Position numbers and translations under genes: made by a program
DNA from: Sedimentibacter sp. zth1
GTDB taxonomy: Bacteria; Bacillota; Clostridia; Tissierellales; Sedimentibacteraceae
Direction: 5' to 3'
Assembly: GCF_017352195.1 (NCBI RefSeq)
Contig: NZ_CP071445.1
Coordinates: forward strand, 1,736,001 to 1,800,000
DNA length: 64,000 bases
The notes under the pieces: model-generated
Databases searched by the model: none
Told to the model about the DNA's origin: nothing
Seen by the model: only the letters and a program-made list of their open reading frames with translations
Shown: piece after piece, positions 1 through 64,000 of the stretch
Position numbering within the stretch: the stretch's first letter is position 1
Layout: the number at the start of each line of letters is the position of its first letter

Positions 1-167
1 TTGTTGTAAATTTGCACCTTTATTGCTTCCTGCTCCATTATTTTACGTGTTTGATCCTCGTATACTATTTTTGTTATAAAATATATACCTGATATAACAA
101 ATATCATAAAGAATGTTAGAGCTATACCCATATATACAGTTAGCTTTATGTGAAGTTTTCTAAACAT
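1..167 (-). CDS. Sensor histidine kinase, N-terminal part (cut by window edge)
   Basis: Only the first 55 or so codons are visible. The peptide starts MFRKLHIKLTVYMGIAL and runs into a hydrophobic segment, about residues 8-30, that fits a first transmembrane helix. A charged extracytoplasmic stretch follows. The ATG lies 10 bases downstream of the stop of an OmpR-family response regulator and in the same direction, the usual order of a two-component operon. No kinase domain is in view, so the call rests on context plus the membrane anchor. Confidence 0.7.
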   Translation of the reverse strand, partial: MFRKLHIKLTVYMGIALTFFMIFVISGIYFITKIVYEDQTRKIMEQEAIKVQIYN

Positions 168-177
168 ATATTAATAC

Positions 178-846
178 CTACTTTTCTTTTAACATATAAC
201 CTACACCACGGACTGTTTCAATTTTAGCTCCAGTATGATTTAGTCTTTTCCTAAGATGGTGCACATATATTTCAATATTGCTTTCTAAAATATCTGATTC
301 AAGTCCCCATATTCTATCAATAATTTGCTCTCTAGTAAAAACTTGCTTAGGTTTTTTGATAAACATCTCCATAAGCATAGCTTCTTTTAATGGTATTTTG
401 AACTCACAATTATCCACATATAAAAGATAGTTTTTCACATCATATTTAATACCTTCAAACTCATATATTTCACCTATAAATTCTGTGTTTTTTCTTCTAG
501 AAAGTGCTTTCACACGAGCAATAAGTTCCTTTGTTGCAAATGGCTTAACCAAATAATCATCTGCACCCTGCTCAAGTCCAAATACTCTATCATCTATTGT
601 ATCTTTTGCCGTTAGCATTATAACCGGAGTTTTATTTCCAGCTCTTCGCATTGTTTTTAATATTTCTATACCATTTGTACCTGGCAACATTATATCTAAA
701 ACTATAACATCATATATATCTTTTTTAGCAAGTAGTAATCCTTCATCACCATCATTGGCTATATCTACATTTATCTTTTGTTTAGAAAACAAAAAATTCA
801 ACGCTTGAGTTATTTTCACTTCATCTTCTACTATCAACACTCTCAT
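178..846 (-). CDS. OmpR/PhoB-family response regulator
   Basis: A DNA-binding response regulator of about 222 residues. The receiver domain (residues 1-115) has the acidic pair in VEDE, the phospho-acceptor Asp51 in VLDIMLPG and the conserved Lys in LVKPF. The winged-helix trans_reg_C domain follows, with FTREQII and ending VRGVGYML. The start chosen is the ATG at 846, preceded by AAAGGAGT at good spacing; an in-frame extension 12 codons upstream has no ribosome site. It is followed after 10 bases by the sensor kinase gene, so the two should be co-transcribed. The signal sensed cannot be told. Confidence 0.93.
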   Translation of the reverse strand: MRVLIVEDEVKITQALNFLFSKQKINVDIANDGDEGLLLAKKDIYDVIVLDIMLPGTNGIEILKTMRRAGNKTPVIMLTAKDTIDDRVFGLEQGADDYLVKPFATKELIARVKALSRRKNTEFIGEIYEFEGIKYDVKNYLLYVDNCEFKIPLKEAMLMEMFIKKPKQVFTREQIIDRIWGLESDILESNIEIYVHHLRKRLNHTGAKIETVRGVGYMLKEK

Positions 847-1133
847 AAAGTTACTCCTTTTATCTAATTTATATTTATCCATTATAATAATTATATAACC
901 TTTTACTTAATTATCTCTTAACACATGTTAAAGTATACATCAATTAGTACTTGAATACAACATATGTAAGTACACATCAGAGTATAAAATATTATATTAG
1001 TCAAACACCTTTGTTTAATGTTATAGGATAAAAATAAAACATAAGTGGAACTTTTAACAGTTTTTAACGTCTATATATTATATATATCAAATTATACAAT
1101 TACTATTGTAATTAATAATGAAAGGAAAATATT

Positions 1134-1832
1134 ATGAATAAAAAATTAACTAGAGGTATAGTATCTGGACTAATAATGCTAACAAGTATGTCAGTTGCTT
1201 TTGGAGCAGGTACAAAATTTGAAATTAAAGCTACTATGGATAGCGGAGTTACTATTAAGTACAAAGATGAAGTACAAAAACTTGTTGATGTAAACGGAGT
1301 TACAAAAGATCCAATTATGTACAATGGCACAACATATGTTCCAGTTAGAAGTATAGGTGATATTGTGGGCTTGGATGTTGATTGGGATAAAGAAACTAGA
1401 ACTGTATTATTAGACGAGAAAATTACTGTTTCTTTAGAGAACGATTCACTTGAAGACATAATGAGTGCTGTGTATAGCGGTGTAAAAAGTGATTTACCAA
1501 TGGTTGCAAATACTCCTGTTACAGATGAAAACGTAAAATACTTTTTAGGAATTGAATCATTAAATGGAGCTGAAGCATTAGCATCTGAAGCTATGATAGG
1601 TTCAATACCACACTCTGTTGTTCTATTAAGAGCACCTGAAGGCTCTGATATTGAAGCATTAAAGAAAGAAATAAAGGAAAAAGTAGACCCTAGAAAATGG
1701 ATTTGTGTAGGTGTTGAAAGAGATGAAGTAATAGTTGATAATATAGATAATGTTGTAATAATGATAATCCAAAATAGAATTGCAAATGAAATTCATGAAA
1801 GTTTTTTAAATTTAAATAATGAAAATCAATAA
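1134..1832 (+). CDS. Secreted stalk-domain protein (copper amine oxidase N-terminal-like)
   Basis: A 232-residue exported protein. Residues 1-25 form a signal peptide (MNKKLTRGIVSGLIML, cleavage probably near AFGA). Residues 40-95 match the copper-amine-oxidase N-terminal 'stalk' domain found in many clostridial surface proteins: YNGTTYVPVRSIGDIVGL, then VDWDKETRTVLLD. The C-terminal 130 residues match no family I know. RBS AAAGGA lies 7 bases before the ATG. Its end overlaps the next gene by 14 bases, which suggests translational coupling. No enzymatic residues of an amine oxidase are present; the name refers only to the small N-terminal module. Confidence 0.85.
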   Translation: MNKKLTRGIVSGLIMLTSMSVAFGAGTKFEIKATMDSGVTIKYKDEVQKLVDVNGVTKDPIMYNGTTYVPVRSIGDIVGLDVDWDKETRTVLLDEKITVSLENDSLEDIMSAVYSGVKSDLPMVANTPVTDENVKYFLGIESLNGAEALASEAMIGSIPHSVVLLRAPEGSDIEALKKEIKEKVDPRKWICVGVERDEVIVDNIDNVVIMIIQNRIANEIHESFLNLNNENQ

Positions 1833-2760
1833 AAAATTAGCAATAATTATAGGAACAGCAATTATCCTGCTTGTAGGGATGTCTTTTATTTTAAGCAGAA
1901 ATAATAACTCATTAGAAACAGATGATATGGAAATGAATTCCGATGGAATATATGCAGTTGACGGCAACTACTTTAAATCAATATATCCACTTAATGAGAA
2001 GTCTGTATTAAGAGCTGCAACTTATATGAATAATTTGCAAGAAAAATATTTGTCATCAAATAATAAAGTGTATTATGCTATAATTCCAGACAAAACTTAT
2101 TATGATACTTCATCATCGTATGATAAATTAGATTACGACAAAATGATAAGTACGCTTAATCAAAGCATTGATAACATGGAATATATTATATTAAAAGATT
2201 TACTTAGCCTAGACGATTATTATAAAACTGACAACCATTGGAAACAACAAAATACCATTGATGTAGCAAACAGGATTGGTGAAAAATTAGGTTTTGAAAT
2301 TAGTGCAGATGATTTTACCATAAATTCATATACGGAATTTGGTGGAATGTACGCAAAATACATCACTAATTCTGAAAAGACAGAAGAACTACAATATTTG
2401 GTTAATGACCATATCAAAAATGCAACAGTTGAAAATTATCAGAAGAAAGATTTTACAAGTGTTTATGATGTAAATAGTTTAAAGGGTGATGTACCATACG
2501 ATATTTATTTATCAGGTGCTACTCCTTTTTTAACAATAACAAATGCAACACAGCAAAACGGAAAAGAACTTGTGATTTTTAGAGATTCATTTACAAGTAG
2601 CTTAGCACCTTTACTTGTTAGCGAATATAGCAAAATTACTCTTATAGACACAAGATATATCATGAGCCCGTTACTTAAGGATTTCATTGAATTTAATGAA
2701 CAGGACATTTTATTTCTATACAGCTCAGCTGTTATAAATAATAGTAGTATGCTAAAATAA
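1819..2760 (+). CDS. Membrane-anchored DHHW-family protein (AlgX/SGNH-like)
   Basis: 313 residues with one N-terminal transmembrane segment (residues 7-25) and the rest outside the cell. The motif TDNHW at about residue 137 is a variant of the DHHW signature. The later RDSFTSSLAPLL resembles the SGNH-type block of AlgX/AlgJ-like O-acetyl-transfer or cell-surface polysaccharide proteins. The gene overlaps the upstream stalk-protein gene by 14 bases and has only a weak ribosome site of its own, so the two are probably made together as a cell-surface pair. The catalytic role is not proven by the motif. Confidence 0.75.
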   Translation: MKINKKLAIIIGTAIILLVGMSFILSRNNNSLETDDMEMNSDGIYAVDGNYFKSIYPLNEKSVLRAATYMNNLQEKYLSSNNKVYYAIIPDKTYYDTSSSYDKLDYDKMISTLNQSIDNMEYIILKDLLSLDDYYKTDNHWKQQNTIDVANRIGEKLGFEISADDFTINSYTEFGGMYAKYITNSEKTEELQYLVNDHIKNATVENYQKKDFTSVYDVNSLKGDVPYDIYLSGATPFLTITNATQQNGKELVIFRDSFTSSLAPLLVSEYSKITLIDTRYIMSPLLKDFIEFNEQDILFLYSSAVINNSSMLK

Positions 2761-2949
2761 ATAATACAAAATAACTTCAACGATACCTCCATATTTATTA
2801 GGATTCCTATTTGCATAGTTGTCATTATTAATTTTATAGTATATAATTGGACTACCAGTAGGTCCGGAGCATATGTAAGACTAATGGGATTAATAAATAT
2901 TATATCAACTTTGAATAATTCAATTTATATTAATACTATGGAGGTTTAT

Positions 2950-4218
2950 ATGGATAATTATTACCAAGAATTAATCTGCTTGAGAAGAAAATTGCATTCC
3001 ATTGCAGAAATTGGTTGGTTAGAAATTGAAACAACTATTTTTTTATTAGAATATCTTGAAAAACTGGGATTTAATATCCAGTATGGCAGGGAAATACACA
3101 GTGAAAGAATAGAATTACCAAACAAAAAAATGTATAAGCAGGCTTATGAAAGCAATAAAAATCTATACAATGAAAAATACAAAGATATTTTTGATGGTTA
3201 TACAGGTCTTATAGCATCTTTTAACACAAATACTCCGGGAAAAACAACCGCATTTCGCTTTGATATTGATGCACTTGAAATAACAGAATCTCAAGATTCG
3301 GAACATTTTCCTTATAAAGAGGGCTTTGCTTCAAAAAATACTAAATTCATGCATGCCTGTGGACATGACGGACATATGGCTATTGGATTAACATTGGCAC
3401 ATTGGATTGCAAATAATTCAAATGATTTGTCAGGCAACTTTATTTTTATTTTTCAACCAGCTGAAGAAGGAGTTAGAGGAGCTAAAAGTATACTAAACAA
3501 AGGTGTTTTACCTAAAATTGATTATTTATTTGGAATGCATATTGGATTAGGTATGAAAGAAAATTACGTAGGTGTTGGTACAATAGACTTTTTAGGTAAC
3601 GAAAATATGCAAATAAAATTTAGCGGCAAATATTCACACGCTGGTAACAAACCAGAAGATGGATGCAATTCACTACTTGCAGCAGCTTCAGCATCTTTAA
3701 TGATGCACTCCATTACACAATATAGTTCTGGTATAGCAAGGGTAAATGTTGGTACATTTACTGCCGGTAGACAAAGAAATTCAGTACCTGGTGAAGCCGT
3801 TTTAGGAGTTGAAATACGTGCAAATAAAAAAGAAATTTTGGATGACCTCATTATTAAAACAGAAAATATTGTAAAGGGTGCTGCTATTTCATTTCAAAAT
3901 GACTACAATATATCCTACTTAGGTCATTCTGATTGTTATAATCACGTTAATAAAGATTTGGCATGCTTTATTGAAAATATATTATTAAAGAAAAACATTA
4001 ATGTACAAAAATACCCGTCTTTTAATGCCTCTGAAGATATAACTTCAATAATGAATTTTGTTGAAAACAATGGTGGAAAATCTATACATATGTTATTCGG
4101 AGCAAAGTTAAGTGCAAGCCATCATAACAAAAAATTTGACTTTGATGAAAATGTGTTAAAACTAGCATTTGATAGTTTCACAGAAATTGTGAATAATTTT
4201 TCTTTAAAACAGAAGTAG
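2950..4218 (+). CDS. M20-family amidohydrolase (AbgB-like)
   Basis: A peptidase-M20D amidohydrolase, about 422 residues. The metal site is clear: HACGHDGH with Cys137 and His139, the Glu pair in QPAEEG (about 172-173), and His197 in FGMHIG. The dimerization/lid part carries HAGNKPEDG, and the C-terminal metal ligand is in SASHHNK. The family hydrolyses amide bonds of N-acyl amino acids or p-aminobenzoyl-glutamate; the exact substrate is not visible. The ATG at 2950 has GGAGG seven bases ahead, so the longer reading from 2884 is rejected. A strong hairpin terminator follows at 4241. Confidence 0.9.
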   Translation: MDNYYQELICLRRKLHSIAEIGWLEIETTIFLLEYLEKLGFNIQYGREIHSERIELPNKKMYKQAYESNKNLYNEKYKDIFDGYTGLIASFNTNTPGKTTAFRFDIDALEITESQDSEHFPYKEGFASKNTKFMHACGHDGHMAIGLTLAHWIANNSNDLSGNFIFIFQPAEEGVRGAKSILNKGVLPKIDYLFGMHIGLGMKENYVGVGTIDFLGNENMQIKFSGKYSHAGNKPEDGCNSLLAAASASLMMHSITQYSSGIARVNVGTFTAGRQRNSVPGEAVLGVEIRANKKEILDDLIIKTENIVKGAAISFQNDYNISYLGHSDCYNHVNKDLACFIENILLKKNINVQKYPSFNASEDITSIMNFVENNGGKSIHMLFGAKLSASHHNKKFDFDENVLKLAFDSFTEIVNNFSLKQK

Positions 4219-4240
4219 GAATTTAAATAGGTGTTAAGGA

Positions 4241-4267
4241 AACGCGTTGATTTCAACGCGTTTTTGT
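4241..4267 (+). terminator. Rho-independent terminator after the M20 gene
   Basis: Inverted repeat AACGCGTTGA / TCAACGCGTT followed directly by a T run. It lies 22 bases after the amidohydrolase stop codon. Confidence 0.9.
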
Positions 4268-4293
4268 TGTTGTGGCTTAAGCATAATGAAAAA

Positions 4294-4330
4294 CGATACT
4301 TTTTATTAGAATCCTTAATAAAAAGTATCG
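4294..4330. repeat. Perfect 15-bp inverted repeat, possibly a two-way terminator
   Basis: Arms 4294-4308 and 4316-4330 are exact reverse complements around a 7-base loop. It lies between the rightward M20 gene and the leftward avcD operon. It lacks a clean T tract on either side, so a terminator or an RNA-stabilising hairpin are both possible. Confidence 0.6.
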
Positions 4331-4397
4331 TCTCTATTTGTATATAAAATATGTATAATTTGTTTCACTTAAAAACAATTTATAGTCTAGTTATAAT

Positions 4398-4580
4398 TTA
4401 TACATGTAATAAGCCTTTAAATTTTTCAGAAAAATCTACATTTGCATAATTGTTATTATACTCTTCTTTCTTCCATTCAGGCCAATCATTAATCACTTTC
4501 TCAACATAAGTAGTTAAATCTTTTATATTTATTTCCTTTTCTGTATTATTATTACTATTCAATAACATTGTAGTTGACAT
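4398..4580 (-). CDS. Small protein encoded directly downstream of avcD
   Basis: 60 residues, no domain I recognise. It has a polar N-terminus rich in Asn, then a predicted amphipathic helix and WPEWKKEEYN. An ideal ribosome site (AAAGGAGT, 8 bases before ATG) argues that it is translated. It starts 20 bases after the avcD stop and runs in the same direction, so it is probably part of the avcD transcript. A regulatory or accessory role to the deaminase is inference from position only. Confidence 0.65.
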   Translation of the reverse strand: MSTTMLLNSNNNTEKEINIKDLTTYVEKVINDWPEWKKEEYNNNYANVDFSEKFKGLLHV

Positions 4581-4600
4581 AATATACTCCTTTATTTTTA

Positions 4601-6070
4601 TTATAATTTTATATTATCATTTAACAATTTTTGGAATGAATCAAATGCTAACATTTCAAACTCAATATAATTTAATACAGGCAATGGATTTCTTAAATTT
4701 GCTGTTTCACTTTCCCATTTAATTCTATTACCACTATTATCTTTTCTTTTTCTAGGATATGATAAAGCGGATGCCATAGAAAAAAGTTCAATATATTTTC
4801 GTGGACCCACTCCTCTAAAATGTAAAAACTGAACTTTATTCTTTTCATCTTTAGACATAGTTATCTCATTTTTATAAAATTCTAAAGCTTTACTTTTAGG
4901 ATATGGTTCAATATATATAACTTTCTTAATACCTGCTGCAATTATATGTTTTGCACAATTATGACATGGAAATGTGGTTACATACATACTTGCACCTCTA
5001 CAGCTAATATTATTTCTTGCACACATTAACAAGGCTTCCATTTCACTATGCACTACCCGTCCATATTCTGTAAGGTCTCCTATTCCAGACTGTTTTAATT
5101 TTTTAATATTATCATCATTAACATCTAAACCTAAGCTTCCTAATACCTTATTTATAATTTTCTCTTGTTCTTTTTTATTGGGATCATAACCTAACATATA
5201 ATCTCTACCGTTTTCATCATCTATATACTTGCCATTTTCCATTTTATTCCAGTATAGTCCGCCTTCAAATTTAGGACAATCATTTACTCCCGAAGCTAGT
5301 ATTTCTTTATCTTTTGTTACAACTGCCCCAATTTGTCTTGATAAATCTGCCGACCTTAATGATGTGGAATATGCCATAAACATCGCATACTCTTCAAACG
5401 TAGGAGTAATAAAAGGATTACCAAATAATAAATCTAAAAGTCTAAAAACAGTACTTTCGAGTTCATTACTAGAATCAGACACATGTATAAAATAATCAGA
5501 ATCTTGAAATGCGTCTCTAGTCTTTTGCCCATATTCTATTCCCTCATTATCATCGCGATTAAGTAATCTTAATGCTTGGTCATCAGTCATTCCCTTACGA
5601 TTTGTTAAATATGATTTTCTATTTTTATAATCATCAGTTACACCAATAAGATGAAACCCAGATGTATATATTTTCCTTAAAAAAGCAACTTCCTTTGGAT
5701 GTTTGATTGAATTAATTATATAAGCAACTCTAGCTCTTGGGCTAGTATCTTTTGTACTATTATCACTATTTTTTACTCTATTTAAATATATTTGATAAAC
5801 TGCCCCCTTCATTAAAATTGTTTCATCTTCTTCCCGTAGCTTATCTCCTATATTCATATATTTTGATATTCTTTCATATTCATTACTATCTGTGAGCGTT
5901 GGATTTTTATCAAATGTAGAAATAACATCTTTTGATACTTTAATTTCTTCAACACTATATTTAAACTGTTTTAATTTATCACTAAGTAAAGAAATAACTT
6001 TGCTAACATCTGTACCAACTGCACTTATTATACCTATTACTAATTCACTATTATTAGGTTTATCAAACAT
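4601..6070 (-). CDS. avcD: Anti-phage dCTP/dCMP deaminase, AvcD type
   Basis: 489 residues in two parts. The N-terminal half is a P-loop-like domain (IGIISAVGTDVSK at about residues 12-24, a degenerate Walker A). The C-terminal half is a cytidine/deoxycytidylate deaminase with zinc ligands His341 in VHSE, Glu343 as proton donor, and Cys369/Cys372 in PCHNC. This architecture is that of the AvcD/DCD anti-phage deaminases, which deplete dC nucleotides after infection and in Vibrio are held in check by an upstream RNA antitoxin (AvcI). Here 250 bases of non-coding sequence lie upstream and could hold such an RNA; I could not identify it. An ordinary housekeeping dCMP deaminase would be about 150 residues. 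Confidence 0.88.
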   Translation of the reverse strand: MFDKPNNSELVIGIISAVGTDVSKVISLLSDKLKQFKYSVEEIKVSKDVISTFDKNPTLTDSNEYERISKYMNIGDKLREEDETILMKGAVYQIYLNRVKNSDNSTKDTSPRARVAYIINSIKHPKEVAFLRKIYTSGFHLIGVTDDYKNRKSYLTNRKGMTDDQALRLLNRDDNEGIEYGQKTRDAFQDSDYFIHVSDSSNELESTVFRLLDLLFGNPFITPTFEEYAMFMAYSTSLRSADLSRQIGAVVTKDKEILASGVNDCPKFEGGLYWNKMENGKYIDDENGRDYMLGYDPNKKEQEKIINKVLGSLGLDVNDDNIKKLKQSGIGDLTEYGRVVHSEMEALLMCARNNISCRGASMYVTTFPCHNCAKHIIAAGIKKVIYIEPYPKSKALEFYKNEITMSKDEKNKVQFLHFRGVGPRKYIELFSMASALSYPRKRKDNSGNRIKWESETANLRNPLPVLNYIEFEMLAFDSFQKLLNDNIKL

Positions 6071-6322
6071 AATGTAACATACCTCACACTTATATATTAC
6101 TATATTTATTTATAGTTTCAATAGATGAATTTTATCATTATTGTATATTTTTGTCAAATTTTTGGATTTGTTCAATATTACCTAGTATTAAGATTATATT
6201 ATCAACGAATAATTCATTATAGATAAAATTAACTGTCTAATATTATTGCTTATTGTATATTGTACTTTATAACTCTATAATAATGTACAAAATGAAATTT
6301 CAAATATCGTCATACGAAACAG

Positions 6323-6514
6323 GAACCTGTTTTTATAACTAAAAATGGATATGGTGATTTAGTAGTTATGAGCATTGAAACTTATAAAGTTATGCTTGAT
6401 AACCTGTCAATTGGCTTAACAATAGATTAAGCTGAAAATGAATACAAAATCAATAGCAAAGCAATTGACGCAAAAGAAGCACTATCTACTCCAAGGAGAA
6501 AGTACTTTGAATAA
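6323..6514 (+). pseudogene. Broken Phd/YefM-type antitoxin gene
   Basis: In one frame the sequence reads EPVFITKNGYGDLVVMSIE, the hallmark of Phd/YefM antitoxins, and ends with KEALSTPRRKYFE before a TAA. A TAA at 6428-6430 interrupts it in frame, and the N-terminal 15 or so residues with the start codon are missing. No cognate toxin gene follows. It is a remnant of a type II toxin-antitoxin locus. Confidence 0.75.
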
Positions 6515-6630
6515 ATATAATATATTTTTAAAAACGCTACCAAACCAAACTCTAGAAAAAATAATTTTCAAATGTTAAAAACGATTAACGTTCCATTTGG
6601 TACAAATGTTTAAAGTAAAAAAAGAGTTTT

Positions 6631-6676
6631 AAGTGCAATGTTTGAGCACAGCGAGTTTTGCACTTTTTCTTTTTTG
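6631..6676 (+). terminator. Hairpin with T-rich tail
   Basis: Arms AAGTGCAA (6631-6638) and TTGCACTT (6659-6666) with a 20-base loop, followed by a T-rich tract. It follows the antitoxin remnant and may have been its terminator. Confidence 0.6.
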
Positions 6677-6858
6677 ACTTTAAATACAATTGTCAAAGGG
6701 TTTAGTTTGTTTTTAATATTGAAATTATTTTTAACAATAGATTATGCTAGCCAATATAAAAACTAACTAAAATTAGCTTTGAAAAACAGCTTTACTAAAC
6801 TTTAAAATTAGCTCAAAAACTTATAGATTTGGTGATAACTATCCAAAAACTAGGTATT

Positions 6859-6885
6859 AAAAAAAGCACTGATAAAAATCAGTGC
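6859..6885 (-). terminator. Probable ancestral groEL terminator, now displaced
   Basis: Stem GCACTGA (6866-6872) / TCAGTGC (6879-6885); read leftward it is followed by a run of U. It sits just outside the leftmost copy of the groEL-tail sequence. In the inferred uninterrupted chromosome it would lie right behind groEL, which reads leftward. Confidence 0.7.
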
Positions 6886-6904
6886 CTTTAGTATTTAATT
6901 TCTT

Positions 6905-6927
6905 TTTATTACATCATTCCTGGCATT
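6905..6927. other. Attachment site, left end of the groEL-targeted array (attL)
   Basis: A 23-bp copy of the groEL 3' end, including TTATTACATCATTCCTGGCA. Exact copies lie at 10373-10395 and 39409-39431. Read on the minus strand it encodes the GroEL tail MPGMM and stop. The sequence left of this copy is unlike that left of the other two. The sequence to its right matches that right of the 10373 copy. Confidence 0.9.
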
Positions 6928-7055
6928 ATGTATTCGTATATCAAATGGTGTTTTATGTTAACTTATATGTTGTTATGTGCACGTAGTTTTGTATTATATG
7001 CATTATGTAGATTTAATTTATGTTATTTGCGTTAGCATTTTGTTAGCATTATATT
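6928..7055. repeat. Left-end repeat of element 1
   Basis: Closely similar (roughly nine of ten bases by eye) to 10396-10521. It ends in GTTAGCATTTTGTTAGCAT, a pair of GTTAGCA motifs like those found near the right end of element 2. These are the likely arm-type integrase binding sites. Confidence 0.75.
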
Positions 7056-7092
7056 AATATATATGTGTCGAGAATAACCGAGTTTCTATAAA

Positions 7093-7126
7093 AGAAAAAA
7101 AGATATAGAACTTCAATCTATATCTT
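7093..7126 (-). terminator. Terminator of the element 1 phosphatase transcript
   Basis: Arms AAGATATAGA (7100-7109) and TCTATATCTT (7117-7126). Read leftward the stem is followed by a U-rich run. It lies 110 bases past the phosphatase stop. Confidence 0.75.
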
Positions 7127-7236
7127 AATTTATTTAAATTATTAATAATACCAGAGTTTGTGCTTCTTTCATCAAATTCCATCAAACATTCAATAAAAAT
7201 TTTTTTAATAAATACACAGAAAGATCTCTCAGCACT

Positions 7237-7938
7237 TTACCAGTCTTCCTCATCATAAGGTAAAATTATAAAGTTTCCATTCTCTGTAACTCTATAATAT
7301 TTATCCGTTTCTGTATCTACCATAAGTATAGGAATAACACCACTCTCAAGAACAGTACCGTCGATATAGTAGTGCGATTCACCGTCATAATATATATCAT
7401 GAAACCTTGGGTCTTCTGAAATAACTTCGGTTCCAATATGGCCAGCTACGATTTTATAGTTATCATAAAATTTTCCTGTTTGGGCTGGATATTTTTCTGT
7501 AAAAGTGAAATCATCCGTTGCCCATTCCCACATATCTCCAGCTTCTTCCTCAACTCCAGCATGTACAAATATTATGTTACTCTCGTAAAAAAAATAATAC
7601 CTTGGAAGAGTCATCATCCACTGGACATACCTATCTTCTTTTGCCTCATCGATATTGTCTTCACTATGCGAAAAACGATCGGCCGCAATAGGCCATCTAC
7701 CACAACAAGCCATGTCTTCATGATTTCCCATTAGAGCCATACATTTATCCACTCCATATTTTCGCTGTAGTTCTATTATCTTGTCTAAAACTCCATAGCT
7801 ATCCGGACCACCATGAATATAATCTCCAAGTAAAATGAGTTTCGTATTATTTTCTATAAGATGTGTTTCTATCAAAGATAATGCATAATCAAATTCTGAA
7901 ATACATCCATGGATATCTGACAAACAATAAATTTTCAT
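7237..7938 (-). CDS. PPP-type serine/threonine phosphatase / metallophosphoesterase
   Basis: A calcineurin-like phosphoesterase of about 233 residues with all signature blocks: SDIHG near the start, GDYIHGGPDS, MGNHED, then His residues in FVHAG and AGHIG. These are the two-metal ligands of the PPP family, which includes the lambda-phage protein phosphatase. The start chosen is the ATG at 7938, with AAGGA just upstream; a GTG six codons earlier is less likely. It is the last of three leftward genes in element 1, after a 134-base gap. Substrate unknown; a protein or nucleotide phosphate is equally possible. Confidence 0.88.
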   Translation of the reverse strand: MKIYCLSDIHGCISEFDYALSLIETHLIENNTKLILLGDYIHGGPDSYGVLDKIIELQRKYGVDKCMALMGNHEDMACCGRWPIAADRFSHSEDNIDEAKEDRYVQWMMTLPRYYFFYESNIIFVHAGVEEEAGDMWEWATDDFTFTEKYPAQTGKFYDNYKIVAGHIGTEVISEDPRFHDIYYDGESHYYIDGTVLESGVIPILMVDTETDKYYRVTENGNFIILPYDEEDW

Positions 7939-8089
7939 TAAATCCTTAACCCCCACTTTAAATAATAATAACGGTTTATATATATCATTTTTATATATTT
8001 TCGCATTAATTAATAATATCTATCAATATACCATATTCTCTCTTACATCAATAAATAAAATTTCTATTACTATATAATAAAACTGATAA

Positions 8090-8548
8090 TTATTCATTAA
8101 TAATTCTTGCTCTTGCCAACCTTTTTGCTCTATTATCGATTATTTCAATTGCATTACATAAAAAATTATGGATACTACCCATAGCAAGTATTTTTTCTGT
8201 ATCAGTTAAATTTTTCAATTTCTTTTGAGTATATGGTAGCTTTACATTTTTTAATGGAGAAAGCTGAACAAAGTTTTTCCAACCAACTTCTCCAATGCCA
8301 AAAGAATCAAAATAAGCAGGATTATTTCCCATATTAAACTTTTCGTTAGTAGCACCTGAATTCAAAAAATAATTTCTTATAGCCTCAAAAAAAACATCTG
8401 GAAATTCATGATATGTATAATTTTTAACGTATTGTAAATATGGGTTTACTTTCATTCCTTCATAATCTTTCCTAGGTTTTATGATTGGCATAAAATTTGC
8501 GAAAGTGTGATATTTTTTGTAAAAGAGTTCAAATTCTTCATTGCTCAC
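8090..8548 (-). CDS. Hypothetical protein of element 1
   Basis: 152 residues, no family recognised. It is soluble and rich in aromatic residues, with YHTFANFMP near the start, a central FDSFGIGEVGW and a helical basic C-terminus ending RAKRLARARI. It starts 18 bases after the stop of the EEP-fold nuclease gene in the same direction. The two are surely co-transcribed and may act together, the small protein perhaps as a regulator or inhibitor; this is only inference. Confidence 0.75.
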   Translation of the reverse strand: MSNEEFELFYKKYHTFANFMPIIKPRKDYEGMKVNPYLQYVKNYTYHEFPDVFFEAIRNYFLNSGATNEKFNMGNNPAYFDSFGIGEVGWKNFVQLSPLKNVKLPYTQKKLKNLTDTEKILAMGSIHNFLCNAIEIIDNRAKRLARARIINE

Positions 8549-8566
8549 AATTTACACATCCCATTT

Positions 8567-9850
8567 TTAACCGTTATTTTTTAATAATATTTTTGCAATA
8601 AGCACTGCGTGATCTGGATATCCTTTTGCAATTTCCCAGTTTTTCTTGTTAGGGTTTTTTACAAAAAATTCCTTTCCTTTGTAAAATCTTAAAAAGTCCC
8701 ATTTGTATTCTATATCTTTTGTAAAATAATTACTTAGCAAATGGTCATATTTGTTTATGAAATATTCATTTTTTTCAGGTTCCTCTGCTTCACATTCGGT
8801 GCACTTTGCTCCAATCGATGATAAATTTCCTGTAGCTGTATATAATGAAATTTTTTGTCCACTTTCTTTATATACAAAGTTCCTGATTTTTTGAAAATTA
8901 TGCTCAATAGAATCCTTATCTTTATATATTTCTTCAATCGTTTTCTCGTTTTCAACTTCATTACCAAGAATTCGTGAATTGTTAAAATCGCCGACAACAA
9001 TCACATTATCAATTGTTTTTATGTATCTAGTCAGTTGCTTATACTGCTCAAATCTTTGTGATTGTTCAAGCAATCTTTCCTGCCTATTTGACGAGTTCGA
9101 TTTTTTACAATCGATTCTAATTCTTGTTCCAATTACCGAAATTTCTTCTGATTTTATTTTTATTTTTATTTCATAAAAATCTGGAAAATCTTTCCCTGTG
9201 TCAGGATTTTTGATTTCATTTTCCATTTTTACAAGTTCAATACCACATTCTTTTTTTACTCCGATGCATATACCATTTTGATGAGGATAATAAGAACTTT
9301 CAAACACAAAATATCTTTTCTCTAGTATATTCTTTAGATCACACCAACCAATTGATTTAACAAATTCTGTTAGTACAAAGATATGGGGATTTTTATCGAA
9401 AATCTCATTTGCAATTAAATTTACTGGAATTATATAATTATGTGAACCCGTTCTTGCATTTATATTCCATTCAAATATGGTTAATGAATCTTCCGTTGTA
9501 ATTGTTTTACGTAAGTTATTAGCTACAAGCTCAAGAATTACATCAATAACTTGCGATATATACAATCTTTTGCCACAACTATCTTGTAGCATATTCTGTA
9601 TATCGAGAATTTTATCATAGATTTCCTGCCTTAAACTAACTGATGTGGATTTTGCTTCAATACCCTTCTTATCAGAAAACAGTTTTTTAATTACATTATC
9701 CCATTCAACTTTTGAAATATTAGATGAATTTTCTACAGCTAATCCAACTATATAACCCGATGTAATCTTATCATTTTTATCGAAAAAGTGCTTTTTGATA
9801 ACTCCAATATTCTTTTTCGCTTCTTCCTTCATTCTTACTTTGAGAATCAT
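8567..9850 (-). CDS. RHH-like domain fused to an endonuclease/exonuclease/phosphatase domain
   Basis: 427 residues. The C-terminal 300 residues carry the EEP (DNase I/exonuclease III-like) blocks: FEWNINAR, the catalytic Glu in VLTEF, GDFNN, KYDHLL and the terminal Asp-His pair in GYPDHAV. The N-terminal 115 residues are not EEP. Residues 70-112 (VSLRQEIYDKI, YISQVIDVILE) look like a ribbon-helix-helix DNA-binding segment. The ATG at 9850 has GGAGG seven bases ahead. A consensus promoter and a palindrome lie just upstream, so self-repression through the N-terminal domain is plausible. Role could be DNA or RNA cleavage, or phospholipid/phosphate hydrolysis. Confidence 0.82.
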   Translation of the reverse strand: MILKVRMKEEAKKNIGVIKKHFFDKNDKITSGYIVGLAVENSSNISKVEWDNVIKKLFSDKKGIEAKSTSVSLRQEIYDKILDIQNMLQDSCGKRLYISQVIDVILELVANNLRKTITTEDSLTIFEWNINARTGSHNYIIPVNLIANEIFDKNPHIFVLTEFVKSIGWCDLKNILEKRYFVFESSYYPHQNGICIGVKKECGIELVKMENEIKNPDTGKDFPDFYEIKIKIKSEEISVIGTRIRIDCKKSNSSNRQERLLEQSQRFEQYKQLTRYIKTIDNVIVVGDFNNSRILGNEVENEKTIEEIYKDKDSIEHNFQKIRNFVYKESGQKISLYTATGNLSSIGAKCTECEAEEPEKNEYFINKYDHLLSNYFTKDIEYKWDFLRFYKGKEFFVKNPNKKNWEIAKGYPDHAVLIAKILLKNNG

Positions 9851-9862
9851 CTCATTGCCTCC

Positions 9863-9879
9863 GTAGTATTTTTAACTAC
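9863..9879. promoter_or_regulatory. Possible operator of the EEP-nuclease operon
   Basis: Palindrome GTAGT-N7-ACTAC placed between the -10 box and the ribosome site. Its position would block transcription if bound. The RHH-like N-terminus of the downstream protein is a candidate binder; this is inference. Confidence 0.4.
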
Positions 9880-9883
9880 ACTT

Positions 9884-9912
9884 AGTATATGTTTGCTACG
9901 CTATTTTGTCAA
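9884..9912 (-). promoter_or_regulatory. Sigma-A promoter of the EEP-nuclease operon
   Basis: On the minus strand TTGACA, a 17-base spacer and TATACT: near-perfect -35 and -10 boxes. It drives 9850 leftward. Confidence 0.8.
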
Positions 9913-9930
9913 TAGTTAATTTGCAATCCA

Positions 9931-9967
9931 TAAAAAAAGTGAGCGACAAAGACTTCTCCTTGCCGCT
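9931..9967 (-). terminator. Terminator after the tnpV remnant
   Basis: On the minus strand AGCGGCAAGG pairs with CTTTGTCGCT (two G-U pairs), followed by a run of seven U. Confidence 0.75.
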
Positions 9968-9974
9968 TCTTGTA

Positions 9975-10259
9975 TTAATTATAGATTAAATTGGTACTCA
10001 CGGCCTCCATAGCGACGTTGCGGATGGTGTTCATTTTACCTACACACGCCATTTGCCCGATTGTCATTAACTGATTATACTGTTTGATATATCGCAGGTG
10101 TCTCTGTAACCATACGCCCACTGGATTCTGTTTTTCATCAGGTAGTGTTATACAAGGCAGATAATATTCACCTTGTTTTTCGTACCAAAGACCGTTCTTT
10201 TCATCGTAAATGTACTTTTCTTTATAAGTTTCTCCAGATAGAGATTTTTTCCACAACAA
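9975..10259 (-). pseudogene. Decayed tnpV-like transposon gene
   Basis: The 94-codon reading matches TnpV, a small accessory protein of Tn4451-type and similar clostridial transposons: NGLWYEKQGEYYLPCITL, VGVWLQRHLRYIK and the C-terminal VGKMNTIRN...NLIYN. The middle of the family (about 40 residues between RHLRYLK and the MNNIRN block) is missing. The start would be a TTG with no ribosome site. I read it as an internally deleted, 5'-truncated remnant. It is the rightmost gene of element 1. Confidence 0.75.
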
Positions 10260-10340
10260 ACATCCTATGCAATCAATGCACTGTATACATTATTTATTGA
10301 TTTCATATCAACTTTTGTTAGCATCTTAAAAATTCGCATT

Positions 10341-10367
10341 AAAAAACCGCTGAATTTCAGCGGTTTT
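10341..10367 (-). terminator. Element 1 right-end terminator
   Basis: Stem CCGCTGA (10347-10353) / TCAGCGG (10357-10363) with A/T runs on both sides. It closely resembles the hairpin in the same place before the 39409 site. When the element sits next to groEL this hairpin would terminate groEL mRNA. Confidence 0.75.
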
Positions 10368-10372
10368 AATCT

Positions 10373-10395
10373 TTTATTACATCATTCCTGGCATT
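10373..10395. other. Attachment site between elements 1 and 2
   Basis: Second exact 23-bp copy of the groEL tail. Left of it lies a right-end terminator like that of element 2; right of it lies a left-end repeat like that of element 1. This is what two successive integrations at one site would leave. Confidence 0.9.
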
Positions 10396-10521
10396 ATGTA
10401 TTTGTATGTCAAGTGGTGTTTTATGTTAACTTATATGTTGTTATGTGTAGATAGTTTTGTATTGTTTGCATTATGTGAATTTAATTTATGTTATTTGCGT
10501 TAGCATTTTGTTAACATGCTT
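10396..10521. repeat. Left-end repeat of element 2
   Basis: Matches the element 1 left end over about 125 bp and ends in GTTAGCATTTTGTTAACAT, one GTTAGCA motif plus a variant. Short frames here are AT-rich and not convincing genes. Confidence 0.75.
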
Positions 10522-10687
10522 GTATATTAGTTTATTAAATATCCCTGTCTATAATTTTACATATTTTATAAAATTATTCTCAATACTATTTAATATATTC
10601 AAGCATACATTCTTTAACATTTGTGTTTTTTGGATATTTTATAAAATCTCCTTCATTATATTAACAAAGGTATTTTCAACAAAAAAT

Positions 10688-10742
10688 TTGACTTCGTCAA
10701 AGTCAACTCCCCTACCCCTCAATCTTGAGGTGTAGTTTTTTT
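10688..10742 (+). terminator. Two adjacent hairpins with T run (terminator or IS end)
   Basis: First hairpin TTGACTTCGTCAAAGTCAA (10688-10706), second CTACCCCTCAA/TTGAGGTGTAG (10712-10735), then seven T. It resembles the structured ends of IS200/IS605-type elements but no transposase gene is attached. The 160 bases to its left hold no supported gene. Confidence 0.5.
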
Positions 10743-10788
10743 CGTTTGTATTTTTTCTTTTTCTTTAATTTATTGTATTATCTTACTT

Positions 10789-10937
10789 ATGAGTAAATAT
10801 TCTATTAAACAACTTTTCAATGATAACTGGATAGCATTTAAATCTTCATATCCCTAATATACGCAATGTTTTGTAAAGAAGTTGATAAAATGCTTTCTTG
10901 CGGTGATATTTATAAATATGGTAAAGTATACAAATGA
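10789..10937 (+). pseudogene. Fragment of an IS91-type transposase, zinc-binding N-terminus
   Basis: Translation in shifting frames gives IKQLFNDNWIAFKSSYP, then NIRNV, then KEVDKMLSCGDI, the start of IS91-family Y1 transposases (IKxIFxDNW...KEVxKMxxCG). At least two frameshifts and loss of everything after the first 45 or so residues. A dead remnant. Confidence 0.6.
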
Positions 10938-10940
10938 CAA

Positions 10941-11630
10941 TTAGGTATTATTGCTACTTGCATATTTTAATGCTTCTTTTAGAGTTAAAGATATTTCCAT
11001 ATCTGTTGCCATGAAAGGATGTCTTATTTGAAAAAACATATTATTACTTGAAAGTGAATGGGACTGAATATATTCTTTTTTAAAATTAACAATATAATCA
11101 GAAACTATTTTACTAATAGGTTGTATATTATATGTCAAATAGTAATTTGTGTCTGGCATATCTTCAATACTATAAAATACAGGATATTGTATTTTATTTT
11201 CATCATCTTGCTTACAAGGCTTATCGCTAATAAAAGCTGATTTAATAGATCCCCATTTTTTATCACTTCTAATAAGCAAAATATGAACGCAATGATTTTT
11301 AGGAATTTTTAATGTAATTATAGACTCAGGTATTTCATCATTATTTTCCCTTAATTCTGTTTCCATGATCATAATACTTTCTAAACAACGATTGGAATTA
11401 TAATTATAAAAATTTGGGATTGACTTTTGAAATACTATTTTTCCTTTATTCTTAATATGCATAACACCATCAATATTTTGTTGATTTGGGGTATGCAAAG
11501 AAAGATGGTGGTTATTATTTTTTTTATCATAATCTATATAACAAGCACCACTTGGTTGGATTTTTAATATTCTAACCAGTGAAATAAATCCTTGATCATT
11601 TTTAACGCAAAAAGATATAGTTTTATTCAT
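10941..11630 (-). CDS. Hypothetical protein
   Basis: 229 residues, intact, with a good ribosome site (AAAGGAG before the ATG). No signal peptide or membrane segment. Composition suggests a beta-rich soluble protein with a helical C-terminus (SLTLKEALKYA). I recognise no family. It stands alone near the left end of element 2, a place where cargo genes commonly sit, so a defence or accessory role is possible but not supported by sequence. Confidence 0.7.
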   Translation of the reverse strand: MNKTISFCVKNDQGFISLVRILKIQPSGACYIDYDKKNNNHHLSLHTPNQQNIDGVMHIKNKGKIVFQKSIPNFYNYNSNRCLESIMIMETELRENNDEIPESIITLKIPKNHCVHILLIRSDKKWGSIKSAFISDKPCKQDDENKIQYPVFYSIEDMPDTNYYLTYNIQPISKIVSDYIVNFKKEYIQSHSLSSNNMFFQIRHPFMATDMEISLTLKEALKYASSNNT

Positions 11631-11640
11631 AAAAACTCCT

Positions 11641-12028
11641 TTCTCATGGTTGTGTATTGTGATATAAGGTATCTATTGATAGCAAGCACAAAACCACCCA
11701 AAGATACACTCTGAACATTTAGCATAGTTGTATTATACTATATTCAACACAAAGCCTTCCATTAATTAATTCCATCACTAATTAACAATTTCTGCAATCT
11801 GCCAAACTCTATCCAAATAGTCTATAAAATCAAATAATCCAACCCCTCACCAATCGGTGTAAAATTCGGATTATTCCTCTTTGATGAACCTGAGAGGAAT
11901 CGAACCCACGGTACATGCCATTGAGGTCATGTGTTTTATATGGTATCACCGTTTCTTTTTTTGTTATATTTTTCAAAGATGTCGTTTGTCACCTTATTTA
12001 ACACGATATATTAAAAAACATTTAACAA
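11641..12028. other. Interval of decayed sequence, no intact gene
   Basis: Holds an inverted repeat AATAATCC (11833-11840) / GGATTATT (11868-11875) around a small CACC/GGTG hairpin. Next to it, 11894-11911 read leftward resembles a tRNA T-loop (GGGTTCGATTCC) without a matching 5' half. Frames read leftward over 11785-11870 give short peptide pieces with stops. Probably the scar of older insertions. Confidence 0.4.
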
Positions 12029-12382
12029 TTACAGGAAATAGTCAATAGTTATAAGTAACACAAATGTCACTAAACCTCCTAACGAAAAGTATAAACCTCT
12101 TTTGTAGGTTTTGAATTTTAAATCGCATATCTTAGCACATATATAAATTTGTGACAAAATATCATTGATGTAATCATCTTCACTTGTATTATTTATTTTT
12201 TCTAAATATTTGTCATAACTTGAATTAGTTGCTATAGAAGAAAAGCAAATGATAGATTCGGAACATATTTTCTGGCTATTATCCAATTCTTTCATATTAG
12301 TTTTAGGAATAAGAGTACGGACGAGGTTATATCCACCATAAAGCGAAGCACCTACCGATATAGCAATTAACAATAAAAACAA
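12029..12382 (-). pseudogene. Truncated two-helix membrane protein (possible DUF5706/Pycsar-effector-like)
   Basis: The reading has a hydrophobic helix at its start (FLLLIAISVGASLYGGY), a soluble helical middle and a second helix at the end (LGGLVTFVLLITI). The pattern DILSQIYICAKICDLKFKTYKRG before the last helix resembles the 2-3TM effectors of cyclic-nucleotide defence systems. The only available start is a TTG without ribosome site, and the open frame extends about 15 codons upstream to a stop. The N-terminus, probably one more helix, is missing. No cyclase gene is nearby. A remnant; the family call is tentative. Confidence 0.45.
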
Positions 12383-12467
12383 AATATTCCCGCAAGAAGG
12401 AGTATTAATTTTCTTTGCAAATCTCTATTCTATTATATTTAAAATAAGCTTAAAAATCAAATTTATT

Positions 12468-12707
12468 TTACAACTTACACAACTTACAATGTCCATTCAA
12501 AATGTGCCCTAATTCATGAAGTATAATAAAACGAGTAACAAATATTCCTAGTAATTTAGCTTTCGCATCATCTATTATTTTACTATCAAAAATTTCTATT
12601 TTTCCTTTTTTAAAAAAGGCTCTTTCATACGATATTTTTTTGAGTTCATCTTCTTCATTTTCGAAGTTAAATGCCTGAAGCATAGCATTCTTATCTTGCT
12701 CCATCAC
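12468..12707 (-). pseudogene. Fragment of an HExxH metallopeptidase
   Basis: About 80-100 codons remain. The end reads ILHELGHILNGHC, a zinc-peptidase HExxH motif with a following His, as in peptidase U49/Lit-type or IrrE-like proteins. A stop follows ten residues after the motif, so the rest of the domain including the third zinc ligand is lost, and the frame upstream opens at a stop without a start codon. Lit-type peptidases act in phage exclusion by cutting EF-Tu; that this was one is a guess. Confidence 0.5.
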
Positions 12708-12771
12708 TTTTGTAAAATAGTCATAATATAATTCTATTACCCCACTAGTATATATAATCTTGTACCTTTAA

Positions 12772-13887
12772 CTATTTAAGTTTATTTGATATAATATTTA
12801 TCTGTTCAAACATTTGCATCTTAGATTTGTCTCCTCCATAATAATAGTATTTCTTTAAATAGTAATCAATTTCTAACCATTTATGTGTCATAATTACTTC
12901 AAAAGCCTTGTCTGCTTTTTTAACATTCATATTTTTCTTTATGTCTATGATTAATCCTGAAACCAAAATTCCAAAAGTATATGGAAGTAAGAGTAAGTAA
13001 ACTAAATTTGATAAATTAGTTTTACTAAAATTTTTATAATAGTCGTAAATACTCATATCAATTGTATCATTAGGCATATTCTCTAATAACATTTTACCTT
13101 TTTCGTGTGCAAATTGCACTATAGAATCAGTAGCTATATTTATAACAAAAAACATTACAATACTACACAGTGTAAATATAATTATTGCAGTTTTAAATGC
13201 ATATATTAACTTATTATACTGATAATATGGTGTACCAAAAATTAGTACAATATATAATATAATACTTATCGAAGCAGTAACGGAAGTTATTAGAGGCATT
13301 TTTTCAAATATGAATCCCCACATAACAATACTATCTATTTGAGATTTATCAAATAAATTAGGTATATTTACACAATTTCCATGAACAAAAACTGATAACA
13401 TTATAACTACAAATATAATTAATCCTAAGAAAATAAGCAATCCTTGCATAGTTGACATTAGAACGCACAATACCTTCAAAGTAATTAAATTTTTTTGTAT
13501 AGAGAAATAGACAGATACAAAATATATACTTGCATAACAAACAACTATCCAAATTAAGCTATTACCATAATATTTCATAAAAACTTCGTCCATAGATATA
13601 CATAAAATTACATTTACTACTATAGCAACACAATCACTAAATTGATAACTTCTCATTTTTCTATCATTTGTTTGCTTTTCATCATCCAAAGAATAAAATT
13701 CTAGCATTTTAATTTTTTTGTGTCTATTAATTAGTCTATATCCAAAAATAATACATGACATAATAACTGATATAATATAGAAAATTTTACTTTTAATAAA
13801 TACAAAAAAAATAGTTGATAGAAAAAATAAAATATAAAATAATTTAATGCTATTTGTATAAAATATTTTATCAATTACTTTTTTCAT
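12772..13887 (-). CDS. Polytopic membrane protein of unknown function
   Basis: 371 residues, with about eight hydrophobic segments: two near the N-terminus (residues 14-50), several between 85 and 265 and one near 300-315. The last 55 residues are cytoplasmic, charged and aromatic (KKYYYYGGDKSK). A strong ribosome site (AAGGAGG) precedes the ATG. I know no family for it. It lies upstream of and co-directional with the metallopeptidase fragment, so it may be the surviving part of a two- or three-gene cargo unit. Confidence 0.7.
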   Translation of the reverse strand: MKKVIDKIFYTNSIKLFYILFFLSTIFFVFIKSKIFYIISVIMSCIIFGYRLINRHKKIKMLEFYSLDDEKQTNDRKMRSYQFSDCVAIVVNVILCISMDEVFMKYYGNSLIWIVVCYASIYFVSVYFSIQKNLITLKVLCVLMSTMQGLLIFLGLIIFVVIMLSVFVHGNCVNIPNLFDKSQIDSIVMWGFIFEKMPLITSVTASISIILYIVLIFGTPYYQYNKLIYAFKTAIIIFTLCSIVMFFVINIATDSIVQFAHEKGKMLLENMPNDTIDMSIYDYYKNFSKTNLSNLVYLLLLPYTFGILVSGLIIDIKKNMNVKKADKAFEVIMTHKWLEIDYYLKKYYYYGGDKSKMQMFEQINIISNKLK

Positions 13888-14473
13888 GATTGTTCCTCCT
13901 TAGGCTTATCTAATAGTAAGTATATTAGTGGTAATTAATGTCCATTACTTTAATCAATAAAGATATAACCAAATTAAAGTTATTTATATATCTTTTACCA
14001 TATTTGGACAGCTGTTAATATAATTGCTCTTTTGAGAGTGGTATGTTGTCGCTCAATGCGTTTATTCATAAATCAAACGTTACTGTAGTTTACTGTTATG
14101 GAACAAGCAATCATAGAATCATTATTCCATACAGCTTTAATATCTTTTGTATGATAAAATTGATTGATAACGGTAAGCTTTTGTATGTTTATAATGTAAG
14201 AACAAAACTAATTATGCCTACATTCGATAAACAAAAAAATGTATAAAAGAATTATTAAGAGATATTGCTGTATTATCAAGAAACAGTTTCAAACTTAATT
14301 GTCTCTCTTTACTTGCCATCTACATTTTGTCAGAATTTATATGACACTTCAAACCTGTCCCAAAGTACTTTTAATAAGTATAATCAACAAAATATATTAT
14401 TTGCTTTATATATAATGGTTTTTTTGTGTTAGCATTTTGTTACATACAAATAATTTATATTGAAATAGTTTTT
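13888..14473. other. Non-coding interval with a stray integrase-arm motif
   Basis: A 67-codon rightward frame (14043-14246) lacks a ribosome site and family features, so I do not call it. At 14428-14443 the sequence TGTTAGCATTTTGTTA repeats the left-end arm motif of the two elements. This may mark the end of an older insertion. Confidence 0.4.
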
Positions 14474-16528
14474 TTACACTTCTGTTTGAACTTGTCCAAA
14501 AATATGTTCAATTTCATCTTTAATATTTGATATTTCATCTAAGTATAAAATGCTCAAGTTTTTGACAGCCCTAGTGGTTGCAACATAAAGTAAATTTCTT
14601 GCTTTTTCTATTTTACTTCCTTCACCTGACTCTGAAACCTCAAAATAACTTTTAAATAATTTGCTAAAATACTCATTGTCTCTATTAAATTGATTTTTCA
14701 TTATTATAATAACATTATCAAATTCTAATCCTTTAGTTCCATGATATGTATGGTAAATAACCTTATCTTTTCTCTTTGATATAATATAATTATACCACAA
14801 GTCAAATTCATCAATATTCAAATTTAAAAATTCTTCAACTTTCTTCCTGTCTTTTTTAACACCATCATCATTATCTTCGTCTGTTTGAAACAACTTTGTA
14901 AATATTGTCTCTTCAATTTTTTTATACGAGTTATTCTCTTTGCCTATATAGTAATCTATACATATATCATAATTTTTATCTCCCTGATTATATAATTTAA
15001 ATATATTATAGATATATTCTTTTAATGATTCTCCACTAATTTTTTTAAATTTATTAATCAACTCTCTTAGCAATTCAATATTTAAAACTTTGCATACATC
15101 TAAATAAATAATTTCATAAACCATTGTTCTATCATCATTTATTTTGTTTCTAAAGTCTATAATTTTAAAAATTAAATTCTGAACAACTCCTAATTTTTTA
15201 GTATCTGTACTTAAGAGTTCTTGACTTAAATTTTTATAATTTATTCCCGTTCTATAATAGTTAGATAATTCAAAAAAATTATAAATATTTTCAAAGCCAC
15301 TTTCTTTGGCTACTACTTTATTAGTTAGAACAAAACAATGCAATTGATTTTCCTGTGTAATATTCCACTTTTCAATATGTTTATTTATAAACTCTTCTAC
15401 TGTAATATTAGTATTTGCATAAAAATTGACACTTCCTCCAGTAAAATTATCATATATCGATTCTTGTATTAAACCATCATTTCGAACTTTATTAGCAACT
15501 TCTATTATTTCATTCATTGACCTTCGGTTATACTTCTTTTGTATTTCGCATAGATTTTTATTTATTACTGTAAATTTATCTCCAACTCCTGTATTATAAA
15601 TATTTTGTTTTAAATCACCATAATATCCTATAAATACTCTATGATTAATTGTTTTAGAAAAATCATCTAATAAACTAAGTGTTGTCACAACTTTATAATC
15701 AGTGTCTTGATATTCGTCTACTAATATAAATGGGTATTTATCACAAATAATATGTTTTAACAAATTATTTTGATTTACAAGATTATATGTATATTCTAAT
15801 AAAGTATCATGGCTTATACACATCTTATCCAATCTATCAAAGTTGTAACGTGCATCATATTTAATTTCATTTAATTTTTTATCATCAATTTTAGTTACAG
15901 TTTCTTTATACCTTTTAATTCTAAACAAACAATCAACTACTTTTTTGAAATGTTTTTTATTATCTAAAATACCGTCAAATTCTTGCATTATAGATTTAAA
16001 GTTCTCTTCTATAACATCTGCTAATTCATTTTTACATTTGTAATATAAATCTTTTTTGTCAACCATTACATCAAGAAACTTTAATCTCTTTTCTTCATTT
16101 AATTTTTTATATTTTTCAGCCCACTTCTCTGTTTGCAATGCATTTTTTTTAAAATTAATTTCCTGGTTAAGTTTTTCTTTATGAATTTGAACAAGCTGTT
16201 TTTGATATGGCTTAATGATATCCCAAACTATTACGTGTATCGTTGAAACATCTACTAAACTTGTATTTCCAAGTCTTCCTTTAATTTCATTAGTCGCTAC
16301 ATTTGTATATGTAATACATAAAATTTTTTGATTATGTGCCTCAAGCTCTTTGTTATTTTTTTCTATAATATATTTTAATGTTTTTATTAACGTGTATGTC
16401 TTGCCTGCACCTGCTCCTGCATCAAATACAATGCTTTGTCTTTTATCTACACAGTCAAAAATATCTATCACTATATTATCTTCTTTTTCTTTTTTATCTT
16501 GTGATATTGATAAATTATTATAATTCAC
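14474..16528 (-). CDS. UvrD/PcrA-like helicase, GajB-like partner of a class 2 OLD nuclease
   Basis: 684 residues of a superfamily 1 helicase. Motif I is AGAGAGKTYT (residues 37-46), motif Ia region CITYTN, motif II VDEYQDTD, motif III/IV region YNRRSMNEI, motif V YHGTKGLEFDNV and motif VI LLYVATTRA. It begins at the base after the stop of an OLD-family nuclease gene. In Gabija, GajA (OLD nuclease) and GajB (UvrD-like) form one complex that cuts phage DNA when nucleotides fall. This protein is longer than the first described GajB (about 490 residues), so it may be a related subtype rather than canonical Gabija. Confidence 0.83.
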   Translation of the reverse strand: MNYNNLSISQDKKEKEDNIVIDIFDCVDKRQSIVFDAGAGAGKTYTLIKTLKYIIEKNNKELEAHNQKILCITYTNVATNEIKGRLGNTSLVDVSTIHVIVWDIIKPYQKQLVQIHKEKLNQEINFKKNALQTEKWAEKYKKLNEEKRLKFLDVMVDKKDLYYKCKNELADVIEENFKSIMQEFDGILDNKKHFKKVVDCLFRIKRYKETVTKIDDKKLNEIKYDARYNFDRLDKMCISHDTLLEYTYNLVNQNNLLKHIICDKYPFILVDEYQDTDYKVVTTLSLLDDFSKTINHRVFIGYYGDLKQNIYNTGVGDKFTVINKNLCEIQKKYNRRSMNEIIEVANKVRNDGLIQESIYDNFTGGSVNFYANTNITVEEFINKHIEKWNITQENQLHCFVLTNKVVAKESGFENIYNFFELSNYYRTGINYKNLSQELLSTDTKKLGVVQNLIFKIIDFRNKINDDRTMVYEIIYLDVCKVLNIELLRELINKFKKISGESLKEYIYNIFKLYNQGDKNYDICIDYYIGKENNSYKKIEETIFTKLFQTDEDNDDGVKKDRKKVEEFLNLNIDEFDLWYNYIISKRKDKVIYHTYHGTKGLEFDNVIIIMKNQFNRDNEYFSKLFKSYFEVSESGEGSKIEKARNLLYVATTRAVKNLSILYLDEISNIKDEIEHIFGQVQTEV

Positions 16529-18601
16529 CTATTTACCCCCTAACCTATTTTCAAGAAATTTAAACCCATCTACTATATATTTAGGTAATTTAGGAATATT
16601 TTCATTGCTTTCGCACGTTAAAATATTATATAGTAAGCTATTAGCAAACCTGCTTTTTGAATTAGATAGCTTTACTTGCAATTTATATGAATTATTAATT
16701 AGTCCACCATTTTTTATAATATTCTTATATATGTCAGGTTTAATATCTTTTAAAACATTATTTAATATTTTATTATCACTATTTGTTAAAATAAAAGCTT
16801 CCTCAAAACTGGTTGAATAATATCCCTTTATACGATTTTTTTGAAATATTATTTTTAAATTATTTAGTTCTATATACCCACTTTTAACAATATCACATAA
16901 TTTTTCTTTATCATAAAAAAATTTTATAGTTTCATTAGTTGTTATCCTACTACATAATGTATTAATTTGTTTATAAACTTCTGGAAAACCTTCTTCACCT
17001 TTTTCTTTTTTACTACGCTTAATATCTATATCTGTAATAATTAGCGATGGTACATTTAATATATCAATTAATTTTGCATATACCTTTGCATGTGCACCAT
17101 CTATCAAGAAAGCAGAAATATAATATTGATTTAATTTAGAATTTTCATCAATGTAATATTGTAATAATGTATATTCGGTTATTCCTTCTACAAAAATAAC
17201 AGCATCTGAAAAAAATAGTTCTGATACCTTATATTTTATGTGCTTTTTCAAAAAGTTTAATTCATACTTTGTTATCTTTTCTTCATCTTCAGATTTAAAA
17301 TCTATATCTATAATTTTATCATCATTTAGGCTTACTGACTTTGCTATACCATCAACTGTAGTAATGTAATTTATATTATTGAATGTATTTCCTGAGTGTA
17401 TTTTACTGTTTAAAATATGTGATGAATGAGTAGTTATAATTATTTGACTATTTACATGTTTATTTTTGCTTTCTAATAGGGCTGATATCATATCATCAAT
17501 GTATTTAATAAATTGTTCCTGCATTTGAGGATGCATAAACGTTTCTGGTTCTTCAATTGATATTAAATTTACCTTGCTATTAAAAGATGATTCTGGATAT
17601 TTTTCCATATAAGTAATTATGTCAGCAACTATCATCATTAAATGTGTATAACCTAATCCAAATTGCTGTTCTGGAATATTATTGTTACCTTCTACATACT
17701 CATACTTTATAACACTTTGAATTAGCTTTTGAAATGTTAAATCCGACTTTAACAATACCTTGCATTTTTCACTTAAAATAACTTTACTTAAAGATTTGTT
17801 AATGTCATCACTATGATTCTTTTTTATATCCTTAGATAACTTATTGTTAATTTTTAAAATTTCATCATCTAATTTATCCACAATTTTTTCATCAATAATT
17901 ATATTATATCTATATTCAATAATTTTTTGAAATGCTTTTGATAAGCAATTATTATTTTTAATATTAATAGCTTTTATGGGTGTTAATTCTATTAATTTAT
18001 TTAAACTAAAGATATTTCTTTTTTCATTAGCTGAATTGTAGTATACGGTTTGAAATTCTGTCTTATTTATTAAATACAAAAATCTATCGAATTCCTGGCT
18101 TTTATAATCTTTGGCTAAAAATTTTTCTAAATCTTTTATATATATTTCACTATCTTTTACTTCATACTTTACAATAATTTCTACTTCTGATTTTTTTACA
18201 TCTTCTAATGACATAAACGGAATAATGTTTGTTACTAAGTCTTCATTGTTGTTATCTATTCCAATTATTATTACAAATTTTAAATATGGACATGAAATAG
18301 CGTCAATCTCTTTAAAATCATGTTTTTTATATTTTTCTAACAAATTCTTGAGATAATTAAAATTAAAATCTTCTGCTTTAAATTTAGTTTCATTTATAAG
18401 TTTGTTTAAAGCTTCAGTAACAGTTGTTTTACCGCTATTATTCTTTCCAACTATAAGAGTAGTTTTTTGTGCGATATTAACTTTATTATTTACAGCTGTG
18501 CTTTTTTTATAGTCCTCTGCATCAATAAACTCAATAGTATTATCTTTATCTATTTCTCCAAATTTTCTAAAATTAATAATAGATAAGCTCTTTAAATACA
18601 T
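16529..18601 (-). CDS. OLD-family ATP-dependent nuclease, GajA-like
   Basis: About 690 residues. The N-terminal ABC-type ATPase has Walker A GKNNSGKTT (about residues 52-60) and a Walker B/signature region in ISIEEPETFMHPQ. The C-terminal TOPRIM domain shows IFVEGITEY and the acidic ITDIDIK, the metal ligands for DNA cleavage. Adjacent co-directional UvrD-like helicase makes this a class 2 OLD protein, the Gabija arrangement. The ATG at 18601 has GGAGG before it; a reading nine codons longer has no such site. Part of the element 2 defence cargo. Confidence 0.86.
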   Translation of the reverse strand: MYLKSLSIINFRKFGEIDKDNTIEFIDAEDYKKSTAVNNKVNIAQKTTLIVGKNNSGKTTVTEALNKLINETKFKAEDFNFNYLKNLLEKYKKHDFKEIDAISCPYLKFVIIIGIDNNNEDLVTNIIPFMSLEDVKKSEVEIIVKYEVKDSEIYIKDLEKFLAKDYKSQEFDRFLYLINKTEFQTVYYNSANEKRNIFSLNKLIELTPIKAINIKNNNCLSKAFQKIIEYRYNIIIDEKIVDKLDDEILKINNKLSKDIKKNHSDDINKSLSKVILSEKCKVLLKSDLTFQKLIQSVIKYEYVEGNNNIPEQQFGLGYTHLMMIVADIITYMEKYPESSFNSKVNLISIEEPETFMHPQMQEQFIKYIDDMISALLESKNKHVNSQIIITTHSSHILNSKIHSGNTFNNINYITTVDGIAKSVSLNDDKIIDIDFKSEDEEKITKYELNFLKKHIKYKVSELFFSDAVIFVEGITEYTLLQYYIDENSKLNQYYISAFLIDGAHAKVYAKLIDILNVPSLIITDIDIKRSKKEKGEEGFPEVYKQINTLCSRITTNETIKFFYDKEKLCDIVKSGYIELNNLKIIFQKNRIKGYYSTSFEEAFILTNSDNKILNNVLKDIKPDIYKNIIKNGGLINNSYKLQVKLSNSKSRFANSLLYNILTCESNENIPKLPKYIVDGFKFLENRLGGK

Positions 18602-18771
18602 AGTTTTCCTCCAAAATAACAATTCCAATAATTTTTTGATATTATATTACATATTATACCATTTATTTTCCATTTTACAAGGAATAAAGGTAAATAAATG
18701 TATTTTTAATTTAGTATAGCTTAATTAATAATTTAACGTTAGAAAAATTATATTTTAAAAACAATATACAA

Positions 18772-18816
18772 AAAAAACTCAGAACTAATCATTAAAGACA
18801 TATTTCTGAGTTTTTG
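18772..18816. terminator. Terminator between the R-M set and the Gabija-like pair
   Basis: AAAACTCAGAA (to 18784) pairs with TTCTGAGTTTT (from 18804). It has A/T runs on both sides, so it can work in either direction. Confidence 0.75.
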
Positions 18817-18894
18817 CTTTTAGGGTGTATAACAATCTATACTTGATTGTTATACCATATTATATAATTAATAATTTTAAAAACAGTGTTTTTA

Positions 18895-20529
18895 TTATCC
18901 TCTACCTAATCTTCTTTTCTGAAGTTTTTTCCATATATTTCTACACGTCTTGCACAAATCAGAATCAAATTTCAAAAACTCTATAAGAACAACATTATCA
19001 ACAAGATCTAATGCATCTTCTATATTTTCATTATTTCTTACAATATTATCAATTTTTTTAAGCAATTCTTTCTTTTTATCTTCAGGAAAATTTTCTACAA
19101 TTGGTAACATGATATTTCCCATCTCACCAGGCAGAATTTCAAGCACACCACCACCATAACTCCTACCACATATTTCGGTAAATGCAAAAGAAATACTGTT
19201 ATAATAAGAAAGAAGTAATGTTTCTGCATCCACCTCTTCATTTAACTTCATACGATGCATCGTATCCGTTGAAATTGCTTCACACTTATTTAATACAAAC
19301 TTCGGATATAAGTTGTTACGTCTTAAGAAAAATGCATCTGGTATCCAGATGGAAGGTACTATATACCATCTATCTCTAATAGAGCATTTGTATCCTTTAT
19401 CCGCATCATTATCTTCACCTAATTTAATATACTCTGTATGCCTTAAAGCATACTCTCTAAAAGGTTTTGAAGGAAATACTACTAATCTAGCTTTTTTACC
19501 ATTATCATCATTTTTCTTCCAATCTGATTTAGTAAAATATATCCCGTGCGCATGAGAACTTCTTCCAATTAAAGGAAGTGTTACTTCATCAAGTTGATAT
19601 ATTTCACTTGTTTGTTTATCAACAGAAAAATAGTCATTGTTACCTGTTGTAACACCTACATTGATAGTACCAAAACTAGAAAATGATGCAAACCGCGCAT
19701 CTTTTTTTATTTGCTGTATTGCCTTTATTTCATCAGATGTAGTAAAATATTTCGTCCATTTCTCCTTAACATGCTGCATTTTTTGATATCCATTAGAATG
19801 CAAGTCTAATGAGGCAAAATCATCTAAATCATTTATTTCTACTATTCTTATACCTTTTTCTTCACCACCCTTTTCTCCAACAAATACAATCACCTCTTGC
19901 TCTATTTCAGGAAATACAAGCTTCTCAAATGTAATTAGAGTAATTCTTGAATATTGATTCGATAAAAATAATCGTAAGTCCTCAGCATATGCTACTTGCA
20001 ATATTTCTGCAGGTATTACAAATGCTATTCTTCCTGTTTCATTTAACATTTGTGTACAAGCTACCAAAAATCCAACCCATACATTTACAAGTTTATTTGA
20101 CTTCATTCCATGAGATGTAAGAATACATGATAAACTTTCACGTTGTTCTTCTGAAAGATATTGATAACGAATGTAAGGAGGGTTTCCTAAAATTAAATCA
20201 TATTTTAAAGATTTATAATTCTGATTATAAAAATCAAAAAAATCATTATTTATAATATCTACATTCATATATTTATTATATTTATTATATTTATTTTTTA
20301 CCTTATGCGCTTCCTGTGTATCCAATTCTATAGCTGTAAATTTCTCAACTTTTTTCAAAAAATTCTTTTCCTTCATACTATCAAGAAACACACCATCTCC
20401 ACAACTAGGCTCTAAAATCTTTGATATATTTTCGGCAGCAAAAAGATCTACCATAGCATTTGCTAATTGCAATGGCGTATAATATGCTCCTCTTAACTTT
20501 TGCTCTGTATTATCTTTTTTTAATTTCAT
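18895..20529 (-). CDS. Adenine-specific DNA methyltransferase (M.TaqI/M.Eco57I-like)
   Basis: 544 residues of an N6-adenine methyltransferase of the gamma type. Region X/start GAYYTPLQLANAM, motif I LEPSCGDGVF (39-48) for S-adenosylmethionine, motif IV NPPY (116-119). A C-terminal target-recognition half follows. It lies 5 bases behind the large type IIG gene in the same direction. In Eco57I-like systems the bifunctional enzyme methylates one strand and a separate methyltransferase completes protection; that is the likely job here. Recognition sequence cannot be read off. Confidence 0.88.
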   Translation of the reverse strand: MKLKKDNTEQKLRGAYYTPLQLANAMVDLFAAENISKILEPSCGDGVFLDSMKEKNFLKKVEKFTAIELDTQEAHKVKNKYNKYNKYMNVDIINNDFFDFYNQNYKSLKYDLILGNPPYIRYQYLSEEQRESLSCILTSHGMKSNKLVNVWVGFLVACTQMLNETGRIAFVIPAEILQVAYAEDLRLFLSNQYSRITLITFEKLVFPEIEQEVIVFVGEKGGEEKGIRIVEINDLDDFASLDLHSNGYQKMQHVKEKWTKYFTTSDEIKAIQQIKKDARFASFSSFGTINVGVTTGNNDYFSVDKQTSEIYQLDEVTLPLIGRSSHAHGIYFTKSDWKKNDDNGKKARLVVFPSKPFREYALRHTEYIKLGEDNDADKGYKCSIRDRWYIVPSIWIPDAFFLRRNNLYPKFVLNKCEAISTDTMHRMKLNEEVDAETLLLSYYNSISFAFTEICGRSYGGGVLEILPGEMGNIMLPIVENFPEDKKKELLKKIDNIVRNNENIEDALDLVDNVVLIEFLKFDSDLCKTCRNIWKKLQKRRLGRG

Positions 20530-20534
20530 TGTCT

Positions 20535-23534
20535 TTAATCATCCTTTAAGAATTCAAGCCTATATACTTTATTTATATTTATTTCAATTGATTTAATAAG
20601 TTTAATTTTTTTTCGTTCAAGTGTAGTAACAACACTTTTTTCAGGTTTTTTTATTAACTGCTCATTAATTTTATAAATCTCTCGTGTCTCTTTTACAACA
20701 ATATCATATATTTCTTTTTGCTCTGGAATATTAAAATCTAGTTCAACAAACGGTAACATTTTCAAAACATCACCACCACGAGCAAAATAACCACCTTCAA
20801 AATCACTACCTATAATCTGTAATATGCGTTCCGTGTGTAAATTTGTAAGCCATGCTTGAATATACTCTAACTCATACGGACTATCTTCTTTAATAGTTAT
20901 GGCACAATATCCTGCTGTACCTCCAACCGATATTAACATATTCTGAGTATCATATGCATACATAGGAGCTTTGCTCATAATTCCAACAATTAGCTTTATT
21001 CTATTAGCAAATGATGAAAGATGCTGATTCCTGCCATATTGATACCAAGTATCAGCTGTTGCATAAGGAACTTTTCTTTTCCCTTGTGGTGCTATTCCTC
21101 GTGGTACAAGATCATCATAATTATCAAGTAAATATTTGTATGTACCGCTATATTTAGTTTTTATTATATCTTGAGCAAATAAATGCCCATTAACATCATA
21201 TGGAAATATAATCCATTTATCGGTTTGCAAGATACTATAAGTATTTAATCCCTTTTCGCTTTTTTTAACAGGTTTAAAATATGGTCTTAATATATCTTTT
21301 TCAATAGTATAAGTCTTATTGTTTTTAAAAATAGTAAATGTATTTTCATCTTCCTGCAGAACATTTTCTAATGAAAACCAATATGTTTTATTAGTTTCTG
21401 CGCTTGTTTGAATTCCTCCAAAAATATCAACATATTTTGTAATTGAAACAGCAACATTATCTAATTTCTTCAATAAATTCAAGAAATCAAAATCAGTAGT
21501 CAATCTCCAAGGATATTCATTAAGTATAGTGCTTTTTAATACAACAGAACAATTCTCTTCTCCCGACCATAATGCTGCGGAGGACTTTACCTTTGCATAA
21601 TTAAATTGTTCACAAATCTGTTTTTGCATTAAAATAATTGAACTATAAATTGTTTTGTCAGCAAAAAGTTGTGCATCACCAAAATCATCTAATGAAACCA
21701 AAAACTGATTTGTCGATATAAGCTTTCTCAACTTTTGACCAGCTCCAATTTTAAAGAACTTATTAGGAATAATGTAACAAACATATCCTCCATCTATAAC
21801 TTTTTGAATAGATCTTTCTACAAAAACAAAGTATTTATCAAACTGCTTATAAGCAGTTTGATAACTTTTTTTGTATAAATCAAATTCAAGTTGAGCTAGA
21901 AGATTATGCATACCTTCTGTATTTACGTATGGAGGATTTCCAATAATAGCATCAAAAGATTTACCACCATTAATTAAATTCCAATCAAATGGTGCAATTT
22001 CAATCAATTCTTCATTTGAAACATTCATCTTTGCTAACTCATTACTGCTAATTAATGAATTACCATAAACAATATTATCATCAATATTAGGTAATATTGG
22101 TGAACAAGATTCTACAGATGGATTTGATTCATCCTCTATAAGTTTAATTAATAATGAAAATTTCGCAACTTCAACAGCATGAATATCTATGTCTATACCA
22201 AAAATGCACGAAGATAATATTCTTTTTTTATCCTCTAGCGGTAATTTTTTGCGCCCTGAATCTAATTCAATCAAATAATCAGGCTGATTTATCTTGTACC
22301 ACTCTATACAATACTGTATCAAATAATTATAGGCTTCCTCCAAGAATATTCCAGACCCACAAGCAATATCCGCAATTTTTAATTTTTCCACTTCTTTTGG
22401 TGCTTTTCCTGAACATAATCTACTTAAAGTTTTTTCGACCATATATTTGACAATTTCAGTTGGAGTAGTTACAACTGCTCTATTAACACAATCTTTCTTC
22501 TTTTTCAGGATAATTGTATCATTATCAGAAATAGATAGTTGTTCTGTTAAAAATGCCTCATATATTTTTCCAAGTAAGTTTGGCTCAATAATATTAAACA
22601 TATATGGACTTTGAGGATAATAAAGGCTTATAATAATATCAATAATAATTTGGTTATTTAGATCAAAAATTATATTTTCACCTTCAAATATTCCAGAATT
22701 ATATCTTCTATCTGCTAAACGGAAAAGTTCCTCTAATTTTATTTTTACCTGTTCACCATTAATTGTGTCCTTTAATTTATGATATAATGGTAAATTTCTG
22801 TCTTCACATATTCTCAAAAAAACAATTTGATTTATAAACTCCTGTACCACATCATTAAGCTTTCCTATTGAACGATATTTTTCAGATGTACTGTATAAAT
22901 AATTACTTAATGATAATCTCCAGTTGTTAATTTGCTCTAAAAATAAATCGTCAACTTGTTTTTTATGTCTTTCTGAACAGATAAAATTATTTACACAAAA
23001 GTTATCAAAAACACCATTATAGATATTATCACGAGATAAAAGCTCTTCTATTTCATTAAATTTACTTGAGTATTCGCTATAGTGATATTTACGATATAAC
23101 GCTACAGAGCAATTATCGTTTATTTCCGGAACATAAGTAGTATCATACACAATTAAATATTCAAAATTTGTTAGCACAACTATCTTATGATTTGCATTCC
23201 AGCCATACTTTCTTGCTTGAAATGCCGATTCAAATACTTTACTAATATCAACTGCCGGTTTCTTTGCTTCAACAAAAAACTTTGTAACTCCCTTCAATGT
23301 TAATGAGTAATCTGGTCGGTCTGTTTCAGTTGAATAATTCTCAACAATAACTTCCCTATATTGAGGAGGTAATGCTTTTTCGTTAGATACATCCCATCCC
23401 AACAGTTTAAGCAATGGATCAATATATTCAATCCTGCAAGAATGTTCATTATAATGCTTATTAGCGTCATGATAATATTCAAGATTTTCTTCAAACTTTC
23501 TAGTCAGACTTTCAATCTGTTCTATTTTGTTCAT
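20535..23534 (-). CDS. Type IIG restriction-modification enzyme (Eco57I-like)
   Basis: 999 residues joining nuclease, methylase and specificity in one chain. The N-terminal PD-(D/E)xK nuclease has Pro74-Asp75 and Glu89-Ala-Lys91 (RPDYSLTLKG...VEAKKP). The methylase has motif I ADIACGSGIF (388-397) and NPPY (533-536), preceded by TTPTEIVKYMV. The target-recognition region takes up the last 350 residues (e.g. GTAGYCAI, EGGYFARGGDV). RBS GGAG before ATG. The start overlaps the end of a small HTH gene by 4 bases. Together with the following methyltransferase it forms a full restriction system against incoming DNA. Confidence 0.9.
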   Translation of the reverse strand: MNKIEQIESLTRKFEENLEYYHDANKHYNEHSCRIEYIDPLLKLLGWDVSNEKALPPQYREVIVENYSTETDRPDYSLTLKGVTKFFVEAKKPAVDISKVFESAFQARKYGWNANHKIVVLTNFEYLIVYDTTYVPEINDNCSVALYRKYHYSEYSSKFNEIEELLSRDNIYNGVFDNFCVNNFICSERHKKQVDDLFLEQINNWRLSLSNYLYSTSEKYRSIGKLNDVVQEFINQIVFLRICEDRNLPLYHKLKDTINGEQVKIKLEELFRLADRRYNSGIFEGENIIFDLNNQIIIDIIISLYYPQSPYMFNIIEPNLLGKIYEAFLTEQLSISDNDTIILKKKKDCVNRAVVTTPTEIVKYMVEKTLSRLCSGKAPKEVEKLKIADIACGSGIFLEEAYNYLIQYCIEWYKINQPDYLIELDSGRKKLPLEDKKRILSSCIFGIDIDIHAVEVAKFSLLIKLIEDESNPSVESCSPILPNIDDNIVYGNSLISSNELAKMNVSNEELIEIAPFDWNLINGGKSFDAIIGNPPYVNTEGMHNLLAQLEFDLYKKSYQTAYKQFDKYFVFVERSIQKVIDGGYVCYIIPNKFFKIGAGQKLRKLISTNQFLVSLDDFGDAQLFADKTIYSSIILMQKQICEQFNYAKVKSSAALWSGEENCSVVLKSTILNEYPWRLTTDFDFLNLLKKLDNVAVSITKYVDIFGGIQTSAETNKTYWFSLENVLQEDENTFTIFKNNKTYTIEKDILRPYFKPVKKSEKGLNTYSILQTDKWIIFPYDVNGHLFAQDIIKTKYSGTYKYLLDNYDDLVPRGIAPQGKRKVPYATADTWYQYGRNQHLSSFANRIKLIVGIMSKAPMYAYDTQNMLISVGGTAGYCAITIKEDSPYELEYIQAWLTNLHTERILQIIGSDFEGGYFARGGDVLKMLPFVELDFNIPEQKEIYDIVVKETREIYKINEQLIKKPEKSVVTTLERKKIKLIKSIEININKVYRLEFLKDD

Positions 23535-23713
23535 TTTTTATCTCCATTCTTACATTTTCTAGCATCGTTTGGCTTTTCTGCATCTTTTGGAAGTACCCAT
23601 AAATTAGCCATTTTAGTTGCACCTTTTATTCTGCCTTCTGAGCAAAGAATCTGTACACGCCTACGTGTTATTCCCCATTTATTAGCAGCATCCTGTGCCG
23701 TCATATACTCCAT
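23531..23713 (-). CDS. Small helix-turn-helix protein leading the R-M operon
   Basis: 60 residues of a MerR/AlpA-like helix-turn-helix: MTAQDAANKWGITRRRVQIL, then GRIKGA...LWVLPKDAEKP. This small family is common next to R-M and other accessory genes in clostridia. Good ribosome site (GAAGG). Its last 4 bases overlap the type IIG start, so translation is coupled. A control protein for timing of restriction expression is a reasonable reading, not shown. Confidence 0.82.
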   Translation of the reverse strand: MEYMTAQDAANKWGITRRRVQILCSEGRIKGATKMANLWVLPKDAEKPNDARKCKNGDKK

Positions 23714-23884
23714 TTTTGCACCTTCCTTAATATATACATTTATGAAAAATTATAATATAAATCATTATATTCTATATATCGAACAATTACAATAATTACT
23801 TTATGAATCATAAAATTATCAACACTTTTTTGATAATTAAACACATTTCACTTATATATTATAACCCTGAATACAAATGTGAGA

Positions 23885-23916
23885 GGTCTCTATTGCATAG
23901 AGAACCCCTCGCGAGG
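23885..23916 (+). promoter_or_regulatory. Hairpin plus 10-bp palindrome in the leader of the amidoligase operon
   Basis: GGTCTCTATTGCATAGAGAACC (split 23885-23895 / 23896-23906) can fold on itself. It abuts the perfect palindrome CCTCGCGAGG (23907-23916), unusually GC-rich for this region. It lies 25 bases before the amidoligase start codon, in the 5' leader or at an operator. Candidate regulator site. Confidence 0.5.
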
Positions 23917-23941
23917 ATCATAAAATTTGGAGGAAAATAAA

Positions 23942-25024
23942 ATGTGTAAAAAAATAATTTGTGAAGTATGTGGAAACGAATTTGACAGTTCAGAAATTAA
24001 TGAGTTTGATGGTGAAATATTATGTGACGATTGTTATGATGAGCTAACTGTAAATTGCTCTATTTGTGGTAAAACTATGCTTAGAGAAAGCGCCATGGAG
24101 CATAATGACAGGTTTTTCTGTAATACTTGTTTTAATAATAACTATAGGTATTGTACTGAATGTGATGAAGTAATTCCCTTATCTGAAATTTATTATTATG
24201 AGGATGAACCTTACTGTAGAAGTTGTTATAATAAAATTGATTATTACATAAAAGACTATAACTATAAACCAGAGCCCATATTTTTCGGTGATGGAAATAA
24301 ATATTTAGGTGTAGAGCTTGAGATTGACGAAGGTGGAGAATCTGAATACAATGCTCAGCTTATTCAAGATATTGCGAATAATAAAGATAGCCATATATAT
24401 ATTAAGCATGATAGTTCATTAGATGAAGGCATGGAAATAGTTACTCATCCAATGACACTAGATTATCATAAAAATAATATGCCATGGAAAGAAGTGCTTG
24501 AAAAGGCAAAAGATCTTGATTATTCAAGTCATTATACAGAAACTGCCGGACTTCATGTACATGTTAATAAAAATTTCTTTGGTTCCTCCATTGAAGAACA
24601 GGATGAAAGGATTTCAAGGGTTCTATTCTTTGTTGAAAACAACTGGGACAAGATAGTATGTTTTAGCAGAAGAACGGAAGATAATATTAGGCGCTGGGCT
24701 TATAAATATGATATTAAAAGCAATCCAAAGGATGTATTAGACAAAGCTAAAAGAAACAGTTCAAGATATACATGTGTTAATATTACAAATATTAGCACCA
24801 TTGAATTTAGAGTATTTAGAGGAACTCTAAAATATAATACACTCATAGCCACATTACAATTCGTTGATGAAATATGTAATGTGGCTTTTTCTATGTCTGA
24901 TAAAGAAATTCATAATTTGACATGGAATAAATTTATTAATAGGTTAAACCCATATGCGGTTCCAGAATTAATTACCTATTTAGAAGAAAGAAAATTATAT
25001 ACAAGGAAAGTAGGTGTTAAATAA
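23942..25024 (+). CDS. Amidoligase-family protein with N-terminal zinc-ribbon repeats
   Basis: About 360 residues. The first 105 hold four to five CxxC pairs in LIM-like repeats (CEVCGNEF, CDDCYDEL, CSICGKT, CNTCF, CTECDE, CRSCYNK). The rest matches the Amidoligase_2 family, an ATP-dependent COOH-NH2 ligase fold related to glutamine synthetase: LGVELEIDEGG, HDSSLDEGMEIVTHP, AGLHVHVN and IEFRVFRGT. Start at 23942 chosen for GGAGG upstream. Its stop overlaps the next gene, a class II glutamine amidotransferase, which would supply ammonia or a glutamine donor. Such pairs are predicted to add amide links to a protein or small peptide; the substrate is unknown. Confidence 0.85.
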   Translation: MCKKIICEVCGNEFDSSEINEFDGEILCDDCYDELTVNCSICGKTMLRESAMEHNDRFFCNTCFNNNYRYCTECDEVIPLSEIYYYEDEPYCRSCYNKIDYYIKDYNYKPEPIFFGDGNKYLGVELEIDEGGESEYNAQLIQDIANNKDSHIYIKHDSSLDEGMEIVTHPMTLDYHKNNMPWKEVLEKAKDLDYSSHYTETAGLHVHVNKNFFGSSIEEQDERISRVLFFVENNWDKIVCFSRRTEDNIRRWAYKYDIKSNPKDVLDKAKRNSSRYTCVNITNISTIEFRVFRGTLKYNTLIATLQFVDEICNVAFSMSDKEIHNLTWNKFINRLNPYAVPELITYLEERKLYTRKVGVK

Positions 25025-25992
25025 TGTGTAGCTTATTTGGAATTTTAAATTATACGAAAAACTTGAATAAGGAGCAAAAGAATATTATTTTAAAGGTATT
25101 AGCAAATGAATGTGAAGTTAGAGGAACAGATGCTACAGGTATATCTTATAATTTTAATAACAGACTTACTGTATTTAAAAGACCTCTACCCTCTCATAAA
25201 ATTAAGTTTAATGTACCTCAAGGTGCAAATACAATAATGGGACATACTAGATTAACTACACAAGGGTTAGAAAAGTACAACTATAATAATCATCCATTTG
25301 TGGGTAATTGTAATAATACTAAATATTCATTAGCACACAATGGCATTATCTATAATGATGAACAGCTAAGAAGACAATTCAAGCTGAAAAATACCCATAT
25401 TCAAACTGATACATACATAGCGGTTCAATTAATAGACAACCATAAATCTCTTGATTTTAAGTCAATAGCTGATTCAGTTGAACAGCTAGAAGGATATTTT
25501 ACATTTACTATTCTTGATAATGAAGGTAATCTATACATCATCAAGGGTGAAAGTCCATTAGCTCTATATCATTTCAAAGAGTATGGATTTTATATTTATG
25601 CTTCTACCGAAGAAATACTTACTAAAACCCTAAAAAGACTTGGCTTAAATAAACTTAAATACAATAAAATAGAGCTGTTTCAAGGTGATATTTTAAAAAT
25701 AGATACTAAAGGCAAAAAAGAAATGTCTCAGTATACTCCTAATGAGACATTAAGTTTTCCTAGTTGTCCATATAAATATTATGATGATTATGACAATAAC
25801 AACACTAGTGATAGTGATAGTATTGAGTGTAGTTATTACAAGCTAATAATTGAATATGCTAGAAGTTTAGGCTTTACAAAGAAAAATATTGATTTACTTA
25901 TGGATACTGGTTTTGAGGTTGAGGATATAGAAGAATTACTAAACGATCCTAACGAGCTATCTATGTATATTGATTGTTATTACTGTAAGTAG
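25024..25992 (+). CDS. Class II glutamine amidotransferase
   Basis: 322 residues of the Ntn-hydrolase glutaminase type. The catalytic Cys is residue 2 (MCSLFGIL), exposed after Met removal. Other family blocks are RGTDATGI, the substrate-binding GHTRLTTQG, AHNGIIYND and QTDTYIAV. It lacks the sugar-isomerase or synthetase domains of GlmS, PurF or AsnB. The C-terminal 90 residues are acidic and Asn/Asp-rich with a UBA-like helical end (LGFTKKNIDLLMDTGFEVEDIEELL). It starts at the last base of the amidoligase stop codon and should act with it as a two-part amide-forming enzyme. Confidence 0.87.
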   Translation: MCSLFGILNYTKNLNKEQKNIILKVLANECEVRGTDATGISYNFNNRLTVFKRPLPSHKIKFNVPQGANTIMGHTRLTTQGLEKYNYNNHPFVGNCNNTKYSLAHNGIIYNDEQLRRQFKLKNTHIQTDTYIAVQLIDNHKSLDFKSIADSVEQLEGYFTFTILDNEGNLYIIKGESPLALYHFKEYGFYIYASTEEILTKTLKRLGLNKLKYNKIELFQGDILKIDTKGKKEMSQYTPNETLSFPSCPYKYYDDYDNNNTSDSDSIECSYYKLIIEYARSLGFTKKNIDLLMDTGFEVEDIEELLNDPNELSMYIDCYYCK

Positions 25993-26001
25993 GAGGTAGA
26001 C

Positions 26002-26484
26002 ATGCATAGTAGAATATTTGTATATAGCAAGAATAATAAGATTAAGAAATCTAATATAACTACAAGCAGCTTTAATGAGCATTGGTTTACTAATAATATA
26101 GCTGATTATGTAGTTAATAGCAGCCTACACGAGGATATTAAATGGTTAAAAGCTACACTTAATGATTTACCTATAGATGTCGATATTGATAGAAAATATA
26201 TAATATCTCATGATGATTTTAAAACTATGTATTTTAAAGATAAATATAACAAATTCATTGAATTATTAGTAAAAAAGAAGGATGATATAACACTTGATAA
26301 ATTTTCTAGTAGTAATATATACATATTTAATGACCTATGGCAATTAAACAATCTATATAATGATAAATACAGCTTCTACTTTTGTAATGAAGGTATTGAG
26401 TTGTTGACTATGGATGAATTTGTTAGAAAAATGGAGGATGATTGCAAGTATTATATAATAAAGACATTTGATTATCATTTTTAG
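26002..26484 (+). CDS. Hypothetical third gene of the amidoligase operon
   Basis: 160 residues, no family recognised. Mixed alpha/beta composition, rich in Asp, Lys and Tyr, with no membrane segment or signal peptide. Clean ribosome site (AGGAGGTAGAC before ATG). It lies 9 bases after the amidotransferase stop. Position makes it a likely accessory or substrate-adapter protein for the ligase. Confidence 0.75.
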   Translation: MHSRIFVYSKNNKIKKSNITTSSFNEHWFTNNIADYVVNSSLHEDIKWLKATLNDLPIDVDIDRKYIISHDDFKTMYFKDKYNKFIELLVKKKDDITLDKFSSSNIYIFNDLWQLNNLYNDKYSFYFCNEGIELLTMDEFVRKMEDDCKYYIIKTFDYHF

Positions 26485-26565
26485 CTATTGTTAAATTATA
26501 GAAAATATTGTAAAATAATTTTAACAATACTTTTAATAATCAATTTTATATTTATGGAGGATGAA

Positions 26566-27753
26566 ATGTTTTTTAAAAAACAAAATTATGTAAAAGTTTA
26601 TTCTTCGCCTAACTCAAATGAACAATTCGGTCTAATAGCAATTAATGGTAAAATCAAAGATGCATTACTAACAAAATTTAATGAAACATATCAATCTCAG
26701 GGAAGTTACTTTAATAATGGTGGAAAAGCATCCGATAAATGCATGCGTTCCATTTTAGCAACTGGAACAGGAGCATTAGGTTTATCGTCTGCAGCATCAG
26801 GCACACTTTTTATGGCTACTGTTAATCCTGCTACATTAATGACTTTAAGAAATGGTGTTGGTAGTGCTGTTATGGGTTCAGGTGGTATTGTAGCACAAGC
26901 CCCTTTTATTCCTATTTCGGGTGCTTTAATGCCTGTTGCAGCACCTTTACTTGCTTATCAAGCTGTTTCAACCATAACGATTATGCAACAATTTGAAACG
27001 ATTAATGAAAAATTAGCTAATATAGAAAAAACACTAAACAGAATATTACATAGATCCGAAGCAACTTATATAGGAGAAATAATATCTTCTAGTGCTCGTT
27101 TAAATTCAATTGAAACAGAATACTCACTAACAAATTATTTTTCTCAAGATATGATAATAAGATTAACCTTTATTGAAAATACAATAAATACAGTTTTTGA
27201 AAGATATAAATTTTTATATGAATCACTAGGTATTAATTCTAATCTTTTATCTGAAGATATAGATATTATGCAAACAGATGCAATAATGGTAACTATATTA
27301 TCTATATTAGATCTTAGAATAGATACTTTAAGAATTAAAATTTCTCTACAAGAAAATCCTGGTTTTATGAAAATATTAACTGAACAACTAATTGAAAAAA
27401 TTGAACGTTATAAAATATTATGGAGCAATATTGAGCAAAGTCCTAAAAAAATACAAGAAATTACACAATCAATGTCTCAAACCATAAATAACTTAAATTG
27501 GTGGAAAAAACAGATGCCAGGATGGATTGGTGGCAATAGAAAACTTAGAAAAGAAAGTGAAAAAAATATTTTTGAAATTAATCAAAAGAATATGTACTCT
27601 AATACTGAAGAAATAATTAATGGTGCTAAAGAAGCTATAAATATTGGTAATAATTTATTAGACCAGGCACAACAAAAACAACAAATGCTTTTATATTGGG
27701 AAGATTTAAACGGAGTTCACTCTTACTATACAAATGAAATATCAATAAGTTAA
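26566..27753 (+). CDS. Hypothetical protein with hydrophobic Gly/Ala hairpin and helical C-terminus
   Basis: 395 residues. Residues 1-55 are soluble. Residues 60-140 are hydrophobic and rich in Gly, Ala and Ser (ATGTGALGLSSAASGTLF, GSAVMGSGGIVAQ, ALMPVAAPLLAYQ). This looks like a membrane-inserting hairpin. The rest is long amphipathic helix and coiled coil. This layout recalls alpha-helical pore-formers, but I know no homologous family. The start has GGAGG five bases before the ATG; a longer TTG reading has none. No terminator separates it from the amidoligase genes 82 bases upstream, and one follows at 27850. It may be the effector, or the protein modified, in that operon. Confidence 0.75.
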   Translation: MFFKKQNYVKVYSSPNSNEQFGLIAINGKIKDALLTKFNETYQSQGSYFNNGGKASDKCMRSILATGTGALGLSSAASGTLFMATVNPATLMTLRNGVGSAVMGSGGIVAQAPFIPISGALMPVAAPLLAYQAVSTITIMQQFETINEKLANIEKTLNRILHRSEATYIGEIISSSARLNSIETEYSLTNYFSQDMIIRLTFIENTINTVFERYKFLYESLGINSNLLSEDIDIMQTDAIMVTILSILDLRIDTLRIKISLQENPGFMKILTEQLIEKIERYKILWSNIEQSPKKIQEITQSMSQTINNLNWWKKQMPGWIGGNRKLRKESEKNIFEINQKNMYSNTEEIINGAKEAINIGNNLLDQAQQKQQMLLYWEDLNGVHSYYTNEISIS

Positions 27754-27849
27754 ATATATATCTAGTTTAATAAAGTTTTCCCAAAAAGGTATACCCATAT
27801 GAAACACAAAATTTAAGTCTCAATAGAGTTGAATTACCAATTTTGGAAC

Positions 27850-27888
27850 GTCCCAAAGGAAATTCATACCCAATTGGGACTTTTTTAT
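27850..27888 (+). terminator. Terminator closing the amidoligase operon
   Basis: GTCCCAA (27850-27856) pairs with TTGGGAC (27874-27880), followed by six T. Good stem with a 17-base loop. Confidence 0.85.
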
Positions 27889-27915
27889 TTAAAGTAAAGG
27901 AGATAATTTGAACAA

Positions 27916-28464
27916 ATGAAAATCGGTTATGTAAGAGTTAGTACCTTAGAACAAAATACCATGCGACAAGAGATAGCAATGGAAAAGTTAGGTGTTACCG
28001 AATTATTTATAGATAAAATTAGCGGTAAAAATACTGATAGACCTGAACTTAAGAGGTTACTTAATTTTGTTAGAAAAGGTGATACGGTAATAGTCGAAAG
28101 TATTAGTAGGTTTGCTAGAAATACTAAAGACTTATTAGAGCTTATTGAAATATTAAAATCTAAAGACGTTGAGTTTGTATCTGAAAAAGAAAAAATAGAT
28201 ACCACTACTCCAACTGGCAAATTTATGCTTACTATATTTGGAGCTGTAGCTGAACTAGAAAGAGACTATATTTTACAACGTCAACGCGAAGGTATTGAAA
28301 TAGCAAAAAATGAAGGTAAATACAAAGGTAGAAAAAGAATTGAAAAAAGCAATTTGAACACTCTACTCAATAAAGTTAGAAACGGTGAAATAACTGCTAC
28401 TAAAGCAATAAACATATTAAAAATTAGTAAAAGTACATTCTATAGAAGATTAAATGAGCAATAA
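27916..28464 (+). CDS. Serine recombinase of the resolvase/invertase family
   Basis: 182 residues, the usual resolvase length. The catalytic Ser9 is in YVRVSTLEQN; further blocks are DKISGKNTDRPEL, SISRFARNTKDLLEL and the AELERDYILQRQREGI helix. A Hin-type C-terminal helix-turn-helix (ITATKAINILKISKSTFYRRL) binds the crossover site. The AAAGGAG site is 13 bases before the ATG, longer than normal. Within element 2 it could resolve dimers or invert DNA. No obvious paired inverted crossover sites were found nearby. Confidence 0.92.
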   Translation: MKIGYVRVSTLEQNTMRQEIAMEKLGVTELFIDKISGKNTDRPELKRLLNFVRKGDTVIVESISRFARNTKDLLELIEILKSKDVEFVSEKEKIDTTTPTGKFMLTIFGAVAELERDYILQRQREGIEIAKNEGKYKGRKRIEKSNLNTLLNKVRNGEITATKAINILKISKSTFYRRLNEQ

Positions 28465-28494
28465 CACTTTCTTTGAACGTATGGAGGAATTAAA

Positions 28495-28980
28495 ATGATA
28501 TATGAAAATAAAAATAATGAAACATGCAAAAATAACGAACACGGCAAGCGTATTAATTTAGTATCTGTTAAACTTGTTAAAGAAAAAAGTATTAGTTATC
28601 TTCCTAGGGTAATATCTTGTCCTAGTGATGTAGCTTCTTTATTTTCTAAATTTATCGCTGATAGTGATAGAGAACAATTTATGCTTTGCTGTCTAAATAC
28701 AAAAAACCAACCAACAGACATATCAATTATTAGCACTGGATGTCTAGATAGCACAGTTGTTCACCCAAGAGAAGTTTTTAAAGTTGCAATACTTAGCAAT
28801 TCTGCTTCAATAATTATCGCACATAATCATCCTTCCGGAGATACAGAACCATCAAAAGAGGATAAATGTATAACAAATAGAATAAATGAAGTCGCAAAAA
28901 TACTTGGTATTCGACTAATAGACCACATTATAATTGGTGACTGTAGCTATCTTAGCTTTAAAGAACATGATATTTTATAA
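28495..28980 (+). CDS. RadC-like JAB-domain protein
   Basis: 161 residues of the RadC/MPN(+) family. The metal motif is complete: AHNHPSGDTEPSKED, with an upstream Glu in VHPREVFK. The helix-hairpin-helix region of chromosomal RadC is absent; this short form is typical of plasmids, prophages and integrative elements. It lies 30 bases after the serine recombinase gene with its own GGAGG. Its molecular role on such elements is not settled. Confidence 0.88.
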   Translation: MIYENKNNETCKNNEHGKRINLVSVKLVKEKSISYLPRVISCPSDVASLFSKFIADSDREQFMLCCLNTKNQPTDISIISTGCLDSTVVHPREVFKVAILSNSASIIIAHNHPSGDTEPSKEDKCITNRINEVAKILGIRLIDHIIIGDCSYLSFKEHDIL

Positions 28981-29031
28981 AATATATATTTAACATTACA
29001 GTAATATAAAACTTAAGAAAGGATGTTAAAT

Positions 29032-29217
29032 ATGTTTAATCAATATGATGATATACTAACTGTTGAAGAAATGTGCGAAATATTAAAAATAGGTAAAAAC
29101 AATGCTTACAAGCTTTTGAATCAAGGAATTATTAAAGCATATAGGAACGGTAAGAATTGGAGAATACCGAGAAAATCAGTAACTGAATATGTAGAAAAAT
29201 CAATATTGAAGGTATAG
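29032..29217 (+). CDS. Small excisionase-family DNA-binding protein
   Basis: 61 residues of the HTH_17/excisionase type: ILTVEEMCEILKIGKNNAYKLL, then GIIKAYRNGKNWRIPRKSV. Start at the second ATG (29032), 8 bases after AAAGGA. It sits between radC-like and an opposing XRE repressor in the control region of element 2. It could be a second excision factor or a transcription regulator. Confidence 0.8.
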   Translation: MFNQYDDILTVEEMCEILKIGKNNAYKLLNQGIIKAYRNGKNWRIPRKSVTEYVEKSILKV

Positions 29218-29225
29218 GGAAAATC

Positions 29226-29603
29226 CTATACCTTATTTTTATGAGATTTTATATTTTTAAAGTTAATCATAGCTTTTATTACCTTGAGGACTTCTTCGAT
29301 AGATTCTTCATCCATTGAATTTAAAAGTATATGTATTGCATCCATACTTTTGCTTTTATTTTTAAGTTCTAAATTAATTTGAGGTGCATCAAAATCGAAT
29401 AAATCAATTATTTTAATATCAAGTGCCTTAGCAATTTTATCTAATGTATCAATAGTAGGCTTCTTATTACCACGTTCTACTTGTCCAAAAAACGTTGGAG
29501 ACAAATTAGCACATAAGGCAACATGCTCTTGGCTTAAATTTTTAGATTTCCTTATATTTCTAATATGCTCACCTAACAGTATAGCAATATTTTTATCATC
29601 CAT
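29226..29603 (-). CDS. XRE-family repressor of the element
   Basis: 125 residues: N-terminal cI-like helix-turn-helix (LGEHIRNIRKSKNLSQEHVA, FFGQVERGNKKPTIDTL) and a helical C-terminal tail. Start taken at the ATG with GAGGTGG before it. The gene is divergent from a strong promoter at 29688-29716 that carries paired palindromes. That is a classic layout for a lysogeny-type or transfer-control switch. What it controls to the right (a small membrane protein, a lipoprotein) is visible; induction conditions are not. Confidence 0.85.
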   Translation of the reverse strand: MDDKNIAILLGEHIRNIRKSKNLSQEHVALCANLSPTFFGQVERGNKKPTIDTLDKIAKALDIKIIDLFDFDAPQINLELKNKSKSMDAIHILLNSMDEESIEEVLKVIKAMINFKNIKSHKNKV

Positions 29604-29652
29604 GTTAACCACCTCAAATTAATTGTAATAATACTTTAAATTTAAAACAAAT

Positions 29653-29716
29653 AACTATAGTTGCTATTATTTTTATTTACTATAGAGTTGACAAATTTAT
29701 AATATTTTTCTATAAT
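29653..29716 (+). promoter_or_regulatory. Consensus sigma-A promoter with paired operators
   Basis: TTGACA (29688-29693), 17-base spacer, TATAAT (29711-29716). Upstream are the perfect palindrome AACTATAGTT (29653-29662) and the related ACTATAGAGT (29679-29688), 26 bp apart and touching the -35 box. This is a likely binding site for the divergent XRE repressor. Confidence 0.75.
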
Positions 29717-29757
29717 TATGATGTTATATTACAATATTTTCATAAGAAGGAGGTAAG

Positions 29758-29988
29758 ATGGAAATATTTTTTTATATAATATGGATTATTTTAAGCATTT
29801 GGGTCTGTTATATATATCACAGCCTTTTCAACGTAATATATTTTAGTAGTAAAGGTTGCCTAACAGAGATAGTATTATGTGGTCTTGTGGGCTTTTTAAT
29901 AACAAAGCTTGCATTTAGTAACCCTTATATCTTAATAGCAACAGTAATTGTATTATTAATTTTAACTTTTAAAAGAAAGGCAAAATAA
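29758..29988 (+). CDS. Small membrane protein
   Basis: 76 residues with two to three hydrophobic segments (residues 2-20, 33-48 and 52-70) joined by short loops. The last residues are basic (FKRKAK), placing the C-terminus inside. AGGAGG stands 4 bases before the ATG. It is the first gene behind the consensus promoter facing the XRE gene. Function unknown; small size and control by an element repressor would suit a holin-like, exclusion or stress protein. Confidence 0.7.
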   Translation: MEIFFYIIWIILSIWVCYIYHSLFNVIYFSSKGCLTEIVLCGLVGFLITKLAFSNPYILIATVIVLLILTFKRKAK

Positions 29989-30138
29989 GTTAAATTAATA
30001 TATATAGCTTTACTTCTTTTTATAATTATTTGCTCCATATTACTAATGACTTAATATTTACATAAAAATAATCAACAATAGATTTAGGACATAAAGTCTT
30101 TTACTTTATCAAATTTTATCAAAAAAACGGAGGAAAAA

Positions 30139-31098
30139 ATGAAAAAAATAACATTATTAAGCATATTAATGATTATGCTTTTTTTATTAACATCATGCTT
30201 TAGGGAAAAAATTACATTAAATACAACTTTGTCAGAAGAAGATCAAAAAGAATTAGATAAAATTTTAAGTGAAACAAAAAATAATACAGAAAAAAATGCT
30301 GATGAAACAAATACTGAAGACAACAAAGAAATATATGAATTGGGAGATACAATACAATATACTAATTTTGATATCTCCATAAATGAAATAATTCTGAATG
30401 AAAACATAATAACTATAACATTTGGATTTACGAATAAATCACAAAATCCTATTAGCTTTGATTTATATGGATATATTAGTGCTTATCAAGATGGAATATC
30501 ACTTGACAGAATATCCATAGAAAACGGAAAGGAAGATTTCACATTTACTAAAATACAAACAGGCAAAACTGTGCCAATTTATGTTTCTTATGAACTAAGA
30601 AATTATACTAGTTCTGTCGAAATTGAATTTAGTGATGATACCACAAAAAATACTGTTATATTTGAAGATTTTCCAGAGCTTAATGATATTTTAGGTATAT
30701 GTGATTTCTACGATGCCACTCTAGGAGACCTTGTTCAAGTATTTGGAGAAGATTATACGATATCAGACGAATATTATGATGGGGGAAAAATAGTATCATT
30801 CAAAGACATATCAGTTTTCTTCTTCATAGACGGATTTGTCGAAGATATTACAACTGCAAAAGTTACAGCTGCTTGCGGCAATGATGGTGTTAATATTTTA
30901 GGTGATGCTGTCGTAGGAATGAGTTCTGAAGAATTATCAAGTGCATTAGGATGTCAAATTGAGCCAATAGCTGAAAGCAATCCGGCTACTGGTCAAGATG
31001 AAGTATATTGTTATTTACCATTAGATGATAATATTACACTTATAATTTATTTTGATTCTAACAATACAAGTATTTCTGCACGTTGTCTATATAATTAG
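30139..31098 (+). CDS. Lipoprotein with DUF5067-like domain
   Basis: 319 residues. Signal peptide with lipobox LLTSC, so lipid-anchored at the outer face of the membrane. A Glu/Asn-rich linker runs to about residue 65. Residues 70-165 (FDISINEI, ITITFGFTNKS, SFDLYGYISAYQDG) match the immunoglobulin-like DUF4352/DUF5067 type common in clostridial lipoproteins. The C-terminal 130 residues look like two SmpA/BLIP-like repeats (GDLVQVFGEDY; GMSSEELSSALG). GGAGG precedes the ATG. The next gene carries the same Ig-like domain. Confidence 0.75.
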   Translation: MKKITLLSILMIMLFLLTSCFREKITLNTTLSEEDQKELDKILSETKNNTEKNADETNTEDNKEIYELGDTIQYTNFDISINEIILNENIITITFGFTNKSQNPISFDLYGYISAYQDGISLDRISIENGKEDFTFTKIQTGKTVPIYVSYELRNYTSSVEIEFSDDTTKNTVIFEDFPELNDILGICDFYDATLGDLVQVFGEDYTISDEYYDGGKIVSFKDISVFFFIDGFVEDITTAKVTAACGNDGVNILGDAVVGMSSEELSSALGCQIEPIAESNPATGQDEVYCYLPLDDNITLIIYFDSNNTSISARCLYN

Positions 31099-31162
31099 CT
31101 ATATTGGCATGAATAAATAAAGAGTTGTTTCAATTTATTATGTATAAGAATGGAGATAAATC

Positions 31163-32017
31163 ATGACTAATAATGAAAATGATAATAAAAGCATCGAAAA
31201 CACAAAAATTGCATCTAACGAAAATATAAATGAAAATGTTAGCAGCAATGAAGCTGAAACTACTAAATCAATACAAGAAGAAATTAAAGAAACATGGAAT
31301 GGTAATGATTTAGATGAAGAAGAAAGAACACCAAGGAATATATTACTATCAAGGATTCAACTAATTACATTTGCCATAACAATAGTTTATTTCATTAAAG
31401 ATATATGGGCTTTATTTACAGGTAATTTTGATTTAATTAATTTAATTGTCTTAGTGATTAAATTAGAAGTTTGCGGCGTAATTGTTGAGTTTATACTTAA
31501 AACTATTGTGTTTGCTTATTTTAAAGTAACAGGAACAACTAAATATAATAGACCAAAGGGTGAAAAGATAAGCAAAAAAAGAATAGCCTTATACATTATA
31601 TTAGTTCTTTTCATTGTAGGATACCTAAATATACCTCAAAACTACGAAGCTAATCTTACAGGTGTTTATTATACTGAGTATGGAAATGAACAGTATGTAT
31701 GTGTACATATTCTATTTGAAAACACATCTTCTAAACCTATAAAATTTAATGATTGTATGGCTATTGAGCTTTATCAAAATGATGTACAACTAAATCATGT
31801 CAGAGAAATATCTCATGGCAACAAATTTTATGATTTACCTGTCTTAAATAGAAATACTGAAATCGGGAAAGAAGAAAGCATTGATGTATTTTTATTGTAT
31901 GAAACTAGGAATGTGGATATGCCTATAGAAATGAGTATTGAAAAAATTTCTGATCTATTAGGTCTTGATACACACGAATTGACTATAAATTGGAATGACA
32001 TTGAAGTTATTCAGTAG
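31163..32017 (+). CDS. Membrane protein with C-terminal DUF5067-like domain
   Basis: 284 residues. The acidic, low-complexity N-terminus (residues 1-60, Asn/Glu/Ser) is cytoplasmic. Transmembrane segments lie near 68-85, 95-120 and 138-155. An extracytoplasmic Ig-like domain (VCVHILFENTSSKPIKF, IELYQNDVQLN) is related to that of the preceding lipoprotein. The pair was probably made by duplication or works together at the cell surface. Ribosome site GGAG before ATG. Confidence 0.72.
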   Translation: MTNNENDNKSIENTKIASNENINENVSSNEAETTKSIQEEIKETWNGNDLDEEERTPRNILLSRIQLITFAITIVYFIKDIWALFTGNFDLINLIVLVIKLEVCGVIVEFILKTIVFAYFKVTGTTKYNRPKGEKISKKRIALYIILVLFIVGYLNIPQNYEANLTGVYYTEYGNEQYVCVHILFENTSSKPIKFNDCMAIELYQNDVQLNHVREISHGNKFYDLPVLNRNTEIGKEESIDVFLLYETRNVDMPIEMSIEKISDLLGLDTHELTINWNDIEVIQ

Positions 32018-32041
32018 CAATTAAAATAAAAAGTAAAAAAT

Positions 32042-32254
32042 GGAGAAATCTATTATAAAGGAAAACTACTTTATAAAGGTGAATTTAAGGACAGTCAATA
32101 TCACGGCAAAGGAAAACTATATTTTAAGAATTCTACTCAGTTAATGTATGAAGATAATTTCAGTTACTAAAAATACAATGGAAAAGGTACGTTGTATAAT
32201 AAAACTGGCAATATAGTTTACTCTAGCAAATGGAATATGGGTGATGTTGAATAA
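32042..32254 (+). pseudogene. MORN-repeat protein remnant
   Basis: One frame reads YKGEFKDSQYHGKGKLYF and YNGKGTLYNKTG, clear MORN repeats (YxGxxxxGxxHGxG). A TAA at 32168-32170 interrupts it and no start codon with ribosome site is present. It sits right behind the DUF5067 membrane protein gene and was probably a third gene of that operon. Confidence 0.7.
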
Positions 32255-32310
32255 GATTTGCTTAAACAATATATTTTACTAACAGCTATTAAAAATTCAA
32301 TATATAATTT

Positions 32311-32345
32311 AGAGCATAGTCATTTGACTATGCTCTGTTATTATA
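32311..32345 (+). terminator. Terminator after the DUF5067/MORN unit
   Basis: AGAGCATAGT (32311-32320) pairs with ACTATGCTCT (32327-32336), six-base loop, then a T-rich stretch. Confidence 0.8.
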
Positions 32346-32903
32346 TAAACAATAAATTTTTGGTATGCCAATTTACTATATTAACTATCTCTAATAATGT
32401 AAGGTAGTTGCATTCTTATTTTTTGTATATTTTTATGGTTGACAAGTTAGAATTCGAATGAAGTTCTCTTTATCTTTTACAGATTAAAATTCATTGAAAT
32501 TTAAACATATTTATTTAACTTGTCAAACTTTTATCTTGTCTTTTGCATTATATACCCCAAACCCCGCACAGATAATGACAACAAATTTACTACAAATTAT
32601 TTTTTATGTTCAAAGTGTAATAATCAGTTTTAATTTATTATAATTCACTTAACAATTAAATAGGTAAAAATGTCGGACAAAATTCGAACTTTACTTGCTA
32701 CTGTTTTCTTTCCCTTATATATTAGTATACTTAAATTACCATTTATTCCAATATTACTGTACTCATTCATCATTATACTATATATAATATTATATTTATA
32801 TACTATTATATTGTATTATAAAAAAACATACTATCATTAACTATAAAATAATTTTATTTACTAATATGTTAAAGCTTTACAAATTAAAAAGGAGGTTTTA
32901 TAA
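32346..32903. other. AT-rich non-coding region before the relaxase genes; candidate oriT
   Basis: No gene seen. It contains an exact 11-bp inverted repeat TTGACAAGTTA (32439-32449) / TAACTTGTCAA (32516-32526), two TTCGAA palindromes (32453-32458 and 32682-32687) and a C-rich spot near 32555. The mobilization genes start at 32904, so the transfer origin is expected here. The nick site was not identified. Confidence 0.5.
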
Positions 32904-33194
32904 ATGAATAGAAATACTAATAATGATTCAAAGCTTTCTATAAGGCTAAACGATGAAGAAACACGTAAATTTATATATGCACTAGAAGCTAGTAATCTAT
33001 CAAAGAGTAATTATGTTAAATCAAAACTATTTAGTGATAGCCCAACAAATAGTCTATCTTCACAGCTTATACTAGCTATTAATAATTTTATTAGTGAATA
33101 TAATACTTTTAAAAAAAAAGATAAATCTAATAATAATTTCACTAATACTGATATTGCGCTTAAAGAAGTAATTCATATTCTTGCTCAAAAATAA
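32904..33194 (+). CDS. MobC-like relaxosome accessory protein
   Basis: 96 residues. The first 45 look like a ribbon-helix-helix DNA-binding fold (KLSIRLNDEETRKFIYALE, SKSNYVKSKLF), as in MobC/MbpC proteins that melt oriT for the relaxase. A helical tail follows (LILAINNFISEYN). AGGAGG before the ATG. Followed 17 bases later by the relaxase gene. Confidence 0.72.
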   Translation: MNRNTNNDSKLSIRLNDEETRKFIYALEASNLSKSNYVKSKLFSDSPTNSLSSQLILAINNFISEYNTFKKKDKSNNNFTNTDIALKEVIHILAQK

Positions 33195-33211
33195 TTGGAG
33201 GTTATATACAA

Positions 33212-33715
33212 ATGGCAAAAATAATAGTTAATTCTGGTGAATATAATAATGATGATGCTATAGAAAATGTTATCAATTATGATATTAATTCATCTTATAC
33301 AAATCAAAACCTTGTTGGTAGTAACAATGTTCTAGATATTGACGTTGAATCTATGGTCGATACTATGAAAATGACTCAAATTTGCTTTAATAAGACAACG
33401 GGAAGACAAATACATCATATAGAACTTGGCTTTAAAGAAGAAAGCATATCCTCTTATGAGGCTTATTCATATACAAAAAAAATTAGTGAATTTATTGGAC
33501 AAACACATCAAAATGTATTTGCAATACATAAACGTACTTATAATAAAAAAAATTATGTACATGCTCATATAGCAATCAATCCTATAGGCTTTAGAGATGG
33601 AGCTGTATTTGAAGGTAAAAGAAAAAATTATGCAGAGATTGCTGATATACTTAAAGATTTACTTGATGAAGAAGTTACAGTTATATTTAAAGGTAACAAG
33701 GATAACATCATATGA
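33212..33715 (+). CDS. Short relaxase / mobilization nuclease domain protein
   Basis: 167 residues matching the relaxase (MobA/VirD2-like) catalytic domain: the start AKIIVNSGEYNNDDAIENVINY, then GRQIHHIELGF and the histidine motif YVHAHIAINPIGFRDG. This is the metal-binding HxH of motif III. Relaxases usually have 300-700 residues with primase or helicase tails; this one ends right after the nuclease core. It may be a minimal relaxase, or a truncated one. Motif I Tyr is probably one of those in the first 40 residues. Confidence 0.75.
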   Translation: MAKIIVNSGEYNNDDAIENVINYDINSSYTNQNLVGSNNVLDIDVESMVDTMKMTQICFNKTTGRQIHHIELGFKEESISSYEAYSYTKKISEFIGQTHQNVFAIHKRTYNKKNYVHAHIAINPIGFRDGAVFEGKRKNYAEIADILKDLLDEEVTVIFKGNKDNII

Positions 33716-33751
33716 ATGTTATCCTAAGTTTGTATAATTAAATTGACTGAA

Positions 33752-34780
33752 TTAATAAAAATAGCCATCTAAAAAATCTTTTAAAATATTAGCATAATCG
33801 CTATAACTTTCACTATTTTTACATTTTAATTCTTGAGACTTAATGCATAATTGCCTAAAACCTGTTCCATAAAAGTCATTCATTAATTCATCAAATGTAC
33901 AAATTTTATAATTAAAATTGCCATTCGTCATTTGAATTATATTTCTAAATAGTGAAAGATTTTTTTTGTCATCAAAATATGAATTTAAATATTTTTTTAT
34001 ATCCTTATTGCATTTATAATCGGTATAATTAATGCTAAAGATATTATTCATAATTGATTCATCTTCATATAATGCCGAATTCCAGCCCTCATTATTTATA
34101 TAATATTCTTTGCTTCTATCATATATGTAATCTAAAGTAAAGCTTTCAGTCAAAACATTGTATATTTTTTCAACACGTTTTTTAGGATACATTGTATTTA
34201 TAATACTTATATACAATGCATTGTATAATGGTATGTAAATTTTTTCATAAAAACTAAAGATTTTTCTTATTCTATCTAAATTAAGATTATGATTACTATA
34301 AAAATCAGCTTTTAAAAAATCTATTACTTTATAAACTAAGTATGAATTATCAAAAACGTTGGGCAAGTTTAATATAGATTTTATACTATAAGCAACATTA
34401 TATTTGAAAATTTCACTTTCATCTTTAAATTTATCTTCAATATTAAAAAAAACTGAAAAATCATAAAAATAATTATATATTCTCTCAAAATAATACAAAT
34501 CTGTAATTTTTTTAGTATTCCTTCTTAATAATAAATCCTGACAATCATTGGTTACATAATAAAGAAAATTAAATGGGAATTCTATTATATCGTTTATCCA
34601 ATTAACTTTTTTAAATTTTGAAATAATAATTCTCTTATAGCTCATTTCTAATAAAGTATATATGTATATATTAGATGTAATATTATAAATAGTTTTTTTG
34701 CATTTAGTGTTCTCATCTTTAAAAAAATTCTCTATTTTTTTCTTTAATAATTTTTTTAAAAGTTGATATATTATTTTCAA
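33752..34780 (-). CDS. Hypothetical protein, C-terminal part of a frameshifted gene
   Basis: 342 codons with no independent start (TTG, no ribosome site). The sequence is rich in Tyr, Asn, Ile and Lys and has no recognised motif. It overlaps the end of the next reading frame (34719-35198) by 62 bases. Removing one base from the seven-A run at 34721-34727 joins the two frames as ...REFF-KDENTKC..., giving one protein of about 480 residues. So this is the larger, C-terminal portion of a broken or slippage-controlled gene. Confidence 0.6.
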   Translation of the reverse strand: MKIIYQLLKKLLKKKIENFFKDENTKCKKTIYNITSNIYIYTLLEMSYKRIIISKFKKVNWINDIIEFPFNFLYYVTNDCQDLLLRRNTKKITDLYYFERIYNYFYDFSVFFNIEDKFKDESEIFKYNVAYSIKSILNLPNVFDNSYLVYKVIDFLKADFYSNHNLNLDRIRKIFSFYEKIYIPLYNALYISIINTMYPKKRVEKIYNVLTESFTLDYIYDRSKEYYINNEGWNSALYEDESIMNNIFSINYTDYKCNKDIKKYLNSYFDDKKNLSLFRNIIQMTNGNFNYKICTFDELMNDFYGTGFRQLCIKSQELKCKNSESYSDYANILKDFLDGYFY

Positions 34781-35198
34781 GCATTTTTTTATTTAAATCA
34801 AAATCATCATTTTCTTCTTTATATTCTTTCCTATATTTTTTATATGAATCATGTAAAGTAATTTTATTTGTATAATCATTTTTTTTAAGGGTAAACATCA
34901 ATTTTAAGTTATTATAAGAATATTTATTCATAATATCCATAAAATAATTAAATTCATATGGTGAATTTTTGTACAATGAATTAAATGCTAAACTACTACA
35001 TATCATATCATTACACTCATTATTAATTTTATCACATAAATCTTTTTCACTATTCAAATTTGATTCTACTTTATATTTTTCCCTTACATCTATACCGAAA
35101 TAATCCTTAATACAATCTAAATTATGCTGAAAATCACAATTTAGATCAAATAATCTATCTATAAATTTTTCATTTAATGGAGATATATAATTTTCCAT
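34719..35198 (-). CDS. Hypothetical protein, N-terminal part of the same frameshifted gene
   Basis: 159 codons starting at an ATG (MENYISPLNEKFIDRLFDL). A mainly helical, Asn/Lys/Tyr-rich protein without a known domain. It ends at a TAA created at a homopolymer: seven A on the plus strand, 34721-34727. No strong Shine-Dalgarno is present before the ATG. It is on the opposite strand from the mobilization genes, so it is probably cargo inserted between relaxase and helicase. Confidence 0.6.
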   Translation of the reverse strand: MENYISPLNEKFIDRLFDLNCDFQHNLDCIKDYFGIDVREKYKVESNLNSEKDLCDKINNECNDMICSSLAFNSLYKNSPYEFNYFMDIMNKYSYNNLKLMFTLKKNDYTNKITLHDSYKKYRKEYKEENDDFDLNKKMLENNISTFKKIIKEKNREFF

Positions 35199-35341
35199 GT
35201 TTATTTAACCTTTATTATAATATATTTTTATATACATTACTATACTTTATTTTTACTTATTTTACAAGCATTTTTTAGGATTTTAAAACTTATATATTAC
35301 TATTATAATGTTCTTATATACTAAAAGAAAGGATAATATTT

Positions 35342-37183
35342 ATGGAACTTACAAAAGAGGTAACACTTTTTTCATTTAATTTAAACGCTAAAAAAAAAGA
35401 AATAGGAGGTAAATACATTTGTGAAGAGTTAAAAACTGAAATCAAAAAATGGAATTCAAAAATTCCTGTATATATTTCAACTCAAACCGGTACTGGAAAA
35501 ACTACTTTCATTTTGAATGATTTACTAAAGTTTTGCATAACTAACAACAAATCAATGCTACTATTAGTTAACAGGCAAGCACTAAAAACATCTATAATGA
35601 AAGATATAAAAAAAGCAAAAATACCAAATAAAAATAAGGTAATAAAATATTTGCCTGATAGTAAATTACATTTAATTAGCGATATATCACCAAATATAAA
35701 AATTTCGACCTATCAACAACAAATATGTGATTTGGTATGTAAAAAAGATTTATGTACACCCTATGATTTTATTGTTATGGATGAGGCGCATTTTTTCTAT
35801 TCTGATTCTCTCTTCAATAGCAGAACAGAGTATTTGCTTAAAAAGCTTATTACTAACAATTATAATGCAGTAAGAATATATATTTCAGCTACACCAGAAA
35901 TATCATTTGATTTAATACACTCGTATGAAACCATAAAAGCAGAAACAGAATTGTCATGTAAAAATATTAGACTTGACAAGATGAGTACTAACGCTATTAC
36001 TTATAACAACATAGCTGAATTTTACAATAAAATCTTACTCGATATTTTCAATATTAATGACTATTGTAAAACTTGCTGCGAATATTTTAGTTATAAAGAA
36101 CATTGCCATGAAAAAGAGACATGTGAAAAATGCAGATTTAATCCACACAATAGAGAATACTCCGACGTACCTTTTTTACCATATCTATTGTATACAAGAC
36201 CTAGAAATTATGATTATTTAAATCCTTATAGTTTTGGTGATAAAAATGAACTAATTAAAATAGTTAAAACTGTAATAGAAAAAGGGAAGCGTTTTTTAAT
36301 CTTTGTAGACAGTAAAGCTATTGGAAATGAGTTAAAAGATGCATTAGGGAGTAATGCTGTTTTTATCGATAGTCAATCAAAATTTGAAGGGAATGAAGGA
36401 AACTGTGAATATAAAGAAATCACAGAAAATAAAACATTTTCGTCTAAAGTACTTATAACTACAGCAGTAATGGATAATGGCATAAGTATTGATGATTACA
36501 CAACGTCTGACATAGCTATTTTTTCAACCGATATAATAACAACAATACAATTTATAGGTAGAGTAAGAGTTACGGAGAAAAGTAAAGTAAATATATATAT
36601 ACATGACTACAGCAAGGACGAATTAAATAAAAAATTAAATTATTATTACGAATTATACAAACTAATAGATACACACAAAAAGAAAAAATGCGATATTGAC
36701 TATTTATATGATTATGCAAATATTGAATTGCTACGTAATCTTTTTTACCATGATAACAATAAAAGTTATATCAATAATATAGCTGCAAAAAAAACTAGTA
36801 TTGATATTACTTTTTTAAAAAATTTAGTACTCATAAAAAACAGCAGCGATGAGAATATATATGCACACTATCTTTTAGATGCTATGTGTATATCGGGAGA
36901 TAAGTTACAGCAAATTGAAACAGAAGATCAAAAAATGATAAAAATAAATGAAATTTTAGCAAGAGAAGAGAGTGCAGAAATACCAAATGAAAATCTCAAC
37001 AGTATTCTTGATTCATTTATTAAAATTTTGGGACCTATGAGTAAGAAACGTAAAGATAGACCAATCGCATACATAGAAAGTTATATCAATAAATATTCTG
37101 ATAAGATCTCGTACAGTTATAAAAAGATTAAGGACGGACGAAAAGAAACAGGTATAAAATTTATTAAAAAAATTACTGATTAG
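35342..37183 (+). CDS. Superfamily 2 (DEAD/DEAH-type) helicase
   Basis: 613 residues. Motif I QTGTGKTT, motif Ia LLVNRQA, motif II MDEAHFF (a DEAH box), motif III ISATPE, motif IV-V region FLIFVDSKA and LITTAVMDNGISI, motif VI QFIGRVRV. A cysteine cluster (CKTCCEY, CHEKETCEKCRF) between the two RecA-like lobes may bind zinc. The C-terminal 180 residues are unique. Located between the mobilization region and xis/int, it may serve replication or excision of the circular element. RBS AAAGGA. Confidence 0.82.
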   Translation: MELTKEVTLFSFNLNAKKKEIGGKYICEELKTEIKKWNSKIPVYISTQTGTGKTTFILNDLLKFCITNNKSMLLLVNRQALKTSIMKDIKKAKIPNKNKVIKYLPDSKLHLISDISPNIKISTYQQQICDLVCKKDLCTPYDFIVMDEAHFFYSDSLFNSRTEYLLKKLITNNYNAVRIYISATPEISFDLIHSYETIKAETELSCKNIRLDKMSTNAITYNNIAEFYNKILLDIFNINDYCKTCCEYFSYKEHCHEKETCEKCRFNPHNREYSDVPFLPYLLYTRPRNYDYLNPYSFGDKNELIKIVKTVIEKGKRFLIFVDSKAIGNELKDALGSNAVFIDSQSKFEGNEGNCEYKEITENKTFSSKVLITTAVMDNGISIDDYTTSDIAIFSTDIITTIQFIGRVRVTEKSKVNIYIHDYSKDELNKKLNYYYELYKLIDTHKKKKCDIDYLYDYANIELLRNLFYHDNNKSYINNIAAKKTSIDITFLKNLVLIKNSSDENIYAHYLLDAMCISGDKLQQIETEDQKMIKINEILAREESAEIPNENLNSILDSFIKILGPMSKKRKDRPIAYIESYINKYSDKISYSYKKIKDGRKETGIKFIKKITD

Positions 37184-37242
37184 AATATAAAAAACATTTG
37201 TTTCGCACTATTTTAATTATAAAACTACGGAGGAAATATACA

Positions 37243-37511
37243 ATGAATGCATGTTCAACAGAAGAGTTACTCAAAAACAGAGAAATTTATAATTTTAAAA
37301 CAAAAGAAAACAAAAAATCAGGTTACTATGTTATATATAACGGTTTTGATAAAAAGTTACAGAAGGTGGTTGACAATGGATAGCCTATTCATGGGTAGAA
37401 TGCGCTTATTATACCCAAGGTGTAAAAGGTTCAATATATAAAAAATTTGCGTCTTACGAAGAAGCTTACAATACAATATGTAGTTGCAATAATATCACTA
37501 TACTACACTAA
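37243..37511 (+). pseudogene. Frameshifted viroplasmin / RNase H1 N-terminal-like protein
   Basis: The first frame reads SGYYVIYNGFDKKLQKVVDNG then stops at 37381. A different frame continues at once as WIAYSWVECAYYTQGVKGSI, then YKKFASYEEA. Joined, this is the small hybrid-binding domain found in caulimovirus viroplasmin and at the N-terminus of RNase H1 (YYVV...W.EC...V.G..GA.YK.F.T.EEA). A good GGAGG precedes the ATG at 37243. An indel near 37375-37385 breaks it. Confidence 0.65.
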
Positions 37512-37623
37512 TTATCAAGAACGTAAAACTTAGCATTAATAGTTATATACTATAATATTGAAAGTATTAAACATAATAATGCTAACGAACTCATAAGATC
37601 AAAATATGAAGGAGGATGCATTT

Positions 37624-37812
37624 ATGCATATTAATGATTTACCAGACATACTAACTGCTAAGGCTATAGCCAATTTTTTGCAAATAAGTCTTAGGAAAGC
37701 TTATAATTTGATGGATATACAACCAAAAGCAGGCGGATTACCTTGCAAAAGAATAGGTAAATGCAAGAGAGTCCTTAAATCAGATTTAATCAAATGGCTA
37801 AAAGCCAATTAA
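37624..37812 (+). CDS. Excisionase (Xis-like)
   Basis: 62 residues of the small excisionase/HTH_17 type: LTAKAIANFLQISLRKAYNL, then GLPCKRIGKCKRVLKSDLIKWL. It starts at the ATG with AGGAGG eight bases before it. It lies 60 bases before the integrase gene, the Tn916-type xis-int order. It should bind near the attachment sites and bias the integrase to excision. Confidence 0.85.
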   Translation: MHINDLPDILTAKAIANFLQISLRKAYNLMDIQPKAGGLPCKRIGKCKRVLKSDLIKWLKAN

Positions 37813-37819
37813 TACATAT

Positions 37820-37853
37820 GGCGAGCTTAAGTACAAGCTCGCCTTTAATTTTT
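37820..37853 (+). terminator. Terminator between xis and int
   Basis: GGCGAGCTT (37820-37828) pairs with AAGCTCGCC (37835-37843), then a T-rich run. It would reduce read-through from xis into int. Confidence 0.8.
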
Positions 37854-37871
37854 AAGAAAGGATAAAGATTT

Positions 37872-39041
37872 ATGAATGGTCATATATATAAAAGAGGCTC
37901 TACCTACACCTATGTCATTGATTTAGGAAGGGATCCTATAACAAACAAAAGAAATCAAAAATCTAAGGGTGGATTCAAAACTAAAAAAGAGGCTAACGCT
38001 GCACTATCTCATATATTAGCAAGCTACAATGAAGGTACTTATATAAATGAAACTGATATGACACTTGCTGAGTTTTCTGACAAATGGATAAAATTATACT
38101 CCAAGACAGGTAATGTCAAAATAAGTACTGTTAGAGTAAGACAACATGAGATTAACAACGTTAAAGCTTACTTTAAAGAAGCAAAAATGAAAGATATTAC
38201 AAGCTTAATGTATCAAGATTTTCTGTTATATTTATTATCTAATTTTGCACATAATACTTTAACTGGTATACATAGAACTGCTAAAATGATATTTAAAAAA
38301 GCAATAGAAATGAGATTAATCTTAAATGATCCAACTCAATATGCTAAAGTTCCAAAGAAAGTAAAAACAGTAGAAGAACTTGAGCATGAAACTGAAATAC
38401 CTAAATATTTTGAGAAAGAAGAACTTAATGAGTTTTTAGAGCTTTCTAAGCAAGATATTAGCCCTCAAACCTATGTAATATTTCTAACACTCGCATATAC
38501 TGGAATACGTATCGGTGAACTATGTGCCTTAAAATGGAAGGACATTGACTTTACAAGCAAAGAGATAAGTATATATAAGACTTATTATAATCCTGTAAAT
38601 AACACTATAAATTATACGCTATTACCACCTAAAACAAAAACATCTAAGCGCAAAATACAAGTTGATGATATAGTTATTGAAGCTCTAAGAAAGCATAAAT
38701 TACGTCAAAACGAGCTCAGACTTCGTATCACATCATGGCATAAGGAGAATTTTGTATTTACTAAGTTTATCAATTATCCTGGATATCCAGAGACACCAAA
38801 GCAAATAGAAATTGTAATGGATAGAATTATTAAGAAAAACGGACTGAAGAAATTAACTCCACATGGATTAAGGCACACACATGTGTCACTCTTAGCTGAG
38901 GCTGGTGTTGGGTTAAAAGAAATAATGGAACGTTTAGGTCATAAGGATGACGAAACAACTACTTCTATATACATGCATGTAACTAAGGCAATGAAGACAG
39001 AAGCAAGTACTAAATTCAGTAAATTAATGAATTCAGTATAA
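37872..39041 (+). CDS. int: Tyrosine integrase of the groEL-targeted element
   Basis: 389 residues, Tn916/phage type. An N-terminal AP2-like arm-binding domain (residues 1-55, GGFKTKKEANAAL), a SAM-like core-binding domain (60-160) and the catalytic domain. Catalytic residues: Arg213 in TGIRIGEL, the HGLRH box (His331, Arg334), His357 in RLGHKD and the nucleophile Tyr367 in YMHV. It lies 370 bases from groEL's 3' end and reads toward it. With the 23-bp core at both element ends it is the enzyme that targets groEL. RBS AAAGGAT. Confidence 0.94.
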   Translation: MNGHIYKRGSTYTYVIDLGRDPITNKRNQKSKGGFKTKKEANAALSHILASYNEGTYINETDMTLAEFSDKWIKLYSKTGNVKISTVRVRQHEINNVKAYFKEAKMKDITSLMYQDFLLYLLSNFAHNTLTGIHRTAKMIFKKAIEMRLILNDPTQYAKVPKKVKTVEELEHETEIPKYFEKEELNEFLELSKQDISPQTYVIFLTLAYTGIRIGELCALKWKDIDFTSKEISIYKTYYNPVNNTINYTLLPPKTKTSKRKIQVDDIVIEALRKHKLRQNELRLRITSWHKENFVFTKFINYPGYPETPKQIEIVMDRIIKKNGLKKLTPHGLRHTHVSLLAEAGVGLKEIMERLGHKDDETTTSIYMHVTKAMKTEASTKFSKLMNSV

Positions 39042-39043
39042 AA

Positions 39044-39360
39044 TGTTAGCAAGTTGTTAGCAATATAAAGGCTATAATTCATCAATTCATGAACACGTTT
39101 ATTTTAACGTGTTCTTTATTTTTTCGAATTATACTTGAAAATATTTTTAAAGTCTTGAACATATTGAATTATCTATTGTACATTGATTTTTGTTAGCAAA
39201 ATTATATCTATGCAACAAATATAAAACAATTAATTTAATACAATCAAAACAAATAAATAATTTTCAATACTCTCATCAACATTTAATGCTAACAATGCAT
39301 TGTTAGCAAATCAATGCAAATAATATAAATTTTTATGAAATGTTAGCAAATTGTTAGCAA
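39044..39360. repeat. Cluster of GTTAGCA repeats, probable integrase arm sites
   Basis: TGTTAGCAA or close copies at 39044, 39054, 39190, 39301, 39341 and 39352, some as pairs ten or eleven bases apart, with GCTAACA on the other strand near 39289. The same motif pair ends the left-end repeats of both elements. This is the expected layout of arm-type sites at both element ends. Confidence 0.7.
39091..39125 (+). terminator. Terminator of the integrase gene
   Basis: GAACACGTT (39091-39099) pairs with AACGTGTTC (39106-39114), followed by a T-rich stretch; 50 bases after the int stop codon. Confidence 0.85.
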
Positions 39361-39380
39361 ATGAAAATTTCCACAAAAAA

Positions 39381-39401
39381 AAGCGCTGAATTTCAGCGCT
39401 T
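39381..39401 (-). terminator. Current groEL terminator, supplied by element 2
   Basis: AAGCGCTGA/TCAGCGCTT stem with a three-base loop. Read leftward it is followed by a U run and lies 12 bases past the groEL stop. It belongs to the element side of the core, so integration swaps groEL's terminator for this one. Confidence 0.85.
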
Positions 39402-39408
39402 TTTATCC

Positions 39409-41041
<1,633 letters not shown>

Positions 41042-41066
41042 TTAAATGCACCTCTTCTTATAATTT

Positions 41067-41348
<282 letters not shown>

Positions 41349-41405
41349 TTAATTACCTCCTAATTTATAAAAATATAATATAATTTAAACAGTTTTATTG
41401 TTTTA

Positions 41406-41432
41406 TTAGCACTCAATGTATACGAGTGCTAA
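41406..41432 (-). promoter_or_regulatory. CIRCE operator of groES-groEL
   Basis: TTAGCACTC, nine bases, GAGTGCTAA: an exact CIRCE element, the binding site of the HrcA repressor, which lets the operon rise on heat or folding stress. Confidence 0.97.
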
Positions 41433-41440
41433 CACTATAT

Positions 41441-41469
41441 ATAATAACCATTTGCGCTTATGTAATCAA
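41441..41469 (-). promoter_or_regulatory. Promoter of groES-groEL
   Basis: On the minus strand TTGATT, 17-base spacer, TATTAT, placed directly upstream of CIRCE so that bound HrcA would cover the transcription start. Confidence 0.7.
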
Positions 41470-41626
41470 TATCGATTATAAGCAGTTTAAAGCAATTTAT
41501 CTCCGATTTTAATATTATATACATAATTTTCTCTGCAATACATTAATTTTCATTTAATTTCTTTGATTTGCTTTAATTTATATATTATATAAATATCTAT
41601 TTTATATATTTTCCAAATATTAAATA

Positions 41627-42499
41627 CTACTTACCTATATCATTCTCTCTTGCATAAAAAAATAGATATTGTTGTGCATAGCCTGATAAATCCTTAAATT
41701 TATTCTCAGCAAATTTTCTAATCTCTAAATCCTTTGCTGTATTTGGCACATAAAGTGTTTGCATAACTCTTCTTACCCATACATCAACAGGAAAGGTAGC
41801 AAATTGTTTCATTGAAAATAACAAAATACAATTTGCTACCTTATCTCCTATACCTTTATATGTTTTTAAATATTCTAATCCTTCATCATATGTTTTGCTT
41901 TTCAGATTGTATACAATATCTTTATCCTGAATTATTTTTTGTGAAGCTAAAATAATTCTTTCTGACCTGAATCCAGCTTTACATTCTGCCACCTTTTCAA
42001 CATCTGCATTTGCTAATCTTTCTATACTCGGAAATGAGTAATATTTCTTGCTATTATATTCTTGAATGAAATCACCAAATTTTTTACTTAAATTCGATAT
42101 TACCTTCTTTATCATAGGTATTCTATTGTTTGCTGAAATAATAAAAGATATAATCATTTCATACTCTTGTTGATTTAATATCCTTATACCTGTTCCAAAT
42201 TCTATAGCTTTTTTCATTATATCATCATTATTTAATTTACTTTTAATTTGTGAATAATCTGTATCAATATCAAAATAATCTTTCCAAATTTCATTAAAAT
42301 CTTCTTTATTAGAATTTTTTATTATTATTTCATCATTTAATTTTGAAACATTTATTACACGTTTATTCGCTACTATGGTGTAGCTATTGTCTAGCTCTTT
42401 TTCCCACCTAAACGCTTGACCACACTCAAATATGTGCTTCGGTTCGAAATCTGATTGTTCGCTAATAATTAATCTGTCACTTTTTTCTTGTACTTTCAT
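41627..42499 (-). CDS. 8-oxoguanine DNA glycosylase/lyase (OGG1-like)
   Basis: 290 residues. The N-terminal part (FECGQAFRWEKE) matches the OGG N-domain. The helix-hairpin-helix-GPD part has the catalytic Lys220 and Asp239 in YKGIGDKVANCILL and FPVDVWVRR. The cysteine of VANC and the VDVWVRR context are as in the OGG1 family. It removes oxidized guanine and nicks the strand. It is a single gene between groES and a divergent cysteine desulfidase gene. A related AlkA-type alkylbase glycosylase is less likely given the Lys. Confidence 0.88.
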   Translation of the reverse strand: MKVQEKSDRLIISEQSDFEPKHIFECGQAFRWEKELDNSYTIVANKRVINVSKLNDEIIIKNSNKEDFNEIWKDYFDIDTDYSQIKSKLNNDDIMKKAIEFGTGIRILNQQEYEMIISFIISANNRIPMIKKVISNLSKKFGDFIQEYNSKKYYSFPSIERLANADVEKVAECKAGFRSERIILASQKIIQDKDIVYNLKSKTYDEGLEYLKTYKGIGDKVANCILLFSMKQFATFPVDVWVRRVMQTLYVPNTAKDLEIRKFAENKFKDLSGYAQQYLFFYARENDIGK

Positions 42500-42651
42500 C
42501 TATATCACCTGATTTATTGTAGTATTCTAATATTTTAAAGCACTTACTAATTCTTTATATAATTTGTTAGTAACTATTATTACCAACGACTAAAATAAAT
42601 ATATACTATATTTTAATATTTAGAATATATAATGTCAAATTTAATAAAGTT

Positions 42652-42707
42652 GTCTCAATTTTATATTCAATCTCAATTTGATACTGAATTTTGTTTCATT
42701 TTGAGAC
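42652..42707. repeat. Inverted repeat upstream of the cysteine desulfidase gene
   Basis: GTCTCAA (42652-42658) and TTGAGAC (42701-42707) with internal TCTCAATTTG repeats between. It sits about 90 bases before the start codon and may be an operator. No regulator gene is adjacent. Confidence 0.35.
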
Positions 42708-42794
42708 TAATATAATAAATATATGTAATTTACAATGTTTTATAATTGGCATATATTTTGCAATTATATATTTAATAAAACTTTGGAGGTTAAC

Positions 42795-44093
42795 ATGGAT
42801 ATTAAAGATAGTATATTATTCATATTAAATAATGAAATTAAACCAGCAATAGGTTGTACAGAACCCGTTGCAATTGCACTTTGCGCTGCAGCTGCTTCAT
42901 CTTGTATAAAATCTAAAAAATTTGATGAAGTAGAAACTTATTTAAGCTCTAACATTTATAAAAATGGTATGAATGTTGGTATTCCAAACACTTCTGATAT
43001 AGGGCTTGATGTTGCTACTGCTCTAGGTGTTGCTAAACAAGACTATTCAAAAGGATTGCAAATATTAGGCGAAATAGATGATAATTGTAGAGCAATTGCA
43101 AAAGAACTTGTTGATGACAAAAAAGTGTCTGTAAAAATTGCTGATATGAGTAAAAAAGTATATATAAAAGTTATCGTTAAATCAGAAGATAACATTGCTG
43201 AAGCTATTATTGAAGATAAACACGATAACATCACAAGTATTACTTTAAATGGCAAAGTAATATTAGAGAAAAAGCAAACACAATCATCATCAGCTACAAC
43301 AGGAGTACCAGATAGTTTCTTTGACTCTTCAATTATGGATATAATAAATGCTATTGATGAATTGGAATTTGAAGATATTAAATTCTTACTTGATGGAATT
43401 GCAATGAATTTAAATGCTGCTGAAATGGGGATGAGTGAAAAACTAGGTATTGGAACTGGATATGCTATGAAAAAAAGCATGGACAAAGGTGTTATGTGCA
43501 ATGACTTAGCTAACCAAGCAATGATGCTTACATCAGCTGCTTCTGATGCAAGAATGTCAGGTAAAGTTATTCCAGTTATGAGTTCTTCAGGAAGTGGAAA
43601 CAACGGATTAACTGCTATATTACCTTTAGCTGCTTATAAAAAGACTAACCCAAAAACTAGCGATGAAAAAATGGCTAAATCATTAGCAATAAGTCATGTT
43701 ATCACATCATATGTAAAACACTATATAGGAAGATTATCTCCTCTTTGTGGTTGTTCAATTGCTGCTGCAACAGGCTCAGCAAGTGCTATCACATGGTTAA
43801 TGGGTGGAAACTCTACACAAATTCAAGGAACTATTAAAAACATATTAGCTAATCTATCAGGAGTTATATGTGACGGTGCTAAACCTGGCTGTTCGTTAAA
43901 ATTAGGTACAGCTGCTGCTGCTGGAGTACAATCTTCATTATTTGCAATGCAAGGTTTCTATGCTTGTAAAAACAATGGTATAGTAACAGGTAGTGCTGAA
44001 CAAAGTATTAAAAACTTAAAATCATTAAGCAATAATGGTATGGATAATGTAGATAAAACTATAATTGATATTATGCTTGCTGCAAACAATTAA
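42795..44093 (+). CDS. cyuA: L-cysteine desulfidase (CyuA/UPF0597 family)
   Basis: 432 residues of the iron-sulfur serine-dehydratase-alpha-like family. Conserved NEIKPAIGCTEPVAIAL near the start, then SSGSGNNGLTAILPL, LCGCSIAAATGSA and ICDGAKPGCSLKL; the Cys residues bind a 4Fe-4S cluster. It breaks cysteine to pyruvate, ammonia and sulfide. GGAGG precedes the ATG at 42795; the longer frame from 42735 has none. Related to UPF0597/YhaM proteins, so an L-serine role cannot be fully excluded. Confidence 0.88.
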   Translation: MDIKDSILFILNNEIKPAIGCTEPVAIALCAAAASSCIKSKKFDEVETYLSSNIYKNGMNVGIPNTSDIGLDVATALGVAKQDYSKGLQILGEIDDNCRAIAKELVDDKKVSVKIADMSKKVYIKVIVKSEDNIAEAIIEDKHDNITSITLNGKVILEKKQTQSSSATTGVPDSFFDSSIMDIINAIDELEFEDIKFLLDGIAMNLNAAEMGMSEKLGIGTGYAMKKSMDKGVMCNDLANQAMMLTSAASDARMSGKVIPVMSSSGSGNNGLTAILPLAAYKKTNPKTSDEKMAKSLAISHVITSYVKHYIGRLSPLCGCSIAAATGSASAITWLMGGNSTQIQGTIKNILANLSGVICDGAKPGCSLKLGTAAAAGVQSSLFAMQGFYACKNNGIVTGSAEQSIKNLKSLSNNGMDNVDKTIIDIMLAANN

Positions 44094-44175
44094 CTTTAGC
44101 TAAAAATATTTAAAATATTTTTATATAACACCTATTCTAAGGATTCCCCCATTCTTAGTAAATTAGGCAAACTGA

Positions 44176-44212
44176 AAGCTATTGATATTAATAAATGTCA
44201 ATAGCTTTTTTA
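44176..44212. terminator. Terminator between convergent genes
   Basis: AAGCTATTGA pairs with TCAATAGCTT (44198-44207), followed by a T run. It lies between the desulfidase gene and the end of the ABC permease gene, and A's on the left side let it serve both. Confidence 0.8.
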
Positions 44213-44213
44213 T

Positions 44214-44855
44214 TTAGAATTCTTTTTTATTGCAAATACGTATTGATATCAACATTGATATAATCAATAACACCAATGCTACTATCGGCAATATATAAAG
44301 AAGACTGTCTATATTTATAGATTGTAAATTTTGAATATACGATGGCGTATCTTTAAATAATTTTGAAAGCATAACTATCATAAATGTAGGAATTAAAGCA
44401 ATTACAATCATAATATATCTCCCTTTTTCTACACCATATTTAAAATTAAATGGTAGTACAATTGATAAAAACACAACTGACAAACTAAACAATGCAACTA
44501 CTCCTATTATACTATCTTTATTAATTGCTATATCCATAAAACAATATCCTACTATATTTATTATTAGATTAACAACTAAAGCAATAATTGAAAATATCCC
44601 CCCTAAATAATATTTAGATATAACTAAATCATTTCTTGAAATTGGCATTGTAAGTCCATATCTATCAAAATTAGATCTTTCATCATAGGCAAGTGCTGTG
44701 CTAGGAAGCATGACAAACAATATAGAAATCACACCCATGAATATACTTAAATCCTTGTTTGAAAAACTTATTACGAAGTTCATCACTAATATAAGTATTA
44801 AAATTTTAGATTGTTTTTTTAAATTAATTAAATCCTTTATAATCAAACCCTTCAT
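44214..44855 (-). CDS. ABC-2 type transporter permease
   Basis: 213 residues with six hydrophobic segments and the start MKGLIIKDLINLKKQ typical of small ABC2_membrane permeases. It lies one base behind the ATPase gene stop, third in a GntR-ATPase-permease operon. Systems of this kind (YtrABC/BltR-type) export antibiotics or respond to envelope stress; the substrate is unknown. Confidence 0.85.
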   Translation of the reverse strand: MKGLIIKDLINLKKQSKILILILVMNFVISFSNKDLSIFMGVISILFVMLPSTALAYDERSNFDRYGLTMPISRNDLVISKYYLGGIFSIIALVVNLIINIVGYCFMDIAINKDSIIGVVALFSLSVVFLSIVLPFNFKYGVEKGRYIMIVIALIPTFMIVMLSKLFKDTPSYIQNLQSINIDSLLYILPIVALVLLIISMLISIRICNKKEF

Positions 44856-44856
44856 A

Positions 44857-45705
44857 TTATTTAGACATCTCCTTTACATAAAATAACATAATATCTTCTA
44901 TACTTGCTTTATCAATAACTCCATCACATTTTAGATTGTTTTTATATACTAAAGCTTCAACTCCAAAACTATTTTTTCTATATCCTATAACTAGAGATTT
45001 ATCAATATTTTTAAATACTTCCTTTGAACATTTTAGCAAACCGTATTTATTTGTTAATTCATCCTTTTCTTCAGTAAACATGATTTTACCCTCATGTATT
45101 AATGTTATATAGTCGCACACTTTTTCTAAATCACTAATTATGTGAGAAGATATAAATATTGAATGATTTTCATCTTGTATAAATTGCAAGAATATTTCCA
45201 ATATTTCATCCTTTACAATTGGGTCAAGTCCACTTGTAGCCTCATCTAATATTAATAATTTACTGTCATGGCTAAGTGCTACTGTTATGGACAGTTTCAT
45301 TTTCATTCCCTTTGAAAAATCTTTTATACTTTTATCTAATGGAAGTGAAAAATCTTTTATGTATTTATAAAACTTCTTTTCATCCCATGTTGTATATATG
45401 TTTTTCATTATAATATTTACATTTTTTGCTGTTACATTTTCGGGAAAGAAACACTCATCTAAAACTACTCCAATATTTTCTTTGACAGCATCTAAATCCT
45501 TTTTATTATCTTTACCCAAAACATTTATGCTTCCAGCATCTCTATTAATCAAATCAAGTATTAACTTGATAGTTGTCGTCTTACCAGCACCATTTTCTCC
45601 TATAAATCCCATAATGCATCCTTTAGGAAGATGTATATTAATATTACTTAATTCAAAATTTTTATATTTTTTTGACACATTTTTTAATTCCAATGCATAT
45701 CCCAT
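44857..45705 (-). CDS. ABC transporter ATP-binding protein
   Basis: About 282 residues. Walker A GENGAGKTTT, signature FSKGMKMKLSI (a variant of LSGGQ), Walker B LLILDEATSGLD and switch His in ISSHIISDLEKV. The start is the ATG at 45705 with AAGGAG before it. Between the GntR gene (2-base gap) and the permease gene (1-base gap), clearly one operon. Confidence 0.93.
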   Translation of the reverse strand: MGYALELKNVSKKYKNFELSNINIHLPKGCIMGFIGENGAGKTTTIKLILDLINRDAGSINVLGKDNKKDLDAVKENIGVVLDECFFPENVTAKNVNIIMKNIYTTWDEKKFYKYIKDFSLPLDKSIKDFSKGMKMKLSITVALSHDSKLLILDEATSGLDPIVKDEILEIFLQFIQDENHSIFISSHIISDLEKVCDYITLIHEGKIMFTEEKDELTNKYGLLKCSKEVFKNIDKSLVIGYRKNSFGVEALVYKNNLKCDGVIDKASIEDIMLFYVKEMSK

Positions 45706-45707
45706 AA

Positions 45708-46082
45708 TCAATCTCCTTCATAAATTGTTTTAAACATTTCAATCAGCTCTTCAAAACTAATATTACACAAGTTTGATTTTTCAATAATTTTTGACATTTC
45801 TTCCTCTATGTATTTGAGAGCTTCTTCTTTTATTAAATTAATATTTTTAGCTGCAACAAAGCTTCCTTTTCCCGTCACAGAAACTATAAAGCCTTCTTTT
45901 TCAAGCTCTTCATAAGCGCGTTTTGTTGTTATTACGCTTATTCTCAATTCTTTTGCAAGTAACCTCATTGATGGTAAGGCATCATTATCCTTGAGTTCTC
46001 CAGAAATTATGCATGCTTTAATCTGAGAAACTATTTGTTCATATATTGGTTTATCACTCGAGTTACTAATTAGAATATTCAT
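45708..46082 (-). CDS. GntR-family (YtrA subfamily) transcriptional regulator
   Basis: 124 residues: a GntR winged helix (KPIYEQIVSQIKACIISGEL, LPSMRLLAKELRISVITTKRAYEELEKEGF) and a short helical tail, the YtrA size without ligand domain. ATG at 46082 chosen; the GTG four codons upstream is less likely. First gene of the ABC operon; a palindrome over its promoter suggests it represses itself. Confidence 0.92.
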   Translation of the reverse strand: MNILISNSSDKPIYEQIVSQIKACIISGELKDNDALPSMRLLAKELRISVITTKRAYEELEKEGFIVSVTGKGSFVAAKNINLIKEEALKYIEEEMSKIIEKSNLCNISFEELIEMFKTIYEGD

Positions 46083-46105
46083 TATTTTTTTCACCTTTAA
46101 TATAT

Positions 46106-46146
46106 ATTGTATATATACAGTATATACAATATTACACCATTGTCAA
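46106..46146 (-). promoter_or_regulatory. Promoter and GntR operator of the ABC operon
   Basis: On the minus strand TTGACA (46141-46146), 16-base spacer, TATACT (46119-46124). The inverted repeat ATTGTATATA-N5-TATATACAAT (46106-46130) covers the -10 box, so a bound dimer would shut the promoter. Confidence 0.8.
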
Positions 46147-46349
46147 TAGTTTATTTATATAATTTTAAATATTTTTTACACTCTATATCAAGTAAATATG
46201 TTTGAATTTACACAACTCAACTAACACTTGAGTGGATTTTTATGAAACTAAAGCATTGCTTGCTTTAATTTTTTTACACATTGTGGTAGTCTTTTACTAT
46301 AAGTTAATGCTTTATCGATAGAGTAAATAATAACACGAGGAGATAATTT

Positions 46350-47264
46350 ATGTTTCAAACAAAAACAGTAGGTAGAAAAATATTTGAACTAAGAAAGGAA
46401 AAAAATATAACACAAATGGAGCTTGCTGATTTACTAGGAGTAAGCTATCAGGCGGTAAGCAATTGGGAAAGAGGAAACTCAATGCCAGACATTTCAAAAT
46501 TATCTGATTTATCTAGAATTTTAGGTATAAGTATAGATGATTTGTTAAATGATGAAAAATCATCTACCATTATTAAAAATGTAATTGGCGGAACAGAGGA
46601 AGAATACATAAAAGAAAATGAAGTTTCATTAGATGAAATCAATGATATTGCACCTATATTAAAGCCTAATCAAACTGAAAAAATAGTTGATAAAGTAATT
46701 GAAAGTAGCAATGAAAATTTTAAATTTGAAGACATAGTTGCAATAGCACCAAACTTGGATGAGGATTTTCTATATACTTTAATTAAAAATTGCATAGATA
46801 CAGCTACATTAGAAGATGTACTATCCATAGCTCCATTTCTTGATGAAGATGATATTGACGAATTAGCTATTGGTCTTTTAGACGCCGACAATGTAAATAC
46901 TAAAATTGTAGTGAGTTTAGCACCTTTCATGACTGAGGATGGATTAGATACTATTGTAAACAAATATAGTGATAAGATAAATATAGAAGCTATTGCATGC
47001 TTTTTAGATGAAGATACTGTAAGTGATTATGCAAAAAAGATGTATAATTTAAATGAATTTGATAAAATCATAAAAATTGCATGCTACATGGATAGTGATG
47101 ATGTTGCTGAATTAGCTTTAAAAGCTGCTAAAGATGATAATATACATTTTGTAACTACAGTAGCACCATATATAGATGATGAGGATGAACTTCATGAAAT
47201 TGCAAGCATATTGGTAAAAAAGCATGGAATTAGCGGTATTAAGGGTATCATGCCTTTTCTATAA
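46350..47264 (+). CDS. XRE-family protein with C-terminal acidic helical repeats
   Basis: 304 residues. Residues 1-65 are a standard helix-turn-helix (KIFELRKEKNITQMELADL, YQAVSNWERGNSMPDI). The rest is built of about seven 28-35 residue repeats with the core I-A-P-F-L-D-E-D (IAPNLDEDFL, IAPFLDEDDI, LAPFMTEDGL, IACFLDEDTV, IACYMDSDDV, VAPYIDDED). They are probably paired helices forming a solenoid, perhaps a sensing or protein-binding surface. GAGGAG before the ATG. A single gene with its own terminator. Confidence 0.85.
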   Translation: MFQTKTVGRKIFELRKEKNITQMELADLLGVSYQAVSNWERGNSMPDISKLSDLSRILGISIDDLLNDEKSSTIIKNVIGGTEEEYIKENEVSLDEINDIAPILKPNQTEKIVDKVIESSNENFKFEDIVAIAPNLDEDFLYTLIKNCIDTATLEDVLSIAPFLDEDDIDELAIGLLDADNVNTKIVVSLAPFMTEDGLDTIVNKYSDKINIEAIACFLDEDTVSDYAKKMYNLNEFDKIIKIACYMDSDDVAELALKAAKDDNIHFVTTVAPYIDDEDELHEIASILVKKHGISGIKGIMPFL

Positions 47265-47298
47265 AATTTTTAATATATGTTAAATTATTTTCACTCTA

Positions 47299-47333
47299 AA
47301 AAGCACAGGAATTAGCCATTCCTGTGCTTTTGT
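47299..47333. terminator. Terminator after the XRE gene
   Basis: AAGCACAGGAA (47301-47311) pairs with TTCCTGTGCTT (47319-47329), with A/T on both sides, so it also suits the leftward thiW transcript. Confidence 0.85.
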
Positions 47334-47389
47334 CGATTTAAAAACTATATTTGTTGGTTTATATTTAATACTAACAATAATGTTATAAA

Positions 47390-47896
47390 CTATCTGCTAA
47401 CCAAAAAAACTTTATCCAATGCTTTAGTTTTCTTAAGTGCTGTAACAAGCAAAGCACCTATAATTGTTCCGCCAAATGTGCTTATAAAAAATGGTATAAC
47501 ATATAAAAATAATGATGCTTCTTTTCCCATTATTAAAGTAGCTACAGGATATGCTAATATCCCACCAATAATAGATGTTCCAATAAGTTCACCCAGATAT
47601 ACCAAAGGTAAATTTTTAAAATATTTATACATCAATCCACACAAAAGTGCACCACACATACTACCAGGGAAAGCTAACAAAGAGCCTGTACCAAGGAGAT
47701 TTCTGATAAGACTTGTTACAAATGCCACAATTACATTGTATACAGGGCCTAAAAAAACTCCCCCTATAATATTTACAAAATGCTGTACTGGAAAGCATTT
47801 AGATGCTCCAAAAGGAATAGAAAAAGGAGAGCATACAACAGCAACAGCACATAACACGCCTGCAAAGGCTAATTTCTTTGTACTAATTTTTTTCAT
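47390..47896 (-). CDS. thiW: ThiW, energy-coupling-factor S component for thiamine precursor
   Basis: 168 residues with five to six membrane helices and the ThiW signature PFGASKCFPVQHFVNIIGGVFLGP. S components bind the vitamin and pair with the shared ECF ATPases. ThiW is thought to take up the thiazole part of thiamine. It lies 127 bases behind thiC in the same direction, so it should share the TPP riboswitch. AAAGGA before the ATG. Confidence 0.9.
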   Translation of the reverse strand: MKKISTKKLAFAGVLCAVAVVCSPFSIPFGASKCFPVQHFVNIIGGVFLGPVYNVIVAFVTSLIRNLLGTGSLLAFPGSMCGALLCGLMYKYFKNLPLVYLGELIGTSIIGGILAYPVATLIMGKEASLFLYVIPFFISTFGGTIIGALLVTALKKTKALDKVFLVSR

Positions 47897-48023
47897 TACA
47901 TAATCCTTTCTAAGTAAATATTAAATTTTTCTCTAATTATCATTATGAATTCTGTTATTAAGCTAATGATAATTTTGAAATCATTTTATAATATTAAATT
48001 TATGTATAATGTTTTTATTATTT

Positions 48024-49331
48024 TCAGTTTTTAATCTCTACTTTTTCACCAGATAAGATTTTGTTTGTTGTTCTCATAGCACACATTTTTCCACACATAG
48101 TACATGTATGTTTTTCAGAAGGTTTTGCACTTTCATAGTATTCTTTTGCTTTTTCTTTATCAAGAGCACATTCGAACATATCATCCCAGTCTACTCTTCT
48201 TCTTGCATCACTCATTTTATAGTCTATTTCTTTTGCACCTGGTATTCCTTTTGCTATATCTGCCGCATGTGCCGCTATTTTTGAAGCAATTATACCTTCT
48301 TTAACATCATTTAAGTCAGGTAATCTCAAATGTTCAGCAGGTGTTACATAGCATAAGAAGTCTGCACCGTTTGCAGCTGCAATTGCTCCTCCAATAGCTG
48401 ATGTTATATGGTCATAGCCCGGTGCAATATCAGTTACTATAGGTCCTAATACATAAAATGGTGCGTTATAGCAAAGCTTTTTCTCTAATTGCATGTTTGC
48501 AGCTATTTCATTCATTGCAACATGTCCCGGTCCCTCTACTAGAACCTGAACATCTTTTTCCCATGCACGTTTTGTTAAATTCCCTATTTCTATAAGTTCA
48601 GCTATTTGTCCAGCATCTGTACTGTCGTTTATACAGCCTGGTCTTAGAGCATCACCTATACTTATTGTCACATCATATTCTCTCAATATATCAAGAACTT
48701 CATCATAGAACTCATAGAAAGGATTCTCATTTCCTGTCATTTCCATCCATGCAAATAGCAATGATCCACCTCTTGATACTATATTTGTCAATCTTTTTTG
48801 TCTTTTAAAAGCTTCTATAGCTCTTTTATTAATACCTGCATGTATAGTTAAAAAGTCTACACCTTCCTTTGCATGTGCTTCTACAACTCTTAAAAAATCC
48901 TTTGCAGTAATATCAAGCAAATCCTTTTCAAGATATCCTACAGCATCATACATAGGAACTGTACCTATCACAGCTGGAGAAAATTCTATCAATTCTTTTC
49001 TAAATTTATTTGTCTTTCCGTAGTTACTCAAATCCATTATAGCAGCACAGCCATGCTCTACAGCTAGCTTAGCTTTTTTCATTTCTAGTTCATAATCCAT
49101 TAAATCTCCTGAAATTCCAAGATTAACATTGATTTTTGTTCTTAATCCTTTTCCGATTCCTTCAGCAGACAATGATTTGTGATTAATATTTGCAGGTATA
49201 CATATTTCACCACAAGCTACCTCTTTTAATATATACTGAACATCAACATTTTCTTTCTTTGCAACCAATTCCATTTCAGGTGTAATTATACCTTTTTTAG
49301 CCGCTTCCATTTGTGTTTTATAATTTCTCAT
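48024..49331 (-). CDS. thiC: Phosphomethylpyrimidine synthase ThiC
   Basis: 435 residues. Converts aminoimidazole ribotide to the hydroxymethylpyrimidine phosphate of thiamine by radical SAM chemistry. Zinc/substrate region with [36 protein letters not shown] and the C-terminal cluster motif [10 protein letters not shown] (CxxCxxxxC). Length fits the short bacterial form without N-terminal extension. GGAAGG before the ATG. A TPP riboswitch with terminator sits 90-230 bases upstream. Confidence 0.97.
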
Positions 49332-49422
49332 TTTTTCACCTTCCTATTTGCAGACAAACTTTCTGACCTACCATTGCTTTTAACCTATCAACTATTTCTC
49401 TATGAGAAATGGGTTATGGCAT

Positions 49423-49452
49423 AAAAAAATCCTCACTGTTTTACAGGAGGAT
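49423..49452 (-). terminator. Riboswitch-controlled terminator of thiC
   Basis: On the minus strand AATCCTC pairs with GAGGATT, followed by seven U. It lies just after the TPP aptamer, as expected for premature termination when TPP is bound. Confidence 0.85.
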
Positions 49453-49469
49453 TAACATCACAAAGCTAT

Positions 49470-49556
49470 ATGTTTTGGCTCCCTACGACAGTATTAACTG
49501 ACAGGTTCTAAGGGTCAGGTTTTATCCTTCTCAACTAAATTAGTTCCCCTGCAAAT
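49470..49556 (-). promoter_or_regulatory. TPP riboswitch (THI element) of thiC-thiW
   Basis: Read leftward: CAGGGGAAC, then TTGAGAAGGATAAAACCTGACCC..., GAACCTG, TTAATACTG and GTAGGGAGCC. These are the conserved blocks of the thiamine pyrophosphate aptamer. Confidence 0.93.
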
Positions 49557-49626
49557 CTTTATTTTATTTTTACAAGTTCATTGTATCTCATAAGTCAAAC
49601 ATTGTCAATTGATTACAGCATCTATT

Positions 49627-50286
49627 TTATTCAAGTAACTCTATTGAAAAATATATCATATCATCTTCCGTTATTTCATTGCCCTTGTTAATTTCAAGTT
49701 CTTCAGGCGTGAATTTGCCAAATGCGTACCTTTCAATTGCTTGTTTCATATCTTCATCGCCCTCTTTTATTAGAAATTCGGCACACACCTTTATCCATCT
49801 CCAATCCTTCGTAGCAACCAACGCTTTTGCTACTTGTTTAAATGAAGATTTTCTTTCTGGATAAATATTATCATCTATATCAATTAAATCAATATCATCT
49901 ATATCTATCGCCCCATATTTATTACCAATCTTAAACAAAAATGTATTATAAATTAAATAACATCTAATATTTTCTGTATCTAATATAGTTTGAATGCTTT
50001 GTTTTTCAAACTCACCTCGAATTGTTCTACTTTCAAGTTGTTTTTCATTATTGGAATTCTTAAATGAAATAAATGTCGTAATTCTAGGAAAATTATGAAT
50101 TGCATACTCAATCAAAAAGCTATCACCTAAGTCAGTTTGTATAATTTCTTTTCTTGTATTAATATCTTCATCAAACATATGCTCAATTGAATACTTTAGA
50201 CAAAAATAGAATATTACAGCCAGAATAAACAAAACAATTAGTATTATTATTAAGATTTTTCCTATGATTTTTTTATTTAGCCTCAA
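49627..50286 (-). CDS. Presumptive immunity protein of RHS module 1
   Basis: 219 residues: one N-terminal membrane helix (residues 9-30), then a soluble part with an acidic Ile/Asp run (DIDDIDLIDIDD). No known family. The start is a TTG with GGAAGG upstream. It begins 19 bases after the stop of the module 1 toxin, in the same place as the other three small genes of the array. Position is the evidence for immunity. A membrane anchor suggests it meets a toxin that acts at or outside the membrane. Confidence 0.65.
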   Translation of the reverse strand: MRLNKKIIGKILIIILIVLFILAVIFYFCLKYSIEHMFDEDINTRKEIIQTDLGDSFLIEYAIHNFPRITTFISFKNSNNEKQLESRTIRGEFEKQSIQTILDTENIRCYLIYNTFLFKIGNKYGAIDIDDIDLIDIDDNIYPERKSSFKQVAKALVATKDWRWIKVCAEFLIKEGDEDMKQAIERYAFGKFTPEELEINKGNEITEDDMIYFSIELLE

Positions 50287-50305
50287 TATATATCACACCT
50301 TCCAT

Positions 50306-52996
50306 CTATTTTTCATTCTCCAACATATTAAAGATAAAATTAATATAATTATTTCTTATAGTAATGCTTTGATTATATGTAAACTTTTCACCTTTTAACA
50401 AAGGCCATCCAATTCCATAATAACTATCATTTGTATATTTATTTACCTTTTCCCTAAAAGAATTTCTATTATCAGAACCAACTAGATTTGTTACAAAATT
50501 AGTAAATCTAAATCTTGAATTCGGTATTTGATTATAAAATTTTTTCATCAACAGAGCTATTGATGTTGATGGATTAATTTTTTGGTATATATTAACTGCA
50601 TCAACATCTGCATATAAATCAGTCATAGAAAAACTAGAATTATCATTACCAATAAGTTTGTTAAATTCATTGCTTATTTCAATACTATTATTTGAATTTG
50701 ATGTTTTAACTTTTATTTCAAGCATAAGTGTTTGTAAATCTCCTGCCCAGCCTGACAAATCATCTATATGATATTCGGGCATAAACTTAGAAGCTAATTT
50801 TGTTTTTGTGTTGTAACCATCATTCAAATTTGATTTATAAATTAATCCAGTTAATGTAGCAGCTAAATGTGTTATTTCTATTTTATTATAGTCAGCATCT
50901 GTTATAAACATACTATTGCCATCACTTGCATGTTTGAAGTATTCAGCAACTTTAGGATTTTGTGTTTCAACATAATTTATAAAATCATAATCTATTTTTC
51001 CTCCAGCTAGATCCCACTTATTTATGCAATAAGCAGAATTAAATTGCCTAATATACATACATAACAGCCAATTAGTATCAATATTTTTGTTAACACTGTA
51101 ACACTGTGCTAATGTATTAAGTGAACCAATATTTTTAAACAAAGTACGATTGAGATTAGGATCTGAAATATTTGAGTTTAGTCTAACATTATTTATACTT
51201 TTCAGAAATTCCTCTTGCATAGAAATTTCTGTTCCATTAGTTGGTTTCTTTGTAATAAACGCAATATTTGATTGATTTAAGTCTTGTACAGCAGCACTAC
51301 TTACATACTTGCTACTAGTTACAGATGCTATTTTTTCTCTCAACTCTTTTTTTGTTAATGATTTGTTTCTGTATATATTGCCACCCCTTGCATCTTCCGC
51401 CTTTTGATGTGCAGCCTCCATAGCCTCAGTATCTCCGCGTTTTTTTGCCTCTATATATTCATTAGTAGCTTCAACTATCTGTGCTTGTGCTTCATCTGAC
51501 CTATCACTGTCGCCCTCTTCCCAATGTCCAGTAGGGTCAGTGTACATTATTGGTTCATTATGGCAATATGTGTATACATTCAAGCTAAGTGGGTCATTTG
51601 GATTTCCTGTGTATGTATCCTCTGTTATAAACCTTGCTATCTTACTATCATAGTATCTTGCATTTAGATAATATAGGTCTGTTTCCTTGTCATACTGATA
51701 TCCTGCATAGGTTATGTTGTTATTTACATCCCCTGTTTGACTTATTATATTACCAAATGCATCATAGTCATATGTACCTTTAACTTCTCCGTTTGGTGAT
51801 ATAAGTGCTGTAACATCTCCGTGAGCATTGTACATATAGTAGTATTCTTCTGATGTACCATTTTCCTCTACTAATCGATATAGTAGAGTTGTACCATATA
51901 CATTCTTTGCTAGTTGATTGCCTGTACTATCTGTTTCAAGTATAACCTTATCAGCCTCGTAAAGATAAAGTGTTGTATTGTTTTCAACTGTCTTTTCTAC
52001 CCTATAATCCTCTGCATTGTAATTGTATGTGCTTGTTGTACTGCCTTCTTTTAACATTACAAGACGATTGAAATTGTCATAACTGTATAATGTAACATCG
52101 TTTGAGCCTGTTCCTTGGTCTGTGTTTTTGACAATTTCAAGTCCAAAACTTGGCATGTTTTGTATGTCAGTAGGTGTATTTGCATCTGTAATTTTCATGG
52201 TGCTTTTTATTTTACTTTTTAAGTTACCGTTATTGTCATATTTATATATTGTTTTTTCTGTCTTTTTATCTGATAGCTTTGTTTCTGCGGATATCAGCCT
52301 GTTTTGTTCATTGTATATATAGCTTGTGCCTGTTAGGTTTTCTCCTGCTGCCACTATTTCTGTTTTTCTATTACCTGCTTTATCAAAGCTATAGCTTGTT
52401 ATCTTACCATTTGGCTCTGTTACTTTTTCAAGCCTGTTTAGGCTGTCGTATTCATATATTGTTGTTCCATCATTTGTTGTCTTTGATGTTTGGTTCTCTG
52501 CTGCATCATAGGTATATGTATAGCTTTGTAGAACTGTTCCATCTGATTTTAGGTTTCTAAGTTTTTTAACTTTATTATCCTTGTAATATGTATATGTTTC
52601 TTTTGTTCCTTCTGGATATATTATACTTTTTCTGTTCCCATTTGTATAGTAGGTATATTTTGTTATTTTATCTCCAGTTTTTACACTATATAAACGTCCT
52701 ACTTCGTCGTATGTTTTTTCTGATATATTCCCCTTAGGGTCTGTTGTTTTTTCTACTATATATCCTGATATATTGCTAGGTATATCATACTGATATATTG
52801 TTTGTCCTATCACTGGTACTGTCTTAGCTGTTACTCTATTTTGCTCATCATATACTCTTGTAGTTGTACCTGTAGAATCTGTCATTGTAAGTAAATTCCC
52901 GTTATTGTCATAGGTATAGCTTTTTAACTCACCATCTGCATTTTCACTAAGTAATCTACCAAATATATCATAGGTATAGGTTGTTTTTTTATTTTT
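50306..52996 (-). pseudogene. RHS module 1: C-terminal RHS core plus toxin, no start codon (silent cassette)
   Basis: The open frame holds the last YD-repeats, the RHS hyper-conserved end (DLYYLNARYYDSKIARFITED, YCHNEPIMYTDPTGHW) and about 400 residues of unique toxin region. The latter includes HLAATLTG and LSGWAGDLQTLM, which I cannot assign. A TGA at 52997-52999 opens the frame; the first ATG (52885) is inside a YD-repeat and lacks a ribosome site. Upstream, 53000-53045 is a degenerate piece from an earlier RHS repeat (matches about 56872-56930). The tail linker (SKYVSSAAVQDLN...INNVRLNSN) resembles that of module 4. Likely a recombination donor. Confidence 0.8.
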
Positions 52997-53044
52997 TCAT
53001 TAACATTTATTATCCTGATATTAGCTAATTTAGCTTGTTATACA

Positions 53045-53092
53045 AATGAGGGTATTAAAAGCTATTAAAGCAATAGTTTTTAACACCCTCAT
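53045..53092. repeat. Long hairpin between module 2 immunity gene and module 1
   Basis: AATGAGGGTATTAAAAGCTATT pairs imperfectly with AATAGTTTTTAACACCCTCATT over about 20 bp. It may end the module 2 transcript; on the plus side it is followed by a T-rich run. Confidence 0.55.
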
Positions 53093-53157
53093 TCTTTTTA
53101 TTTAGTTAAGAATTTCTCTGTCCCAACTGAAACATAATTAACTTAATAAATAAATTT

Positions 53158-53706
53158 TTATTGAATTTTCATTTCTAAATAGCTAATCATATTTTGTATA
53201 CTCATTTCAAGTTTTTCTTTAGATAAATAATCTGGCAACTTTCCATCTTCTTTGTAATCGTCTGAAACAATAATAGGCTTATTAGATATTTCTTTCAATA
53301 CTTTTATCATCTCGTTTTGTATATCTATTTTCTTATATAAATTTAAACTTAGAGATTTTAACGTATCAAGAATAGCATTAATAATTCTTAAAATAGTATT
53401 TGTATCCAGAAACTTCTTTTTCTGAATTAATTGATCTATCATAAATTGTATAGCTTCATTTTCTTTCATACTAACAGAAATATCCCCGTATCTTTCTATA
53501 TTTTCAGCAAGTAATTTATTATTTAATGCCTCGTTTATTTTTCTTGCTAAACTCAGTTGCATTTCCTTAAGCCATTCGTATTCCAATAATTTCGAAACAT
53601 TTAAAGTTTTATAAAATTCATATTCTCCTTCACGAATCATATGAAAATGGCTACCACCATATTTAATAAAAATTTCTTTAGCTACTACAAAATCCTTATT
53701 ATACAA
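53158..53706 (-). CDS. Presumptive immunity protein of RHS module 2
   Basis: 182 residues, almost all helical and Lys/Glu/Ile-rich, no membrane segment, no family recognised. TTG start with AAGGAG nine bases before it. It begins 16 bases behind the toxin stop of module 2. A cytoplasmic helical binder of the toxin domain is the likely role. Confidence 0.68.
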   Translation of the reverse strand: MYNKDFVVAKEIFIKYGGSHFHMIREGEYEFYKTLNVSKLLEYEWLKEMQLSLARKINEALNNKLLAENIERYGDISVSMKENEAIQFMIDQLIQKKKFLDTNTILRIINAILDTLKSLSLNLYKKIDIQNEMIKVLKEISNKPIIVSDDYKEDGKLPDYLSKEKLEMSIQNMISYLEMKIQ

Positions 53707-53722
53707 TTTAAATTTCTCCTTT

Positions 53723-56700
53723 TTATTTTATTGCTCTCCAAATTTGCCCATCTTTAATAAACTTAAATCCTTTATCTAATAAAAACTTAACTTCTTTTAC
53801 ATAATAACCAGTTGCATTATACGGACTATGTGATAAAATAAAGCTTTTTCCTTGCTCTAATTGTTGCAATAGGAATTTTTCATTAATTTTCCACATATTA
53901 TTTTTCCCAACCACGTCAACTATATTGTCCCAGTTTTTAAGTTCAAAATATGTTGCACCCCTTTGCCTAGCTATTTTTACATAAGAAATTCCATCTTGGC
54001 AATATTTTCCTAAAACTACTTCTGTTGAATTTGGTATGTTAGTAGCTTGTTTGGCTAAGTCGCTATATACCCCGCTTCCAATAGCATTACTACCTATATC
54101 CATTAACAAAGAAGCTTGTAATCCTGCTATCAATCCAGGCTCCAAACTATTAAAAAATATATTTAATAATCGATGTTCATCTTCTACATAGTAGCTGTAT
54201 TCATTATATAATGGCTCAAGTGTTTCATATATTGGTTTGTTCCAAGGCATTGCTTCCGTTGTTGTATGAGTGGTTCTATATTTCCCCTGAAGCCTCTTTA
54301 CTTCTTCACTGATAATTTCATAATCAAGTATTGATGAAACAGGTATTACATTATTACTATACTTTAATCTTTTGTTAATATTATCATACAATTCATTGTC
54401 CCAATTAGCCCAACCTACTCCATTTTTTCTTAATTGATCAAGTGATTTAAATCCATTAGCACCAATAAACATACCTATTTTTTCTAATGTATTGTTTGAA
54501 TGTTTACCTGGAACTTCTTTGTTATAATTTTCTAAAACTTTTAATTTTCTAATTCTTTCCCATTGATCTTTTTCAATGTATTCATAATCAGAAATATTAT
54601 ATTCTATATCTACAGCTTGGTAAAATCTTTTATTCATAGTTATAAGAGTTGACTTATTTGCATTTTTTTTATCCTCTTCTCTTATAGAATTAGCTGCAGC
54701 CTGAATTCGTTCTCGTTCCTCCTCTGTTGTAGCTTTAAAATATGCATCTGTTAATTCAATTATTTTTATTTGCGCTACATCTGATAATTCACTGTCCCCC
54801 TTTTCCCAATGTCCAGTAGGGTCAGTGTACATTATTGGTTCATTATGGCAATATGTATATACATTCAAGCTCAACGGATCATTTGCATTACCCCTATAAC
54901 TATCCTCTGTTATAAACCTTGCTATCTTACTATCATAGTATCTTGCATTTACATAATATAGGTCAGTTTCCTTGTCATACTGATATCCTGCATAGGTTAT
55001 GTTATTATTTACATCCCCTGTTTGACTTATAATATTACCAAATGCGTCATAATCATATGTTCCTTTAACTTCTCCGTTTGGTGATATAAGTGCTGTAACA
55101 TCTCCATGAGCATTGTACATATAGTAGTATTCTTCTTCTGGTGATGTGCCATTTTCCTCTACTAATCGATATAATAGAGTTGTACCATATACATTCTTTG
55201 CTAGTTGATTGCCTGTACTATCTGTTTCAAGTATAACCTTATCAGCCTCGTAAAGATAAAGTGTTGTATTGTTTCCAACTGTCTTTTCTACTCTATAATC
55301 CTGTGCATTGTAATTGTATGTACTTGTTGTACTGCCTTCTTTTAACATTATCAGACGATTGAAATTGTCGTAGCTATATAGGGTTAAATCTTGTGATCCT
55401 GAACCTTTGTCTGTACTTCTGATAATCTCAAGTTCAAAGCTTGGCATGTTCTGTATGTCAGTAGGTGTATTTGCATCTGTAATTGTCATGATGCTTTTTG
55501 TTTTACTTTTTAAGTTACCGTTATTATCATACTCATATATTGTTTTTTCTGTCTTTTTATCTGATAGCTTTGTTTCTGAGGATATCAGCCTGTTTTGTTC
55601 ATTGTATATATAGCTTGTGCCTGTTAGGTTTTCTCCTACTATCACTATCTCTGTTTTTCTGTTACCTGCTTTATCAAAGCTATAGCTTGTTATCTTGCCG
55701 TTTGGCTCTGTCACTTTTTCAAGCCTGTTTAGGCTGTCGTATTCATATATTGTTGTTCCATCACTTGTTGTCTTTGATGTTTGGTTCTCTGCTGCATCAT
55801 AGGTATATGTGTAGCTTTGTAGAACTGTTCCATCTGATTTTATATTCTTAAGTATATGAACTTTGTTATCCTTGTAATATGTATATGTTTCTTTTGTTCC
55901 TTCTGGATATATTATACTTTTTCTGTTCCCATTTGTATAGTAGTCATATTTTGTTATTTTATCTCCAGTTTTTACACTATATAAACGTCCTACCTTGTCA
56001 TATGTCTTTTCTGATATATTTCCCTTAGGGTCAGTTGTTTTTTCTACTATATATCCTGATATATTGCTAGGTATATCATATTGATATATTGTTTGTCCTA
56101 TAACTGGTACTGTCTTAGTTGTTACTCTGTTTTGCTCATCATATGTTCTTGTTGTTGTACCCGTATTGTCTGTCATTGTGAGTAGATTCCCGTTATTGTC
56201 ATAGGTATAGCTTTTTATCTCACCATCTGCATTTTCACAAAGTAATCTACCAAATATATCATAGGTATAGGTTGTTTTTTTTCTGTTTCTATCTACCTTG
56301 CTTTTGAGCAAACCATCTGCTCTATATTTATAGCTTTCTGTTTTGCTCGCATTATTTATTCCATTAGGATCTATTTTCTTTCTAAGCTTATTCATTGCGT
56401 TATATACATAGGTTGTTACGTTTCCGTTTCCGTCTGTCTGGGTAAGCATATTGCCATTATTGTCATATGTATATGTGGTTGTTTCACCTAATGGATTTAT
56501 TACGCTTTTAAGTCTATTTTCTGCATCATATCTGTATGTTGTAATATTGTATCTTCCATCTGTCTTGGTTGCAACGTTACCTCTGTTATCATAACTTTGT
56601 CTTGTTATATGACCTTCTCCATCTTCTATATATGTCTGACGAAGGTTTTTATCATAGCCATATTCTGTTACATTATGTAATGCATCATATACTCGTATCT

Positions 56701-57928
56701 GTGCATTTGCATTGTTATATTCCATTTGTCCTATAACTGTTCCTGTTGCATCTATAGTCTCTACTAGTCTGTTTATTCCATCGTACACATATTGAGTTGT
56801 ATTGCCTTGATAGTCGGTTTCACTTATCTTGTTACCGTTAGCATCATATGTATATGTTGTTGTCTTATTTTTCCCACTAACATTAATTGATGCTGATTTT
56901 AGCTGATTTAGCTCGTTATATGTGTAATTTATTGTATTACCATTTCCATCTGTTTCATATGTTTTGTTACCATTTGCATCATAACCATATGATACGGTTA
57001 TTCTTTCACTTGATGCTTCATTGCGTGTAGTATTTGATGTTTGTCTATTTAGAAAATCATAGGTATATTCATTTATCTTTTCAAGGCTATCTATTGAATA
57101 CATAAGGTTTCCTGATTCATCATATTGAAAAGCAGTTGTTTTTGATGGATGAGGATCTGATTTAGTGTTATAATCATCTGGAGTTTTAACATATGCTACT
57201 TTATCAAAAGCATTCCATTTTGTTATTGTAATATTACCCATACCATCTTTTGTTTCTGTAACTCTTCCTAGTAAATCATATTTTGCACTACCTTTTTGTT
57301 TTCCGTTAACATAACTACTCAATAGGTTTCCTGTGCCATTATATGTATATGATATTTCTGTTTCATCACTGTATGTCTCTTTTACTTTTTGTCCAAGTCC
57401 GTTGTATTCATATTTTACAAAGTATGGTAGGTTATTGTTCTTTGATTCAGCGTCTTTTGTAGTTTCTAGTTGTCCTGATAATGTATATGTATTTGTTGTT
57501 CCATAACCTGTATATATTTTTTCATCATCAGTAATACCTGTTCCAGCTGCAAATCCCATTGCATCAAGTTTTTTTGTTATATTGCCAAGTATATCATATT
57601 CATATGCTGCAATAACGACTCTTGTCAAGTCCTTTGTCCAGTTATATGTTATGTTATTCATATTCCACTTTTTAAATACGACAGCTTTTGTCTTGATTCT
57701 GCTCATTAAATCATATGTATACTCTGTTCTTTCCATTGAGTTTATGTCTGTACCAACTACATTTTTAGGTGAAACCTCTGCAACTTTTCTTCCTGCTAGG
57801 TCATATTTAACTAGTGATGTGTTATTTTTTGTATCGACAAGCTTTATGAGATTACAAAGTAAGGACGTATATATCATGCTTAATTGTTTATTTTGCATAA
57901 TATATACGTCCTTAAATGTATCTCTCAC
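53723..57928 (-). CDS. RHS module 2: long RHS-repeat polymorphic toxin, N-terminus replaced
   Basis: 1401 codons. About 1050 residues of YD-repeats (e.g. YTYDANGNKI, YTYDNNGNL) build the RHS shell. The conserved end DLYYVNARYYDSKIARFITEDSY and MYTDPTGHW precedes a variable 330-residue tail. The last 110 residues (EVVLGKYCQDGISYV, GATYFELKNWD, LSHSPYNATGYY) form the presumed toxin, family not recognised. The N-terminus starts at a GTG inside a palindromic repeat, with no signal sequence, so it is 5'-truncated relative to a full RHS protein (commonly about 1500-2200 residues or more). Expression from its own promoter is doubtful. Confidence 0.82.
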   Translation of the reverse strand: MRDTFKDVYIMQNKQLSMIYTSLLCNLIKLVDTKNNTSLVKYDLAGRKVAEVSPKNVVGTDINSMERTEYTYDLMSRIKTKAVVFKKWNMNNITYNWTKDLTRVVIAAYEYDILGNITKKLDAMGFAAGTGITDDEKIYTGYGTTNTYTLSGQLETTKDAESKNNNLPYFVKYEYNGLGQKVKETYSDETEISYTYNGTGNLLSSYVNGKQKGSAKYDLLGRVTETKDGMGNITITKWNAFDKVAYVKTPDDYNTKSDPHPSKTTAFQYDESGNLMYSIDSLEKINEYTYDFLNRQTSNTTRNEASSERITVSYGYDANGNKTYETDGNGNTINYTYNELNQLKSASINVSGKNKTTTYTYDANGNKISETDYQGNTTQYVYDGINRLVETIDATGTVIGQMEYNNANAQIRVYDALHNVTEYGYDKNLRQTYIEDGEGHITRQSYDNRGNVATKTDGRYNITTYRYDAENRLKSVINPLGETTTYTYDNNGNMLTQTDGNGNVTTYVYNAMNKLRKKIDPNGINNASKTESYKYRADGLLKSKVDRNRKKTTYTYDIFGRLLCENADGEIKSYTYDNNGNLLTMTDNTGTTTRTYDEQNRVTTKTVPVIGQTIYQYDIPSNISGYIVEKTTDPKGNISEKTYDKVGRLYSVKTGDKITKYDYYTNGNRKSIIYPEGTKETYTYYKDNKVHILKNIKSDGTVLQSYTYTYDAAENQTSKTTSDGTTIYEYDSLNRLEKVTEPNGKITSYSFDKAGNRKTEIVIVGENLTGTSYIYNEQNRLISSETKLSDKKTEKTIYEYDNNGNLKSKTKSIMTITDANTPTDIQNMPSFELEIIRSTDKGSGSQDLTLYSYDNFNRLIMLKEGSTTSTYNYNAQDYRVEKTVGNNTTLYLYEADKVILETDSTGNQLAKNVYGTTLLYRLVEENGTSPEEEYYYMYNAHGDVTALISPNGEVKGTYDYDAFGNIISQTGDVNNNITYAGYQYDKETDLYYVNARYYDSKIARFITEDSYRGNANDPLSLNVYTYCHNEPIMYTDPTGHWEKGDSELSDVAQIKIIELTDAYFKATTEEERERIQAAANSIREEDKKNANKSTLITMNKRFYQAVDIEYNISDYEYIEKDQWERIRKLKVLENYNKEVPGKHSNNTLEKIGMFIGANGFKSLDQLRKNGVGWANWDNELYDNINKRLKYSNNVIPVSSILDYEIISEEVKRLQGKYRTTHTTTEAMPWNKPIYETLEPLYNEYSYYVEDEHRLLNIFFNSLEPGLIAGLQASLLMDIGSNAIGSGVYSDLAKQATNIPNSTEVVLGKYCQDGISYVKIARQRGATYFELKNWDNIVDVVGKNNMWKINEKFLLQQLEQGKSFILSHSPYNATGYYVKEVKFLLDKGFKFIKDGQIWRAIK
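57861..57913. repeat. Palindromic element at the 5' end of RHS module 2
   Basis: Exact 14-bp arms AAGGACGTATATAT (57861-57874) and ATATATACGTCCTT (57900-57913). Its centre (TTATTTTGCATAA) resembles that of the element at 61148-61194. A further ACGTCCCTAAATGT half-copy lies at 57938. It marks the boundary where the rhs homology begins. Confidence 0.7.
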
Positions 57929-57994
57929 ATAAAAGGTACGTCCCTAAATGTGATACAGCCCCTTAGAGAAAATCCCAAGGCGACTGTGACTGTG

Positions 57995-58540
57995 TTACTG
58001 GAAAAGATGGGGATTACGCACTTTCGCCTTTTCAAAGTTGTGCACATAATAAAACCAGTTTCTCTTTGACAGTTGCTTCACTTCAATTAGTTGTTCTCCA
58101 TCAGGTTTTTCGCCTATCCTGGAATATATTATGCCGCGACTTTCATCCATGATTGACCACATTGTAAAGTTAATAGAATCGCGACTACTTGCAATAACAT
58201 CAACCCCACTTTTATACAAAATTTCTATGTGGCTAACCAATTCGTTGGGGATCGATATGGTCTCATAGACCATACCGATATTGACGGTCATGTTGTATTT
58301 ATCTTCCTCATGAAGGGGATCCTTTTGAATGACTATAGCGTCATAATCTAGTTCAGAAAGAACGTCAGCAACATATGATAATTCAGCAATATTTGATTTT
58401 AAGAACTTATCCATTTTGTTGTAACTTGGAGCCAATAAGAAAAAACCTCCCTCATAAATAACCAACAGAACTATAATTGCTATAACTATTAGTACAACTA
58501 TCGAAACAGAACTAATTACACTTTTTTTGATTATACTCAT
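57995..58540 (-). CDS. Presumptive immunity protein of RHS module 3
   Basis: 181 residues with one long N-terminal membrane helix (residues 9-35) and a soluble outer part (VADVLSELDYDAIVIQ, MVYETISIPNELVSHI). GAGGGGG precedes the ATG, and the ATGA overlaps the toxin stop by 4 bases. Base composition is clearly richer in G+C than its neighbours, as is the toxin tail next to it, which suggests that both came in together from another lineage. Confidence 0.7.
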   Translation of the reverse strand: MSIIKKSVISSVSIVVLIVIAIIVLLVIYEGGFFLLAPSYNKMDKFLKSNIAELSYVADVLSELDYDAIVIQKDPLHEEDKYNMTVNIGMVYETISIPNELVSHIEILYKSGVDVIASSRDSINFTMWSIMDESRGIIYSRIGEKPDGEQLIEVKQLSKRNWFYYVHNFEKAKVRNPHLFQ

Positions 58541-61122
58541 TTTATAACCCCCTCATTGTACCAGTTTATTCCTAATTCAAAAAGCAATTTATCAGCTTTT
58601 TCATTGTCCCAATTTTTAAAACCATGTTTTAAAAAATGGTTGACCGAAGAACCAAACTTCATCCATGATTGGCTCATGCCGGCTGCTGCCGCAAGGTAGC
58701 CATATGTTATATTTCCAACTTGTTCGACTGTCACTAACTTTCCATTAAGAACCATTTGCGTGCTATAGCCCCAGAATGGTATGCCAAGAGTCTGCTCCCA
58801 ATGATTGACATCACCCTCACGATATTTTAGGTTCCAAACCCCTTCGTTGCCAACTTTAGACCTAAACCAAAAATTTTTCCCACTGTGTGATTCAAAATCT
58901 CCCACGTCTCTTAAGAGTGCATTTTCAACTGGCGTAGAAATGTCACGATACAGCTTTCCGCCTATTCTTGAAGCGCCAACACCTGCGTTCTGCTCATCCT
59001 TTGTCAGTAGGTAGTTTAAGATAAACTGATTCTGAATTAAGAGTAATGTCTTTGCTGAGGAATCTATCCATTGATTCGTGAGCATATAACTAGTGCCACC
59101 AGATATGTTTACAACAAACCCATCATTAGTACCATTGAGTTTTCCACCGCTGCCAACATAAATCCTGTTGATAATGCCAGTATTATTAACCTTTACAATA
59201 CTATTTGAGCCAGTAAATATATTGCTGACAACGCCAGTATTATTAATGTTAGAAGTGCTTTTCCCTGTACTTATGTTACCAATGGTATTAATATTGGTAA
59301 TTGTGCCAATACTGCCGTTGACGATATTACTTATGTTTGCAATCGTGCCAGTATTGTATATGTAACTGATACTACCACTATTATTGATTGTGCCAACAGT
59401 GCCGCTACTGATGTTACTTATGTAATTGATAGTGCCGCTGTTGTTTACCGTTCCAATCGTACCGCTGTTAGTTATTGCAGAGGTAGCGCCAGTCAATACG
59501 TTCACCGTAACGATTGTACCACTGTTGCTTACTGTTGTTGTATCGTTGACAATCACGGTTTTTGTGGTATTGCCGCTACTTACAATGATCGAATTGCCGT
59601 TACCGCCACCTGAGTAACCAGCAGAAGTTCGGATGGCATTGGCCGCTTCATTGGCAGCTTTCATAGCTGCTATATTTCCTGCTGCATTGGCGGCATTCCA
59701 GTCTTTTGTAAGTTGCTCTAACTGCTTAATTTGAGAAGCTGTCAGATTCGCCTGATCCGTTGGCGACACATAATACCCTGAAGGATCCCAATACCTAATA
59801 GGATTATTAACACAATATGTATACAAGTTAAGACTTAACGGATCATTTGGATTTCCTGTATAGGTATCCTCAGTAATAAACCTTGCTATCTTACTATCAT
59901 AGTATCTTGCATTTACATAATATAGGTCAGTTTCCTTGTCATACTGATATCCTGCATAGGTTATGTTATTATTTACATCCCCTGTTTTGCTTATTATATT
60001 ACCAAATGCGTCATAATCATATGTTCCTTTAACTTCTCCGTTTGGTGATATAAGTGCTGTAACATCTCCATGAGCATTGTACATATAGTAGTATTCTTCT
60101 TCTGGTGATGTGCCATTTTCCTCTACTAATCGATATAATAGAGTTGTACCATATACATTCTTTGCTAGTTGATTGCCTGTACTATCTGTTTCAAGTATAA
60201 CCTTATCAGCCTCGTAAAGATAAAGTGTTGTATTGTTTCCAACTGTCTTTTCTACTCTATAATCCTGTGCATTGTAATTGTATGTACTTGTTGTACTGCC
60301 TTCTTTTAACATTATCAGACGATTGAAATTGTCGTAGCTATATAGGGTTAAATCTTGTGATCCTGAACCTTTGTCTGTACTTCTGATAATCTCAAGTTCA
60401 AAGCTTGGCATGTTCTGTATGTCAGTAGGTGTATTTGCATCTGTAATTGTCATGATGCTTTTTGTTTTACTTTTTAAGTTACCGTTATTATCATACTCAT
60501 ATATTGTTTTTTCTGTCTTTTTATCTGATAGCTTTGTTTCTGAGGATATCAGCCTGTTTTGTTCATTGTATATATAGCTTGTGCCTGTTAGGTTTTCTCC
60601 TACTATCACTATCTCTGTTTTTCTGTTACCTGCTTTATCAAAGCTATAGCTTGTTATCTTGCCGTTTGGCTCTGTCACTTTTTCAAGCCTGTTTAGGCTG
60701 TCGTATTCATATATTGTTGTTCCATCACTTGCTGTCTTTGATGTTTGGTTCTCTGCTACATCATAGGTATATGTATAGCTTTGTAGAACTGTTCCATCTG
60801 ATTTTAGATTCTTAAGTATATGAACTTTGTTATCCTTGTAATATGTATACTCTTCTTTTGTTCCTTCTGGATATATTATACTTTTTCTGTTCCCATTTGT
60901 ATAGTAGGTATATTTTGTTGTTTTATCTTCAGTTTTTACACTATATAGACGTCCTACTTCGTCGTATGTTTTTTCTGATATGTTTCCCTTAGGGTCTATT
61001 GTTTTTTCTACTATATATCCTTATATATTAGATGAAACCTCTGCAACTTTTCTTCCTGCTAGGTCATATTTTATTAGTGATATATTATTTTTTGCATCTA
61101 TTGTTTTTACAAGGTTACCCAT
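58537..61122 (-). pseudogene. RHS module 3: internally deleted RHS with nonsense codon and type-44-like toxin
   Basis: Read from ATG 61122 it begins MGNLVKTIDAKNN...KYDLAGRKVAEV. It then jumps, by deletion of most YD-repeats, to NI-stop-GYIVEKTIDPKG; the stop TAA at 61021-61023 replaces the TCA of the intact copies. The rest is open to 58537. After DPSGYY comes a 190-residue Gly/Asn/Ser/Thr repeat region (TINYISNISSGTVGTINNSG). Then a globular tail follows with FRSKVGNEGVWNLKY, VEQVGNITYGYLAAAAG and the end. This resembles polymorphic toxin type 44, a predicted nuclease; the assignment is tentative. Confidence 0.75.
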
Positions 61123-61147
61123 AATCTAGCATTCAATAAAAAATAAA

Positions 61148-61194
61148 GACGTAAATATTTTGCCAAAATTATTTATTCAGCATAAATTTACGTC
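61148..61194. repeat. Palindromic element at the 5' end of RHS module 3
   Basis: GACGTAAAT (61148-61156) and ATTTACGTC (61186-61194) with a TTATTCAGCATAAA centre. Same family and same place relative to rhs homology as the element at 57861-57913. Confidence 0.65.
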
Positions 61195-61377
61195 CTCATT
61201 TAAGTACAAATTTATATATAATTTTTCTTTTATTAGGTATATAAGAAATTATTTACAGGACCATTATATAATGTTGGTTCACAGTCTACTATCCCAAGTA
61301 TATACAGTAGTTATAAATTTATGTAGTTGTACAGTCCCACCATTTTCTTTGCATTTCATAATCTTACTAATTTGTAT

Positions 61378-61848
61378 CTATTTAACCCATTCTGCAATTC
61401 TTTCTCCCTCTTTAAGATTTTCTCTTTTATAATGAAATACAGTACCAAATCTATATTCTATTTCTTCTGCGACAATAAAATGTTTTTTAGTTACATTACG
61501 CAAATGTATATCTTCTATTACACATATTACTAAATTACTTCTATCATAATCACATTTTGCACGAAGTTCTTCTTTTTCAGACTCAGTAGCAAATCTAAAA
61601 GAAACATCTGAAATAGAAAGAGGACAAGAAATATATTCTGTTTCTTTAAAGATAATTTCTACGCTGTGATGATATGATAAATCAAAGTCACCAATTATTG
61701 TAAGCACACCACCTTCATCAACACTTGATACTCTAAAATCAAAAATATTATTCAACTCTAAATTTTCGCACAAAAAATTTAACTTTTTTTCTTTAAATTC
61801 TTTGCTCTCTATATTCTTTATGCTCTCTAAGTTTTCTTTGTTATACAT
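61378..61848 (-). CDS. Presumptive immunity protein of RHS module 4
   Basis: 156 residues, soluble, beta-rich (GGVLTIIGDFDLSYHHSVEIIFKE) with acidic surface; no signal peptide or membrane helix, no family recognised. AGGAGAG before the ATG. It begins 54 bases after the module 4 toxin stop. The toxin is probably a cytoplasmic-acting nuclease, which fits a soluble inhibitor. Confidence 0.68.
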   Translation of the reverse strand: MYNKENLESIKNIESKEFKEKKLNFLCENLELNNIFDFRVSSVDEGGVLTIIGDFDLSYHHSVEIIFKETEYISCPLSISDVSFRFATESEKEELRAKCDYDRSNLVICVIEDIHLRNVTKKHFIVAEEIEYRFGTVFHYKRENLKEGERIAEWVK

Positions 61849-61902
61849 TTATAAAAAACTCTCCTATTTAATTATTATTAATATTTTTAGCATTTTTTCT
61901 TT

Positions 61903-64000
61903 TTATGGAAACACTGGCACTGTTGGTAAAAGCCATTGAAATGTTGGAATAGGTGGTATATTTGGCATTAGCATAAAATAAAACTGACTATCATAACTCT
62001 CATAATTTCCACCAGTATCTTTCATAAAATATCCTCCATAAGGTTTAATATAATAATTCACTTTATTATCACGTAGTATACCTACCCTACTATTACCATT
62101 ACCTAAATTCTTCACATAAACAACTTCTCCTATTGGTCTTTGTAAAAATTGAATCAAAGATAATGTATCATCTAACGTTGTATCAAAAAAAGCCTCATTT
62201 GAACCGCCAATACCAGTACCATTTCCTCCAACATTGTTATTATCATTATCGTCATTATTATTTGTAGGATCTTGCATTGGTATATGTGTTTCATTCCAAT
62301 CTCGGTCATTATAGAAAGGACTATTTTCCCTACCAACGTTTTCTTTAACCCAAGCACCATCTTGTTTAAGATACCACTTACCATTTCCAGACCTTCGCAC
62401 CCTCACCCTATAAGTCCAACCTTTTGAAGAATTACTACCAGCCGGAGCTCTTTTAGATGGTTCATGACACCATATTTCCCAATTTCCTTGTTCATTTGTC
62501 CATTTAAATCTGTATCCTACACTGAAATTAGAATCTGATTTAAATATATTTTTACAACCAGCTGGTACTCTAGATAATATGTCTTCAATTGTTGGATTTG
62601 CAAGTCCTTCAAAGCATCCAATAGGACCATTTCCCGTTATTACTGTTCCAAATCCTGCGAAATAATACATATTAGAATTTAATCTTGCACTATTTATGCT
62701 AATAAAAACTTCATTTTGTGAATAAGCTTGAACTATATTAGTTGATTTTCTAGTTATATTCACCATTTTAGAGTAATTTAAATCTTGTTTAGCAGCATTA
62801 CTAACATACTCACTATCCATAATATAATCTAATTTATTTTTTAACGCTTGCTTTGTCAACGAACTGTTGTTAAGTATGTTTCCTGCTCTTGCTTCTTCAG
62901 CTTTATTATGAGCATCTATCATCCCCTGTTCGTCTCCACGTTTTTTGGCAGCTATGTATTCTGCAGTAGCCTCTGCAATCTGTACCTGTGCTTCAGGAGA
63001 TAACTCACTGTCCCCCTTTTCCCAATGTCCAGTAGGGTCAGTGTACATTATTGGTTCATTATGGCAATATGTATATACATTCAAGCTCAACGGATCATTT
63101 GCATTACCCCTATAACTATCCTCTGTTATAAACCTTGCTATCTTACTATCATAGTATCTTGCATTTAGATAATATAGGTCAGTTTCCTTGTCATACTGAT
63201 AGCCCGCATAGGTTATATTGTTATTTACATCCCCTGTTTGACTTATTATATTACCAAATGCATCATAATCATATGTTCCTTTAACTTCTCCATTTGGTGA
63301 TATAAGTGCTGTAACATCTCCATGAGCATTGTACATATAGTAGTATTTTTCTTCTGGTGATGTACCAATTTCCTCTACTAATCGATATAATAGATTTGTA
63401 CCATATACATTCTTTGCTAATTGATTGCCTGTATTATCTGTTTCAAGTATAACCTTATCTGACTCATACAAGTAGAGTGTCGTTTCTCCGTTTATTGTTT
63501 TCTCTGTCCTGTAGTCCTCTGCGTTATAATTGTATATGCTTGTTGTACTGCCTTCTTTTAACATTATCAGACGATTGAAATTGTCGTAGCTATATAGGGT
63601 TAAATCTTGTGATCCTGAACCTTTGTCTGTACTTCTGATAATCTCAAGTTCAAAGCTTGGCATGTTCTGTATGTCAGTAGGTGTATTTGCATCTGTAATT
63701 GTCATGATGCTTTTTGTTTTACTTTTTAAGTTACCGTTATTATCATACTCATATATTGTTTTTTCTGTCTTTTTATCTGATAGCTTTGTTTCTGCGGATA
63801 TCAGCCTGTTTTGCTCATTGTATATATAGCTTGTGCCTGTTAGGTTTTCTCCTACTATCACTATCTCTGTTTTTCTGTTACCTGCTTTATCAAAGCTATA
63901 GCTTGTTATCTTACCATTTGGCTCTGTTACTTTTTCAAGCCTGTTTAGGCTGTCGTATTCATATATTGTTGTTCCATCACTTGTTGTCTTTGATGTTTGG
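61903..64000 (-). CDS. RHS module 4: RHS-repeat polymorphic toxin with type-30-like domain (continues past window)
   Basis: The open frame runs off the right edge. It has the usual YD-repeats, DLYYLNARYYDSKIARFITED and DPTGHW, then a linker shared with module 1. The toxin region reads FSVGYRFKWTNEQGNW, HEPSKRAPAGSNSSKGW, YRVRVRRSGNGKWYL and SPFYNDRDWNETHIP. This is the pattern of polymorphic toxin type 30 (predicted RNase). A further 110-residue tail with a Gly/Asn linker follows the toxin, which is unusual. As the rightmost module it is the best candidate for the full-length expressed rhs gene, but its start is out of view. Confidence 0.82.
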   Translation of the reverse strand, partial: QTSKTTSDGTTIYEYDSLNRLEKVTEPNGKITSYSFDKAGNRKTEIVIVGENLTGTSYIYNEQNRLISAETKLSDKKTEKTIYEYDNNGNLKSKTKSIMTITDANTPTDIQNMPSFELEIIRSTDKGSGSQDLTLYSYDNFNRLIMLKEGSTTSIYNYNAEDYRTEKTINGETTLYLYESDKVILETDNTGNQLAKNVYGTNLLYRLVEEIGTSPEEKYYYMYNAHGDVTALISPNGEVKGTYDYDAFGNIISQTGDVNNNITYAGYQYDKETDLYYLNARYYDSKIARFITEDSYRGNANDPLSLNVYTYCHNEPIMYTDPTGHWEKGDSELSPEAQVQIAEATAEYIAAKKRGDEQGMIDAHNKAEEARAGNILNNSSLTKQALKNKLDYIMDSEYVSNAAKQDLNYSKMVNITRKSTNIVQAYSQNEVFISINSARLNSNMYYFAGFGTVITGNGPIGCFEGLANPTIEDILSRVPAGCKNIFKSDSNFSVGYRFKWTNEQGNWEIWCHEPSKRAPAGSNSSKGWTYRVRVRRSGNGKWYLKQDGAWVKENVGRENSPFYNDRDWNETHIPMQDPTNNNDDNDNNNVGGNGTGIGGSNEAFFDTTLDDTLSLIQFLQRPIGEVVYVKNLGNGNSRVGILRDNKVNYYIKPYGGYFMKDTGGNYESYDSQFYFMLMPNIPPIPTFQWLLPTVPVFP

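Follow-up and report, generated by a model that had tools for sequence, protein, structure and literature searches.

Organization of the locus

The window, a stretch of 64 kb from Sedimentibacter sp. zth1, contains two elements in tandem at the 3' end of groEL (Table 1). Element 1 is 3468 bp long (window positions 6908-10375) and has at either border a direct repeat identical to groEL's final 18 bp; the larger element 2 adjoins it (10376-39412, 29 kb). With three mismatches allowed, ATTACATCATTCCTGGCAT occurred three times in the window (6908, 10376 and 39412); 100 shuffles gave 0.02 occurrences on average.

The two elements were also alike at their ends. The left ends (6904-7049 and 10372-10517) were 92% identical over 146 bp, and the right ends (10260-10375 in element 1, 39042-39411 in element 2) aligned with a score of 47.5, where 300 mononucleotide shuffles gave at most 31. 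In a control that included the 18 bp, the two right ends scored 75.5 against one another, compared with 40.0 for element 1 against the chromosomal flank and 44.5 for element 2 against the flank. Read from the sequence, both right ends carry the groEL end followed by a hairpin, and the position of this hairpin in element 1 (10343-10367) matches that of the right-end hairpin of element 2, downstream of groEL. Exact copies of the arm-like motif TGTTAGCA numbered one at the right end of element 1 and seven (one reversed) at that of element 2. When the 146-bp left end was used as a query, 6 of 61 genomes produced matches, full-length only in the genome of origin (6904 and 10372); all others were 21-36 bp long and several were the groEL end. 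The three att copies and the similarity of both left and right ends bear out an earlier note on this DNA, which held that element 1 has both its ends.

Table 1. Features of element 1 and its surroundings (window coordinates)
Feature	Position	Strand	Evidence or remark
Element 1, integrase-less, att-flanked, CIME-like	6908..10375	.	repeat spacing 3468, att copies, ORF content
att copy 1	6909..6926	+	same 18 bp as groEL end (groEL on minus strand)
att copy 2, where elements 1 and 2 meet	10377..10394	+	sequence repeat search
att copy 3, intact groEL 3' end	39413..39430	+	sequence repeat search
groEL	39413-41041	-	intact; 3' end is the third att copy
Element 1 left end	6904..7049	+	two GTTAGCA motifs, one a full TGTTAGCA at 7041
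Element 1 right end	10316..10367	+	one TGTTAGCA at 10316; terminator-like hairpin 10343-10367
A+T-rich hairpin (10 pairs), then T5	7095..7126	-	fold of 60-nt stretch, -11.6 kcal/mol
PPP-family (Metallophos) phosphatase, 233 aa	7237..7938	-	PF00149 E 2.2e-15; phrog_246 NinI-like E 1.1e-22
Orphan 152-aa protein	8090..8548	-	GC1>GC2>GC3 as in coding DNA
427-aa protein (P0003)	8567..9850	-	N-terminal ~122 aa; C-terminal EEP domain, residues 123-427
Inverted repeat GTAGT-7-ACTAC, between -10 box and ribosome-binding site	9863..9879	-	candidate operator (weak)
Promoter TTGACA-17-TATACT	9884..9912	-	11/12 consensus match
Terminator-like hairpin upstream of cargo promoter	9942..9967	-	G+C-based terminator scan
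TnpV-like remnant, 94 aa	9975..10259	-	PF14198 E 2.3e-14; best stretch profile 1-40 of 111
Tyrosine integrase of element 2	37872..39041	+	PF00589 E 1.2e-27

The scan covered the four main ORFs among those of 60 aa or more in 6908-10375, as distinct from three or four shorter ones that overlap them. None of the four was an integrase (Pfam) or a transfer gene (Pfam and PHROGs), and for these ORFs the absence of an integrase stands as previously claimed. The three intact genes listed by the earlier note were recovered; element 1 also holds the TnpV-like remnant, upstream of the cargo operon. In element 2, PADLOC recognised Gabija and a type IIG restriction enzyme/R-M system, and the tyrosine integrase encoded there presumably acts on the att copies.

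The cargo operon

The cargo consists of three open genes on the minus strand, encoding in order a 427-aa EEP-fold protein, a 152-aa protein and a PPP phosphatase; both the common strand and the consensus promoter had been anticipated. When the 150 bp upstream were shuffled, 2 of 500 trials gave a promoter site matching at 11/12 positions or more; a shuffled 3.5-kb strand had 0.16 such sites. The inverted repeat that follows the promoter is a weak candidate for an operator. The EEP gene is separated from the 152-aa gene by 18 bp, and the latter from the PPP gene by 133 bp. Between 6700 and 10600 the scan identified five terminator-like sites (mean of 1.0 in shuffles); none fell between the 152-aa and PPP genes, and two were inside the PPP gene. 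Judged from its fold, the A+T-rich hairpin beyond the phosphatase is likely to be the operon's terminator; it was absent from the scan, which is G+C-based.

The cargo proteins

Against PF03372 the 427-aa protein scored 13.9 bits (E 0.047; domain alone, E 0.02), under the Pfam cut-off of 24.5 bits. All four of its relatives (L002, L009, L029 and L036) scored above that cut-off, and within a small set of loci L002, L029 and L036 gave alignments with P0003 (2e-19 to 7e-13). N7, E40, D166-x-N168, D247 and D291-H292 were invariant in the alignment of all five family members; these residues (N, E, DxN, D, DH) we take to be the EEP catalytic motifs. P0003 is predicted to be a phosphodiesterase of the EEP fold whose catalytic motifs are intact, an assignment that depends on the relatives; it differs from the EEP family at large in its own low score and in having few relatives. 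Among solved structures, the EEP profile matched sphingomyelin phosphodiesterases best (E 1.5e-5), with an exodeoxyribonuclease behind them (0.026), so that even a nucleic-acid substrate is presumptive and other substrates are possible. EEP domains, predicted to be inactive, are reported from defence proteins in an excerpt of PMC12458937, namely the YprA helicases of ARMADA type II.

The N-terminal segment of about 122 aa is present in P0003 but in none of the four relatives. Two strand-helix-helix units were seen there by eye, as in the tandem ribbon-helix-helix (RHH) proteins DndE and TraY (PMC10853773, in excerpt), and the segment is possibly DNA-binding and RHH-like. Unlike DndE and TraY as there described, it is fused to an EEP domain and matched no RHH family in Pfam at E up to 10. 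Its halves aligned to one another with a score that 220 of 1000 shuffles reached. Of the RHH/EEP fusion proposed earlier, the EEP part stands by way of the relatives, and the RHH part lacks profile support. No title among the matches listed in the literature searched concerned an RHH-EEP protein. In PHROGs the segment had only weak matches, to families of unknown function; neither of the two parts of P0003 had a PADLOC match at E 1. The single-sequence AlphaFold models of the 427-aa and 152-aa proteins were unusable (mean pLDDT 31.1 and 43.8, respectively).

The 152-aa protein belonged to no family in Pfam, PADLOC, curated or PHROGs profile searches and had no relative in the genome and viral contigs searched. 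At E 0.01 it matched in 3 of 348 genomes, its own included; the other two matches were rejected as chance, one containing two internal stops and the other being antisense to an ABC-transporter-like ORF (the latter reappeared at E 5.5e-4 in a small set of loci). When it was aligned with four small proteins encoded near other EEP genes, the scores were reached by 816, 1492, 263 and 217 of 2000 shuffles.

The phosphatase, identified as PPP by the earlier note, has both a Metallophos match and, in alignment, the metal-ligand motifs, taken here as D-x-H, GD, GNHE, H and GH. Its start is probably the ATG at 7938 rather than 7956, as judged by eye from the ribosome-binding site. It shares a profile match and metal-binding motifs with phage NinI-like PPP phosphatases (phrog_246) but differs where the motif, presumably GD-x-x-DRG, reads GDYIHGG. 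Among curated models it matched Ap4A hydrolases (2.6e-13) and Pnkp (7.4e-5), both below cut-off; its solved-structure matches were a Rhizobiales-like phosphatase and ApaH. Present in 3 of 80 relatives (1e-10, own included), it is not a conserved chromosomal gene, the circumstance by which the earlier note's reading would have been refuted.

Relatives of the EEP protein and their neighbourhoods

P0003 as sole query found only itself, in 249 genomes and likewise in 398; these negatives weigh little, because the 249-genome search missed G174, which was found through its PPP gene and confirmed with alignment A2. Searches with EEP alignments matched 2 of 398 (A1), 3 of 239 (A2) and 4 of 157 genomes (A4), own included. 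Six other genomes matched, of which G174 and G751 were retained as family; G303, G049, G697 (E 1.6e-6) and G763 were set aside by eye as other EEP enzymes. Scans of viral and genome contigs, which require exact peptide words, produced no relative; most of these scans had stretches that shared a word but then failed confirmation. The only link of L009 to the family runs through L002, and P0003 does not find it.

The four EEP relatives were located on a mobilizable plasmid, on a phage-labelled scaffold, on a contig with a relaxase and a serine recombinase, and in a region that was phage-like by eye. Their neighbours differed, and each partner gene queried matched its own locus only. G174, from another genus and with a single match to EEP and to PPP under the thresholds applied, has these two relatives 2.4 kb from one another, next to genes for a relaxase and a serine recombinase; no PPP relative occurred in the flanks examined of the other three EEP loci, nor any EEP relative at three other PPP loci (L005/L030, L010 and L011). 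In L009 the EEP gene is directly behind a HAD_SAK_2 phosphatase of the Swiss Army Knife RNA repair family (E 5.7e-19), and L029 groups EEP, a P-loop-like protein (weak matches only), a metallophosphoesterase and a PPP that matches an RNA-ligase phrog (1.4e-8). A small gene directly 3' of EEP was also present in L002 and L029. The earlier note named as a refutation that the three genes should never recur as a set. This was the case for the full trio in the genomes and contigs searched, since the 152-aa protein had no relative there, but EEP and PPP relatives do occur together in G174.

Proposed origin and mobility of element 1

Element 1 is flanked by att sites identical to the target-gene end, has no integrase or transfer gene among its four main ORFs, and has ends related to those of integrase-bearing element 2. 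This layout fits a published kind, the cis-mobilizable element (CIME) in tandem accretion. CIME-IME tandem accretion is already described in an excerpt of PMC5704250, which cites Pavlovic 2004 and Bellanger 2011. Known CIMEs share with element 1 the att flanks, the lack of integration and transfer genes, the position at a target-gene 3' end and the tandem with an integrase-bearing relative; element 1 differs in that its target is the groEL 3' end and its movement is a prediction. The layout is of a known kind; the cargo includes a rare nuclease-like gene, the few relatives of which are likewise on mobile-looking DNA.

An island would have entered the groEL 3' end via a tyrosine integrase and then lost its integrase and transfer genes, keeping its att ends and a single cargo operon to become element 1. 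Insertion of a related, integrase-bearing island at the att copy adjoining groEL would have produced the tandem, and the integrase of element 2 could excise and move the whole. Since the right end of element 1 has one TGTTAGCA and that of element 2 has seven, movement together with element 2 looks likelier than mobilization in trans. The locus offers a small and clean instance of a passive island that persists at the groEL end next to one carrying Gabija.

Possible functions of the cargo

None of the three cargo proteins matched PADLOC at E 0.1, and the anti-phage unit suggested by the earlier note is no more than plausible. The structure of element 1 is shown; what its cargo does, and on which substrate, is inferred. 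The core would be an EEP phosphodiesterase from a rare family whose members occur on mobile-looking DNA; a candidate DNA-binding segment precedes it, and the orphan partner and PPP follow. In the likeliest role, that of a conflict module, EEP might attack or process nucleic acid, be it from invaders or in the form of ends that host defence has left, and might be restrained by its own N-terminal part, the 152-aa partner, or both. The strong promoter behind a terminator-like hairpin, the invariant motifs, the mobile-looking settings of all four EEP relatives, the PPP relative near one of them, and Gabija with type IIG R-M in element 2 support this reading, which is weakened by the PADLOC result, the differing partner genes, the lack of a PPP relative in the flanks examined at the other three EEP loci, the indirect link of L009 to the family and the sphingomyelinase match. 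The whole explanation, a CIME with its operon acting as conflict module, is given an even chance, lowered from slightly above that on account of the sphingomyelin phosphodiesterase matches. A more specific version is rather unlikely: the 427-aa protein would be an EEP nuclease of a new kind, DNA-targeted (tandem RHH-like), that acts with its fast-evolving partner as a so far undescribed unit for addiction or against invaders, and WNIN-type EEP would be the constant core in a family of conflict modules on mobile elements, the partners being exchangeable. If the operon is a defence or addiction unit, its proteins escape the PADLOC models used, and this would explain why an integrase-less element keeps just that cargo.

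An appreciable minority of the probability goes to unrelated passengers, EEP and the 152-aa gene being one unit and PPP another, without joint function, both caught in an island that is decaying and also holds a scrap of TnpV. The 133-bp gap, the difference in base composition (35% versus 28-29% GC), the PPP loci that lack EEP and the failure to find the trio elsewhere would all follow; yet no terminator-like site separates PPP from the 152-aa gene (the two sites being inside PPP), and the proximity of single EEP and PPP matches in G174 speaks for a connection. Addiction of a toxin-antitoxin kind, whereby an EEP toxin kept in check by the 152-aa partner, its own N-terminal segment or both would retain the integrase-less element in the chromosome, could account for the 18-bp gap, strong promoter and putative operator, and small genes follow EEP in L002 and L029 too. 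However, the products of those genes show no similarity to the 152-aa protein, PPP is left unexplained, and EEP is to our knowledge not a toxin family of toxin-antitoxin systems; this reading is improbable.

The cargo might instead repair or trim RNA or DNA ends that nucleases of the host or of rivals have damaged, as counter-defence or salvage, in the manner of phage kinase-phosphatases; this would be compatible with a CIME and is distinctly unlikely. The HAD_SAK_2 neighbour in L009 would suit it, SAK-HAD phosphatases being reported to take part in jumbo-phage RNA repair (PMC7824862, in excerpt), as would the grouping in L029, the RNA-ligase phrog match there and the sub-threshold Pnkp match of the window's PPP. 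These links come from one locus each, however, and no ligase, kinase or HAD gene is among the main ORFs of element 1; moreover, the PPP matches Ap4A hydrolases better than Pnkp, its structural matches lie with the Rhizobiales-like phosphatase and ApaH, and the EEP profile's top solved match is a sphingomyelinase.

Integration at the end of groEL

In the related genome G180 a homologue of the element 2 integrase (66% identical) adjoins groEL, the last 18 bp of which recur exactly 36 kb away. Together with the att copies and the related ends, this homologue supports the contention that element 1 is an integrase-less element beside an integrase-bearing relative. No report of a groEL 3'-end integration site was found in the literature searched, among the matches listed and judged by title, which were mostly on mycobacteriophages and their integrases; two genomes now show the site of this integrase family.

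Ends and kind of element

The last 18 bp of groEL (TTACATCATTCCTGGCAT, read on the plus strand) occurred three times in the 64-kb window (Table), while chance matches to the 19-mer att sequence, with up to three mismatches allowed, averaged 0.02 per shuffle (100 shuffles). Copies 1 and 2 enclosed element 1, the mini-island carrying the three cargo genes (6908–10375, 3468 bp). Its left end was 92% identical over 146 bp to 10372–10517, at the start of the neighbouring island, element 2 (10376–39412), and no further long copy of this end was found in 61 relatives searched. The right ends (10260–10375 in element 1 against 39042–39411 in element 2) aligned with a score of 47.5, compared with a maximum of 31 in 300 mononucleotide shuffles. 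Both right ends had a hairpin close behind the groEL end; the chromosomal flank had its own hairpin, beyond copy 1.

Features of the two elements and their surroundings
Feature	Coordinates	Strand	Remark
att copy 1	6909–6926	+	identical to last 18 bp of groEL
A+T-rich hairpin and T run	7126–7095	-	3' of PPP gene
Promoter TTGACA-17-TATACT	9912–9884	-	ahead of EEP gene
Terminator-like hairpin	9967–9942	-	separates cargo promoter from upstream TnpV remnant
att copy 2	10377–10394	+	identical to last 18 bp of groEL
GajB (Gabija)	14474–16528		in element 2
GajA (Gabija)	16529–18628		in element 2
Tyrosine integrase	37872–39041		terminal in element 2; profile match
att copy 3	39413–39430	+	3' end of groEL gene
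TPP riboswitch	49463–49560	-	upstream of ThiC-like ORF (by eye)

In the parts of PMC5704250 consulted, CIMEs are described as having lost integration and transfer genes while retaining attL and attR, and accretion as what results when a further element subsequently inserts at the attR that holds the target-gene end. Element 1 has every CIME feature that can be checked from sequence, and the island itself is well explained. It probably did not arise by recent deletion from element 2, since the left ends of the two differ by 8%. Exact TGTTAGCA motifs, presumed to be integrase arm sites, numbered 16 in the window on either strand; because seven lay at the right end of element 2 and one at each end of element 1, element 1 seems more likely to move jointly with element 2 than to be excised by itself.

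Besides its integrase and Gabija genes, element 2 encoded a type IIG restriction enzyme, a methyltransferase, a 182-aa protein resembling resolvases and a short relaxase-domain protein. The integrase was matched at 1e-80 in two of 61 genomes, its own included. In the other, genome G180, the integrase (66% identity) directly adjoined groEL, and the last 18 bp of that groEL were repeated exactly about 36 kb away; the intervening genes looked phage-like by eye in the nearer third of the interval, which was read. Selection of the groEL end by integrases of this family has thus been seen twice. The left part of element 2 (10941–14246) contained ORFs of 229, 117, 79 and 371 aa; a Pfam scan of three of these placed those of 229 and 371 aa in no family and gave that of 79 aa a weak M48 peptidase match, under the cut-off. 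A 421-aa ORF (26488–27753), with hydrophobic stretches by eye, lay upstream of a small resolvase-like gene.

Cargo genes

The minus-strand order was promoter, EEP protein, 152-aa protein, PPP phosphatase and hairpin. The first two genes were 18 bp apart, and the gap before the PPP gene was about 130–150 bp, varying with the start chosen; a scan found no terminator-like sites in this gap and two within the PPP gene. Of 500 shuffles of the 150-bp upstream stretch, two contained a site matching the promoter at 11 or more of the 12 positions; region-wide, the number of promoter-like sites was not above chance (31, against 27.1 expected, sd 4.6).

The EEP protein by itself matched PF03372 only with E = 0.047. 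As a tblastn query it recovered a single plasmid record among 72,556, from Mammaliicoccus sciuri (26.5%, E = 5e-12), and none of 50,697 phage records; the Mammaliicoccus protein in turn recovered a phage-labelled scaffold (E = 1e-8) that the window protein does not recover itself. With members from genomes G174 and G751, the family numbered five, all sharing W6-N-I-N, E40, D166, N168, D247 and P290-D-H-A, which we take to be the EEP catalytic residues. The earlier note had described an RHH/EEP fusion; the EEP part was supported through the relatives, which were above the Pfam cut-off, and for the RHH part the N-terminal ~122 aa gave no ribbon-helix-helix match in Pfam, PHROGs or PADLOC. This segment was missing in all four relatives. 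By eye only, it resembled two strand-helix-helix units, as reported for DndE and TraY in the part of PMC10853773 consulted; the score between its halves was not above shuffles (equalled in 220 of 1000), and the structure model was unusable.

The phosphatase was a Metallophos/PPP enzyme (E = 2.2e-15), nearest in PHROGs to NinI-like phosphatases; curated NCBIfam matches were all under cut-off, with Ap4A hydrolase best. Contrary to a possibility raised earlier, it is no conserved chromosomal gene, because only three of 80 relatives, itself included, matched at 1e-10. G174, one of the other two, was the sole place found with relatives of two of the three cargo genes together, its PPP relative lying 2.4 kb from the EEP gene; no PPP relative was found in the flanks examined around the three remaining EEP loci, nor an EEP relative at the other PPP loci looked at. 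In G174, the EEP gene adjoined an FtsH-like gene (L029, 2715–16000), with a relaxase and a large serine recombinase 9–12 kb beyond. Among phages, plasmids, viral contigs, genome contigs and 348 genomes, the 152-aa protein had no relatives besides itself, two further matches being judged chance. A small gene stood directly 3' of EEP in the Mammaliicoccus and G174 loci, and the similarity of its product to the 152-aa protein was not above shuffles.

Role of the cargo

The four EEP relatives lay on a mobilizable plasmid, on a faecal phage-labelled scaffold, on a contig that also encodes a relaxase and a serine recombinase of the large type, and in a region phage-like by eye. Since family members occur on mobile-looking DNA, partner genes vary by locus and the neighbouring island has defence systems, a role in conflict between genomes appears most likely for the cargo; defence, end repair and addiction would all be compatible with it. 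PADLOC recognised none of the three proteins; weak matches of the Mammaliicoccus EEP protein (E = 0.0031) and the gene behind it (0.0015) were left uncounted. End processing may be somewhat favoured by the HAD_SAK_2 phosphatase ahead of EEP on the phage-labelled scaffold and by the phosphatases near EEP in G174. In the PDB, the family profile matched sphingomyelin phosphodiesterases at E = 1.5e-5 and, at 0.026, an exodeoxyribonuclease; the former match cautions against assuming that the substrate is nucleic acid. Another EEP enzyme, in genome G697 (L034, 22–2277), lay directly downstream of an ORF that was serine-recombinase-like by eye.

Elsewhere in the window, several long ORFs (50306–63861) resembled polymorphic toxin arrays by eye, sharing YD-repeat (RHS-like) stretches and differing at their C-terminal ends.
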